Assembly: GCA_947624225.1 (NCBI GenBank)
Contig: CANQJF010000015.1
Span: forward strand, 1-46,814
Source of the DNA: an uncultured Clostridia bacterium
GTDB taxonomy: Bacteria > Bacillota > Clostridia > Christensenellales > Borkfalkiaceae
Direction of reading: 5' to 3'
Length of the DNA stretch: 46,814 nt
Shown here: piece by piece, positions 1 to 46,814 of the stretch
How the letters are laid out: each line of letters opens with the position of its first letter
How positions within the stretch are numbered: position 1 is the stretch's first letter
The notes under the pieces: model-generated
Told to the model about the DNA's origin: nothing
The model's input: the letters and a program-made list of their open reading frames with translations, nothing else
Database searches by the model: none
Position numbers and translations under genes: made by a program

Positions 1-182
1 TTTTTACAAAATTCGTCTAATTATGAAAATAATTGTCGAACGGACAAAATGCGACAATATTCCGCAAAAGGCACGCGTATAGGGCTTTCAAGCGTCAAAT
101 CGCGCCTTTTTCACATAAAAATCCCCCATCTTGTGGATGAGGAATTCTTTGAATACTCTATTTTGTGGTGCCCGCCTGCGCG
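1..182. other. Left-edge intergenic region with dyad symmetries
   Basis: No gene is seen here. The stretch contains two inverted repeats: AATTAT-GAAA-ATAATT at 19-34 and ATTGTCG-N13-CGACAAT at 32-58. Such AT-rich dyads are typical of a promoter or operator belonging to a gene beyond the left edge, but no convincing -35/-10 pair was found. The right part, 114-142, carries a candidate terminator for the ABC-F gene, listed separately. Confidence 0.3.
114..142 (-). terminator. Candidate terminator of the ABC-F gene
   Basis: Read on the minus strand, CCTCATC and GATGGGG form a 7-bp stem (one G-U pair) around a CACAA loop, followed by ATTTTTATG. It lies about 40 bp after the stop codon of the ABC-F gene. 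The stem is short, so confidence is moderate. Confidence 0.5.
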
Positions 183-1754
183 TTATGACAGGTCAATGTA
201 TTCGTCGAAAGTGATGTTCTTATCGAACACTTTCTTCCCGTTGATGACGATGATGCGGTTGCAGGCCGTGTTCATGAGCTCTTGGTCGTGCGAGGTCAGT
301 AGCATGCAGCCCTTGAAAGCGACGAGGCCGTTGTTGAGCGAGGTGATGGATTCGAGGTCGAGGTGGTTGGTGGGCTCGTCGAGAATGAGAAAATTTCCGC
401 CCTCCAACATCATCTTGGCAAACATGCAGCGGACTTTCTCCCCGCCCGAGAGCACGCGCGCCTCTTTGAGCGCCTCCTCCCCCGAGAAGAGCATGCGCCC
501 CAGCCAGCCGCGCAAATATTCTTCATAGTGGTCCTTGGAATACTGCGAGAGCCACTGCACGAGCGTGAGGGAACAGCCGTCGAAGAATTCGCTGTTGTCG
601 AGGGGGAAGTAAGACGCGTTGATCGTCTTGCCCCACTTCACGGTGCCCGCATCGGGCTGTTGCTTGCCCATCAGAATGTCGTATAGCATCGTGACCGAGG
701 TGCTCTTGTCCGAGATGATGCCGATCTTATCCCCCCGCTGCACGGTGAAAGAGACGTCCTCGAAGTAGCCTTTCTTGGTGATGCCCTCCACGGCGAGGAT
801 GTCGTTGCCGATCTCCCGCTCGAACTTGAAATCGATGTAGGGATACTTCCTGAGGGAGGGCTTGAAATCCGAAAAGGTGAGTTTTTCCAGCTCCTTTTTG
901 CGGGAAGTCGCCTGACGGGACTTGGAGGCGTTGGCGGCAAAGCGCGCGATGAATTCTTTGAGCTCGGCGGCACGCTGCTCGGCTTTCTTGTTGGCGTCAC
1001 GCTGTTGGCGCGCCATGAGCTGAGAGGTCTGATACCAAAAATCATAGTTGCCGAGGAACAGATTAATCTTTCCGAAGTCAACGTCACAGATGTGCGTGCA
1101 GACCTTGTTCAAGAAATGGCGGTTGTGGGAGACGATGATGATGGTGTTCTCAAAATCGAGCAGATAATTTTCCAGCCAGCGCGTCGTTTTGAGGTCGAGG
1201 TTGTTGGTGGGCTCATCGAGCAGCAGCACGTCGGGATTGCCGAAGAGCGCCTGCGCGAGGAGCACCTTGACTTTCTGCTTTGCGTCCAGCTCCCCCATCG
1301 TCATGTTGTGCAACTCGCCGGGGATATCCAGCCCGTTCAGCAGCATCTCGGCCTCGCTCTCGGCCTCCCAGCCGCCCAGCTCCGCAAACTCGCTTTCGAG
1401 CTCAGAGGCGCGCACGCCGTCCTCCTCGGTGAAGTCGGCATGCTGATAGAGTGCATCCTTTTCGTCCATGATCTCCACGAGGCGCTTGTGGCCGAGCATG
1501 ACCGTGCGGAGCACCGTTTCGAGGTCGTATTTATTTTGGTTTTGCGCGAGCACGGACATGCGCTCGTTTTTATCCAAAATGACCTCGCCCTTGTTGGGCT
1601 CGATTTCGCCCGAGAGCACCTTTAAGAAGGTGGACTTGCCCGCACCGTTGGCGCCGATGATGCCGTAACAATTGCCCTTGGTGAATTTTAAGTTGACATC
1701 CTCAAAAAGTTTTTTGCTCCCGTATTGCAGACTGACGCCGTTGACCTGTAACAT
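183..1754 (-). CDS. ykpA: ABC-F family ATPase, YkpA/YbiT type
   Basis: This 523-residue soluble protein has two ABC ATPase domains and no membrane segment, the ABC-F layout. Members bind the ribosome and act as translation factors or antibiotic-protection proteins; the YkpA/YbiT branch has no firmly assigned role. Domain 1 has a normal Walker A (GANGAGKS, residues 34-41) and Walker B (LLLDEPTNNLDL). Its signature loop is degenerate (MGELDAKQKV in place of LSGGQ). In domain 2 the Walker A position reads SDKSTSVTM, without the lysine, while LSGGEKVRCM and LILDEPTNHLDL are intact. From memory the Bacillus YkpA protein is also degenerate at this site, so this is a family trait rather than decay. 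The ATG is preceded by GAGGTG at good spacing. It has its own promoter and no cotranscribed neighbour. Confidence 0.93.
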   Translation of the reverse strand: MLQVNGVSLQYGSKKLFEDVNLKFTKGNCYGIIGANGAGKSTFLKVLSGEIEPNKGEVILDKNERMSVLAQNQNKYDLETVLRTVMLGHKRLVEIMDEKDALYQHADFTEEDGVRASELESEFAELGGWEAESEAEMLLNGLDIPGELHNMTMGELDAKQKVKVLLAQALFGNPDVLLLDEPTNNLDLKTTRWLENYLLDFENTIIIVSHNRHFLNKVCTHICDVDFGKINLFLGNYDFWYQTSQLMARQQRDANKKAEQRAAELKEFIARFAANASKSRQATSRKKELEKLTFSDFKPSLRKYPYIDFKFEREIGNDILAVEGITKKGYFEDVSFTVQRGDKIGIISDKSTSVTMLYDILMGKQQPDAGTVKWGKTINASYFPLDNSEFFDGCSLTLVQWLSQYSKDHYEEYLRGWLGRMLFSGEEALKEARVLSGGEKVRCMFAKMMLEGGNFLILDEPTNHLDLESITSLNNGLVAFKGCMLLTSHDQELMNTACNRIIVINGKKVFDKNITFDEYIDLS

Positions 1755-1781
1755 CTGACACCTCGCTTGATTTCAAAAAGA

Positions 1782-1810
1782 ATTATACCATACTTTTCCG
1801 CTTTAATCAA
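1782..1810 (-). promoter_or_regulatory. Sigma-A promoter of the ABC-F gene
   Basis: On the minus strand TTGATT (1805-1810) and TATAAT (1782-1787) are separated by 17 bp. The -35 box begins directly after the T-run of the upstream popT terminator, so the two signals are packed back to back. Confidence 0.75.
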
Positions 1811-1812
1811 AC

Positions 1813-1843
1813 AAAAAAGGAGGGAAAAGCAAATTTTCCCTCC
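1813..1843 (-). terminator. Terminator of the DUF368/PopT gene
   Basis: On the minus strand GGAGGGAAAA pairs with TTTTCCCTCC around a 5-base loop and is followed by TTTTTTG. This is a textbook intrinsic terminator about 75 bp after the popT stop codon. Confidence 0.85.
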
Positions 1844-1896
1844 CGAGGCGCGTACCTTTCCGATTTTGTTGCATTGGATAAAAACCTGTTGCGCGC

Positions 1897-1938
1897 CTAA
1901 TAGAGTTGTTTGTGCATCTAATAGAGCTGTTTGTGCGC
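1897..1938 (-). repeat. 21-bp tandem duplication covering the PopT stop codon
   Basis: Two adjacent 21-bp units (1918-1938 and 1897-1917) match at 18 positions. The gene-internal unit encodes AHKQLY-stop, the last codons of PopT. The downstream unit would encode MHKQLY-stop in the same frame. Confidence 0.85.
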
Positions 1939-2805
1939 CCCCGCGTATCTTACGAACGCATAGGAGAGCGCGATCCCAACGAGGAGTGACAGCAAAGAGG
2001 CCACCCATGTCCAAGGAGAGGCTTCAAAAACAATGGAAGTATACACACAGGGCACAGAGCCTAAGATGAAGCCGAGGATGGCGGAATAGGTCTCGCACGA
2101 ATACTTTTTCAAGAGATAGCGCATGACGGCGGAGAGTGCAAAGAAGCCAAGGACGATGCCGACGGCGGCCACCGCGAGCACAGAAAAACTTTTGAGGGGT
2201 TGCGTTCCGAACAGGATGAGGTCGGTGATGAGCGCGACGAGGGGCGTGTAATAGCCGAAAATGAGCAGGAGCATTGAGCCGGAGATCCCCGGGATGACGA
2301 GCGCGCACGAGGCCGCAAGCCCGACGAGGAAGAGGAGTGCGTATCCGCCGAGGTCCAAATGATAGAGGAAGCCCTCGGGGCGCGTCGCTTCGGGCAAAAA
2401 TACCAGCGAGGCGGCGAGCAACAGGGCCGCCAGAAAGAGCGCGATTTTTTTTGCATTGCATGTTCCCGCGCGACGCTTGATGGGCGGCAGCCCCCCCAGT
2501 GCAAGCCCGACAAACAGCGACACGGTGGGCAGCGGGAAGTATTCCATCCCCCAACGGATGGGCAAGATGAGCGCGGCCGCGCCAAGGAGCATCCCGCACG
2601 CGATGGGGAAAAGCGTTGCGATGCTTCTTTGGAAGTGCTTGAAGAAGTCTGCAATTGCGCCGACCAGGCGCTCATAGACGCCGAGGATGGCCGCCACGGT
2701 CCCCCCCGAAAAGCCGGGAATGATGAATGCGATCCCGATTGCCGCGCCGCACAGCACGTCCTTTAAAACTTGTACGGCGCCTACCCTCTGCTTTGCGCGC
2801 TCCAT
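1918..2805 (-). CDS. popT: DUF368 membrane protein, undecaprenyl-phosphate translocase (PopT family)
   Basis: The 295-residue protein is almost wholly hydrophobic, with about eight membrane segments. It opens with the DUF368 hallmark IIPGFSGGTVAAILGVYERL, and a second such motif, VIPGISGSMLLLIFGYY, lies in the second half, as expected for an inverted-repeat transporter. Work on this family shows that DUF368 proteins return the C55-phosphate lipid carrier to the inner face of the membrane for peptidoglycan and other envelope polymers. The start is placed at the ATG at 2805. The GTG three codons upstream lies inside the ribosome binding site GAGAGGTGGGG and is rejected. The gene appears monocistronic. 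Its last codons and stop are tandemly duplicated. Confidence 0.88.
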   Translation of the reverse strand: MERAKQRVGAVQVLKDVLCGAAIGIAFIIPGFSGGTVAAILGVYERLVGAIADFFKHFQRSIATLFPIACGMLLGAAALILPIRWGMEYFPLPTVSLFVGLALGGLPPIKRRAGTCNAKKIALFLAALLLAASLVFLPEATRPEGFLYHLDLGGYALLFLVGLAASCALVIPGISGSMLLLIFGYYTPLVALITDLILFGTQPLKSFSVLAVAAVGIVLGFFALSAVMRYLLKKYSCETYSAILGFILGSVPCVYTSIVFEASPWTWVASLLSLLVGIALSYAFVRYAGAHKQLY

Positions 2806-3012
2806 GTCCCCCACCTCTCATATCAGTATATTGCGGGACAGGGCAAAAACATGCACGCCGCTGGGAAAAAACCTCGCACCATGGAGAGGGGGCACTTGCC
2901 CTCCCCTATGGGGAAGGTGGCACGGCGAAGCCGTGACGGATGAGGCCTCATCACCCGCTTCGCGGGAGCTGTCTCACGCGGGTAGAGTCCCGCGTTCGGT
3001 CACCATTCGCGC

Positions 3013-3143
3013 CATCCGATGCGCTACTTCGCCTTTGGCTCGTGACGTCCTTAGTAGCACAATTTGAAGAGCGGACGGACACTCACCGCAAAACGCCGCC
3101 CACAGCACACTGTGCTGGTGTGCGAGAAATGCGTTTTGCGACC
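3013..3143. repeat. Module A, copy 1 (about 130 bp)
   Basis: It runs from CATCCGATGCGCTACTTCG to ATGCGTTTTGCGACC and contains the perfect dyad CAGCACACTGTGCTG. Near-identical copies occur at 26700-26828 and, more diverged, at 28147-28280, all in the same orientation and all intergenic. Confidence 0.9.
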
Positions 3144-3161
3144 CAAAGGGGAAGCCGAGAG

Positions 3162-3231
3162 CGACGGACTTCGTTTTAAGGGATACACTCGACCCCGTTG
3201 GGGTCTCGGTATGACAGCGGAGGGACAGCAA
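3162..3231. repeat. 70-bp direct repeat, copy 1
   Basis: It begins CGACGGACTTCGTTTTAAGG and ends GAGGGACAGCAA. A nearly identical 70-bp copy lies at 3276-3345, 114 bp downstream. It contains the dyad CGACCCCGTTGGGGTCTCGG. Confidence 0.9.
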
Positions 3232-3275
3232 GGGCTCGACCATGCCTTGTCGCCACCCCCCTCCCATGGAGGGGG

Positions 3276-3345
3276 CGACGGACTTCGTTTGAGGGGATAC
3301 ACTCGACCCCGTTGGGGTCTCGGTATGACAGCGGAGGGACAGCAA
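3276..3345. repeat. 70-bp direct repeat, copy 2
   Basis: Second copy of the unit at 3162-3231, differing only in the TTTTAAGG/TTTGAGGG stretch. The copies are separated by the palindrome CCCCCTCCCATGGAGGGGG. Confidence 0.9.
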
Positions 3346-3368
3346 CGGCCACTGCGCCCCGTCGAAAG

Positions 3369-3400
3369 GAAAAACAAAAAGCCACAGGGCAACCTGCGGC
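3369..3400 (-). terminator. Terminator of the 920-residue protein gene
   Basis: On the minus strand GCCGCAGG-TTGC-CCTGTGGC (one G-U pair) is followed by TTTTTGTTTTT. It lies about 150 bp after the stop codon, beyond the 17-bp tandem repeat array. Confidence 0.85.
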
Positions 3401-3411
3401 TTTTGCGATAA

Positions 3412-3511
3412 ACAATTTCCGGTTTTTACATTTTCCGTTCTTACATTTCCCGGTTCTTAACAATTTTCCGGTTGTAACAATTTTCCGATTCGTAACAGTT
3501 TTCCGATTTTA
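3412..3511 (-). repeat. Six-unit 17-bp tandem repeat in the 3' untranslated region
   Basis: Six degenerate units of 15-18 bp start at 3412, 3428, 3443, 3460, 3477 and 3495. On the plus strand the shared core is ACAATTTTCCGGTT; on the transcript it is AACCGGAAAATTGT. The array fills most of the space between the stop codon (3553) and the terminator (3369-3400). Confidence 0.85.
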
Positions 3512-3552
3512 AGGTCTGAACCATCCGACCCTAAAATCTTCTCGCGGTCTTG

Positions 3553-6315
3553 TCACTGTTTCTTGTTCTTGTCCTTCTTTTTGCCCTTTAAGCTGTCGAG
3601 GTCCACCTCTTCGACCGTCTGATCGGCAGGCTTCACGACGCACAGGACGATGATGGCGATCCCGAGGAGAGCGGAGATGGAGAAGAGCACGATTGCAACG
3701 ATGTTGTTGGTCAGCCAAGGCGTCTTGCCCGGAATCTGCACGATGGGATTGCGGATGTTGATGACTTGGTAAGCCGTCGTCGTGGTGTTGACGAGGTAAT
3801 CATCCGTGACGTCGAGTTTGACAAAGTAGAACCCTGTCTTTTGCGGCACGAAGCTCAACGAGCTATCGGGATTCCAATTGTAGGCGTTGTCCGTATCGTC
3901 CCACTCTGCGTCGTCCTCGGTCACGTCCGGGTTGTAGACATAGATCTCTTCGAGGCAATCCTCGATCCACTTTTCGAGCGTGGACTTGCCCTTGGCGGCC
4001 TCTACCAGCTCCGAATAGGTGGGCGCCGCATGCTCGCCGAGGTGCTCGCTGTTGAAATAGTACAGGGTGTACTCGGTCTCATAGCCTTCGAGCGCGACGA
4101 CATCAAAACTCGAAATGGAATACGACCGGTCGCGGTAGCCCTCCGTCTGCTCCTCCATGTCCTCGATAGTGGGGCCGTCGTAATCGATGAAGAACTTGAA
4201 TTCGGGGATGCCATCGATCTCCCAAATGTTGCTCGAACTCAGCGTGACGAGCTCGCCGTCCTCATCGTAATACTGCATGGCGTTGCTCGAAGCATCCTGC
4301 GCCAAGATGCGGAAACGGTAGTCGCCCACTTCATCCACTTCGATGCGGAGGTTGTTGTAGCGAAGAGAGGTGGCGCTCGACGCGCTGCCGCCCGCCGCCG
4401 TGCCGGGCTTATAATAGTAGATGCTGAACCGAAGATTGCGGTAGTCGGCATAGTCGCTCGAAATGAGCCCGCGGAGCGAGGGAAGATACAGGTAGGCGCC
4501 GTCGCCTGCACTGAGGCCCTTTGCCGCCTCGTCCAATGCCTTTTGATATTGCTCGACTGCCGTGAGCCCCTCTGCGTTCTCCGTCCACGTGGAGACGTTG
4601 GCGTTCTTTTGGGTCTCCTCTTCGGCCTCCTGTGCTTTCAGGCCGACATACGTGGGGCCCTTGGCTTCGAGGTCTACCTTGATGTAGTCGAAATAGTTAT
4701 CCGAGAACAGCTCGGTGTAATCGTCCTTGGTCGCCGTGCAATCCACTTCCGTGGTGTTGCCCTCGGCATCGGTCGTCTCTTCCTTTCCGGGGCACTTGAA
4801 CGTGGCGCCCTCGGCCGTGGCGGCTTCGTATTCTTCCTTGGTCATCACGTGGTCGCACTTGCCGCACTTGAAGCCCTCGGAGACGGTCTCGCCCTCGTCG
4901 CCCAATCTCTCCACGACATTGTCGTTTGCGGCATACCATGTCAGATAGACATAGTAATCGTCGTGCGTGCCGTCGTCGAGCTTGAAGCGGATGGAGACAT
5001 AGGCATAGGGCTTGCCGTCCTCATCCAAGGTCATGTCCTCACTCGTGGGCATGAAGAACGTGGAAGTGGTGAGCGTCTTATAGTCGTTGTCCGTCGTCTC
5101 ATCGGGCTTGTGCCATACTTCCTTGGCCTCTTCGCCCTCGCCCTTTGTGTCCTTTTTGAGCATGTAGTAGCTGCGGGTGACGCTGACGGAGTCGTCGCAA
5201 ACGTCGATGGCCTCATAGGTGAGGCTGAAACGCTGGCCGAGACGGAAAGAATACACCGCCTCGTCGAGCACGAGCACGGGCTTGGCATCGTCCTCGATGC
5301 GGCCGTCGGAATTTTGCACTTTGAGGCTCTGGCCGTTGAGGGATCTCATCAGAATGGCCTGTTCGGGTGCATTCTTGCCCTCCGTTGCCTCGGGAAGCGT
5401 GACGGTGAACGTCATGGGGATCTGCGGGGTCGTTGCGGCGGAGGAACGGTATTCGAGGTAGTTGCCGCCGATGTTGGTGAAGTTCGCAAGCGCATACGAC
5501 TGCTCGCCCGTTGCAAGGGTGACGGCAAATTCACCCACTGCGCTCCCGGCTGCGGCCGCGCCCAAGGAGAGCGTGAGGTCGTCGCCGGCGGTGTAGGCGA
5601 TCTCCGTCTTGTCGGAAGCGGCGAGCTCATCCTTTTCGCTGTCGAAAGAGGCGTCCTTCACCGCTGCATACAGTTTCCCGTCGGTATATTCGAGATAGAG
5701 GATATTGGTCGTGATGCCGTCTTTGGTGATGTTCTCCTCCGTGCTCTCGAAAGCGATCTCCAAAGTCTTAAACTGCATGACGTCCGCGAAATTATAGCCG
5801 CACTGGGTGCACGTGGCGGCATCCATTGCGAGATGTTCCCCATCGCCGCCGCCGAAACCACAGACAGGGCATGTCTTATAGGTGACGGCATTGTCGCCCG
5901 AGCCCTCGGTGTGCGTCTCCACGGCCGTGGGGGCAAAGGCAAACGTCATGGAGAAGAATTTCTCCTGCCCGGGATTGGCGCGGACGGCCTCTTCCTCTTG
6001 GGCGGACTCGGCCTGGTCTGCCTCGGCGGCTTCAAACCAGCGGAGCGCGAGGTCGCGGCGGTAGTGCACTTTCCCCTCGTTGCGGAACGAGAACTGCACA
6101 TAGTACTCTCCCTCGTCCTCTTCGGTGGTCCCTTCGGGCCTGTCCGAACCGACCTCGCCGCCCGTGCCCGCGGAAAAGACGGAGGTCGGGGCGTACGTCG
6201 CGGCGGAAACAGAAGCGCGCGGGATAGAGAGCGACCCGATCGCCAAACTCAGCGTGAGCACGAAGAGGAGGGCGAGGATCGCGAATGTGATAAGACGATG
6301 TTTCATCTTGCTCAT
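3553..6315 (-). CDS. Secreted, C-terminally membrane-anchored protein of unknown function
   Basis: The 920-residue protein was not recognised. It has an N-terminal signal sequence (hydrophobic ITFAILALLFVLTLSLAIGS, then a likely signal peptidase site near ASVSAAT). A large acidic Thr/Glu/Tyr-rich region follows. One membrane segment (IVAIVLFSISALLGIAIIVL) lies near the end, then a lysine-rich cytoplasmic tail ending KKKDKNKKQ. This predicts a surface protein anchored by its C-terminus. Oddly for an exported protein it carries CxxC zinc-ribbon-like motifs: CPVCG with CTQCG near residue 130, and CGKC with a later pair of cysteines near residue 480. The start is the ATG at 6315, with GGAG 8-9 bases upstream; an ATG 14 codons earlier lacks a good site. 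A promoter and leader hairpin precede it. It could be an adhesin or sensor. Confidence 0.75.
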   Translation of the reverse strand: MSKMKHRLITFAILALLFVLTLSLAIGSLSIPRASVSAATYAPTSVFSAGTGGEVGSDRPEGTTEEDEGEYYVQFSFRNEGKVHYRRDLALRWFEAAEADQAESAQEEEAVRANPGQEKFFSMTFAFAPTAVETHTEGSGDNAVTYKTCPVCGFGGGDGEHLAMDAATCTQCGYNFADVMQFKTLEIAFESTEENITKDGITTNILYLEYTDGKLYAAVKDASFDSEKDELAASDKTEIAYTAGDDLTLSLGAAAAGSAVGEFAVTLATGEQSYALANFTNIGGNYLEYRSSAATTPQIPMTFTVTLPEATEGKNAPEQAILMRSLNGQSLKVQNSDGRIEDDAKPVLVLDEAVYSFRLGQRFSLTYEAIDVCDDSVSVTRSYYMLKKDTKGEGEEAKEVWHKPDETTDNDYKTLTTSTFFMPTSEDMTLDEDGKPYAYVSIRFKLDDGTHDDYYVYLTWYAANDNVVERLGDEGETVSEGFKCGKCDHVMTKEEYEAATAEGATFKCPGKEETTDAEGNTTEVDCTATKDDYTELFSDNYFDYIKVDLEAKGPTYVGLKAQEAEEETQKNANVSTWTENAEGLTAVEQYQKALDEAAKGLSAGDGAYLYLPSLRGLISSDYADYRNLRFSIYYYKPGTAAGGSASSATSLRYNNLRIEVDEVGDYRFRILAQDASSNAMQYYDEDGELVTLSSSNIWEIDGIPEFKFFIDYDGPTIEDMEEQTEGYRDRSYSISSFDVVALEGYETEYTLYYFNSEHLGEHAAPTYSELVEAAKGKSTLEKWIEDCLEEIYVYNPDVTEDDAEWDDTDNAYNWNPDSSLSFVPQKTGFYFVKLDVTDDYLVNTTTTAYQVINIRNPIVQIPGKTPWLTNNIVAIVLFSISALLGIAIIVLCVVKPADQTVEEVDLDSLKGKKKDKNKKQ

Positions 6316-6329
6316 GATTGTTGCTCCAT

Positions 6330-6346
6330 ACGGGCTCGGAGCCCGT
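6330..6346 (-). promoter_or_regulatory. Leader hairpin abutting the ribosome binding site
   Basis: ACGGGCT-CCG-AGCCCGT is a perfect 7-bp stem ending two bases before the GGAG site of the 920-residue protein gene. It could modulate translation or protect the 5' end of the message. Confidence 0.6.
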
Positions 6347-6370
6347 GACATTTTCAAAATTATCTTTTAT

Positions 6371-6399
6371 ATTCTACACGAATTTTCCCTTTTCGTCAA
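6371..6399 (-). promoter_or_regulatory. Sigma-A promoter of the 920-residue protein gene
   Basis: On the minus strand TTGACG (6394-6399), a 17-bp spacer and TAGAAT (6371-6376) lie 56 bp before the start codon. Confidence 0.65.
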
Positions 6400-6448
6400 G
6401 CGGTAACGCCCGCTTTCGGGGAGAAATTCTGTTATTTCCATGATTTTT

Positions 6449-6492
6449 AAGAATTTCACTCGGCTTTAATAAGAATTTCATTCGGCCTTGAC
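6449..6492 (-). repeat. 22-bp tandem duplication covering the pseudouridine synthase stop codon
   Basis: Units at 6471-6492 and 6449-6470 match at about 18 of 22 positions. The first contains the gene's last codons (AAG GCC GAA TGA, Lys-Ala-Glu-stop). The second repeats them as AAA GCC GAG TGA in another frame. Confidence 0.85.
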
Positions 6493-7185
6493 CGCCGATC
6501 TCAGGTCGAAAATCCTCCACGGGGCCTCTCCCTCGGGGGGTTCCGCCATGAAGCGCATGCGCTCCTGCCGGACGGGATGGGTGAAAGAGAGCGAATACGC
6601 CCACAGGGCGAGCTTGCCCTTTTGCGCTTTCTCGCCGCCGTATTTCATATCACCGTAAACGGGGTGCCCGATGCCCGCCATTTGCACGCGGATCTGGTGG
6701 CTCCTGCCCGTGTGCAATTTGATTTTCGCGAGCGCATAGGGGCCCTTTTCCTCCTCGATCCAATAGTCGAGCATGGCGAGTTTGGCTCCGTCCGTGCCCT
6801 GCGTGGAGAGGTAGACGGTGTTGTTGACGGTGTTCTTTTTCAGCCAATTGGTGAGTTTGCCCTCCCGCTCGTGCGGCACACCGTTGAGCACGGCCAAATA
6901 GCACTTCTCAAAGTCGCCCGAGCGCATCTGCTCCGAGAGCCTCGCCGCCGCCTTGCTCGTCTTGGCAAATACCATAACGCCGCCGGTGGGCCTATCGAGG
7001 CGGTGGACAAGTCCCAAAAAGACGTTCCCCGTCTTGTGATACTTGTTTTTCAGATACTCTTTGAGAAGATCGAGCAAGTTCTCATCCATGCTCTCGTCGG
7101 GACAGCACGCAAGGTTTTGCTCCTTTAAGACGACGAGGATGTGGTTATCTTCATAGAGGATCACGGGTGCGTAAGTTTCAGTCAT
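6478..7185 (-). CDS. RluA-family 23S rRNA/tRNA pseudouridine synthase
   Basis: The 235-residue enzyme isomerises a uridine in structured RNA to pseudouridine. The family motif GLVHRLDRPTGGVMVFAKT, with the catalytic aspartate in HRLDR, and the later segment LHTGRSHQIRVQM identify RluA. There is no N-terminal S4 RNA-binding domain, so it is one of the short RluA proteins with unpredictable target. The start at 7185 overlaps the stop of the upstream methyltransferase gene by eight bases (ATGACTGA), which implies translational coupling in a two-gene RNA-modification operon. An open frame extends far upstream inside the methyltransferase gene but has no similarity to this family. Stop-codon region duplicated (see repeat). 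Confidence 0.9.
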   Translation of the reverse strand: MTETYAPVILYEDNHILVVLKEQNLACCPDESMDENLLDLLKEYLKNKYHKTGNVFLGLVHRLDRPTGGVMVFAKTSKAAARLSEQMRSGDFEKCYLAVLNGVPHEREGKLTNWLKKNTVNNTVYLSTQGTDGAKLAMLDYWIEEEKGPYALAKIKLHTGRSHQIRVQMAGIGHPVYGDMKYGGEKAQKGKLALWAYSLSFTHPVRQERMRFMAEPPEGEAPWRIFDLRSAVKAE

Positions 7186-8038
7186 TGGTATACATTCCTC
7201 CCGCGCCACAGGGAAGCGCGATCCCCTCCGACGTCGGGAGCCCCACTTCATAGGCGTCGATGTGTCCCTTACGCCCTTTGAGTGCGAGCGTGAGGATATT
7301 TGCGAGCACGGTGGGCTGCAAGCCCGTCGTATAGCTGTTGATGAGAAAGAAGAGCGGGTCGGGCGAGAGCAACTGCGCGCACATCTCGGCGAAAGGATAC
7401 AGCTCCGTCTCCAATTTCCACATCTCCCCTCCCGGGCCGCGGCCGTATGAGGGGGGGTCCATGACGATGCCGTCATAGCGGTTGCCCCGCCTGAGTTCTC
7501 GCATGACGAACTTTTTGCAGTCGTCCACGATGTAGCGGATGCCCGTGCCGATGCCCGAGAGCCGCGCGTTTTCGCCCGCACGCTCCACCATGCCCTTGGC
7601 CGCATCCACATGCACGACCTCGGCGCCCGCCTTGGCGAGGGCCACCGTCGCGCCGCCCGTATAGGCAAAGAGATTGAGCACTTTTACGGGCCGCCCCGCC
7701 CCTTTCACGAGCGCGCACATCCTGTCCCAATTGACGGCCTGTTCGGGAAAGAGCCCCGTGTGCTTAAATCCCATGGGTTTTATTTTAAAGGTGAGGTCCC
7801 GGTAGGAGACGTTCCAGCTCTCGGGCATGGGTCTTAAATATTCCCAGCTGCCGCCCCCTTTCTCGCTGCGGTGGTAGACGGCGGAGAGCTCTCGGAATGC
7901 GCGGAGGTCCTGCTGCGCCGGCCAAATGACCTGCGGGTCGGGCCGGAGAAGCACCACGTCTTTCCACCGTTCGAGCTTGTAGCCGTCGCCCGTCGCGAGC
8001 ACCTCGAAGTCCTTCCATTCTTTGGCAAGACAAATCAT
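7178..8038 (-). CDS. Class I SAM-dependent rRNA methyltransferase (RlmI/COG1092-like)
   Basis: The 286-residue protein is a Rossmann-fold methyltransferase. VLNLFAYTGGATVALAKAGA is the SAM-binding motif I, HVDAAKGMVE is motif II, and IVMDPPSYGRG is the catalytic DPPS motif of m5C/RlmI-type RNA methyltransferases. It lacks the N-terminal PUA domain of full-length RlmI (about 390 residues) and belongs to the shorter form starting EWKDFEVL..GDGYKLERW. The ATG at 8038 fits that alignment. A perfect promoter ends only six bases before this ATG and there is no Shine-Dalgarno sequence, so the message is probably leaderless. It is translationally coupled to the RluA-type gene. Confidence 0.88.
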   Translation of the reverse strand: MICLAKEWKDFEVLATGDGYKLERWKDVVLLRPDPQVIWPAQQDLRAFRELSAVYHRSEKGGGSWEYLRPMPESWNVSYRDLTFKIKPMGFKHTGLFPEQAVNWDRMCALVKGAGRPVKVLNLFAYTGGATVALAKAGAEVVHVDAAKGMVERAGENARLSGIGTGIRYIVDDCKKFVMRELRRGNRYDGIVMDPPSYGRGPGGEMWKLETELYPFAEMCAQLLSPDPLFFLINSYTTGLQPTVLANILTLALKGRKGHIDAYEVGLPTSEGIALPCGAGGMYTND

Positions 8039-8044
8039 GTGTCT

Positions 8045-8073
8045 ATTATAATAGTTAGCGCGCGTTTTGTAAA
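8045..8073 (-). promoter_or_regulatory. Promoter giving a leaderless message
   Basis: On the minus strand TTTACA (8068-8073), 17-bp spacer, TATAAT (8045-8050), then AGACAC and the ATG. Transcription would start at or next to the A of the start codon. Confidence 0.8.
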
Positions 8074-8113
8074 GCAAAAATCATGCCGTAAAGCAAAAAA
8101 CACGCCTTGCGCG

Positions 8114-8137
8114 AAAAAAGGGGCGGTCTCCCGCCCC
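8114..8137 (-). terminator. Terminator of rubrerythrin
   Basis: On the minus strand GGGGCGG-GAGA-CCGCCCC is followed by TTTTTT, 16 bp after the rubrerythrin stop. Confidence 0.9.
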
Positions 8138-8152
8138 CTGTGCTGCAACCAA

Positions 8153-8692
8153 TCAATAATTTTCGGCGTGCACTTCGAAGAAACTCTGCGGATGCGCGCA
8201 CACCGGGCACAGTTCGGGCGCTTTCGTGCCCACCATGATATGGCCGCAATTGCGGCATTCCCACACCTTGACCTCGCTCTTTTCAAAGACTTCCGCCGCT
8301 TCGAGGTTGTGGAGCAGGGCGCGGTAGCGCTCCTCATGCGTCTTTTCGATGGCGGCGACCATGCGGAACTTCTTGGCGAGTTCGGGGAAGCCCTCCTCGT
8401 CGGCCGTCTTGGCAAAGCCCTCATACATGTCCGTCCACTCGTAATTCTCGCCCTCGGCGGCAGCTTTGAGGTTGGCCGCGGTGTCTCCGATCCCTTTGAG
8501 TTCTTTCAGCCACAGCTTGGCGTGTTCTTTCTCGTTGTCCGCCGTCTTTAAAAAGATGGCCGCCATCTGCTCGAAGCCCTCTTTCTTGGCCACGGAAGCA
8601 AAATAGGTGTACTTGTTGCGCGCCTGCGATTCGCCCGCAAAGGCCGCTTCGAGATTTTTCTCTGTCTGCGTTCCCGCATACTTGTTGCTCAT
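8153..8692 (-). CDS. rbr: Rubrerythrin
   Basis: The 179-residue protein reduces hydrogen peroxide in anaerobes with electrons from rubredoxin-like carriers. The N-terminal four-helix ferritin-like domain carries the di-iron ligands ([32 protein letters not shown]). The C-terminal rubredoxin domain has its four cysteines in CRNCG and CPVCA. Length and order are those of classical rubrerythrin. AGGAGG lies 8 bases upstream of the ATG. A -10 box TATAAT is present at 8734-8739 on the minus strand with no good -35, and the leader contains the palindrome GGGGATATCCCC (8710-8721). It is monocistronic. Confidence 0.96.
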
Positions 8693-8709
8693 GATCGGAT
8701 CCTCCTACG

Positions 8710-8739
8710 TCGGGGATATCCCCCTTGATGCCATCATTA
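8710..8739 (-). promoter_or_regulatory. Rubrerythrin -10 box and leader palindrome
   Basis: TATAAT (8734-8739) has no recognisable -35 at 17 bp, suggesting activator dependence or another sigma factor. The palindrome GGGGATATCCCC at 8710-8721 lies in the leader five bases before AGGAGG. Confidence 0.45.
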
Positions 8740-8798
8740 TATCACATATTTTCCCGACGGCATGCGGGATTAAAAAAGATTGAATGCAAGATGGTTTT

Positions 8799-8888
8799 CT
8801 CGACTTCCCCTTTGGGGACAGCAAGGGCTCAACGTGCTTGGTCGACACCCCACCCCCTTGGGGAGTCCCCCTCCCATGGAGGGGGCAA
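8799..8888. repeat. Repeat island 2
   Basis: A 90-bp mosaic: CTTCCCCTTTGGGGA, then GACAGCAAGGGCTCAACGTG, then CCCCCTTGGGGAGTCCCCC and CCCCCTCCCATGGAGGGGG. The last two modules recur together at 27838-27878 and parts recur at 3222-3275 and 28286-28312. It sits between the rubrerythrin promoter and the RNase P RNA 3' end. Confidence 0.85.
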
Positions 8889-8901
8889 CAGAATCGTACG
8901 A

Positions 8902-8932
8902 CAAATGCCCACCGCGTGCGGTGGGCATTTGT
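8902..8932 (-). terminator. 3' hairpin of RNase P RNA
   Basis: CAAATGCCCACCGC and GCGGTGGGCATTTG form a 14-bp stem four bases after the RNase P RNA. The following bases (TCGTACG) are not a U-run, so it may act as an RNA end-protector or an atypical terminator. Confidence 0.55.
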
Positions 8933-8935
8933 CAT

Positions 8936-9297
8936 CTGAGCGGACCTGTAAGCCGGGTTCTGTCGAGCGCGATCATTTATCTAGGCCCACGCGTCGCCGC
9001 GGGGCTCGAGCGTTATTCACAGACTTCCGCGGACGGGCAGCCCATGTGCGGAAGCCCCAAACTTGCATCGGACGGAGTTTACATGGCACGGCATGTTACC
9101 ACGCCGTCGGTGAGCTCTTACCTCCCCTTTCCACCCTTACTCCCCGGGGGCAATGCCTGTTCCCGAAGAGCGGTCTATTTCTGTTGCACTGGTCTTGAAG
9201 TCGCCTTCACCTGACGTTATCAGGCGCCCTGCCCTGTGATGCCCGGACTTTCCTCATCGCAAATTGCTTTGCGCCGCGACCGCGCAGTCCGCTCAGA
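8936..9297 (-). ncRNA. rnpB: RNase P RNA, bacterial type A
   Basis: This is the catalytic RNA that removes the 5' leader from precursor tRNAs. On the minus strand the terminal helix P1 pairs GAGCGGACTG at the 5' end with CAGGTCCGCTC at the 3' end. The universal segments GATGAGGAAAGTCCGGGC (near the 5' end) and ACAGAACCCGGCTTACAG (near the 3' end) form the conserved P4 core, and GTAAGGGTGGAAAGG and TAGATAAATGAT lie between. Length is about 360 nt. It has its own consensus promoter at 9306-9334. Exact ends are estimated from P1. Confidence 0.95.
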
Positions 9298-9305
9298 TCT
9301 CTTCG

Positions 9306-9334
9306 ATTATACCACACCGCTTCCCTTTTTGCAA
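9306..9334 (-). promoter_or_regulatory. Promoter of RNase P RNA
   Basis: On the minus strand TTGCAA (9329-9334), 17-bp spacer, TATAAT (9306-9311). Expected start near 9299 agrees with the RNA 5' end. Confidence 0.8.
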
Positions 9335-9398
9335 CCTTTTTGCACGTTCGCTTTTGCGGTTGCGTTGGAATTCTCGCCGAGAAATTTTAAAAAAGGTC

Positions 9399-9426
9399 TT
9401 GTTTTTTATAAAAAACATGCTAAAAT
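9399..9426 (+). promoter_or_regulatory. Promoter of pyruvate kinase
   Basis: TTGTTT (9399-9404), 16-bp spacer, TAAAAT (9421-9426), 30 bp before the start codon, in an AT-rich stretch. Confidence 0.6.
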
Positions 9427-9456
9427 AGAAGTGAAATTTTCAGAGGGGGAATTATC

Positions 9457-10869
9457 ATGAAAAAGACAAAGATCGTCTGCACGCTCGGGCCCGCTTCCGA
9501 GACAGAGGAGATCATCTCCGCCATGGCCGACGCCGGCATGAACGTGGCGCGCATCAACTTCTCGCACGGCACCCATGAGGACCACGCCAAAAAGATCGCC
9601 ATCATCAAGGCGGTGCGCGAAAAGAAGAATATCCCGCTGCCCATCCTGCTGGATACCAAGGGGCCGGAGTTCCGCATCAAGACGTTTCGGGACGGAAAGA
9701 TCTTTTTGAAAGAGGGCGACACCTTTGCTTTCACCACCGAGGAGATCGAGGGCGACCAGACGCGCGTCTCCGTCTCCTATAAAAACATCTGTGCGGAGAT
9801 GAACCCCGGCGACAAAATTTTGCTCAACAACGGGCTCATGGTCTTTGAAGTCGTCGAGGTGAAAAAGCCCGACGTCATCTGCAAGGTCGTCATCGGCGGA
9901 GAGCTCTCCAACCGCAAATCCATGTTCTTCCCCGAGAAGCAGCTCGACCTCGTCTATCTCTCGGAACAGGACAAATCCGACCTGCTCTTCGGCATCGAAC
10001 ACGGTGTGGACTTTGTCGCCTGCTCCTTTGTCTCCAAAGCGCAAGACATCCTCGACGTGCGCCAATTCTTGAAAGAACACGGCAGCACGGACATCGACCT
10101 CATCGCAAAGATAGAAAACCGCGCGGGCGTGAACAACCTCGACGAGATCCTCAAAGTCTCCGACGGCATCATGATCGGCCGCGGGGATATGGGCGTGGAG
10201 ATCCCCTATGAGGAACTGCCCGACATTCAGAAACACATCATCACGGCCTGCCGTAAAGCGGGCAAGCGGTGCATCACGGCAACGGAGATGCTGGAAAGCA
10301 TGATCCACCAGCCCCGCCCCACCCGTGCCGAGATCTCCGACGTCGCCAATGCCGTTTACGACGGTTCGAGCGCCATCATGCTCTCGGGCGAGACGGCGGC
10401 CGGGGAATACCCGGTGCAGGCGGTCGCCGCCATGGCGCGCATTGCAATGCAGGCCGAGACCAAGACGGAATACATCCAATATGTCGAGGACAAGGAATAC
10501 CTCATCCGCGGGCTCTCCGACGCCCTCTCCCACTCCGCCTGCCTCCTTGCCCATGACGTCCACGCAAAGGCCATCGTCGTCTGCACCAGAACGGGCGGCA
10601 CGGCGAAAATGGTCTCCCGCTTCCGCCCCAACATCGACATCATCGGCATGACGACGGATGAGAAGAGTTACAGAAAACTCGCCCTCTCGTGGGGCGTGCT
10701 CCCCGTCCGCAGTGAGGAATACTTCTCCGTCGACGTCCTGTTCCACTTTGCCAAGCGCGCCGCTATGGAGAGCGGGCTGGTCCAAAAGGGCGACGTCATC
10801 GTCATCACGGGCGGTACGCCCAACGGCAAGAGCGGCAACTCCTCCCTCATCAACCTCGAAAGCATCTGA
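9457..10869 (+). CDS. pyk: Pyruvate kinase
   Basis: The 470-residue enzyme makes pyruvate and ATP from phosphoenolpyruvate and ADP, the last step of glycolysis. MNVARINFSHGTHEDH near residue 30 holds nucleotide and potassium contacts. DTKGPEFRIKT follows. IDLIAKIENRAGVNNLDEIL contains the catalytic lysine and metal-binding glutamate, and IMIGRGDMGVEIPYEELP the metal-binding aspartate. The C-terminal allosteric domain is present, but the extra PEP-utiliser-like domain that lengthens Bacillus pyruvate kinase to about 585 residues is absent. AGAGGGGGA lies seven bases before the ATG. It is monocistronic between its own promoter and terminator. Confidence 0.97.
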   Translation: MKKTKIVCTLGPASETEEIISAMADAGMNVARINFSHGTHEDHAKKIAIIKAVREKKNIPLPILLDTKGPEFRIKTFRDGKIFLKEGDTFAFTTEEIEGDQTRVSVSYKNICAEMNPGDKILLNNGLMVFEVVEVKKPDVICKVVIGGELSNRKSMFFPEKQLDLVYLSEQDKSDLLFGIEHGVDFVACSFVSKAQDILDVRQFLKEHGSTDIDLIAKIENRAGVNNLDEILKVSDGIMIGRGDMGVEIPYEELPDIQKHIITACRKAGKRCITATEMLESMIHQPRPTRAEISDVANAVYDGSSAIMLSGETAAGEYPVQAVAAMARIAMQAETKTEYIQYVEDKEYLIRGLSDALSHSACLLAHDVHAKAIVVCTRTGGTAKMVSRFRPNIDIIGMTTDEKSYRKLALSWGVLPVRSEEYFSVDVLFHFAKRAAMESGLVQKGDVIVITGGTPNGKSGNSSLINLESI

Positions 10870-10884
10870 TCTCGCCCGTCAAAT

Positions 10885-10923
10885 CGCATCGTTAAGACGC
10901 ATGATTAAGACACATTGTTAAGA
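10885..10923 (+). repeat. Three-unit 13-bp tandem repeat after pyk
   Basis: Units CGCATCGTTAAGA, CGCATGATTAAGA and CACATTGTTAAGA follow each other exactly between the pyk stop codon and its terminator. Confidence 0.9.
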
Positions 10924-10959
10924 GGCCGCCCGCGGCATGCCGCGGGCGGCCTGTTTTTT
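10924..10959 (+). terminator. Terminator of pyruvate kinase
   Basis: GGCCGCCCGCGG-CATG-CCGCGGGCGGCC followed by TGTTTTTT. The 12-bp GC stem is very stable. On the minus strand no U-run follows, so it mainly serves pyk, though the convergent regulator gene also ends here. Confidence 0.92.
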
Positions 10960-10980
10960 CTCGCTTTTCACCAAGCTCTC

Positions 10981-11700
10981 TCAGGAGACCTCCCGTAAGA
11001 GGCGGTCCAGTGCGAGGCCCAGCGCCTCCACCGCAAAGAACTCGGCCATGCGGTCTTTCTCCGGGCAGGCCGCGAGCGCGAGGTCGCAGCGCAGCCGCTC
11101 TTCCCCCGCAACCGAGACGGTGCGCATCCCGCGCGCCCGCGCCAACGCCAAATCGTGCTCGGCGTGCACATCCGCCCCGAAGAGAAGCAGCACGTCGGGG
11201 ATCCCGCGCGACGCGAGAAACAGCTCACAGAGCGCCCCGTCCCGCTCGCAAAAGGAGGCGACGCCAAGCGCAAGAAGCCGCTCGTGCATTGCCATTGCCG
11301 CACAAAACGAGGCACCCATGCCCAAACAGCACACCGTGCGCGCCTGTTTTATGAGGTTTGCCGCCGCCTCGATCTCCCCGTCTTGAAAGCGGGCGGCACA
11401 CACGCGTGCCCGCTCCTCGAAGCGCTCGGAGAGTGCGGCAAGACGGCCCTCCGGTTCCGCCGTAAGGCTCTCCGCCGCGAGCGCCATGCGGAAGTCACGG
11501 TATCCCTCGAAGCCCAACGCACGGCAAAAGCGCAACACCGTTGCATCGGCAATGTCCAGCTCCCGCGCGATCTCGGTGATGGAGCACCGCAAGAGCTTCT
11601 TCGCGTCCGCGCGCTCGAAAAAATCAAGGAGCCGCCGCTGGCTCTTGGTGGTTTTCTCTGCCCGCATCCGTTGCATCCGCTGCGTAAGTCTTTCCCCCAT
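10981..11700 (-). CDS. RpiR/MurR-family transcriptional regulator
   Basis: The 239-residue regulator has an N-terminal RpiR helix-turn-helix (about residues 15-80; CSITEIARELDIADATVLRF is the recognition region). A C-terminal SIS domain (about 110-235; LIKQARTVCCLGMGASFCAA) binds phosphosugars. Such proteins control sugar-phosphate or amino-sugar pathways; the ligand cannot be read from sequence. The ATG at 11700 is chosen because GGGGGAAAAGAGG precedes it. It is transcribed divergently from a small XRE regulator, and its promoter spacer holds a perfect palindrome. No sugar operon is adjacent. The pyruvate kinase gene is convergent. Confidence 0.85.
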   Translation of the reverse strand: MGERLTQRMQRMRAEKTTKSQRRLLDFFERADAKKLLRCSITEIARELDIADATVLRFCRALGFEGYRDFRMALAAESLTAEPEGRLAALSERFEERARVCAARFQDGEIEAAANLIKQARTVCCLGMGASFCAAMAMHERLLALGVASFCERDGALCELFLASRGIPDVLLLFGADVHAEHDLALARARGMRTVSVAGEERLRCDLALAACPEKDRMAEFFAVEALGLALDRLLREVS

Positions 11701-11724
11701 CCTCTTTTCCCCCTTGTTTTTATC

Positions 11725-11767
11725 ATTATAGTACGTTATTAACGTACTTGTCAAGTATTAGCGTACT
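11725..11767. promoter_or_regulatory. Divergent regulatory region with palindromic operator
   Basis: The minus-strand promoter of the RpiR gene is TTGACA, 18-bp spacer, TATAAT. The spacer is filled by the perfect palindrome AGTACGTTATTAACGTACT (11730-11748). A related element, AAGTACGCTAATA on the minus strand (11755-11767), repeats the left arm (AAGTACGTTAATA) 19 bp away and overlaps the promoter region of the divergent XRE gene. One bound protein could control both genes. Confidence 0.75.
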
Positions 11768-11774
11768 TTTTGCA

Positions 11775-11789
11775 TATAATTTTTTTGTG
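11775..11789 (+). promoter_or_regulatory. -10 box of a probably leaderless XRE gene
   Basis: TATAAT (11775-11780) is followed by six T bases and the GTG codon at 11787. No ribosome binding site exists. The -35 region is poor (CAAGTA at 17 bp). Confidence 0.6.
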
Positions 11790-11999
11790 GATACGATCAC
11801 CAAATTCCAAGCGCGATTCAACGATTGTCTCAAATACGGCAATAAGCGCCAAACCGAATTGGCCAAGGCCGTCGGGGTCTCCAAGCAGTGCATCTCCGAC
11901 TACAAGTCGGGCAGGAGCGTGCCGAGCATCGACACGCTCTACCTCCTGTGCAAGGCGCTTGACGTCTCGGCCGACTACCTTCTCGGGCTGACCGATTGA
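11787..11999 (+). CDS. Small XRE-family (Cro/CI-like) DNA-binding regulator
   Basis: The 70-residue protein is little more than one HTH_XRE domain: RQTELAKAVGVSKQCISDYKSG is the helix-turn-helix and VPSIDTLYLLCKALDVSADYLLGL the closing helices. No ligand or dimerisation extension follows. The GTG start at 11787 is inferred: the frame opens upstream with TTG inside the divergent operator, but that would place the -10 box within the gene. With GTG the message would be leaderless. It is divergent from the RpiR-type gene and probably binds the shared palindrome. Phage origin is possible, but nothing else phage-like is nearby. Confidence 0.75.
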   Translation: MDTITKFQARFNDCLKYGNKRQTELAKAVGVSKQCISDYKSGRSVPSIDTLYLLCKALDVSADYLLGLTD

Positions 12000-12101
12000 C
12001 CCGCACTTGCCGCCCCGAGAGGGCATGCGCCACCCAAATCCCGTGTGCGACAGGAGGTCATTCCGTACACGGCCGAAAACAATTCTGTGTGCAAAAACCG
12101 C

Positions 12102-12132
12102 AAAAAACAGCGCGGGGAGATTTTCCCCGCGC
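12102..12132 (-). terminator. Terminator of glutamate dehydrogenase
   Basis: On the minus strand GCGCGGGGA-AAATC-TCCCCGCGC is followed by TGTTTTTTG, 52 bp after the stop. On the plus strand the hairpin is followed by ATTTTG, so it may also serve the XRE gene. Confidence 0.88.
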
Positions 12133-12184
12133 ATTTTGCGTGTTCTGAAAGGTGCGAAGTTTTTCGGTGTGTTCAAACGCTTTC

Positions 12185-13552
<1,368 letters not shown>

Positions 13553-13581
13553 TTAAAATTTTGTGCAAAGAATGGGCCGTA

Positions 13582-14451
13582 TCATCTGTGTTTGCCCACA
13601 AAGAACACGGCGAACGTGCCCGCTCCCGAGTGTGTGCCGATGACCGGGCCGATGGGAGCGACGTAGATCGCATGCCCCCCGAAGCTCTTTTCGAGCAGTT
13701 TCTTTAAGAACTCCACGTCCTCCTCGCAATCGCCGTGGCTGATGAAGATGGGGTCGTTGGGTGCCATCACCGAGAGCTCCGTCATCTTATCGACGAGCGC
13801 GGAAATGGACTTCTTGCGCCCCATCGCCTTGCCGATCGCGATCAAATGTCCCTCGTCATCCACGTGCAAAACGGGCTTGATTTTGAGCATGGTACCCACG
13901 AATGCCGTCGTCGCGGAGACGCGCCCGCCCCGTTTCAAGTGATAGAGGTCCTCCACCGTGAAGTAGTGGCAGAGGGCGGGAACGAGGCCCTTGACATAGG
14001 CCGCCGTCTCCTCGATGCTTGCGCCGCTGTCTGCCTTTTTTACGGCATAATCGACGAGCAGCCCCTGCCCGAGCGAGGCACAGAGGGAATCCACCACGAT
14101 GAGCTTGCAGGCGGGATATTCCTCCGCGAGCTCCTTTGCCGCCGCCACATAGCTGTTATACGTGCCCGAGAGGCCGGAGGAAAAGGCGATCAGGAGCACA
14201 TCCTCCCCCGCCTTGACGTGCGGTTCGAGGTGCGCCCGCGCCTGTTGGGGCGTGGCCTGAAAAGTTTTCGGCATTGCGCCGCCGCGCAAACGCGCATAGA
14301 ATTCCTTGACGTCCATCATGGGGTTTTCATCCCCGCCATAGGAGACGCCGTCCATCGTAAACCCGAGGGAGATCTTTTCTACCGCATGCGCTTCATAGTA
14401 CTCGTCGGGAAGATCGCTCCCCGTGTCCGTCATTAAGATAAACTGCCGCAT
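13582..14451 (-). CDS. DegV-family fatty-acid-binding protein
   Basis: The 289-residue protein has the DegV/FakB fold. FakB-type members present a bound fatty acid to a kinase (FakA) for phospholipid synthesis; many others have unknown lipid partners. Visible blocks are MTDTGSDLPDEYYEAH at the start, SSGLSGTYNSYVAAAKEL (the conserved S-S-G-L-S-G-T lipid carboxylate site) and YLKRGGRVS-like HLKRGGRVSATTAFVGTMLKIKP. No fakA-like gene is next to it. The ATG at 14451 has GAAGGTG about nine bases upstream. A promoter lies at 14482-14510. Confidence 0.9.
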   Translation of the reverse strand: MRQFILMTDTGSDLPDEYYEAHAVEKISLGFTMDGVSYGGDENPMMDVKEFYARLRGGAMPKTFQATPQQARAHLEPHVKAGEDVLLIAFSSGLSGTYNSYVAAAKELAEEYPACKLIVVDSLCASLGQGLLVDYAVKKADSGASIEETAAYVKGLVPALCHYFTVEDLYHLKRGGRVSATTAFVGTMLKIKPVLHVDDEGHLIAIGKAMGRKKSISALVDKMTELSVMAPNDPIFISHGDCEEDVEFLKKLLEKSFGGHAIYVAPIGPVIGTHSGAGTFAVFFVGKHR

Positions 14452-14481
14452 AGTTAGTTCACCTTCTCTACTTTTTCCCAT

Positions 14482-14510
14482 ATTATACCACGATGACTGC
14501 AATTTGTCTA
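14482..14510 (-). promoter_or_regulatory. Promoter of degV
   Basis: On the minus strand TAGACA (14505-14510), 17-bp spacer, TATAAT (14482-14487). Confidence 0.7.
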
Positions 14511-14542
14511 CTGTTTTTGCGGGCCGCCCGCATTTTACGCGC

Positions 14543-14764
14543 TCAGCGGAGGGTGCGGAAATTTTTTACGCGGACGATCCTGCACACAAAGACGATCTCC
14601 ATCCCCTTTTTGCCCTCGCGCACGGCCAATTCATAGCCGCCGTCCGTCTCGAAATACTCCTCCGCGACCCGTTTGAAATCCGCGAGCGCGGCGCGGTGCG
14701 GGGCCTCCCCGATGATCTCCTTGTCGCGGTCGAGGATGTTTTTGAGCCGTTCCTTGGCTTTCAT
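14543..14764 (-). CDS. minE: MinE-like cell division topological specificity factor
   Basis: The 73-residue protein begins MKAKERLKNILDRDK, matching the MinE anti-MinCD segment (KERL..I...R). A predicted strand-helix-strand body ends in alternating hydrophobic residues (MEIVFVCRIVRVKNF), as in the MinE topological domain. MinE displaces MinD from the membrane and drives pole-to-pole or polar-zone positioning of the division inhibitor. Its ATG overlaps the minD stop as ATGA (14761-14764), the usual minD-minE junction. An in-frame ATG four codons upstream lies within minD and is rejected. Identification rests on position and pattern, since the sequence is diverged. Confidence 0.78.
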   Translation of the reverse strand: MKAKERLKNILDRDKEIIGEAPHRAALADFKRVAEEYFETDGGYELAVREGKKGMEIVFVCRIVRVKNFRTLR

Positions 14765-15492
14765 TTTCTCCCCCATGTGGCAAAGATCCCGCGGCGCTCC
14801 TGCTGCTTGGGGCAGGCCAAGGCGTCCGTCAGCACGCGAAAACAGCGGGAACGTTCGAGTGCGCTTCCCCCGGACAGGCGGTCGTCCTCATAGATGACCG
14901 CGCACAGCGGCAGGCGCAACGTGCGGGCGATCTCCTGCGGCGAGAGCACATCTTCCCGACGGGACAGCTCCCTCCGCGCCCTGTTGACGACGAGGGACAC
15001 GGGCAGGCGGTAGTTTTGCAGAACGCCGTTCAAGCGGTCGGCATCGCGCATGGCGGGGATGCTCGGCACGGTCACGAGCAGGGCCTCCTCTGCACAGGCA
15101 AGAGCGCGGTGCACGCCCTCCCCGATGCCCGCGGGGCAGTCGATCAAGAGAAAATCAAATTGGGGGGCAATGAGCTCCAAGATGAGTTTTACCGCCTGCG
15201 CGGAGATGTGCTGTTCGGGGATGCGGTTGCTGGAAAGAATGTAGAGCGCGGGATAGCGCGGGTGCTGCACGAGTGCCTGCCGGATGCGGCATTTCCCCTC
15301 GATTGCGTCGATGAGGTCGTAAGCGGCGAGCCCCTCCATGCCCAGGGTCACATCGGCATTGTTGAGGCCGAAATCAAAGTCGCAAACGACGGTGCGAAGT
15401 CCCCGCCGCGCAAGCTGGATGGCAAGATTGCAGCACACCGTCGTCTTGCCGACGCCACCCTTGCCCGATGTGATCACGATTTTCCTTGCCAT
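14761..15492 (-). CDS. minD: Septum site-determining ATPase MinD
   Basis: The 243-residue ParA/MinD ATPase recruits the division inhibitor to the membrane. The deviant Walker A is GKGGVGKTT (residues 10-18). CDFDFGLNNADVTLGME is switch I and LLIDCPAGIGEGVHRAL switch II. The C-terminus, QERRGIFATWGRK, is basic and amphipathic like the MinD membrane-targeting helix but shorter than the usual KGFLKRLFGG type. The ATG at 15492 has GGGAGGG four bases upstream. minE follows with an ATGA overlap. minC, commonly just upstream of minD, is absent; upstream lies only a repeat island. FlhG/ParA is a less likely alternative because of the minE-like partner. Confidence 0.85.
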   Translation of the reverse strand: MARKIVITSGKGGVGKTTVCCNLAIQLARRGLRTVVCDFDFGLNNADVTLGMEGLAAYDLIDAIEGKCRIRQALVQHPRYPALYILSSNRIPEQHISAQAVKLILELIAPQFDFLLIDCPAGIGEGVHRALACAEEALLVTVPSIPAMRDADRLNGVLQNYRLPVSLVVNRARRELSRREDVLSPQEIARTLRLPLCAVIYEDDRLSGGSALERSRCFRVLTDALACPKQQERRGIFATWGRK

Positions 15493-15508
15493 AGTCCCTC
15501 CCGCGCAC

Positions 15509-15537
15509 ATTTTATCACAGCGTTTATTTTATCACAG
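15509..15537 (-). promoter_or_regulatory. Duplicated -10-like element upstream of minD
   Basis: The 12-mer CTGTGATAAAAT occurs twice on the minus strand (15526-15537 and 15509-15520) with a 17-bp period. Each copy resembles an extended -10 box (TGTGATAAAAT). The nearer copy ends 17 bp before the minD start. Confidence 0.6.
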
Positions 15538-15589
15538 TGACCGCACGCCTTTACGGCAAGTTTTGTCGAAGAAGAGCACCTCTTGCCGG

Positions 15590-16150
15590 AAAGGACGAGG
15601 AGGATGTTCACGAAATTTGTTTTCTTTTTCGCTGCCCCCTCCATGGGGGTGGAACGGCGCACCAATTGTCATTCCGTCCGCCCGAGGCTTCTATTGTGGA
15701 CTAAGGGCGTCACGAGCGCCAACGGCGCGAAGTAGCCGACGGAGTTTGACTTTCAACGAATTGTATCTCCGCGAGGGAATCTTATTACGATTCGGCTCAA
15801 ATGGTACGAGAAAGCCATGCTCTTTTTATTCATTCTGACTTGACTTGGTCGTAGTAAGATTTCTCGCAGATGGGCAATTCGATGAAAGCCATGCTTCTGT
15901 CATTTCGAGCGAAGTCGAGAAATCTCTACCTTATGATTCGTTCTACCTTGGCTTGGTCGTAGTAAGATTTCTCGCAGATGGGCAGTTAGATGAAAGCCAA
16001 ACTTTATCGGCTCGAAATGACAAACAAGCCTCGGGCGGGCGAAATGACAGCAGCAATCCAAGCCTCGGGCGGATGGTATGACAGCGGGAGCGACGAGACC
16101 TCATCTGCCCCTTTGGGGCACCTTCCCCAAAGGGGAAGGCAAGATTGATG
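15590..16150. repeat. Repeat island 3
   Basis: No gene lies between 15493 and 16161. Modules seen are CCCCCTCCATGGGGG (15638), a GTCCGCCCGAGGCTTCTATTG element (15669-15689) whose inverse recurs near 28.1 and 28.6 kb, and TTCACGAAATTTGTTTTC (15609), whose inverse recurs near 28.65 kb. Two direct copies of TTGGTCGTAGTAAGATTTCT lie at about 15845 and 15954. A TGTCATTTCGAG-bounded element is at 15898-16022, and the palindrome CTTCCCCAAAGGGGAAG is near 16122. Confidence 0.8.
15898..16022. repeat. REP/MITE-like element with TGTCATTTCGAG ends, copy 1
   Basis: A 125-bp element bounded by the inverted ends TGTCATTTCGAG and CTCGAAATGACA. Inside, GAGAAATCT and AGATTTCTCG form a second inverted pair. 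The same design is found at 28734-28870 with the internal sequence inverted. Ends of this type are widespread in bacterial interspersed palindromic repeats. Confidence 0.8.
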
Positions 16151-16161
16151 CGCGGAGTTTT

Positions 16162-17073
16162 CTATTTGAGCATTGCGCTTGTCAAATAGTAGATCTTCTC
16201 GTCCGTCCAGCCCATGTCGGCATTGCACATTGTCTGATGAACGGTCGCCTCGTGGACAAAGCCGCAACTCTCCACCGTTCTTTGCGACGCAAGATTGGCA
16301 GAGGAAATACGGGCGCGGACGGCATTCAAATGAATCGCCTTTTTCCCGTAAACCCCTATCTGCACCCGCTCCACGGGCTCATAGAGCCTGCCTTTCAAGG
16401 CGATCCTTGCGAGCGCCTCCACGGCCTCCTTGCAGTATCCCTTTCCCCGCTCCTCTTTGAAAATGTAGTATTCGAGCAGTCCCGTTGCGGTCTGCTTTTT
16501 GATGCTCAGCCCGAGATAGCCGAGCAGCTTTTTATCTGCCTTTCGCTCGATTGCAAAACACATCTTCCGCCTTAAAAGCAAGGTAAATTCCCATATCTTT
16601 TTGTTGGTGGGTCTGTGCCCTCCGAACAGCTCAAAATCGCCATCCTTTTTGAAATGGTCGGCAAGAATTTTTTCATCTTCCCGCTCAATGGCGCGCAACA
16701 CAAGCCGCTCCGTTTGGATCGGCGGGTTGACGTTTGCCTCCTCGGGCTCCCGCACTGCTCTGAGCGCCTCTCGGAGAAAGGCGTATTCCTCCTCCGAAAA
16801 GTCCCTTTTGCAAAACTTTGTATCGGGGGCATAGTAATTCACGATCATGTTCCAAAGAGCCAACCGATATCCCGTTTCGCCCGCTTGGAAGAGCGCCTTG
16901 AAACAGGACAGCCCCTGTTGATATTCTTGGGGAAAAGCCCTCTTTTCGCGCGAAGAGATCCCGAAATGAATATAGCGGGGGCAATTTTCGGGACACGCGG
17001 CAAACAGCCCCTCCCTCAAAAATTCAATGGCCTCTTTCTCGATCCGTTCCCTTGCAAAATAAAAATCTTTCAT
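16162..17073 (-). CDS. GNAT-family acetyltransferase with an uncharacterised N-terminal domain
   Basis: The 303-residue protein has two parts. Residues about 120-300 form a GNAT domain of the RimJ/RimL (Acetyltransf_3) kind: IQTERLVLRAIEREDE opens it, YIFKEERGKGYCKEAVEALARIAL is the acetyl-CoA loop, and NLASQRTVESCGFVHEA the closing motif. Residues 1-118 contain two cysteines in FAACPENCPRYIHFG and were not recognised. They read like a short tetratricopeptide-type helical region (FKALFQAGETGYRLALWNMIVNYY). The acetyl acceptor is unknown. AGGAGA lies eight bases upstream. By eye the gene is more AT-rich than its neighbours and is flanked by repeats, which may indicate acquisition. It appears monocistronic. 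Confidence 0.8.
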   Translation of the reverse strand: MKDFYFARERIEKEAIEFLREGLFAACPENCPRYIHFGISSREKRAFPQEYQQGLSCFKALFQAGETGYRLALWNMIVNYYAPDTKFCKRDFSEEEYAFLREALRAVREPEEANVNPPIQTERLVLRAIEREDEKILADHFKKDGDFELFGGHRPTNKKIWEFTLLLRRKMCFAIERKADKKLLGYLGLSIKKQTATGLLEYYIFKEERGKGYCKEAVEALARIALKGRLYEPVERVQIGVYGKKAIHLNAVRARISSANLASQRTVESCGFVHEATVHQTMCNADMGWTDEKIYYLTSAMLK

Positions 17074-17159
17074 ATTCTTTTCTCCTGTAAAATTGCTTTA
17101 TTTTTTAACATCCCCCAAGCGCCCCTGTTTTTCCGGCGGAAGTCTGCCTCCCGTTCCTT

Positions 17160-17193
17160 AAAAAAGCGGCTTGACGAACCCGCCAAGCCGCTT
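17160..17193 (-). terminator. Terminator of the MarR - ABC transporter - small ORF operon
   Basis: On the minus strand AAAGCGGCTTG and CAAGCCGCTTTTTT form a stem of about 10 bp followed by a T-run, 38 bp after the small ORF. Confidence 0.88.
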
Positions 17194-17230
17194 TCCATGG
17201 AGATAACTATGAGCGCCCGCAAGATCTCCG

Positions 17231-17305
17231 CTATTTGTTCAGGAGATCTTTGAGGTATTGTTCGTATTCCTCGTCGGTAAGTTTCTTGATCTTCTTCTTG
17301 GCCAT
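17231..17305 (-). CDS. 24-residue highly charged small protein
   Basis: A 24-codon frame starts MAKKKIKKLTDEEYEQ and ends DLLNK. It is preceded by GAGGTG five bases before the ATG, lies 57 bp after the stop of the ABC transporter gene and is followed by the operon terminator. Seven of its first eight codons after Met are Ala, Lys or Ile, and the rest predicts one amphipathic helix with an acidic LTDEEYEQYL core. It has no membrane segment or export signal. No family was recognised with certainty. A good ribosome binding site, its place in the operon and its biased composition argue that it is translated. It may be a regulator or partner of the transporter. Confidence 0.6.
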   Translation of the reverse strand: MAKKKIKKLTDEEYEQYLKDLLNK

Positions 17306-17362
17306 GCCGCCACCTCTATCTTTAGATGACGGTAGTATGGCCAAAGTGCATGCGCTTTATTC

Positions 17363-20300
17363 TCACTCCGTCCGCAACGCGATGACGGGGTCTTTCTTGG
17401 CCGCCGCCTGTGCGGGAATGAGCCCGGAGATGAGCGTGAGCACGACGCTGACCACCACCATGATGAGCGCGGTGAGCGGAGGAAGCGTTGCAATGCCCGC
17501 GATCCCCGACAGCGAGAAGATGATCCACGAGATGATCCACGAGAGCAGGTATGTCACCGCGATGCCGATGAGACCCGCCGCAAGCCCGATGATGAATGTC
17601 TCCGCGTTGAAGAGGTTGCGGATGTCCTTCTTGCGGGCGCCGAGGCTCCTGAGGACACCGATCTCCTTGACGCGCTCCACGACGGACACATAGGTGATGA
17701 TGCCGATCATGACGGAGGAGACGACGAGCGAGATGGCCGTGAATGCGACGAGCACATAGGTGATGACGTCGAGCATGGTCTGCACCATTCCCATGAGCAG
17801 GCCGACGCGGTCGGTATACGTGATCTTATCCTCCTCGGCACGCCCCTCCATGGTGTTCCATGCGTCGAGGTAGGCGAGCACCTCCTCCTTGGAGTCGAAG
17901 TCGGCGGCATAGATCTTGATGTCGTTGGGCTCGATGTTGCCGCCCAAGTTGCGGATGACCGCTTCGGGCAGCACCGAGTAATAAACCACGCCCTCGATCT
18001 TGTTGAAGCCCGAGAGATCGTCATAGTAGAGCACGAGCGCGTTCCCCATGGCATTGGAGAGCTGCGACCGCGAGATCTTGCCCTCGGCGTCCGGCTCGAT
18101 GGCGAGGCAGTTTGCATAAATTTGGTCAACGAGCGTCTGCGCCTTTTGATTGTCCCCGCCGAACTGCATGGACAAGAGGCCGACGAGCATGAGCCGATTG
18201 GTCCCGAAATACGTCTCAATGCCCTCCTTGGTATCGGGGATGGGCGAGGCGGGAAACATTGTTTCGAGGACGTTCAAGAAAGCGGAGCCCATCAGCGGCG
18301 CGCGGTATTGGGCGAGGTTGAGGGCGCTGTAATAGGAATTGAGATGCTCCGCGGGGGAACGGTATGCCGTCATCGTATCAATGCCGAGGTCGAGTTCGGC
18401 CTCCTCGCTCGTGATCCATTTGAGCAGCGAGGAATGCTCGGCGTTGTAGCGGATGTACGACTCGACGATCGCCTCGGTGAGGTTGAGCCCCTCTTCGAGA
18501 CAGCCGTATGTGAAGTTATCTTTGAGGCGGAGAATGCCCGAGATCTTGAAAGGAATGCCCTGCTCGGGCGTCGCGTTCATGTCCTCGCGCGTGCCGCAAT
18601 ATTCATAGGGGTAGTCGGTGGGGCCCGTCTTGCCCGTCTCGCGGTAGAGCTCGTCGGAGTAATAGAGCACATAATCCTGCGAGAACACGCGGTTGAACGG
18701 CAGAAGATTGACGTCCTCCTCCGTCTCATCCGTCTGCTCGGCATCCGTGAGCACCACGGAGGTGGGAGCGGGGAGCTCCTCGGGGTCGGACTCGCTGAGA
18801 CCGGCGTTGAAGAGTTCGAGGAAGCGCTCCTCCGTGAGGAAGCCCAACTGCACGAGCGTGAGGTCCAAAACGGCGTTGTTCTCCCCCACCACGAGCACGG
18901 CTTCGTTCTCGTTGTTGGGGAAGTGGCCCGCCACAATGTCGTATTGCGACTGCACATACTTGCCGTATTCCTCGCTCGCAAAGTCCGAGGTGCCGGGCAT
19001 CTTGTTGATGACGTCCGTGAACAGGTTGACAAAGCGAAGGAGGGACTGGTATTGCGGCGCCTCCTCGATGAGCTCGTTGATGAGGAAATTTTTGAGCTCG
19101 GTGACGGAGTTGTTGCGGATGGTCTCGGGATCGCCCGTGTCGCCGCCGCCCACCGTCATGGAGGTGAACAGCGCGTCGGTGAGATCGAACCCGTATTCAT
19201 ATTGAATGGCGGAGAACCACGCGGGGTGCTCCTCTCTGCCCGTCTGCACATAGGAAATATATTCGTCGCTGATGTTGTTCTGCACGGCGACGCCCTGCGC
19301 AAGGCCGGTGAGGAAAGAGTTGATATACACCTTATCCGCCACCTCGTCCATGGACGGAAGATCCTGCGGCGAGGTGATGGCCGACATCACGGAGTTGACG
19401 TCGAGCGCCGTCTCGGACACCTCCACGGGATAATAGGAGAGCATATCCTCCTCGGTGTGGCGGATGTAAGTATTGAACCCGCTCGACAGCGCCAGCACGA
19501 GGCAGACGCTGATGATGCCGATGCTCCCCGCGACGGAGGTGATGACGGTGCGCCCTTTCTTGGTGAGCAGGTTGCGGAACGAGAGGGCGAGCGACGTGCC
19601 ATAGCCCATCTTTGCCTGCGGCGCTTTCTTGGTCTTTTTCTTACGGGAGACCTCACCGGCGGGTACCATGTCCCCGATGTAGGGGTTGGAATCGGCCTCG
19701 ACGAGCCCATCTCTCAGACGCACGATGCGGGAGGCATATGCTTCGGCAAGGTCTCCGTTGTGCGTGACCATGATGACGAGACGCTCGTTTGCGATCTCCT
19801 TGATGAGCTCCATGACCTCGACGCTCGTCTTGGAGTCGAGCGCGCCCGTCGGTTCGTCGGCGAGCAGGATATCGGGGTCGTTGACGAGCGCACGCGCAAT
19901 GGCGACACGCTGCATCTGGCCCCCCGAGAGCTGGTTGGGGCGCTTTTTGAGCTCGCTCCCGAGGCCCACCCGTTCAAGCGCTTTCTTGGCGCGCTGTCTG
20001 CGCTCGGCCTTACCCATGCCCGCGATGGTGAGCGCAAGCTCCACGTTTTCGAGCACGGTCTGGTGCGGGATCAGGTTGTAGGTCTGGAAGATAAACCCGA
20101 TGCGGTGGTTGCGGTAGACGTCCCAATCGCGGTCGCGGTATTTCTTGGTGGACTTGCCCTGAATGACGAGATCCCCCGACGTGTAGTGGTCGAGACCGCC
20201 GATGATGTTGAGCAGCGTCGTCTTGCCGCATCCGCTCTGCCCGAGGATGCAAACAAATTCGCTCTTTCTGAATTCCAAACTCACGCCTTTGAGCGCATGC

Positions 20301-20632
20301 ACCGCGCCTGAAGCGATCTTGTAGTCTTTCTTGATGTCGGTGAGTTTGAGCATGGCGGGCTCACCGTGTTCGGGCGTCCCGTTTTCGGGATGTCTTTTGA
20401 GGGGCGCGGGACTCTGCGCGGGGGCCCCTTGAACAAATTGCCCATACCCATATCCGGGGTTCGCCTGTCCGTAATACCCTTGGGCATAGTAGCCCCCATA
20501 GGTATAAGGGACATAGGGCGTCCCCGCCGCGGGAAAGCTGCCCTGCCCGCTCCAAGCGGCGGGCGTACCGCAATACGGACAGAAGTTACTTCCGTCCGCA
20601 AATACCCTTCCGCATTTTGTACATTGTGCCAT
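17363..20632 (-). CDS. MacB/FtsX-type ABC transporter, fused ATPase-permease with N-terminal zinc ribbon
   Basis: The 1089-residue polypeptide joins three parts. Residues 1-25 are a zinc ribbon (C4, C7, C18, C21), followed by a Gly/Tyr/Pro-rich linker to about 90. Residues 94-320 are a LolD/MacB-type ATPase: Walker [10 protein letters not shown] (131-139), signature [10 protein letters not shown], Walker [14 protein letters not shown]-loop THN. The FtsX/MacB permease has TM1 near 360, a roughly 570-residue extracellular domain, then three TMs and the FtsX motif [19 protein letters not shown]. Such proteins use ATP to move the external domain and drive export or signalling rather than classical translocation. 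AGGAGG precedes the ATG at 20632. MarR lies 51 bp upstream and the small ORF 57 bp downstream. The substrate is unknown; peptides or antibiotics are typical. Confidence 0.9.
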
Positions 20633-20682
20633 TCTATATCCTCCTCTTTCGCGGAAGGCCATGAGCCTCTCCGTAATTTTTT

Positions 20683-21132
20683 TTAGTGACGCACGATCTT
20701 GCGCGCACGACCGAGCGCCGCCGCAAATTCATCGTAAACGGAAATGAGCTGCTGCATCTTTTCCTCGCCGAGCTCGTCTACCACGTATTCCATGATGGCA
20801 TTGGCCTCCCTGCACTGCTCCTCGAAGATGGCAAGACAGCGGTCGGAAAGTTTGATGTAGGCAATTTTGTGGTCGTTCGGGGATGGCGTGCGCTTGACGA
20901 TGTCCTGCTTTTCCAACTTGGTGACGACCTGTGAGACGGCCGAGCGCGTGATCCCGAGACGGCGCGCGAGTTCGGAGGAGATGATGTCTTTCCCCCTCTC
21001 CCACTCCAACAGGATCTCACGGATGAGACGGAACTCCGTCTTGGTCAGTTTGGCAGCGTCTGCAAAGAGGTCGAGATCCTCCATATCTTTCAGCGTTTGA
21101 AATAGTTTCAGAAGATATTCATTGATTTCCAT
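20683..21132 (-). CDS. MarR-family transcriptional regulator
   Basis: The 149-residue regulator has a winged helix-turn-helix: IISSELARRLGITRSAVSQVVTKLEKQDIVKRTPSPNDHKIAYIKLS covers the recognition helix and wing, with the D-x-R/K wing tip reading PNDHK. It is first in an operon with the MacB-like transporter and probably represses it until a ligand binds. The ATG at 21132 has AAGAGGGATGT upstream; more distal in-frame codons fall in the leader and give a low-complexity Arg-rich extension. The leader is about 110 nt and contains a perfect 12-bp duplication (GACAGTCGCGCC, 21194-21205 and 21206-21217, last base differing). Confidence 0.88.
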   Translation of the reverse strand: MEINEYLLKLFQTLKDMEDLDLFADAAKLTKTEFRLIREILLEWERGKDIISSELARRLGITRSAVSQVVTKLEKQDIVKRTPSPNDHKIAYIKLSDRCLAIFEEQCREANAIMEYVVDELGEEKMQQLISVYDEFAAALGRARKIVRH

Positions 21133-21247
21133 ACATCCCTCTTTTGCATGTCTGAGACCGGATCCGCCACGGCAGTGTGTGCGTCTACGGCCTGACAGTC
21201 GCGCCGACAGTCGCGCGCGCGGACCATATTTCATCCCGAATATTTAG

Positions 21248-21285
21248 ATTATACTCAACTCTTTTTGTAAAGTCAACAAAATGAC
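21248..21285 (-). promoter_or_regulatory. Promoter and possible operator of the MarR operon
   Basis: On the minus strand TTGACT (21271-21276), 17-bp spacer, TATAAT (21248-21253). The inverted repeat TTTGT-N7-ACAAA overlaps the -35 box and is a candidate site for MarR autoregulation. Confidence 0.75.
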
Positions 21286-21310
21286 CCAATAAAATTAAAA
21301 GATTCACAAT

Positions 21311-22459
21311 TTAATCACGCAAGGAAGCCCCGTCGGGCGCCAAGGGAGGCTTCTCCCCATAATATGCGAGGAGAGAACATTTCAGGTCGGCGTTGTAGAG
21401 GATCCTCCGCTTATCCGGACGGCCCAGCGCGCGCTGTGCTCCCTCGTATGCCGAGAGGATGTAAGCGCTCCACGCGGGCAGGGCGCGGAACATTTTGGAG
21501 AGGTCCCGATAGAGCGGGAAGAGGTCCTCGCGGTCGTTCATGCGCGCGCCATAGGGCGGATTGCAGACGAGCACGCCATAGCGCTCCGCACAGGAAAACT
21601 TGCGCATGTCCCCCACCGAATAGGTGATATCCCCAAGCACGCCCGCCCGCTTTGCATGCTCTCTCGCGATCTCCACGGCCCGCGGCGAGAGGTCCGAGGC
21701 ATAGACATGCCCCATGTCTCCGCTCCATTCCAGCGCCTTTGCCTCCTCGCGGACAGCCGCAAGCACCCCCTTGGGAACACATTTCCAATGCGCAAAGTCA
21801 AAATCCCTGCTCTTGCCCGGCGCCACGTTTTTGGCATACATGGCCGCCTCGATGGCAATGGTTCCGCTCCCGCAAAAGGGGTCGGCAAAGGCCTTGCCGC
21901 GGCGGTAAAAGGAATCCTCGACAATGGCGGCCGCCGTCGTCTCCCGAAGCGGCGCATCGTAAGTAAGCACGCGGTAGCCGCGCCTGTGCAGTCCGTCCCC
22001 CGAGGTGTCCAGCGTGATCGTGGCCACATCCTCGAAGATGGAGACGCCCACGACGGCCCGCTCCCCGCGCTCGTCCACCGTGTTCGTGCGGAAGCGCTCT
22101 TTGAGGCGGTCGATGATCGCCTTTTTTACCACACCGCCCGCCGCTTTCACCGCAACGAGTTTGCTCCGAAAGCTCTTGCCGTCGATCAGCACATGCGCAT
22201 GCGGGGTGAGGAATTCCTCCCAGCAGAGCGCCCGCACCCCGTCATAGAGCGCATCGAAAGTGTCGGCGGGAAATTTGCCAACTTCCACGAGCACGCGCTC
22301 TCCCGCACGCAAAAAAACATTGAGACGGGCGACTGTATCCCAGTCGCCCGAAAGCTCTATTCGACCTCGTATGGCAGGGGCATGTCCGAGACCAAGCCTC
22401 TCGATTTCACGTTTGACTGCCGCTTCCACACCTGTCTGTACACAAATTTGCAGTTTCAT
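21311..22459 (-). CDS. ypsC: THUMP-domain 23S rRNA guanine-N2 methyltransferase (RlmL/YpsC type)
   Basis: The 382-residue protein matches Bacillus YpsC and the N-terminal RlmL half of E. coli RlmKL. A ferredoxin-like/THUMP region (about 1-155; AHVLIDGKSFRSKLVAVKAAGGVVKKAI) binds RNA. The Rossmann domain carries RRGYRVLTYDAPLRETTAAA, DPFCGSGTIAIEAAMYAKN (SAM motif) and LVCNPPYGARM (catalytic NPPY). It probably makes an m2G in helix 74 of 23S rRNA, as the E. coli enzyme does at G2445. The ATG at 22459 has GGGAGGG five bases upstream. It starts 14 bp after the CNNM/CBS gene and is cotranscribed. No hairpin terminator was seen after it. Confidence 0.9.
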   Translation of the reverse strand: MKLQICVQTGVEAAVKREIERLGLGHAPAIRGRIELSGDWDTVARLNVFLRAGERVLVEVGKFPADTFDALYDGVRALCWEEFLTPHAHVLIDGKSFRSKLVAVKAAGGVVKKAIIDRLKERFRTNTVDERGERAVVGVSIFEDVATITLDTSGDGLHRRGYRVLTYDAPLRETTAAAIVEDSFYRRGKAFADPFCGSGTIAIEAAMYAKNVAPGKSRDFDFAHWKCVPKGVLAAVREEAKALEWSGDMGHVYASDLSPRAVEIAREHAKRAGVLGDITYSVGDMRKFSCAERYGVLVCNPPYGARMNDREDLFPLYRDLSKMFRALPAWSAYILSAYEGAQRALGRPDKRRILYNADLKCSLLAYYGEKPPLAPDGASLRD

Positions 22460-22473
22460 GGAGCCCTCCCGTG

Positions 22474-23544
22474 TCACTCCTCCGTCTCATCCACCGCCTC
22501 GGCATCCGCGGGTTCCGGCTCGGGGATATAGGGGTGCAGAGGCTCGGTGTCGGGGGTGAGGTCATACTTGTCGTCGATATCGTCGCCGAGCAGTTCCTCG
22601 ATCATATCCTCGCGGGTGATGAGGCCGAGCGCGTTGCCCTGTGAGCCGACGATCACCATGTGCTCCCGCAAGGTCTGCATGCGCTCCATGAGGTCGGAGA
22701 CCTTTTCGTCCGTTGTCGTATACGAGATGGGACGGATGATGTTGCCGAAATCCCTGCGGCCGGCCAGCAAGTTCTCATAGAAATCGGCGCGATAGAGCAC
22801 CCCGATGATGTTTTGCTTGGTGCCCTTGTAGATGGGCAGGCGGGAGAAGTTGGTCTCCCGAAAGATCTTGTAGACGAGGCGGGAACTGTCGCGCACTTCG
22901 GCCAAAATCACCCTGTCGAGCGGGATCATGCACGAGCCGACGTGCAGTTCATCATAGCGCAACGTGCGCTTGATGAGGTCGTGCTCGGTATCGTTTAAGA
23001 CGCCCTCTTCGCGGACGTCGGAGACGAGCATCTTGAACTCTTCCTCGGTGTATTTCTTCTTCTTTTTGTCCAGGCCGAAGATGAGGAAGATGAGCTTTTT
23101 CCACCAGCCGAAGATGTAGGAGATGGGCCAAAACAGGATGCTGCACACAAACAGCGGATAAGCCATGAAGCAGGCAAACGACTCGGGCTCCTCCTTTGCG
23201 AGGGACTTCGGCGTGATCTCCCCGAAGATGAGCACGGCGACCGTGAGCGCAACAGTGGAGATGGCCGGGCCGAGCTCGGCCCCTATCAAATGCGTAAACA
23301 ATACGGTGGCGATAGTCGCCGCCGCAATGTTCACAATATTATTCCCGATCAGCAGTGTCGTGAGGACTTTGTTGTAATCCTCGCTCATGGAGAGCGCCAA
23401 CCGCGCCGTCGGCCGCTTCTGGGCATACCGCCGCATGCGCACCGTGCTGAAACTGGTATAAGCTGTCTCCGTAGCCGAAAAGCATCCCGAGAGAAAGATA
23501 AGTATGATGAGTGCGACCAACAATCCTATGTCGCTACTGTCCAT
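22474..23544 (-). CDS. CNNM-domain/CBS-pair membrane protein (CorC/HlyC family)
   Basis: The 356-residue protein has an N-terminal DUF21/CNNM transmembrane domain (about 1-150): LLVALIILIFLSGCFSATETAYTS, IGNNIVNIAAATIATVLFTHL and FGEITPKSLAKEEPE with its conserved E-x-x-P-K. A pair of CBS domains (about 185-325) contains VGSCMIPLDRVILAEV and NALGLITREDMIEELLGDDIDDKYD. Family members are linked to magnesium and cobalt efflux. The C-terminal CorC/HlyC domain of the usual 420-440-residue forms is missing, replaced by a short Glu/Pro-rich tail. The GGAGG site is 12 bases from the ATG, and a hairpin (23564-23580) ends two bases before it. Followed by the rRNA methyltransferase gene. Confidence 0.9.
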   Translation of the reverse strand: MDSSDIGLLVALIILIFLSGCFSATETAYTSFSTVRMRRYAQKRPTARLALSMSEDYNKVLTTLLIGNNIVNIAAATIATVLFTHLIGAELGPAISTVALTVAVLIFGEITPKSLAKEEPESFACFMAYPLFVCSILFWPISYIFGWWKKLIFLIFGLDKKKKKYTEEEFKMLVSDVREEGVLNDTEHDLIKRTLRYDELHVGSCMIPLDRVILAEVRDSSRLVYKIFRETNFSRLPIYKGTKQNIIGVLYRADFYENLLAGRRDFGNIIRPISYTTTDEKVSDLMERMQTLREHMVIVGSQGNALGLITREDMIEELLGDDIDDKYDLTPDTEPLHPYIPEPEPADAEAVDETEE

Positions 23545-23563
23545 TGAAAACTACAACCTCCGT

Positions 23564-23580
23564 GGCGGCCTTGCGCCGCC
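23564..23580 (-). promoter_or_regulatory. GC hairpin abutting the CNNM gene ribosome binding site
   Basis: GGCGGC-N5-GCCGCC lies two bases before GGAGG. It resembles the hairpins in front of gdhA and the 920-residue protein gene. Confidence 0.55.
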
Positions 23581-23649
23581 GCAATCAATCTTTATGTTCC
23601 CTTTCACCGGAAATTCCCCTCGTCGGGGATTCCCTTTTAAGATTTTTAT

Positions 23650-25314
23650 TTACTCCGCGTAAAATGCGAGGAACAGGAAAGCGCTGAGGCCTTGGTTCCA
23701 CACCTCGAAGTTGTGCTTGCCGCCCTCCACGGTCTCGGAGACATAGCGCTTGACCACGCTCCGGTCGAGCCCCTCAAAGGCCCTGTCGAGGGACATGTAG
23801 ATGGGATAGGAGCCCTCGTCGGCGTCTCCGCAGATGAGGTAGAGCGTCTCGATCCCCGCGCCCTCGCCGAGGGAGGCGAGCAGCTGTTCCGCAGGCTCCG
23901 TCGTGGTGCCACACGAGAACGACCCGAGGTGCGCAAAGAGATCGGTCATCTTCGTGCCGAAGTTGAGCGCCTGCATCCCGCCCATCGAGAGACCCGCAAG
24001 GGCACGGCCGGAGCGGTCCTGTATGACGGAATACTGTGCCTCCACGGCGGGGATGATGTCCCTCCGCAATTCTTTCTCGAATTTAAAGAATCCGCGCACG
24101 TTGTCTGTCATGACGACAGTGCCGTTGATGATACTGCCGGCGCGGTTGCGGAAATCCGTGCAAGTTCTGCCGTTGGGCATGACGACGATGGTGTCACGCA
24201 CCGCCCCGCTCGCGAACAGGTTGTCGAGGATAGCGACGGCGCCTCCGTTCTGCCACTCCGTTTCATCGCCGTTGATGCCGTGCAACAGATACAGCACGGG
24301 ATATTTCTTTTCGGCGGTATAGCCGTGGGGAAGATAGACGAGCGCGCGCTTCTCGGGCGAGCCCTCAATCGACGTCGCAGTGTAGTAGAGCTCTTTCACG
24401 ACCCCCGGCCCTGCTTCCTCGGCGGGAGCCTCTTCCTCGGGAACTTCCTCCTCGGCGGGAACTTCTTCCACGGGCTCCTCGGCGATGACGGGCTCTTCTT
24501 CGGCGATGACGGGCTCCTCGGCAACGGGTGCCGCTTCTTCAACGGGTGCCGCTTCTTCAACGGGTGCCGCTTCCTCAACGGGAGCTGCTTCCTCAACGGG
24601 CTCTTCGGTCATGGGTGCGGCCTCTTCCGCGGGTTCCTCAGCGGGGGCCTCTTCTTCAATAACGGGCGCGGCTTCTTCAACGGGCTCCTCGGTCATAGGT
24701 GCGGCCTCTTCGGTAGGAACAGACTCTTCCGCAACGGGGGCCTCTTCTTCAACGGGAGCCGCTTCTTCAACAGGAGCTTCCTCTTCGGCGGTTGTGACCG
24801 TTTCAACAGGAATGGGCTCTTCCTCGACAGAAGCCTCTTCAACGGGCTCCTCGGTCATGGGTGCGGCCTCTTCTGTGGGAACAGGCTCTTCCGCATCGGG
24901 TGCCTCTTCTTCAATAACGGGTGCCGCTTCCTCAACGGGAGTTGCTTCCTCAACGGGAGTTGCTTCCTCGATGACGGGCTCCGCTTCTTCGGCGGGGGCT
25001 TCCTCTTCCATGGGAGCCTTTGCGCCTTTCAACCATTGCGGGCCGGTTTCCCGCCGTTCAAGCTTTACGCGCAGGGTGAGCCCCTCTGCAAACTCATCGG
25101 CCTTTCTATCCAGATGAAAGAGAGGAACGATCGGCGCTTCGGCGGTTTCCGAAGGCGAATCCTCAGACATGGGTACCCCGTCTTTTGTCTCGTCCGGCTC
25201 CTGAGCGGCAACCTCGCCCGCTTTGAGAGCATCTTTGCGGGTAAATGCGGCAGTCAGCAAAGCCACGTATTCCTGCTCTTGTTCCGCATCTTGGCACTGA
25301 ATGTCCTTTTCCAT
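23650..25314 (-). CDS. Esterase (PF00756-type) fused to a long Glu/Pro/Ala/Val repeat region
   Basis: The 554-residue protein has three parts. Residues 1-100 are unrecognised and start MEKDIQCQDAEQEQEYVALL, without a signal peptide. Residues 101-301 are a low-complexity run of units such as APVEEA, PMTEEPVEEA and APVIEEEAP, strongly acidic and probably extended. Residues 302-554 are an esterase-D/feruloyl-esterase-like alpha/beta hydrolase. It has VLYLLHGINGDETEW (oxyanion region), GLSMGG with Ser443, CGDADEGSYP with the acid, and GGKHNFEVW with His534, so the triad is complete. The substrate is unknown; acyl or acetyl esters of sugars are typical. The start has TTGGAGG upstream. An acidic spacer on an apparently cytoplasmic esterase is unusual. 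Own promoter at 25354-25382. Confidence 0.82.
   Translation of the reverse strand: MEKDIQCQDAEQEQEYVALLTAAFTRKDALKAGEVAAQEPDETKDGVPMSEDSPSETAEAPIVPLFHLDRKADEFAEGLTLRVKLERRETGPQWLKGAKAPMEEEAPAEEAEPVIEEATPVEEATPVEEAAPVIEEEAPDAEEPVPTEEAAPMTEEPVEEASVEEEPIPVETVTTAEEEAPVEEAAPVEEEAPVAEESVPTEEAAPMTEEPVEEAAPVIEEEAPAEEPAEEAAPMTEEPVEEAAPVEEAAPVEEAAPVEEAAPVAEEPVIAEEEPVIAEEPVEEVPAEEEVPEEEAPAEEAGPGVVKELYYTATSIEGSPEKRALVYLPHGYTAEKKYPVLYLLHGINGDETEWQNGGAVAILDNLFASGAVRDTIVVMPNGRTCTDFRNRAGSIINGTVVMTDNVRGFFKFEKELRRDIIPAVEAQYSVIQDRSGRALAGLSMGGMQALNFGTKMTDLFAHLGSFSCGTTTEPAEQLLASLGEGAGIETLYLICGDADEGSYPIYMSLDRAFEGLDRSVVKRYVSETVEGGKHNFEVWNQGLSAFLFLAFYAE
24398..25012 (-). repeat. Coding tandem repeats (Glu/Pro-rich) in the esterase gene
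   Basis: Imperfect 18-bp and longer units encode six-residue blocks of EEAAPV. The cleanest array is at about 24529-24600 with four near-identical 18-bp units. The array is coding, without spacers, so it is not CRISPR. It is prone to length change by slippage. Confidence 0.85.
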
Positions 25315-25353
25315 GCTGTTTCCTCCAATCGTATACTTTTCTATGTTACTACT

Positions 25354-25397
25354 ATTATACAATGCTTTCCGAAATTTTACAAGAAGATTTTGTAAAA
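25354..25397 (-). promoter_or_regulatory. Esterase promoter with overlapping inverted repeat
   Basis: On the minus strand TTGTAA (25377-25382), 17-bp spacer, TATAAT (25354-25359). The inverted repeat TTTTACAA-N7-TTGTAAAA (25375-25397) covers the -35 box and looks like a repressor site. Confidence 0.7.
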
Positions 25398-25402
25398 AAA
25401 TT

Positions 25403-26263
25403 CTATTTTTTTATATTTTCTCGCAAAAAAAGGCGAACACTGTGCGCCGCCACGCACCCCTCCCCCGCCGCCTTGGCATATTGGAAAGGTCTGCCCGTAA
25501 TATCCCCCGCCGCAAACAGGCCCGCGAGGTTGGTTGCGAGGGTGCGGTCCACCTTCACATAGCCCCCTTCCGTCTCGACGCCGAATGCAAGCGCATCGGG
25601 GGGCGGACTGTTTTTCAAAAAGAAAACGCCGTCCACCTGCAAGCTCCCGTCCTCCAACACGAGGCGGCGGACGCGCTCCTCTCCCTCGACGGCGACGGGC
25701 CGCTTCTCGATGCAGGTGATGTTCTCGCCCGCCAAGCGGCTTCCGTGATAGCGCGTGACGCAAAAGACGGTCTTGGCAAATTTTGCGAGGTAGAGGACTT
25801 CGTCCTCGAATTTGGGGGAAGAGAGCAAGGCCGCGACGGTCTTGCCGCGGTAGAGTGCGCCGTCGCACACGGCACAATAGCTCACGCCTTTGCCGAGAAA
25901 CTGCTTTTCGCCGGGGAGGCAGCCGCCCGCTTCCACGCCTGTGGCTAAGATGACCGTCCGCGCGAGGGAGAGTTCGCCGCCGGAGGAGAGGGTGAAATAA
26001 TCCCCCGTGCGGTAGATCCCGTCGATGCGCTTGGGCGTGAGGGTGAGGTTTTCCGCGCGCATCTGTTCTTCGAGACGGGCCGCAAACTGTGCACCGCTCC
26101 CCTGCACCGAGGGGAAATTGGTGACTTTCTCGGCGAGCCGAAGTTTTTCGCCGAAGGCATCCTCGCCAAACCAAATATAATCAAGGAGCAAATTTTTGGA
26201 GGTCAGCGCCGCCGTGTAGCCCGCGATCCCCCCGCCGACGATGGCCGTATCATAGAGTTTCAT
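25403..26263 (-). CDS. Thioredoxin-reductase-like flavoprotein lacking an NADPH motif (FFTR-like)
   Basis: The 286-residue protein has the low-molecular-weight thioredoxin reductase fold. FAD-binding GGGIAG is at residues 10-15, ILATGVEAGG near 105, the redox pair C130-A-V-C133, and the closing FAD motif LFAAGDITGRPFQYAKAAGEG at 249-269. The NADPH domain is present, but its GGGDSA turn is replaced by AALLSSPKFEDE (residues 144-155) and the HRRD-type arginine motif by TRYHGSRL. The clostridial ferredoxin-dependent flavin thioredoxin reductases show the same losses, so ferredoxin is the likely donor. About 25 residues shorter than NADPH enzymes. No thioredoxin gene is adjacent. AAGG lies eight bases upstream; consensus promoter at 26294-26322. 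Confidence 0.82.
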   Translation of the reverse strand: MKLYDTAIVGGGIAGYTAALTSKNLLLDYIWFGEDAFGEKLRLAEKVTNFPSVQGSGAQFAARLEEQMRAENLTLTPKRIDGIYRTGDYFTLSSGGELSLARTVILATGVEAGGCLPGEKQFLGKGVSYCAVCDGALYRGKTVAALLSSPKFEDEVLYLAKFAKTVFCVTRYHGSRLAGENITCIEKRPVAVEGEERVRRLVLEDGSLQVDGVFFLKNSPPPDALAFGVETEGGYVKVDRTLATNLAGLFAAGDITGRPFQYAKAAGEGCVAAHSVRLFLRENIKK

Positions 26264-26293
26264 ATCATACCTTAGCTTTTCTCTTTGAAAAAG

Positions 26294-26322
26294 ATTTTAT
26301 CAGCCCGCGTGCGATTTGTCAA
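26294..26322 (-). promoter_or_regulatory. Promoter of the flavoprotein gene
   Basis: On the minus strand a perfect TTGACA (26317-26322), 17-bp spacer, TAAAAT (26294-26299). Confidence 0.8.
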
Positions 26323-26413
26323 GCGTGCAAGCAATTTCTCCCCCGCTTTTCCAAGTCCCGCGCGCCCCGAAAAAAAGATTTTTACGAAAAATGAGAAAAA
26401 CAGCGGAAAACGG

Positions 26414-26442
26414 TTGCTTTTTTGCGCGGATTCGTGTAAAAT
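26414..26442 (+). promoter_or_regulatory. Promoter of tRNA-Ser
   Basis: TTGCTT (26414-26419), 17-bp spacer, TAAAAT (26437-26442), 34 bp before the mature tRNA 5' end. Confidence 0.65.
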
Positions 26443-26476
26443 AGAGAAGCTTCCCATCCAATAAGAGCTAAGGCAT

Positions 26477-26567
26477 GCAGAGATGTCTGAGAGGCTTAAG
26501 GAGCGCGATTGGAAATCGCGTGACGGTGGTGAATCGTCCGGAGGTTCGAATCCTCTTCTCTGCGCCA
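26477..26567 (+). tRNA. tRNA-Ser (anticodon GGA)
   Basis: A 91-nt class II tRNA. The acceptor GCAGAGA pairs with TCTCTGC, followed by discriminator G and an encoded CCA. The anticodon arm CGCGA-TTGGAAA-TCGCG carries GGA, reading UCC and UCU. A long variable arm (TGACGGTGGTGAATCGTCC) and the T-arm GAGGTTCGAATCCTC are present. It is a single tRNA gene with its own promoter and terminator. Confidence 0.97.
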
Positions 26568-26597
26568 CAAAAAGGCACCCTTGGGGGTGCTTTTTTG
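26568..26597 (+). terminator. Terminator of tRNA-Ser
   Basis: GGCACCC-TTGG-GGGTGC followed by TTTTTTG, starting directly after the encoded CCA. Confidence 0.92.
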
Positions 26598-26639
26598 TGG
26601 CGCAAGACAGAGACCGCTCGGAATACGGTCTTTCCCCGG

Positions 26640-27000
26640 AGGTTCGCGCGAGGACGCCCGCACGGGGAGAACATCTCTTCCTCGCGGCATGTCCGGTCGT
26701 CCGATGCGCTACTTCGCCTTTGGCTCGTGACGTCCTTAGTAGTACAATTTGAAGAGCGGACGGACACTCACCGCAAAACGCCGCCCACAGCACACTGTGC
26801 TGGTGTGCGAGAAATGCGCTTTGCGACCTTTCAGAACGGCGAGAACTCAACCATGCTTGGTCGACACCCCACCCCCTTAGCCCGTTGCGGCGGCAGGGAC
26901 CACCGCAACCCCGGAGGCGCCATTCACAGCCCACCGGGCTGTTGAATGAGAATCGCGCCGTTCCACCCCCATGGAGGAGGCTCATGCGCTTCCCGTGGGG
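26640..27000. repeat. Repeat island 4
   Basis: There is no gene between 26598 and 27035. Module A occupies 26700-26828 and is followed by the CAACCATGCTTGGTCGACAC segment shared with 8.8 and 27.8 kb. Next come inverted copies of GCCCGTTGCGGCGG/CCACCGCAACCCCGG-like sequence and TTCACAGCCCACCGGGCTGTTGAA, then CACCCCCATGGAGG. Open frames across it are not supported as genes. Confidence 0.75.
26700..26828. repeat. Module A, copy 2
   Basis: It differs from the copy at 3013-3143 by only a few bases (for example AGTAGTACAA for AGTAGCACAA and ATGCGCTTTG for ATGCGTTTTG). Confidence 0.9.
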
Positions 27001-27035
27001 GGCGAGTGCAGGAAATGCCTTAGGCGTAAAACATG

Positions 27036-27713
27036 TCATCCGAAAAGAAATTGCACGCCGCTTTCCGAAAACGAAATCGTGAGCAGTACTCTGACAAATC
27101 CATACGTCTCAGAGAGCGACACCGTGTCCTTGATGGTGATTGTAAGGCCGTCATCTGTCTCCATGATATTGAGTTGGTCGCCGAGCTTGTCATAAAAGGC
27201 TTTAAATTCTTCCACCGTGTGCGACGTCTGATAGACAGTTTCATCGACCACATAAAACGTCTGCCTCCATTCCTCCCGCGGTTCGAGAAGGTGATAGGGA
27301 ATGACGATGGCTGATTGGCTGCAATCGCTGACGTAATAATATTCCCCGGAGGGATGGTGATAGATGGCATAATAATGCGTGTGCCCTCCCGCACTTTTTT
27401 CGATGAGGAGAATCTGTTCCGTGAGCGTCGTCTTTACGGAGGCGTCGCCGTAATCGGCGGTCTCAACCGCCGTTTTCAGTGAATCGAAATCTCCCTCCCA
27501 TTCAAATCTCAGATGGCCGGGTCCCTCCAAAAACGCCTTCCCCTCGATGGGAAGTGTGAATTCATCGTCATCGTAAACGCACCGCACTGTCGGCTCGACA
27601 TAGTTGGGCAGATACGCACCTGCAATACAGTATAGCACAAGGAAGAGCCCGAGCACGAGAAATACAACCAGCACACTCAAAAGAATAACGACAACTGTTT
27701 TTTGCTTTTTCAT
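27036..27713 (-). CDS. Hypothetical protein with one N-terminal membrane anchor
   Basis: The 225-residue protein was not recognised. Residues 8-30 are a membrane segment (VVVILLSVLVVFLVLGLFLV) after a basic MKKQK start, so the rest is predicted extracytoplasmic. The remainder is rich in Asp, Glu, Thr and Tyr and predicts mostly beta strands (LPIEGKAFLEGPGHLRFEWE; GEYYYVSDCSQSAIVIPYH). It has two cysteines outside the anchor (in VRCVYDDD and SDCSQS) that could pair. GGAGGG lies five bases upstream and a consensus promoter at 27735-27762. It sits alone between two repeat islands, a setting that often marks strain-specific genes. Confidence 0.75.
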   Translation of the reverse strand: MKKQKTVVVILLSVLVVFLVLGLFLVLYCIAGAYLPNYVEPTVRCVYDDDEFTLPIEGKAFLEGPGHLRFEWEGDFDSLKTAVETADYGDASVKTTLTEQILLIEKSAGGHTHYYAIYHHPSGEYYYVSDCSQSAIVIPYHLLEPREEWRQTFYVVDETVYQTSHTVEEFKAFYDKLGDQLNIMETDDGLTITIKDTVSLSETYGFVRVLLTISFSESGVQFLFG

Positions 27714-27734
27714 GGAGCCCTCCTATTCATTTTC

Positions 27735-27762
27735 ATTATATCATAAGGCAACGTTTTGTCAA
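27735..27762 (-). promoter_or_regulatory. Promoter of the hypothetical membrane protein
   Basis: On the minus strand a perfect TTGACA (27757-27762), 16-bp spacer, TATAAT (27735-27740). Confidence 0.8.
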
Positions 27763-28146
27763 TAAAAATTTAAAATTTCGGAAAGCAAAGCATAAAAATG
27801 CCAATGAGGCAGTATGGCCGAGGCCATGCTTGGTCGACACCCCACCCCCTTGGGGAGTCCCCCTCCCATGGAGGGGGCAGGAACCTTGTCGCCCCTGTAA
27901 GGGGAGATGTTGAGGCGAAGCCGAGACAGAGGGGTTTCTTGGCTTCCCCTTTGGGGAAGCTGTCGAGCAACGCGAGACTGATGAGGTTTCCCCCCACAAT
28001 TCGAAATGTTGTGGAAACCCTTTCGGCGCACAAAGGCAGTGCGCCACTATCTCACGCGGGTAGAGCCCCGCGTTACTTTGCCTTCGGCTCGTGTCGCCCT
28101 TAGTCTACAATAGAAGCCTCGGGCGGACCGGTCACCGTTCGCGCCA

Positions 28147-28280
28147 TCCGATGCGCTACTTCGTCGCTTGCGCTCCTCGTGACGTCCTTCGTAGCACAAT
28201 ATGAAATGCGGACGGACACTCGCCGCAAAACACCGCCCACAGCACACTGTGCTGGTGTGCGAGAAGTGCGTTTTGCGACC
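28147..28280. repeat. Module A, copy 3 (diverged)
   Basis: Same length and orientation as the other two copies, with an extra CGTCGCTTGCGCTCCTC variant in place of CGCCTTTGGCTC. The central dyad CAGCACACTGTGCTG is unchanged, which suggests it is the conserved functional part. Confidence 0.85.
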
Positions 28281-28733
28281 TTTCAGGGACAGCAAGGTCT
28301 CAACGTGCTTGGTTGCCACCTACCTCATCACCCGCTTCGCGGGAGCTTCCCCAGAGGGGAAGCCAAGTCCCCCCCACCACCGCCCTCCGGGCGGAGCCTC
28401 CCCCCCAAAGGGGTAGGTCTTCCAATCTCATGCGTGCAGCCGAATTCACTTCGGCGGAACGCACCCAATTTGCCGAGCCCTGTCGGCTTGTTGCCCGTTG
28501 AAACGAATGAGAGACCAAATCCGTTAAGGCGCCAACCCCCATTTCCGTCACGGAAATTTGTTTTCTGAACCATACCATAGCGTTCTCCCAAGGGGATACA
28601 CACGCCCTTAGACCACAATAGAAGCCTCGGGCGGTCGGTATGACAGCGCGAAAAGAAAACAAATTTCGTGAACCGTTTCCCCCCCACCACCGCCTTGCAG
28701 GCGGAGCCTCCCCCCGTTGGGGGTAGGCCTTTC

Positions 28734-28870
28734 TGTCATTTCGAGCCGACGGGGTTTGACTTTCAACGAACGGCTCATCCGCGAGAAATCTTACTACGAC
28801 CAAGTTAAGGCAGATCAAATCATAAGGTAGAGATTTCTCGACTCCGGCTTCGCCTCCGTTCGAAATGACA
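28734..28870. repeat. REP/MITE-like element with TGTCATTTCGAG ends, copy 2
   Basis: A 137-bp element. Ends are TGTCATTTCGAG and CGAAATGACA. The interior (GCGAGAAATCTTACTACGAC ... AGAGATTTCTCG) is the reverse complement of the interior of the element at 15898-16022. Confidence 0.8.
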
Positions 28871-28908
28871 TAAAGAGCGCCTGCGTCGCCACCCCACCCC
28901 ATACAATA

Positions 28909-28935
28909 AAAGGCAACCCGAGGGTTGCCTTTTTC
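28909..28935 (-). terminator. Bidirectional terminator after galactose mutarotase
   Basis: AAAGGCAACCC-GA-GGGTTGCCTTTTT. On the minus strand the stem is followed by TTTTATTG. It lies about 170 bp after the mutarotase stop, beyond tandem repeats. Confidence 0.7.
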
Positions 28936-28949
28936 CTTATCAATATATC

Positions 28950-29112
28950 AATACTTTGTATTCGATTCTTACTGCACTATAAAATACTTCGTACGATTCT
29001 TGCCTCGCTATGGCAATATCTTGGGCCTATTATTTTCTGCTCCCGCGGAAAGCCGAGGGACATCCGCGGAGGCTCGCTTCAATGAGGGGCACTGCAAAGG
29101 GGCTCACTTCAA
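28950..29112 (-). repeat. Tandem duplications in the mutarotase 3' region
   Basis: Two degenerate pairs are seen. AATACTTTGTATTCGATTCT.. (28950-28980) is repeated as AATACTTCGTACGATTCT.. (28983-29011). GGCTCGCTTCAA (29071-29082) is repeated 30 bp on as GGCTCACTTCAA (29101-29112), which contains the mutarotase stop codon. Confidence 0.65.
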
Positions 29113-30141
29113 ATAGAAGCGGTATTCCGCACAGTAGTCATAGACCTGCCCGGCCGCGAGATAGGAGCTGCCCTTTTCCGCATATTCGGCCACGTTGACG
29201 TTGTTGGGAATAGCCTGCGTTTCGAGGCAGAAGCCCATGCGCTTGCCATACTTAGACCATTTGCCCTGCTGGTTGAGGCCGTTGCCCGCATAGAACTGCA
29301 CCGCCGGCATGTCTGTGTAGCAATCCATCGCGATGCCCGTCTTGGGGCCGTATGCCGTGGCGTATTGCGCAAAATTGCCCGCGCCGTTTTTGAGGACATA
29401 GCAGTGGTCGTATCCGTTACCCTGTTTGAGGTCGATGTCGTCCGCATCGATGTCCTGCCCGATGGGCTTGGGCGTGTTGAAATCGAAAGGCGTGTTTTGC
29501 ACTTTCTTAAAGCCGCCCACGGGGATCATGGTGGCGTTGGTGGGCGTGATCTCGTCGGAATCCAGCCACAGCACGTTGTCGAGAGCCGTCCCGCTCGATT
29601 CGCCGTTCAAGTTGAAATAAGCATGGTCGGTGAGGTTGACAGCCGTCTTTTTATCGGAGACGGCGCGATAGTGGATGCGCAAGATCCCATCTTTGAAAGT
29701 GAACACCGCGGTGACTTTGAGGTTGCCGGGATAGTTCTCCTCGCCGTCGGGGGAGATGATGGAGAGTGCGAGCGTGTCGCCCACGATCGCATGCGCCCAG
29801 ATCTTTTTGTTGAATCCCTCTTTGCCGCCGTGCAGGTGATTGCCGCGGTCATTCTTGAAGAGGTCATAGCGCACGCCGTCCACCGTGAGCATGCCCTCGC
29901 CGATACGGTTGCCGAAGCGGCCGATGAGCGCGCCGAGATAGCCGCCATTCTCCTCATACTCCTTTACCGTGCGGTATCCGAGCACGACGTCGGTGAGCCG
30001 CCCGTCCGCCGCGGGGACGACAAGCCGCTGGATGATCCCGCCGTAATTGAGCACCGTAACGCTCCTCCTGCCGTCGGCGATGGTGAAAGCAAGCACCTTT
30101 CTGCCGTCCTTGGTCCTACCGAAAACTCTCGTTGTGATCAT
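29104..30141 (-). CDS. galM: Galactose mutarotase (aldose 1-epimerase)
   Basis: The 345-residue enzyme interconverts alpha and beta anomers of galactose or glucose. Family blocks: LNYGGIIQRLVVP, DVVLGYRTVKEYE, ALIGRFGNRIGEG, NHLHGGKEGFNKKIW with one catalytic histidine, VNLTDHAYFNLNGE with the second histidine, and GFCLETQAIPNNVN with the catalytic glutamate. Length is typical. There is no signal peptide, so it acts in the cytoplasm. GGGAGG lies six bases upstream of the ATG. No Leloir-pathway genes are adjacent. It is divergent from a polysaccharide deacetylase gene. Confidence 0.95.
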   Translation of the reverse strand: MITTRVFGRTKDGRKVLAFTIADGRRSVTVLNYGGIIQRLVVPAADGRLTDVVLGYRTVKEYEENGGYLGALIGRFGNRIGEGMLTVDGVRYDLFKNDRGNHLHGGKEGFNKKIWAHAIVGDTLALSIISPDGEENYPGNLKVTAVFTFKDGILRIHYRAVSDKKTAVNLTDHAYFNLNGESSGTALDNVLWLDSDEITPTNATMIPVGGFKKVQNTPFDFNTPKPIGQDIDADDIDLKQGNGYDHCYVLKNGAGNFAQYATAYGPKTGIAMDCYTDMPAVQFYAGNGLNQQGKWSKYGKRMGFCLETQAIPNNVNVAEYAEKGSSYLAAGQVYDYCAEYRFYLK

Positions 30142-30164
30142 ACTGCTCCTCCCTTGTTTTCATC

Positions 30165-30193
30165 ATTATAACACATTCTTTGATAAATGTAAA
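30165..30193 (-). promoter_or_regulatory. Promoter of galM
   Basis: On the minus strand TTTACA (30188-30193), 17-bp spacer, TATAAT (30165-30170). It occupies the 83-bp space shared with the divergent deacetylase gene. Confidence 0.78.
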
Positions 30194-30224
30194 TATTTTT
30201 CTGCGATTTTCGCAAACTCGGTGT

Positions 30225-30902
30225 ATGCAAAAAAGATGGATCACAGCAGTTATCTTTTGCCTTGCCGTCATCCTCATCCTTGCGGCACACCTGTGCGGGC
30301 GCACGATGGCCATGCCCGCATTCACCTTTGCGGAAGAGAAAGAGGTCTACCTCACGTTCGACGACGGCCCCAGCACCAAGGTGACGGGGAGCATCCTCGA
30401 CACGCTCCAAGAAAAGCACGTGAAAGCGACCTTCTTTATCGTGGGCGAGCGCGTGAGCGGGCGCGAGGAAGTGTTGCGGCGCATCGTCGCCGAGGGGCAC
30501 ACCGTGGGCGTGCACTCCGAGACGCACAGATACGACCTCATTTACAGTTCCGACGAGGCATTCCGCGAGGACGTCACCGCCTGCGCGGGCGTCATTGAGC
30601 GCTGTACGGGGGTGTTCCCCCACGTCTACCGCTTCCCCGGGGGCGGGCGGCACCCCTCCAAGGAGGCCATCTTAAAAGAGCTGGGCTACGAGATCGTTTG
30701 GTGGAACGCCGTCTGCGGCGATGAGGAGATCCCCAACGCCGACGCGGAAACACTCGTTACGACTGCCCTCTCGACGGCGGCAAACAGGGCGCACGTGGTG
30801 CTCCTGCTGCACGACTCCGCATCGCACATGGCGACCGCGGAAGCCCTCCCCGCGATTATTGACCATTTCCTCGAAAACCATTACACCTTTAAGACATTCT
30901 AA
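30225..30902 (+). CDS. Membrane-anchored polysaccharide deacetylase (NodB domain)
   Basis: The 225-residue protein has an N-terminal membrane anchor (residues 5-24, WITAVIFCLAVILILAAHL) and an extracytoplasmic NodB domain. All five NodB motifs are visible: TFDDGPS (44-50), HSETH (97-101, the metal histidines), RFPGGGRHP (136-144), W155-region EIVWWNAV and LLLHDSA near residue 200. It therefore probably removes acetyl groups from peptidoglycan or another cell-wall glycan; PdaA-like spore enzymes are the nearest clostridial relatives. The ATG at 30225 is chosen for the signal-anchor; the site before it (CTCGGTGT) is weak. The inverted repeat TGCGA-TTT-TCGCA lies in the leader. Confidence 0.88.
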   Translation: MQKRWITAVIFCLAVILILAAHLCGRTMAMPAFTFAEEKEVYLTFDDGPSTKVTGSILDTLQEKHVKATFFIVGERVSGREEVLRRIVAEGHTVGVHSETHRYDLIYSSDEAFREDVTACAGVIERCTGVFPHVYRFPGGGRHPSKEAILKELGYEIVWWNAVCGDEEIPNADAETLVTTALSTAANRAHVVLLLHDSASHMATAEALPAIIDHFLENHYTFKTF

Positions 30903-30934
30903 GGACGCCGCAAGCTCTATGTGGCGACGCCTTT

Positions 30935-31720
30935 TCAGCGCCTCGAACGGAAAGGCAGGGAGATGATGAGGGCGAGCAGCGCAAACACGAGCGCGATGGC
31001 AAAAAAGCTCAAAAGATACCCCGCGGCCACCATGCAATACTGCGTGAACGTATTGAGCACGGGCATGGAGATGAGCCCCATGATGAGGTCTGCCGCAAAG
31101 AGCAGCACTGCGACGAGCGCGAGCCCGCCGAGGGCGCCCTTGATGTCTGCCCCGCTCAAAGTCATGTGCAGGGAAAGGAGCATCCCGATGAGCAAAAACA
31201 CCCACCACTGCCATTGCACAGCATAGGAGAAAAACACGCCGATGGCATGAAAGAGGCATACCATGACCGAGACAAAGCCTTCGGAAAGGTTGATGTTGCC
31301 GATTGCCGAGAAGAACTCGGAGGTCATGGCGGGCAGCAGCAGCCACGCCACGAGATAGAGGAGCGCCGTGATGACGACGATGGGCGCAATGCCGATGAAG
31401 AAGTTCCCGATCTGCTGGTAGATGTTGCGGCGGTTGTAGGTATGCGCGACATAGCCGAGCGTGCCGTCCTCGTCGCTCACCTGAAAGAGCTTCATATCCA
31501 CGATCTTGTGCCCGAAGAGAATGCACATCAGCGCGTGCGAGAGCTCATGCACGGGGGTGCCGAAGAAGCCCGTGATGTAGCACACGGCCCTCCCCCGCCG
31601 CCCGAAATTGCCGTAAAAGGCGCGGTTGCAGCACGCGATCAAGAACCCGAAGAGGAAGATGACCCCCACCGTAAACACGAGCTGCAAGAGAAAACTGATG
31701 AGAATATCCACAAATACCAT
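30935..31720 (-). CDS. Polytopic membrane protein with HExxH motif (M50-like metalloprotease candidate)
   Basis: The 261-residue protein has five or six membrane segments. An HExxH zinc motif (H58-E-L-S-H62, in GTPVHELSHALMCILFG) lies next to the second segment, in the pattern of site-2/M50-type intramembrane or membrane-embedded proteases. A later NxxPxxx-like segment (FFIGIAPIVVITALLY) may supply the third ligand, but the canonical LDG motif is absent, so catalysis is uncertain. GAGGGAG precedes the ATG. It lies downstream of the lipoprotein operon, 162 bp after a bidirectional terminator, and converges on the deacetylase gene 32 bp away. It may be a DUF3267-like membrane protein without protease activity. 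Confidence 0.65.
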   Translation of the reverse strand: MVFVDILISFLLQLVFTVGVIFLFGFLIACCNRAFYGNFGRRGRAVCYITGFFGTPVHELSHALMCILFGHKIVDMKLFQVSDEDGTLGYVAHTYNRRNIYQQIGNFFIGIAPIVVITALLYLVAWLLLPAMTSEFFSAIGNINLSEGFVSVMVCLFHAIGVFFSYAVQWQWWVFLLIGMLLSLHMTLSGADIKGALGGLALVAVLLFAADLIMGLISMPVLNTFTQYCMVAAGYLLSFFAIALVFALLALIISLPFRSRR

Positions 31721-31828
31721 AAAAACTCCCTCGATCCACCGGCCGCACCCGCATCTGGGGCGGGAACTGCGTGCCCTGCCCGGCTACGTTCGCCCCATCC
31801 CAAGAGGCGGCCGTGGGATCATCAGTTG

Positions 31829-31862
31829 GAAAAGAGCGGGACGGAACCCGCTCTTTTTTTTG
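31829..31862. terminator. Bidirectional hairpin terminator after the lipoprotein operon
   Basis: AAAAGAGCGGG-ACGGAA-CCCGCTCTTTT with eight T bases on the plus strand and four on the minus strand. It terminates the long minus-strand operon 21 bp after its last stop codon, yet is stronger in the plus direction, where no gene is seen. Confidence 0.75.
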
Positions 31863-31882
31863 CGCGTTGCCGCGCGGAAGCA

Positions 31883-34800
31883 TCAATACCAAGCGTAACC
31901 GCCGTTGAGCCACTCATCCAGCCACTCGTCGAACCAATCGTCCCAATCCCCGCCGGCATTCTCGGGAGGCGTGACGTGCACGCCATCTTCGTCGAACGAT
32001 ACCGTGTACTGGTAGTCATAGGAGGTGACGAGGTAGGTGCCGTCCTCCTGCACCGCCGTCGACGAAACGGGCATGTAGGTCAGCGCATAGTTGTAGTAGT
32101 CGGCATAGAGCATATACGCCACTTCGAACACGGCCCCGTCCTTGTAGACGGCAACGAGGTAGTCGCCCCAATCCGCGTCCACATAGGTGGTTGCGGTGCG
32201 CACTTCGGCCACGGCGGCCTCATAGTCGACGATTGCATTGCCGACGGTCGTGGTGTTCTCGGTGAACGTCACCGTGAGGAGCTCCTCGGTGTTATTGTTG
32301 TCGTCCTCGGAGAGCACGAGGATGGCCTTGTTCTGGGCGGCATAGATATCCACGCATTCAACGTTCTCGTTGGTGACCGCGTCCTTGACCGCGACCGTGT
32401 ACAGCCCGCCGACGTCGTAATACTCGGAGGAAATGACCCGATCCGCCGTGATCTCATATTTGCCCGTCGTGTCCGTGAGCGTCTGCCTGCAAGTGAGGGC
32501 CACCGCGTCGAACATGTAGATCCCATAGAAGAAAGCATACGTCGGGTCGATGTCGTAATAGAGGAAATACTGCTCGCCGTTGTGCTCGAAGGCAACGGTG
32601 TACAGGCCCGTATAGATGTCCTCGGGTACCTCGCAAACACCGTTCTCAAAGCTGAGGATGGGATCGCCGTTTCTGTCGGTGAGGCCGAAGTCTGCGTCGA
32701 ATTCGCCGTTCATCAACTCCTGTCCGTCGCCGATCGGCGCCCCGGCTGCGTCATAGTTGGTCCACGATTGCAGGATGCCGTATGCGCCATTGTAGCTCAT
32801 CATGTAGTCGGAGGCGTAATACACCATGCCGCTTCGCATGGCGGTGACGGCGTAAGTGCTGCCGCTCTCGCCCTTATAATCGATGGCGATGGAGAATTCC
32901 AGCGTCTCGCCGTAATCGTTGAGCACGGAGACCGTAAACTGCCCCTCCTTGCGGGAGATCGTGCAGACGGTTTGCGAATCGGCGCCGTCGACCGTCAGGA
33001 TGATGCGGCCCGTCGCGGTGAAGTCGCCGCCGTTGCCCGGGATGAATATGAGGTTCCCGGCCGTGGTGCCGTCGTCAGCCCCCATGCCCTCGGGGATGGG
33101 ATAGGCGCCCGCGTTGGACTGAGCGCGCTCAAAAGTGATGCTGTAACCGTCGTTTCTGAAATAGTGCTTGCCCTCGAAGTCGATCTCGGAGTTGAGGATG
33201 CCGAAAGCGCGCTCCACAAAGCCGTATTTGTTCTCCACGTCGCCCTCTTTGCGGTCCTTTAAGGAGCTTGCGGGGTAGTAGAGCGTGACGTTGTCATCGT
33301 CGGCAATGCTGTAAAAGACGGTGTCGTCTCCATAGGTGAGGGTGCCGAGGCTGGAAAAGAGGAGCGCATCGAAATCCTTGGTGTAGTAGCCGGTCTCATC
33401 ATAGTCGACCTCCACCATCTCGCCATTCTCGGAATCGAGGGCAAAGAGGTATTCCTGCGTCTCGCTCATGTCGAGATAATAGATGAGATCCTCGTCGATG
33501 ATGTAGTAGGTGCCCTGCTCTATGAGGCCGTTTTTGAGCAAACGCTCTGCGCCGCCGAAGCCGTCGAGGTAGAGGACCGTCCAATCCGACCTGTTGAGAT
33601 AGACGTTCACCGTCTCCTCATAGTAGACATTGAAGAATGCAATCGTGATGGAGCCGAGGCTCTGGACCATCCTCGCACCCACGAGCGTATCGTGCTTGGA
33701 GGGGTCATCCGTGTAGGTGAATTCGAGCGCATAGAGCCCGTCGTCGCGGAGGGAATAGGTCCCCTTCGCAACCGTCTTGGTGGTCGTCGTGTCGCCGTCC
33801 TTTTCATCCAGCAAGATCGTGAGGCCGTTCTTGCCGTCAAAGACGTAATATTCGTCGGCGAGATCCCCGTTCTTGATCACGAGATATTCGCCGTATTCCC
33901 CGCCGATCTTCTCATACGTGAGGGCGCCCTCCTGCGTGGAGGAGATGCTGAACAGGAATGCCGTCGTCTGATCGAGACTGAGGAACAAATAGATGTCCTC
34001 GTCATAGACGGCATAGCTGCCCGCTTGTGCGGGGCCGCCGTTTGCGGGCGTGTAATATGCGTCGAGATAGCCGTCGAGGATGAGCTCGCCGTCCTTTGCG
34101 GCGGCGTATGTCCCCGCCATTTCATCCTCGCGGATGCAGTAGCTCACACCGGTGCTCGCGTTGGTGTAGAAGCAATAGTGGAAAGTGAGCTTGGAATCCT
34201 TGGAGGTGAAAGTGTAGATGTCGAACTTCAATCCCTCAAAGGCCGCAAAGTCTTTCTTGTAAAGGGCATAGGTGCCCTCCGTCTTGTTGAGGACGTATTC
34301 ATTCGTGTCGGGATCCTTCGTCAGAACACAGTAGTCGGCGCCGTCCGTGCCATAGGTTTGGATGAAGCTGTTGCCCGTCACGGTGCCCGACTTCTCGACC
34401 TCATAGAGGTAGGTCACGATCTTGAAAGTCTTTGCCGTCTCGTCGAGCTCGACGTCGAGTTCCCCGAGTTCATCGCCCTCGAAGAATGCGACATAGCTGC
34501 CGGTCTCGTCCTCTTGGTACACCCCCTCGTGCTTCTTGCCCTCTTTGTCCGTGTAGACGGCATAGCCGTTGGTGATGTCGAGCGTCTGTCCCTCGGCGCC
34601 CGCCGTGCCCTTGTACTGCGCGGAGAGCAACTGCTTCTGCTCTGCGCCGTCGAGCGTGACGGAGGACCAGAACATGAGCGTGACCATCCCGTTCGTGGTA
34701 TTGAGCGTGATCGAGGTGAACTCGAAGCCCGCCAATTTGGAGAGCGAGAAAGGAAGAGGAACGAGATTTGTGTCGCTCTCGATCTTCTCCGTGACGGTGG

Positions 34801-36931
34801 CGGTGTAGACTTTCGTCTCCTCGTCATAGGCGAGCGTGCCCGAGGCGATCTCTACCAAGTTGTCGTCCTCGGTCTGGCCATACAGCGTGAACCCGCCCGG
34901 ACTGGAGGGATCCTGCCCCGCGATCATGTAGGGATAGCCGTATCCCTCGTTTTGGGAATAATAGTATTCTCCATATGTGTCGGCGTACTGCTCATAGTAG
35001 TACATATACATGCCGAAGATGGAGGGCTCCATGAACAGCGAGAACACTTTGGTGTCGTATCCGCCGTCATCCCGTTCGATATAGAGATAGAGAATTGTTT
35101 CCGAATTGCCGTATTCGACGTCGTAATAGCCCTCGGTCTCCTCCGTCCCCACGGTGAACGTGGCGCCGCCGAACCCGTCGAGCGTGAGAACGCCATCGCC
35201 CTCATACTCGTGGAAGCCGCCGGCGAGCGAATAGTCAAAGTAGGCATAGAAAGTACTGTTGCCCTCCGTCAGAATGGCAAAGACACCCCAGATCTGCTGG
35301 TAAATTTGGTCGGCAAGGATGAGAACGGGGAAATCGAAGGACTGCTCATCCATCTCATAGAGGAAGGACTGCTGCGTTCCCTGCTGCTCGTCTATGACGG
35401 TGGCAATGCCCAACCCGTTGAGCTCGATGGTCATCCCGAAATCCTTCTTTTCGCCCAAGAGATAGTAGTAAACTCTCTTGGCGCCGCTCGAAACTTCCTC
35501 GTCGTTGCGGACCATGAACACTTCCACCGTCCCGCTCTGCACGGTGCTGCGGAGGAAGATGAAGTTCTCGCCCGAAGTGAATTGGGTGTGATAGTAGCCG
35601 TCCTCGTCGATGAAATAGGTGCCGCTCTGCGAAGAGGAGACGACCCCGTCCGCATCCGTGACGGTGTATGTAATGCCGTTGTATTCATCAAACTCCATCG
35701 TCACCCCGTCGATGAGGTCGCCGCCCTGATAGAGGGTAGCCGTCCCCTTGCGTGCATCGTTCTCATAGCAGAAGAAGCCGTCGCTTGCAAAGACGCGGCA
35801 GGTGAGGATGGTGCGGTTGTTGGAGGCAAAGGTGTAGACATTGCTCGCGGCCGAGCGCCCCACAAAGAGATAGCCCGCGCGTTCGAGATAGATGGTCTTA
35901 CCCACGAGGAAGATGTGGTCGTTGCCGCCGAAGATATCCACACAGGGCGACTGCCACACGGCATAGAGGATGGTCCTCTCGGTGAGCGTGTACTTATCCG
36001 CGGCGGGTTTGGTGCCGTTGAGGACGTCATGCGAGACATGGTATGCCTCTTTGCCGTCGGAGGTCTCGCTCCAACCCGTCAGAAGATGGCCGTCGCGCTT
36101 GAACGTATCGGCGGGGAGCTCGATCTCTTCCCCGTATTTGCCCGTGACGGTGTCGCTCTCTGCATCCTGCGAGGCGTCCGAGCGCAAGAATACGGTGATC
36201 TCCTTGCGGTCATAGTAGAGGACAAAGGCATTCTTGGAGGGATCGTTTGCATCGAGCGTGCCCGAGCGATGGTCCCCCGCGTGCTCCACGACCTCGAAGC
36301 CCTCGGGCGCATAGTCCACCGTGAAGGGCGTTCCGTCCGCATATGCAAAGCCCTGATAGTCCTCGACCTGATTGTATTTGCTCCCGTCTTTGAGATCCTG
36401 CTGGAAGATCTTCACGGAATAGCCCACCTTGTAGTGCGCCGTGAGCGTGAGGTCTTGCTCGGGCATCTTGGCGTTCTTGGAGAGGGGCGTGGTGCCGCTC
36501 AGCCATTCACCGAATTCAAAGCCCTCTTTTTCGGGGACGCGATCTGCCAAGGCCGCCGCCAAGTCTGCTCCCTTTTTGAGGTAGAACGTGTGGGCAGAGG
36601 GATTGCCGTCTCCCACATCCAGCGTGACGAGATACATCTTCTCCCACTTGGCATAGAACGTCTTGCTCTCCTCCGCCTTTTGGGTGACGACGGGCTCGCC
36701 CGTGAACGAGGGATCGAGATACCATCCCTCAAAGCTATACCCCTCCCATTCGGGCGTGGGAAGCGTGCTCTCTTCGCCCGCTTCAAGCTCGATCGCGGGG
36801 ACCTCGGGAGCCCCCTCGCCCGTGACGAAGTTGAATTTGATCCCGCTCTCTCCGCATGCGGCCACAGCAAGGCACAGCATGGCGATGAGAGACAGGATGC
36901 CGATCCAAAGACTTCTTCTCATCTTTTTCAT
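31883..36931 (-). CDS. Giant InlB-repeat surface lipoprotein (1682 residues)
   Basis: A lipoprotein signal peptide ends at lipobox VAAC with lipidated Cys26. Three InlB B-repeat/Flg_new-type units follow (GYSFEGWYLD..FYAKW near 64-97, GFEFGEWLSG..LTAHY near 135-167, GHLLTGWSET..LYAVW near 276-327). About 1300 residues of degenerate beta-rich units with the motif L-x-L-D-G-F-G-G-A and G-x-Y follow (for example VLYLDGFGGAERLL, GVLTLDGFGGATFT, GTYYIIDEDLIYYL). There is no LPxTG or C-terminal membrane segment. The last residues, DWFDEWLDEWLNGGYAWY, are acidic and aromatic. It is predicted on the outer face of the membrane as an adhesin or glycan-binding fibre. AAGGAG is present; it is last in the MoxR operon, 27 bp after the LRR gene. 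Confidence 0.85.
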   Translation of the reverse strand: MKKMRRSLWIGILSLIAMLCLAVAACGESGIKFNFVTGEGAPEVPAIELEAGEESTLPTPEWEGYSFEGWYLDPSFTGEPVVTQKAEESKTFYAKWEKMYLVTLDVGDGNPSAHTFYLKKGADLAAALADRVPEKEGFEFGEWLSGTTPLSKNAKMPEQDLTLTAHYKVGYSVKIFQQDLKDGSKYNQVEDYQGFAYADGTPFTVDYAPEGFEVVEHAGDHRSGTLDANDPSKNAFVLYYDRKEITVFLRSDASQDAESDTVTGKYGEEIELPADTFKRDGHLLTGWSETSDGKEAYHVSHDVLNGTKPAADKYTLTERTILYAVWQSPCVDIFGGNDHIFLVGKTIYLERAGYLFVGRSAASNVYTFASNNRTILTCRVFASDGFFCYENDARKGTATLYQGGDLIDGVTMEFDEYNGITYTVTDADGVVSSSQSGTYFIDEDGYYHTQFTSGENFIFLRSTVQSGTVEVFMVRNDEEVSSGAKRVYYYLLGEKKDFGMTIELNGLGIATVIDEQQGTQQSFLYEMDEQSFDFPVLILADQIYQQIWGVFAILTEGNSTFYAYFDYSLAGGFHEYEGDGVLTLDGFGGATFTVGTEETEGYYDVEYGNSETILYLYIERDDGGYDTKVFSLFMEPSIFGMYMYYYEQYADTYGEYYYSQNEGYGYPYMIAGQDPSSPGGFTLYGQTEDDNLVEIASGTLAYDEETKVYTATVTEKIESDTNLVPLPFSLSKLAGFEFTSITLNTTNGMVTLMFWSSVTLDGAEQKQLLSAQYKGTAGAEGQTLDITNGYAVYTDKEGKKHEGVYQEDETGSYVAFFEGDELGELDVELDETAKTFKIVTYLYEVEKSGTVTGNSFIQTYGTDGADYCVLTKDPDTNEYVLNKTEGTYALYKKDFAAFEGLKFDIYTFTSKDSKLTFHYCFYTNASTGVSYCIREDEMAGTYAAAKDGELILDGYLDAYYTPANGGPAQAGSYAVYDEDIYLFLSLDQTTAFLFSISSTQEGALTYEKIGGEYGEYLVIKNGDLADEYYVFDGKNGLTILLDEKDGDTTTTKTVAKGTYSLRDDGLYALEFTYTDDPSKHDTLVGARMVQSLGSITIAFFNVYYEETVNVYLNRSDWTVLYLDGFGGAERLLKNGLIEQGTYYIIDEDLIYYLDMSETQEYLFALDSENGEMVEVDYDETGYYTKDFDALLFSSLGTLTYGDDTVFYSIADDDNVTLYYPASSLKDRKEGDVENKYGFVERAFGILNSEIDFEGKHYFRNDGYSITFERAQSNAGAYPIPEGMGADDGTTAGNLIFIPGNGGDFTATGRIILTVDGADSQTVCTISRKEGQFTVSVLNDYGETLEFSIAIDYKGESGSTYAVTAMRSGMVYYASDYMMSYNGAYGILQSWTNYDAAGAPIGDGQELMNGEFDADFGLTDRNGDPILSFENGVCEVPEDIYTGLYTVAFEHNGEQYFLYYDIDPTYAFFYGIYMFDAVALTCRQTLTDTTGKYEITADRVISSEYYDVGGLYTVAVKDAVTNENVECVDIYAAQNKAILVLSEDDNNNTEELLTVTFTENTTTVGNAIVDYEAAVAEVRTATTYVDADWGDYLVAVYKDGAVFEVAYMLYADYYNYALTYMPVSSTAVQEDGTYLVTSYDYQYTVSFDEDGVHVTPPENAGGDWDDWFDEWLDEWLNGGYAWY

Positions 36932-36958
36932 AACTTATCTCCTTACCGAAAAGGTTTC

Positions 36959-39910
36959 TCAAAAATAATCGTCGCCGAACAGGTCGTCGAATCCGGGGAA
37001 CACGGGAGTATTGCCCGGCGTTTCGGGATCCTCCTCGGGCTCTTCGGGCTCGCCCTCCTCCCAGACGGCATAGAGCGTGACGTCATCGAGCGCTCCGTTG
37101 ACCCATTGCACCAGCCATTCGTTGGCGTCATAGACGACGAGTTCGCCCCCCTCCGACGTGGCCCAACCCACAAAGGTGTAGCCCGCCCGCACAGGGCCCT
37201 GCATGCCGCCGCGCGCATAGGGATTGGTGAGATTTTCGGCGCTGACGTCTATGGAAGTCACGTATTGCTCCTCCGAGACCGCCGCATTCCAGACCACGGG
37301 GCGGAACGCGGAGTTCCAGCGCGTGTTCCAATATTTTCCCTCCGTCTCCGAGCTGTCCGCCGCGATGTAGAACGTGAGGTTGGAGCTGCCGTAAAAGGCG
37401 TGCATGCCGATCTCCTCGGGGATGCCGAGCATCAGAACGGAGGCGAGACGGAATGTGCTCTTGAATGCATAGTCGTCCACCCATTGGAGGGAAGCGGGGA
37501 GCACGAGGGAGCGGATGGCCGTATTCCCGAAGGCATACGTGCCAATGTATTGCACCCCTTCGCCGAGGTCAAGGGAGGAGAGTGCGTCGCAGTGGTAGAA
37601 CGCGTAGCCGCCGATTTCGAGGACGGTATCGGGCACCGTCACCGACGGCAATGCCGTGCAATATTGGAAAGCGCCCGCGCCGATGGCTTGCAGGCCCGCC
37701 CCGAAAGTGATGCTTTCGAGCGCGGCACAGTTGGCAAACGCATTGGCGCCCACATAGACCAAGCTGTCGGGAAGCACGAGGTCTTTCACCTTGTCGATCC
37801 CATAGAACGCGGCGTCTCCGATGTATTCGAGCGTCTCGCTGAGCAAAACGCTGCCGACGTTGGTGCAATTGTAGAAAGCGTTGTCGCCGATCTCTTTCAC
37901 ACCCGTGAGTGAGAGGTCGATGGCCTCCAACCCGCTGCACTCATAGAAAGCGCGAAGCCCTATGGTTTCGAGGTAGAGGGGCATTTTGACGCTGACGAGC
38001 CCCGTGCAGCCACTGAAAGCGTTGTCCGAGATCTCGGTGAGGTCGACGCTGAGGGCGACCTCGGTGAGCGCCGTGCAGTCGAAGAATGCGCCGCGGCCGA
38101 TGTGCAGCGCGCGGTCGAGGTTCTCCACGCTCACGAGCTCGTCGTTTTTATAGAAAGCATAGTCGGCGATCCCGACGATGTCGTCGTCGAGCACGATATC
38201 GGTGTGCGACGCGACGGTGTCCTTATTGAAGCCCACCACCCAATTGCAGGCATACACCACGCCGTCCGTCTTGGCCGCATCCGTCCACCGCCCCGAATTG
38301 TTGAAAGCATAGGTGCCGATGCGCTCCACCGTGTCGGGGACGAGGCTGCCCGTGCGGTTGGATTCGTTCTTTGTGAGCGAGCTGCATTGCCAGAAAGCAT
38401 AGCTCCCGATGTCGCGCAAGCCGTCGCGGAAGCGCACCGTCTGCAAATTGGTGCAGCCCTGAAAGGCATAGTCCCCGACGGAGACGAGTTCGCTCCCTGC
38501 CTCTGCCGTAAAGGAATTGAGTTTGAGGCAGCAGTAGAACACGTTCATGCCGATGTAGCGGACGCTCGCCGCCAGCTCCACCGTGAGCAGTTGGGGCGCC
38601 CCTTGGAAGATGACGGTGCCCCTATCGTTGACCGTGCTCAGCACGAAGAGCTCGTTGGCAAGGCCGACGGTCCCCTCCCGGAGCAGATCGGGCGTGAAGT
38701 TTTGCAGAGTGGCCTTTAACTCATCCGTTGCCTCGACGACCCAGTCGCCCGCATAGATGAAGCCGTTGCCCTCGGCGGCCTGCGTCTCATAGAGCGCGGT
38801 GCCGTGGAACGTATACGACCCGACGGCCGTGACCGTCTCGGGGACAGTCACCTTAGCGAGGCTTTCACATCCATAGAATACGGCATCTCCGAGCAGCTCC
38901 GTGCCCTCGGGGAGCTCGATGCTTTTGAGCGCGGTGCAGCCCTGAAAGACGCTGCCGCCCAATTGCAGGGCCTCTGTCTCCTGGAACGTGACGCTTTCGA
39001 GCGCGGTGCAGTTGCTGAATGCGAGCTGGTCCACCCCCCACAGCCCGCTCCCGAACGAGACGGAGGTGAGTGCGGTGTCGCCGTCAAAGGCATTCTGCCC
39101 GACGTAATACACGAGATCGGGGCAGGCGATGCTCTCCAATGCCGAACAGTTGTAGAAAGCGCATGCGCCGATGTAGTAGACCGTCTCGGGGATCTCCACC
39201 TGTGTGAGCGCACGGCAATAGGCGAACGCAAAGTCGGGAATGACCGAGAGTTGGGCGGGCAGCCTGACGGACGCGAGTTTGGAGCACCCCTGAAAGATGT
39301 TCGCCCCGATGGAGACCACCGAATCGGGCATGGTCACCGAGGTGAGGTTGGTGCAGTTATAGAACGCGCCGTCCCCGATCACTCTCACGCCCTCGGGGAT
39401 GACGATGGAAGAGATCCTCCTCGTCGTGCGGAACGCGTTCTCGGCGATGGCCGTGACGGGTTTGCCGCGGTAGACATTCTCCAAGACGACGTCTCCCGAT
39501 GCCGTGCCCACGCCCGTGACGGCATACTCCGTGTTGCCGTTAAAGACGGTGTAGAGGAGGCCGGATTCCCTGTCGCGGTGGAACTCCACCGTCTCGGACC
39601 AATCCGAAGTGACCTCGTTGTTGCTGCCGCCGACGGCCATGACCTTGATCTCATAGTCCCCCTCTGCGAGGTGCGCGAGGGAGATGTGGGTGACGCGCGA
39701 GGGAATCTCCTCCTCATAGTTGCTGTCCACGCCCGTAACAAGCACATTGTAGCTTCGGGCAGCGGGCACAAACCGCCAATAGAGCGTGTATGCGTCGTCT
39801 ATCACGAAATTTACGGGCGTATCCAGCGGGACCGTCCGCGTGCAGGCAGCGGCAAAGACAAGCATCACGGCAGCCAAGAGGATGGTTGCAATATACTTTA
39901 ACTTCTTCAT
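36959..39910 (-). CDS. BspA-type leucine-rich-repeat surface lipoprotein (983 residues)
   Basis: Signal peptide with lipobox FAAAC; Cys23 is the predicted lipidation site. A fibronectin-III-like segment (about 30-115; YTLYWRFVPAARSYNVLVTG) is followed by 25 or more LRR_5 units of the BspA type (consensus IGxxAFxxCxxLxxVxLPxxLxxI; e.g. VSIGANIFQGCSKLASVRLP). These run to about residue 885. An InlB B-repeat unit closes it (AGYTFVGWATSEGG..LYAVW), then a Glu/Pro spacer and the tail FPGFDDLFGDDYF. BspA-type LRRs bind host matrix proteins or other bacteria. The ATG overlaps the preceding gene's stop as ATGA, so translation is coupled to the VWA protein. It is unusual for a surface adhesin to be coupled to a MoxR/VWA machine. 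Confidence 0.9.
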   Translation of the reverse strand: MKKLKYIATILLAAVMLVFAAACTRTVPLDTPVNFVIDDAYTLYWRFVPAARSYNVLVTGVDSNYEEEIPSRVTHISLAHLAEGDYEIKVMAVGGSNNEVTSDWSETVEFHRDRESGLLYTVFNGNTEYAVTGVGTASGDVVLENVYRGKPVTAIAENAFRTTRRISSIVIPEGVRVIGDGAFYNCTNLTSVTMPDSVVSIGANIFQGCSKLASVRLPAQLSVIPDFAFAYCRALTQVEIPETVYYIGACAFYNCSALESIACPDLVYYVGQNAFDGDTALTSVSFGSGLWGVDQLAFSNCTALESVTFQETEALQLGGSVFQGCTALKSIELPEGTELLGDAVFYGCESLAKVTVPETVTAVGSYTFHGTALYETQAAEGNGFIYAGDWVVEATDELKATLQNFTPDLLREGTVGLANELFVLSTVNDRGTVIFQGAPQLLTVELAASVRYIGMNVFYCCLKLNSFTAEAGSELVSVGDYAFQGCTNLQTVRFRDGLRDIGSYAFWQCSSLTKNESNRTGSLVPDTVERIGTYAFNNSGRWTDAAKTDGVVYACNWVVGFNKDTVASHTDIVLDDDIVGIADYAFYKNDELVSVENLDRALHIGRGAFFDCTALTEVALSVDLTEISDNAFSGCTGLVSVKMPLYLETIGLRAFYECSGLEAIDLSLTGVKEIGDNAFYNCTNVGSVLLSETLEYIGDAAFYGIDKVKDLVLPDSLVYVGANAFANCAALESITFGAGLQAIGAGAFQYCTALPSVTVPDTVLEIGGYAFYHCDALSSLDLGEGVQYIGTYAFGNTAIRSLVLPASLQWVDDYAFKSTFRLASVLMLGIPEEIGMHAFYGSSNLTFYIAADSSETEGKYWNTRWNSAFRPVVWNAAVSEEQYVTSIDVSAENLTNPYARGGMQGPVRAGYTFVGWATSEGGELVVYDANEWLVQWVNGALDDVTLYAVWEEGEPEEPEEDPETPGNTPVFPGFDDLFGDDYF

Positions 39911-42774
39911 TTCTTTTCCGCCTTCTTTGCTCTGTGTTCCCGAACCAACTCGTGGATCCACTTGAATTTGAATTTGCGCACGGCAATGTCGCCGAGGAAG
40001 AGCACCATTGCGATGATGATGAAGATCAAGCGGGGATCGAAAGAGCGGTGGAGCGACGTCACGAACGAATCAAAGACCTTCCACGGCTCCTCCTCCGAGA
40101 CGGCCATGCCGTTGCCGTTTTCGGCGAGGAGGCCGAGGGTCTCCTGCCCGCTCATCTCCTGCCCGTCGAGGAAGCTATCGTATTCCTCGGAATAGGAGAA
40201 TGCCTTGTAGATCTCCGCGGTGGCCTGCAAGTTGCCGTCCGCATTGTATTTCTCGATGAGGATCTTGTAGATCCCGCTCTGCTTGATGACAAAGTCGCAG
40301 CGGGAGAATCTGTTCTGTTCGGTGAGGAAATCGGTGACGTAGACGCCCGCCGTGGCCCCCGTGTCCTCGTTCATCGAACAGCCCTCTTCGCTCTCCCCGC
40401 CCGATGCGGGCAAGATCTTGCCTTGGATGTACTGTCCCTCGTTCAGCGTCGTAAAGACGTTCACGCGGTTGATGTAGTTGCCCTCTTCCAGCTCCAACCT
40501 GATCTCGCCCGGGCGGAGGTCCTCCGTGGGCATGAGGTTGGCGATGACGTTATACAGGAACTGCCTGCCGTTGGCGTCGGCCATGAATTGCGTCGACCAG
40601 CTCGATGCGCTGCCGTCGAGGTCGCAGAGGAAGCTCCCCACCATGCCCTTTCCGTATTTCCACTGGGCATAGATGGGCACGCCGTAGTCCCCGACGAGGA
40701 GCACTTCCGCGCTCTCGCGCTTCTTCACACCGAAGAATCCCGAGAGGGTGACATCCATCTGCAACTTGTTCTCGCCCATCATGCCATACTCCACATTGTG
40801 GAAGAGGGGCGAACGCGCGTCGTTGACGACGGGGGCAAATTCTTGGTATTTGAATTCCGTGATCTGGGGCGCGTTGAGATCTTCACGCATCTCCGCCATG
40901 ATGCCCGCACCCGTGTCCGTGGGGTGCAGGTTTCCGCCGGCCGCCGCAACGAGGGCAGACATGTCTTTGTAGGCACTGTTGTCACCCTCGCGGATGCCGA
41001 TCCCGATGACGGACAGCGTGATGCCGCTCGTCTTGTAAAAGTTCTCCGCGATGGGGATATAGTCCTCGGGTTTGTCGTTGTCGCTCGGCATGCCGTCGCT
41101 CACGATGACGATGTGGCGCTTATCCACGTTTTGCAGCTGGCGAAGGCGCTCGCCCGCCGTCTTGATGGCATCCGAAAAGACGGTCGCCTCCCCCTCGCCG
41201 ACGTTGCGGATGGCTTCGCGGATGCGGGAGACCTCCGTGAGCGAGGTGGGATTGAGCACGACGCCATAGTTGCTGTCCAAAGTCATCACACCGACGTAGT
41301 CGCGCTCGGTGAGCACTTCGAGACATTCGAGGGCGCCCTGTTGCGCGTAATAGAGGTTGGTATTGCCGGCGCCGTCCTCGACCATCATGGAGCCCGAGAT
41401 ATCGATGACGAACATGACGGCCACGGGGGGCGTGTAATCGATGACCTGCACGGGCAGCATGTCTTGATAGAGCGTGTTGTAGAGGTCGGCGCGGTTATAG
41501 GCGTGCGCCTTGGCGTCGCTCCCATCCCCCTCCTTGCCGCCGACGGTGAACAGGCCGCCGCCGTAATCGGAGACATAGGAGTTGAGCATCTTGACGAACC
41601 AATCCTTGGCATCCCTTTCATCCAGCTCCTCGGGCGCATCCAATTTCCTCAGGTCGGCATTGGAGACGTTGTTGAGGATGATCTGGTCATAGCGGCGCAA
41701 GTCGTCCACCGATTGCGGGATATCCGTCTCCGTTTCGAGATTGAGGATGTCCACGTTGTCCTTGTAGATGTCCAAATCGGTGAGCATGGATCTGAGCGCC
41801 TCGGATTCCCCTCCCTTGTGCTCGATGATGAGCACATGGCTGAACACTTCGAGGAAGTAGTAAGAGGAGAAATCGTTGTTGTAGACAAAGCTGTCGTTTG
41901 CGTCCGAGATCTTCACCGCGATCTCGTGCAGCCCCACCGTGTCGAAGCAGGTGTTGAACGGAATGCTCTGCGTGCCCGCGGAGAGGTCCAGAGTCTGCTG
42001 CATCCCCTCGGCCAGCTCACCGTTGTCATAGACCTGCACCGTCGTTCCCGGCGACGCCTGCTTGCATTGCAGGTTGACCGTGAGCGTGAAGTCCTCCCCC
42101 TGGTTGATGTGATACGCGGGATACTCCACCCCCACCGTCTGCACTCTGTCCTCCGTGAATTCGGAGGAGATATACACCGTGTCGACGAGGATGCCCTGCC
42201 GCGCAACGGCGCCGATGGCCGCATTGGCCTCCTCATCCGTCTCCTTGCCGTCGGAGATGAGGACGATCTTGGCCGTCTCGGGATTCTCGAACAGCTCCTG
42301 CGAGGCGACAAACCGGAGCGCCGCGGCGATGTCCGTCGCACTCGTGTCGGGCAGTTCGGCCGCCTTGTAGGCGGCATAGACGCTGTTGGTATCATAGGTG
42401 AGCGGCACGGCATAGTGCTGATCGAAACCAAAGGTGACGATGCCGATCTTGTAGCCGTCGTAACCGCTCTCGGTGACGATGCTCTGCACGAATTGGTCCC
42501 GCCGCTCGGCCGAACGCTGCTCGGTATCCGAGACGTCGACGAGGAGAATGATCTCGTTTTCGAGGTTGGCGACGTCATAGGTGAACGTGATCCCCGCAAG
42601 CACGCAGATGCACAGCACCATGACGATGGAGTGAAAGACGAGGGAGACGATGCGGTTGCGCGTCCTCCTGAACCGCTTGTTGACCATGAGGTACAAGACG
42701 AGCGTCAGCGCAAAGGCGGGAATGAGAAGCAAGAGAAGCCAAGGATATTCGAAATGAATGGCAAAATTTCGCAT
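39907..42774 (-). CDS. Membrane protein with two VWA domains and an amidotransferase-like domain
   Basis: The 955-residue protein has two N-terminal membrane segments (about 10-30 and 42-62). A first VWA-like domain (about 72-205) has a degenerate MIDAS, D80-V-S-D-T. An Ig-like region follows, then a class-I glutamine-amidotransferase-like fold (about 310-445; FSHVLIIEHKGGESEALRSML, SDYGGGLFTVGG) without a clear catalytic Cys. A second VWA domain has perfect MIDAS D458-I-S-G-S462. A C-terminal membrane segment (LIFIIIAMVLFLGDIAV) and basic tail close it. The layout fits the large VWA proteins found downstream of MoxR-DUF58-BatA genes. The ATG at 42774 has AAGGAGGAG upstream and lies 10 bp after the BatA-type gene. 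It is expected to span the membrane with metal-binding VWA domains outside. Confidence 0.88.
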   Translation of the reverse strand: MRNFAIHFEYPWLLLLLIPAFALTLVLYLMVNKRFRRTRNRIVSLVFHSIVMVLCICVLAGITFTYDVANLENEIILLVDVSDTEQRSAERRDQFVQSIVTESGYDGYKIGIVTFGFDQHYAVPLTYDTNSVYAAYKAAELPDTSATDIAAALRFVASQELFENPETAKIVLISDGKETDEEANAAIGAVARQGILVDTVYISSEFTEDRVQTVGVEYPAYHINQGEDFTLTVNLQCKQASPGTTVQVYDNGELAEGMQQTLDLSAGTQSIPFNTCFDTVGLHEIAVKISDANDSFVYNNDFSSYYFLEVFSHVLIIEHKGGESEALRSMLTDLDIYKDNVDILNLETETDIPQSVDDLRRYDQIILNNVSNADLRKLDAPEELDERDAKDWFVKMLNSYVSDYGGGLFTVGGKEGDGSDAKAHAYNRADLYNTLYQDMLPVQVIDYTPPVAVMFVIDISGSMMVEDGAGNTNLYYAQQGALECLEVLTERDYVGVMTLDSNYGVVLNPTSLTEVSRIREAIRNVGEGEATVFSDAIKTAGERLRQLQNVDKRHIVIVSDGMPSDNDKPEDYIPIAENFYKTSGITLSVIGIGIREGDNSAYKDMSALVAAAGGNLHPTDTGAGIMAEMREDLNAPQITEFKYQEFAPVVNDARSPLFHNVEYGMMGENKLQMDVTLSGFFGVKKRESAEVLLVGDYGVPIYAQWKYGKGMVGSFLCDLDGSASSWSTQFMADANGRQFLYNVIANLMPTEDLRPGEIRLELEEGNYINRVNVFTTLNEGQYIQGKILPASGGESEEGCSMNEDTGATAGVYVTDFLTEQNRFSRCDFVIKQSGIYKILIEKYNADGNLQATAEIYKAFSYSEEYDSFLDGQEMSGQETLGLLAENGNGMAVSEEEPWKVFDSFVTSLHRSFDPRLIFIIIAMVLFLGDIAVRKFKFKWIHELVREHRAKKAEKK

Positions 42775-42784
42775 GATCTCCTCC

Positions 42785-44782
42785 TTACCTATTTTCGCGC
42801 GCGTGGAGGAACCACTCCACAAAGAGCAAGCCAACGAGGACAGACGCAAGAATGATGAGCAAATCGCGATAGAACGTCTCCGGCTCCGTGCCCTCATACG
42901 GGTCGGCCAAGCTGTCCTCTGTTTTTAAAATATTACTCTCCGCTGCGGGCGGCCTGATGAAGATATCGGTGGCGATCACCTCGTCGCTGTAATAGGTCGT
43001 CTGCGTGAAGCGATAGGAGCCCGGGATGTCGAGAGAGAGGGTCGCGGGGAGCTCCTCCGCGGAGAAAGTCTGTTCGGGCTGCGTGAGCGTGATGCTCTCG
43101 CCCCATGCGTTCAAGGTGAATTCCTCCCCCACTTCGAAGGAGCTGCCGCTCAAAACGGTGGGGAAAAAGTATTCGATGAGCGAATACATGAGGAGGAAGT
43201 TTTCGGGCAATTTGGCGAGCGTGGAATTGTGGATGCTGAATGACATCACACCGATTTTGTTGGCTCCGTCGTTGCGCACCATGAGCATGGGGTGGCTGTC
43301 ATAGGAGAGCAGCACGTCATAGGCGGAATCGTACTCGACGATGCTGTCATAGGAGGTGATCTCGATGTTGTCTGCCATGATATAGCGCATCACGGGATGG
43401 CCCTCGAAGTCCTCCCCCTCCGCGAGCGAGACGCTCTCGTTCAGCGTGTTGACCTGAGACACCGTGAATCCCGCCTCGGCCGCCACCGCGCCGCTGCCCT
43501 TGTCGTAAGTGGGATCGGGATCGAGGAGCAAAATGGCGCCGTCCGTGGGGAGATGCGCGGGCATCTCATGCTCGAAGATGTAGAGATCGAAGCCTTCGAG
43601 GATGGGATCTGCGTGCCACTTGATCTCGGTGATATCCAGCTCGAAGTTGTTGCGCGCGGCAAGGGCATTGCCCGCCTGTGCGAGCGCCGTCTGGATGAAA
43701 GGATTGGGCCCCTGTGCGCCGCCGCTGAAATATTCCACCTTGATGCGCTGTTTGATGCCGCCATAGAGGTAAAAGACATTGTCCACGGCATAAGAATCGT
43801 CTGCTTCGATGCCGATGCGGATGGATTCGTACGAGAAGAACTTCTCGGTATCCAGCATGTCGTAAAAGTGCAGATCGTCCCCGTCCTGTCCGCCGCCGAC
43901 GCGGAAGATGACCGTTTTGACGGCATCGGCGTTGCAATCCACGGGTTCATCGAACGAGATGGTCTCCCCGGGATTGGCCGAGGCGGGAATGGCGTTGGCG
44001 CCGTCGACATAGACGCTCACATTGAGCTCCTGCGAGATGCCGTAACTTGCCACCTGCACGGTGAGAGTGTAATACCCGTCCTCGAGCGAGGCCTGTGCAT
44101 TGAGAATGGCCGCATTCCACTCCGTGTCGTCGCGGATGAGCTCCACATTGACGCGGTCGGGCAGGTGGCCGTATTGGGTATCCGTGAAAAAGACGAGCTG
44201 GGCGCTCGGGTTTTCGAGCAGCACCTGCTTTGCGAGGGCGAGGGAGGAATCGACGTCCGCGACCGCATAGGAGGCGCCGCCGCTCGCGAGCGTGTCGAGA
44301 TCGGAGAGCAGCTTCATGCGGCGGGAGGAATCCACTCTGCGCGCAAGGAAATAGGGTTCGCCGTTTGCCACGATGACGGTGACTCTGCCGTCCTCGGTGA
44401 GCACGCTGTCCGCACGGCCGCGGACTTGCTCCAACGCGCGGTCGAAGCGGGTCACTCCCTCCGTCTCGGCGTGCATGCTCGCCGAAGCATCGAGGATATA
44501 GATGACGTCTGTGTCGTCGGTCACGTTGCGGTCCACGAGGGAGGGCCATGCCATGATCAACGCCATTGCCGTCAAGATCAAAAGTTGGCAGATGAAGAGG
44601 ATGATGTTGCGGATCCTGTTGACGGGCGGGCGCCGTCTCTTGTAGTTGAGGCTCAGTTTCCAGATGTAGGTACTCGTGACGGCCTTGGTCTGATAATTGG
44701 GGCGGATGAGGTAGATGATGATGAGCACCGCGATCCCGATGAGCCCCAAGAGCCCCAAAGGCACCAAAAGTTCAAAACTCAT
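42785..44782 (-). CDS. BatA-type membrane protein with VWA domain
   Basis: The 665-residue protein begins with the BatA N-terminal domain: TM1 at 7-26, a basic loop (NYKRRRPPVNRIRN), TM2 at 59-80. A VWA domain follows with MIDAS D98-A-S-A-S102 and FFTDTQYGHLP near 200. The middle section (about 340-450) resembles the amidotransferase-like fold of its neighbour. A C-terminal membrane segment (LLIILASVLVGLLFVEWFL) ends at ARENR. BatA-type proteins work with MoxR and DUF58 partners in envelope stress or assembly of surface complexes. The start overlaps the DUF58 stop as ATGA (44779-44782). Confidence 0.88.
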   Translation of the reverse strand: MSFELLVPLGLLGLIGIAVLIIIYLIRPNYQTKAVTSTYIWKLSLNYKRRRPPVNRIRNIILFICQLLILTAMALIMAWPSLVDRNVTDDTDVIYILDASASMHAETEGVTRFDRALEQVRGRADSVLTEDGRVTVIVANGEPYFLARRVDSSRRMKLLSDLDTLASGGASYAVADVDSSLALAKQVLLENPSAQLVFFTDTQYGHLPDRVNVELIRDDTEWNAAILNAQASLEDGYYTLTVQVASYGISQELNVSVYVDGANAIPASANPGETISFDEPVDCNADAVKTVIFRVGGGQDGDDLHFYDMLDTEKFFSYESIRIGIEADDSYAVDNVFYLYGGIKQRIKVEYFSGGAQGPNPFIQTALAQAGNALAARNNFELDITEIKWHADPILEGFDLYIFEHEMPAHLPTDGAILLLDPDPTYDKGSGAVAAEAGFTVSQVNTLNESVSLAEGEDFEGHPVMRYIMADNIEITSYDSIVEYDSAYDVLLSYDSHPMLMVRNDGANKIGVMSFSIHNSTLAKLPENFLLMYSLIEYFFPTVLSGSSFEVGEEFTLNAWGESITLTQPEQTFSAEELPATLSLDIPGSYRFTQTTYYSDEVIATDIFIRPPAAESNILKTEDSLADPYEGTEPETFYRDLLIILASVLVGLLFVEWFLHARENR

Positions 44783-45678
44783 GACATGATACCTGCCTTT
44801 AAAAGCTCACCGAACAGCACGCGTTCGATTGCCGTGTCCGTGGAGACGGAGATATAGCCCGCCTCCCGCCTCGTGCAAAAGTTGCGCATGTCCTCACGAA
44901 AATCGGACAGCGCCGCCTGGTATGCCTCCAACATCCCCCGCGTGATGCGGAGCTTCATGTTCCTCGGGTCCTCCACGTCCAACGACTCGGAGTCCATCAG
45001 GTGCACGCGCCCCTCATACGCCGGCTCCAATTCCTCCGGGGTGAGCACTTGCAACAAGAGCACTTGCCGCTTCTTGTAGCAGAGATAGTCCACCGCCTTC
45101 TTCCAATCGCTCTCCGTGCAAAAGTCGGAGATGATCACCGTGAGCCCGTTGTTCTCACTCACGTTTGCGCAACTTGTGATGCAGCTGTATAGGTCCGTCT
45201 CGCCGTCGAACTTGATCTCCTCCAACGTTCCGATCGCGCGGAAAAAGGAGTTCTTCCCCACGATCGTCCCGAACGGGTCGTTCGCGCGCGTGCCGTGCAT
45301 GAAGTACATGTTCAATTTATCCATGTTCTGCACAGCCAAAAAGCCCAGCGCTGCCGTCGCCGCCACACAGTACGAAGCCTTTTGCGGACTATCCTTTCCC
45401 ATCGATCCCGAGCAGTCTAAAAAGATCTGCACCTGCATCTGCCGCTCGTCCGTGAAAAGTTTTAAAAAGTACTTCTCAAACCGGCTGTACAGATTCCAAT
45501 CGATCCTACGGATATCGTCCCCAAGCTGATATTCCCGGTAATCGGAAAACTCCACCGTCTGACCGTACGTCTTGACCAAGTGTTTCCCGCCGAAATATCC
45601 CGCAAGGCTGGATCTTAAATTCAATGACATCGTCTCCAACCGACTGAAAAACGCGTCATTCAGCTCGTTTTGTTTCAT
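44779..45678 (-). CDS. DUF58 (VWA-like) protein
   Basis: The 299-residue protein shows the DUF58 signature FSDYREYQLGDDIRRIDWN (residues 44-62) followed by a VWA-like MIDAS, D88-C-S-G-S92. There is no membrane segment, so it is cytosolic or peripheral. DUF58 proteins are the constant partners of MoxR ATPases and are thought to link ATPase to membrane VWA proteins. It is 14 bp downstream of the MoxR gene, and its stop overlaps the BatA-type start. The site before the ATG (GGAGTAAAGG) is acceptable. Confidence 0.93.
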   Translation of the reverse strand: MKQNELNDAFFSRLETMSLNLRSSLAGYFGGKHLVKTYGQTVEFSDYREYQLGDDIRRIDWNLYSRFEKYFLKLFTDERQMQVQIFLDCSGSMGKDSPQKASYCVAATAALGFLAVQNMDKLNMYFMHGTRANDPFGTIVGKNSFFRAIGTLEEIKFDGETDLYSCITSCANVSENNGLTVIISDFCTESDWKKAVDYLCYKKRQVLLLQVLTPEELEPAYEGRVHLMDSESLDVEDPRNMKLRITRGMLEAYQAALSDFREDMRNFCTRREAGYISVSTDTAIERVLFGELLKAGIMS

Positions 45679-45692
45679 CCTTTACTCCGCGC

Positions 45693-46811
45693 TTACTTCT
45701 TCCCGAACAGTCCTTTCTTCTTCTTTTTCTCTTCTTTCGGCTCGTCCGGCTCCTCTGCCGTCTCCGCCGGCACGATCTCCGCTTCCGCCTCCGCCGGCAC
45801 CGGCACTGCCTTGGCGCCCGGGATCTTCTGCTTGCGCCCCACTTCTTCCAAGATCTTGCCGATCACGTCGTCTGCCGTCACGCGCTCCGCGATTGCCTCG
45901 AAGTTCAGCTTGATCCTGTGCCGCAACACGGGATATGCGAGCTCGTTGATATCCGAATAGGCCACGTTGAAGCGCCCCTTGATGAGCGCCATGACCTTGG
46001 CCGCCGAGATGAGCGCCTGTCCCGCACGCGGGGATGCGCCCAAGCGCACGTATTTCTTCGCCGCGTCGCTCGCGCACTCGCTGTCCGGGTGCGTCGCCGA
46101 CGTCAAAATCATTGCATACCGCAACACTTCCTCCGCAACGGGGATCTGGTTGGCCGTCGCGCGCATCTGCAAGAGCTGTTCGCCCGTGCATGCCTTGTCC
46201 GCAACTTCCGCCATCGTCTTTTGCGTCATGCTCACGATCTCCATCAGTTCGTCGAGACCGGGGTTGGGCACCAACAGCTTGAACATGAAGCGGTCCATCT
46301 GTGCCTCAGGCAGCGGATAGGTGCCGTCCTGCTCGATGGGGTTCTGCGTCGCCAACACGAAAAACGGCTCAGACAATTTGCGGGACACACCCATGACCGT
46401 GACCGTGTGCTCCTGCATGGCTTCGAGAAGTGCCGACTGCGTCTTGGGCGTTGCACGGTTGATCTCATCCGCCAAGATGATGTTGCTGAACACGGGGCCC
46501 GGCTGGAATGAGAACTTGGAGTTTCCGTCCTCTCCCTTTACAATGATGTTGGTACCCGTCACGTCCGCCGGCATGAGGTCGGGCGTGAACTGGATGCGCG
46601 CGAACGGCAGATCGAACACGCGCCCCAATGAGCGCACGAGCCTCGTCTTGCCGACGCCCGGCACGCCTTCGAGCAGCACATTGCCGCCCGCGATCATGGC
46701 GATCACCGTCCCCTGTACCACCGATTCCTGCCCGATGATATCCCGCGAAAGTTGGTTGAAGATCTCTTCGCATTGTTTGCTGAATTGTTTGATGTCGTTT
46801 TCCGTTACCAT
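45693..46811 (-). CDS. MoxR-family AAA+ ATPase
   Basis: The 372-residue ATPase has Walker A GVPGVGKT (49-56), Walker B IILADEIN (111-118), sensor-1 ATQNP (154-158) and the MoxR block GTYPLPEAQMDRF. The lid domain contains LGASPRAGQALI. MoxR proteins act as chaperones that remodel or load metal onto VWA-domain partners. A family-atypical extension (about 328-372) is Pro/Glu-rich and ends in a lysine cluster, EEKKKKKGLFGKK, which could touch the membrane. The ATG is three bases from the right window edge, so its ribosome binding site is not visible and an upstream start cannot be excluded. First visible gene of the operon. Confidence 0.93.
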   Translation of the reverse strand: MVTENDIKQFSKQCEEIFNQLSRDIIGQESVVQGTVIAMIAGGNVLLEGVPGVGKTRLVRSLGRVFDLPFARIQFTPDLMPADVTGTNIIVKGEDGNSKFSFQPGPVFSNIILADEINRATPKTQSALLEAMQEHTVTVMGVSRKLSEPFFVLATQNPIEQDGTYPLPEAQMDRFMFKLLVPNPGLDELMEIVSMTQKTMAEVADKACTGEQLLQMRATANQIPVAEEVLRYAMILTSATHPDSECASDAAKKYVRLGASPRAGQALISAAKVMALIKGRFNVAYSDINELAYPVLRHRIKLNFEAIAERVTADDVIGKILEEVGRKQKIPGAKAVPVPAEAEAEIVPAETAEEPDEPKEEKKKKKGLFGKK

Positions 46812-46814
46812 GGG

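Follow-up and report, generated by a model that had tools for sequence, protein, structure and literature searches.

The window, that is, the whole analysed stretch of 46,814 nucleotides from an uncultured Clostridia bacterium, appears to carry six genes that form the downstream portion of an array of eight, which would encode a single envelope complex with dedicated lipoprotein partners. We assign to this reading, which is drawn from sequence comparison, a probability of about 60%. The core of the array belongs to the known MoxR-DUF58-Bat kind, and the association of this core with an LRR lipoprotein is lineage-specific within the wider core cluster.

The six-gene operon and its ends

As listed in Table 1, six minus-strand genes are located in the window, and every gene call was backed by Pfam. 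The tight packing of these genes, which had been claimed in the original prediction, was confirmed together with the coordinates, overlaps and gaps. That is, neighbouring genes overlap by 4 nt at 44782/44779 and at 39910/39907, the latter being the overlap of the LRR gene start with the VWA stop, and the intergenic gaps are 14 nt (between the MoxR and DUF58 genes), 10 nt and 27 nt. The mechanically called open reading frames of the fourth and fifth genes open further upstream, at 42897 and 39961, respectively; the starts at 42774 and 39910 were taken because they fit the neighbouring genes.

Table 1. Position and profile evidence of the features analysed in the window
Feature	Coordinates	Strand	Evidence
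MoxR-family AAA+ ATPase, 372 aa, predicted cytosolic	45693..46811	-	AAA_3 206 bits, AAA_lid_2 65 bits, bpMoxR 38.5 bits
DUF58 protein, 299 aa, predicted cytosolic	44779..45678	-	DUF58 113.6 bits
BatA-type membrane VWA protein, 665 aa	42785..44782	-	BatA PF07584 34.7 bits, VWA_2 29.9 bits
Large membrane VWA / GATase1-like protein, 955 aa	39907..42774	-	VWA_2 91 bits, GATase1_like 30.5 bits
Sequence coding for the conserved C-terminal stretch VRKFKFKWIHE, just past the last TM segment of the VWA protein	39949..39981	-	Alignment
BspA-type LRR lipoprotein, 983 aa	36959..39910	-	LRR_5 585.8 bits, Flg_new 21.7 bits
InlB-repeat (Flg_new) lipoprotein, 1682 aa	31883..36931	-	Flg_new 63.9 bits
Hairpin and short U run, read as the operon terminator	31830..31857	-	11-bp stem followed by UUUU

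As regards an internal terminator, which the original prediction had named as an argument against itself, none was found at the lipoprotein junctions: the VWA-LRR junction is an overlap, and the 27-nt gap between the LRR and InlB genes did not fold better than shuffled sequences (z = +1.18). The hairpin that we read as the terminator lies directly after the InlB gene, and the 56-nt segment containing it and a second small hairpin folded at -28.3 kcal/mol, with a z value of -5.45 against shuffles. A simple terminator scan did not list this hairpin. The same scan reported several minus-strand terminator-like sites inside genes, and its total on both strands was 19, with 12.7 expected. A promoter scan gave four promoter-like matches, below the 5.3 expected, and nothing usable.

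Only 3 nt of the contig remain upstream of the MoxR start codon, so that the upstream part of the array is located on another contig, the upstream contigs of this genome being 14 and 28. A second copy of the downstream part is present in the same genome, on contig 34.

The upstream part of the array

Past the point at which our contig ends, the array continues with a TM protein and a giant LRR/InlB lipoprotein of approximately 2,900-3,900 aa. The full array thus consists of eight genes over approximately 26-28 kb, in the order giant LRR/InlB lipoprotein, TM protein, MoxR, DUF58, BatA/VWA, VWA, LRR lipoprotein and second large lipoprotein. The giant gene was present upstream in all 19 type A loci examined for it, but none was called at this place in the divergent loci L247-L249. 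The original prediction had placed two lipoproteins at the end of the operon; both genes were confirmed, but its count missed this third, giant protein. Because the giant gene is 50-375 nt away from the TM gene, it is possibly transcribed separately.

The TM protein carries an InlB repeat in 16 of 22 type A members and in none of 10 other members. That is, this repeat was seen only in the LRR-linked form.

Domain composition of the core proteins

The MoxR protein shows a Walker A motif (GVPGVGKT) and a Walker B motif (DE). Its bpMoxR score of 38.5 bits is above the cut-off of 27, a trait that it shares with the MoxR-vWA ternary conflict systems as described in the available part of the text of PMC7159879; AAA_3 scores far higher on the same protein. 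The third component of such systems (VMAP, iSTAND, FtsH or beta-propeller) and their effectors gave no Pfam match in the eight genes.

The DUF58 protein has a DxSxS MIDAS-like motif. The BatA-type protein has three TM segments, namely two N-terminal helices followed by a VWA domain and one C-terminal helix. In the VWA protein, two N-terminal TM segments are followed by a degenerate first VWA domain, a GATase1-like domain, a second VWA domain and a C-terminal TM segment. The DxSxS motif of the second VWA domain, with D458, S460 and S462, is invariant in the alignment, as are the residues T531 and D560. In the PDB, the VWA profile matched BatB best (3ibs, E 2e-11), and the stretch preceding the second VWA domain has the PDB relatives 2gk3 and 3soz. 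The NCBIfam BatB exception model scored 27.5 bits on the VWA protein, far under its cut-off of 350.

In the BatA and VWA proteins, the loop between the first two TM helices is strongly basic, and for this reason we placed their VWA domains, together with the GATase-like domain, outside. MoxR and DUF58 are predicted to reside in the cytosol, and the lipoproteins would be anchored on the same outer face as the VWA domains. In the C-terminal tail of the VWA protein, the residues R933-W939 were invariant in 28 sequences, and the tail motif was present in 118 of 129 type A VWA proteins. We infer that the segment VRKFKFKWIHE is a candidate docking tail for MoxR or DUF58.

MoxR, DUF58, the BatA N-terminal domain and membrane VWA proteins resembling BatB are also the parts of Bat clusters (MoxR-DUF58-BatA-BatB), which are linked to aerotolerance and occur in Bacteroides, Leptospira and Borrelia, and NorQD serves metal insertion according to the available text of PMC13036017. 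The array might accordingly be viewed as a Bat-like or NorQD-like machine for metal loading or aerotolerance in which the lipoproteins are incidental. However, Pfam gave no match to BatD or to TPR (BatC/BatE) in the six genes of the window or in the two upstream genes, no metalloenzyme is found among the eight genes, and the conserved neighbours are surface lipoproteins. The GATase1-like domain of the VWA protein and the presence of large lipoproteins in the same array are further differences from Bat clusters. We regard this explanation as highly improbable.

Conservation of the LRR gene next to the VWA gene

The original prediction would have been refuted by lipoprotein genes that were absent from, or random at, orthologous clusters. 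The linkage of the LRR gene survived this comparison. The loci came largely from one order, one set being the best 80 of 245 and hence favouring close relatives. Of the non-redundant type A loci of related Clostridia, 125 could be evaluated; in 109 of them a BspA-type LRR gene was located directly 3' of the VWA gene, and the junction was overlapping or abutting in 53 of these 109. In an evenly drawn, order-wide search, the LRR gene followed the VWA gene in 23 of the 25 newly fetched loci. Fourteen type A loci have no LRR gene there (L249, L251, L079-L081 and nine G036/G037 copies).

Genes of these loci were called by a home-made codon-bias caller with motif flags, and Pfam checks, made on 33 of the 109 LRR genes and 21 of the 75 InlB genes, agreed with the caller. 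The caller missed one LRR gene (L054), which was found by a frame check, and split one VWA gene (L177).

The situation was different in 20 outgroup loci from other parts of the phylum (other Bacillota, L296-L315). These MoxR-DUF58-BatA-VWA clusters have the same core order in most cases, but 14 of the 20 show an ABC ATPase gene on the upstream side, and not one of the 20 has an LRR gene after the VWA gene. The tail of the outgroup VWA protein was, as judged by eye, an LLxAKRR-like motif in 11 of 20, instead of RKFKFKW. We know of no published name for these ABC-linked clusters. A client link general to all MoxR-DUF58-Bat clusters is ruled out by this result, and the lipoproteins are thus not general clients of such machines.

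The operon LRR lipoproteins as a family of their own

The LRR lipoprotein is composed of a lipobox, an Ig-like N-terminal module, an LRR_5 array and a C-terminal InlB-like repeat, the last of which is under the Pfam cut-off in the protein of the window. The lipobox Cys23 is invariant in 33 of 33 aligned sequences. LRR_5 matched all 33 operon LRR lipoproteins tested with Pfam, and Fn3 only two of the 33. Their length is narrow, 958 +/- 40 aa. The operon LRR lipoproteins, including five that were held out, fit the profile collinearly, whereas seven non-operon LRR proteins fit it only in pieces. The N-terminal module was also found in 18 of 19 giants, the remaining one being truncated at the start, and none of the seven non-operon LRR proteins tested had it.

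Proteins of this type share LRR_5, Flg_new and the lipid-anchor Cys with the BspA-type LRR and InlB B-repeat surface proteins, but those of the array, with predicted surface exposure, form a family that is specific to the operon, narrow in length and linked with a MoxR machine. When 150 of 191 candidates were scored, the genome of the window had approximately 30 LRR_5 open frames in 1.9 Mb, four in its two arrays and approximately 26 outside. Chance adjacency of the LRR and VWA genes was ruled out, since approximately 30 such frames, as counted in this genome, cannot give 23 of 25.

The InlB lipoprotein and its replacements

Flg_new was found in all 21 aligned InlB lipoproteins, Cys26 was invariant in 21 of 21, and the length was again narrow (1688 +/- 49 aa). 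The long remainder of the protein has no recognised fold: residues 325-1130 had no PDB match at E <= 1. All 22 matches at E <= 1e-40 spanning at least 900 residues were within the array, and no InlB lipoprotein match of this extent and significance occurred in the 44 genomes that lack a BatA match. One match was located outside the array (82 bits, 27%, residues 3-1365; G007:C4).

In 75 of the 109 LRR-bearing type A loci the second partner is the InlB lipoprotein; in 21 its place is taken by a large secreted protein unrelated to it, which shows that the InlB lipoprotein is replaceable. Thus, of the two lipoproteins proposed as dedicated clients, the LRR lipoprotein stood as the fixed one and the InlB lipoprotein did not; the candidate that both are equally dedicated was ruled out by the same counts. 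An unrelated Ig-type lipoprotein can stand in place of the InlB lipoprotein, and in the divergent subtype other, unrelated secreted proteins occupy the lipoprotein position. Homology between the type A replacement lipoprotein and the protein that comes second in the divergent subtype was rejected beyond a common Ig-like (Big_3) region: an HMM search gave no match, hhalign gave 93.6% over 88 columns, and Big_3 was found in both.

This replaceability, the core without the LRR gene in other lineages and the many LRR_5 frames outside the two arrays would also suit an envelope-maintenance machine sharing only its regulation with the lipoproteins, which would be ordinary adhesins carried on one transcript with it, both being required in the gut. 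The conserved linkage can mirror co-regulation rather than contact. However, the junctions that overlap or abut in roughly half of the loci, the narrow-length, operon-specific LRR family, the module common to the giant and LRR lipoproteins, and the InlB repeat of the membrane subunit confined to the LRR-linked form exceed what co-transcription needs. We think that shared regulation alone is unlikely. The LRR linkage, the operon-specific LRR lipoproteins and the InlB repeat in the LRR-linked TM protein are the reasons why we consider that the lipoproteins of the array are very probably dedicated partners of the machine.

Discussion

In the envelope complex that we favour, the lipoproteins would be stoichiometric partners dedicated to the membrane VWA proteins, and the MIDAS in the second VWA domain would probably hold them. 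The MoxR ring may hydrolyse ATP and relay the energy by way of DUF58 and the conserved C-terminal tail of the VWA protein; the relayed energy would remodel or load the outer complex and thereby form or switch a large LRR/InlB assembly at the surface. Folding, export coupling or assembly of the lipoproteins by the ATPase and VWA proteins, as put forward in the original prediction, is a putative role. The LRR lipoprotein would be the fixed partner and the second lipoprotein the exchangeable part.

Repeats of the LRR and InlB kinds typically act as binding modules, and a VWA domain with an intact MIDAS is predicted outside. It can be supposed from these features that the lipoproteins bind host or dietary polymers and that the MoxR-driven MIDAS VWA proteins toggle this binding from the inside out, like integrins, assembly not being the main job. 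A VWA protein from a MoxR cluster of Borrelia is reported, in the available text of PMC5700661, as an integrin binder. Most predictions of such an adhesion or uptake switch are common to the envelope complex with dedicated partners, from which it is inseparable by sequence; we judge it to be quite unlikely as the main function.

As a tentative and more far-reaching proposal, which may be correct but which we would not expect to be, the array could be a modular ATP-driven surface machine of gut Clostridia derived from an ABC-2 ancestor, a route of surface assembly not described so far. Its cytosolic MoxR-DUF58 engine would be conserved, in some cases homogenised among the copies of one genome, and would drive interchangeable outer modules, namely two membrane VWA proteins and two or three very large dedicated lipoproteins. 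The surface lipoproteins would have taken the place of the ancestral ABC-2 transporter, and the whole machine would assemble a large LRR/InlB structure on the cell surface. That the engine is homogenised in general was ruled out: DUF58 was near identical in only two of eight measurable within-genome copy pairs (100% over 142 aa and 99.4% over partial genes), and the identity in the other six was 62.6-73.6%, near the 65-68% means for pairs of like VWA identity.

A literature search found no description of the eight-gene version. The PFNA operon of bifidobacteria (pkb2, fn3, MoxR, duf58 and tgm) resembles the array in having MoxR and DUF58 genes beside a large secreted protein, and its authors suggest MoxR as a possible folding chaperone for this adhesion-type protein (PMC8430577). 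That operon has a kinase and a transglutaminase, and a BatA/VWA pair or an LRR or InlB lipoprotein is not described in the available part of that text. In our array, Pfam found neither the Pkb2 kinase nor the transglutaminase in the six genes of the window or in the two genes scanned upstream.

Our data suggest that an animal-gut lineage keeps specific, very large surface proteins tied to such a machine over deep divergence. To our knowledge, MoxR-DUF58-Bat machines are widespread and their clients are mostly unknown. The proteins named here turn the question of the targets of envelope MoxR-VWA machines into a pull-down or deletion test, and the relatives that have the core without such lipoproteins offer a natural contrast.

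The operon and its junctions

The original prediction placed six minus-strand genes in one operon, in which a MoxR-DUF58-BatA-VWA group is followed by two large lipoproteins. The positions, overlaps and gaps of these genes were found to be correct, and Pfam agreed with every name. The junction between the VWA and LRR genes is a 4-nt overlap. The gap between the LRR and InlB genes folded no better than shuffled sequences, and the terminator candidate that closes the operon lies 3' of the InlB gene. Since only 3 nt separate the MoxR start codon from the contig edge on its upstream side, the window holds the downstream part of the array only. As for the first gene beyond the terminator, a six-TM gene of similar size follows the InlB gene at two other loci (L098 and L100).

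Features of the contig, with one gene of another locus
Feature	Position	Remark
MoxR	45693-46811	minus strand
DUF58	44779-45678	minus strand
BatA	42785-44782	minus strand
VWA	39907-42774	minus strand
LRR lipoprotein	36959-39910	minus strand
InlB lipoprotein	31883-36931	minus strand
Terminator candidate	31830-31857	strong hairpin and short U run
First gene beyond terminator	30935-31720	six-TM putative zincin peptidase (DUF3267)
1,099-aa protein	17363-20662	ABC ATPase and FtsX-type permease in a single chain; N-terminal zinc-ribbon match below cut-off
932-aa protein	3553-6351	two predicted TM segments; zero Pfam matches at E <= 0.01
Segment shared with contig 34 (L036)	44746-45208	last part of DUF58
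Subtilase relative	L160:20601-22859	Peptidase_S8 and PA domains (Pfam, this locus only)

Conservation of the LRR gene next to the VWA gene

The BatA protein had a match in 37 of 81 genomes, its own genome counted. With the VWA profile, 245 sites were confirmed across the named genome collection, the best 80 of which were kept. These best 80 come from MAGs, most of them from uncultured Clostridia. Among the MAGs are Candidatus Borkfalkia faecipullorum, which NCBI taxonomy places in Christensenellales, and Christensenella sp. UBA7597; the source labels name Lapin (presumably rabbit), roe deer, goat, water deer, yak and others, in many cases with cecum or rumen. An evenly drawn order-wide search gave matches in 45/297 genomes and 18/125 genera.

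The fetched stretches were pooled, and their 177 VWA genes were reduced to 152 by removal of duplicates. We refer to the 130 VWA genes with a profile score above 360 as type A; five of them had no room downstream, leaving 125 evaluable loci. At 109 of these, the next same-strand gene within 300 nt has LRR motifs, and the junction is overlapping or abutting at 53 of the 109. The LRR gene is also present at L054, where the gene caller missed it, and at L117 the contig terminates inside a lipoprotein gene. The 14 remaining exceptions are nine copies in two genomes (G036 and G037), L079-L081, which form one subtype, L249 and L251. In G036 and G037, 6 of the 8 stretches with such exceptions have a called gene upstream of the TM gene that matches the LRR lipoprotein. 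These two genomes (L067-L078, L083) have 9 and 7 BatA matches, and many of the copies are rearranged as LRR lipoprotein, TM protein, BatA and VWA, some then followed by DUF58.

The order-wide search gave 31 type A matches, of which 25 were newly fetched (L227-L251, some being the same loci as in the best-80 set), five others were checked and one (G103:C3) was left out. The LRR gene directly follows the VWA gene in 23 of the 25, across six family-level groups, and in all five of the others (G000 twice, G030, G034 and G076). Of the 23 loci, 10 have InlB as the second gene, 8 have a gene for some other large secreted protein, and 5 lack a second gene. Where a gene was called directly downstream of the InlB lipoprotein gene (54 loci), it encodes a subtilase relative, possibly a processing enzyme, in 15.

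The upstream part of the array

In relatives, a TM-protein gene precedes MoxR. In the window's own genome this gene is present on contigs 14 and 28, each time near a contig end, and is preceded by a giant LRR/InlB lipoprotein of 3,884 and 3,251 aa, respectively. Contig 14 is the probable partner of the window contig, because its TM protein and the window BatA are both nearest to G030 (64% each). All 19 type A upstream stretches chosen for this check also encode a giant LRR/InlB protein, 50-375 nt ahead of the TM gene; 18 giants are complete (2,889-3,884 aa; lipobox called in 15) and one is cut by a contig end. No giant gene was called upstream of the TM gene at three divergent loci (L247-L249). 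From these gene orders, the full array therefore comprises eight genes in about 26-28 kb. The proposed linkage of lipoproteins to the cluster is strongly supported, and the array is larger than predicted.

The downstream part occurs again on contig 34, which stops within DUF58, and the assembly has a single strong MoxR (AAA_3) match. Over its last 142 aa, the DUF58 protein is 100% identical between the two copies (97.6% in DNA over 463 nt), whereas the adjoining BatA proteins are about 45% identical. This difference suggests that the copies recently recombined or underwent gene conversion, with strain mixture in the assembly as a possible alternative. In a second genome (L106/L145), DUF58 is 99.4% identical between copies. 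Among L098-L177, 33 loci have a contig end less than 10 kb upstream of VWA, and 23 of these ends lie 1.9-4.1 kb upstream, either inside DUF58-MoxR or at its border (p = 7e-9 by a binomial test against a uniform spread); the 26 downstream contig ends are scattered. The DUF58-MoxR DNA seems to be repeated near-identically within the same genomes or samples.

Distinctness of the operon lipoproteins

A profile of the operon LRR lipoproteins matched five held-out members, relatives of which were included in the training set, in a single piece (positions 3-939; 1,099-1,259 bits). Seven non-operon LRR proteins (six from the own genome and one from G005, from nine fetched stretches) gave piecewise matches only. 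The Ig-like module in the N-terminal part of the LRR lipoprotein was found again in 18 of the 19 giants, the other being truncated at its start. It is missing from all seven non-operon proteins, of which five match only the module end where the LRR part begins.

The lengths of the LRR (958 +/- 40 aa, n = 107) and InlB lipoproteins (1,688 +/- 49, n = 66) are narrow for repeat proteins; that of VWA is 935 +/- 44 (n = 128). The lipid-anchor cysteine is invariant in the aligned sequences (33/33 LRR and 21/21 InlB), and the lipobox motif rule was positive in only 89/109 and 62/75, respectively.

With six candidates scored per genome, all 22 InlB-protein matches at E <= 1e-40 that span at least 900 residues lie inside the array (20 genomes), and none of such length was found in the 44 genomes that lack a BatA match, one of which (G041) matched residues 4-420. 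When the cut-off was relaxed for 8 genomes, one weak match lay outside the array (82 bits, 27%, residues 3-1365). The TM protein carries an InlB-type repeat in 16/22 type A cases, compared to 0/10 of type B and the outgroup.

Type B and outgroup clusters

At the 16 more divergent type B loci, from the same taxonomic order, the same core is followed by a 447-527-aa protein, predicted to be secreted or lipidated in 15/16, and in 11/16 by a second protein of 741-841 aa. Neither protein was flagged for LRR at any of the 16 loci, and an Ig-like domain is the sole part they have in common with the alternative type A lipoprotein. At three loci of another family (L254, L260 and L261), an ABC transporter lies upstream of the TM gene (Pfam-confirmed for L260 only) and no predicted lipoprotein was found after the core.

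Phylum-wide, the VWA profile matched 52/398 genomes, the own genome counted. The outgroup consists of one stretch each from 20 of the other 51. An ABC ATPase was called upstream in 14/20, and an LRR gene after VWA in 0/20. In the simplest history suggested by these comparisons, an older core would have gained the lipoprotein part in place of the ABC transporter.

Topology, precedent and a possible mechanism

MoxR and DUF58 have no TM segments; in BatA and in VWA there are two near the N-terminus and a third near the C-terminus. According to the positive-inside rule, BatA and VWA are predicted to place their VWA domains outside, because the loop between their first two TM segments is very basic. 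The second VWA domain of the VWA protein keeps its MIDAS residues, with solved BatB as the closest structure, and the preceding stretch resembles 2gk3 and 3soz. The C-terminal tail past the last TM segment contains RKFKFKW or a close form in 118/129 type A proteins, and the other types differ. By eye, 11 of the 20 outgroup VWA proteins (L296-L311) terminate in an LLxAKRR-like motif that the type A tail lacks and that may indicate an older docking site.

Among the matches listed in the literature searched, which covers few subscription papers, none describes this array; an earlier description may exist. The nearest precedent is the PFNA operon of bifidobacteria, in which MoxR and DUF58 genes adjoin a large secreted FN3 protein, and its authors suggest that the chaperone may fold this protein (PMC8430577).

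The lipoproteins had been proposed as dedicated clients that the MoxR and VWA proteins fold, export-couple or assemble. In NorQD, the C-terminus of the VWA protein touches the MoxR-type ring and the VWA linker is remodelled (PMC13036017). By analogy, the MoxR-type ring would pull the VWA proteins from the cytosolic side, and the VWA proteins would in turn act on the lipoproteins outside. All of this mechanism beyond topology is our inference, and we think that a machine acting on these lipoproteins is plausible.
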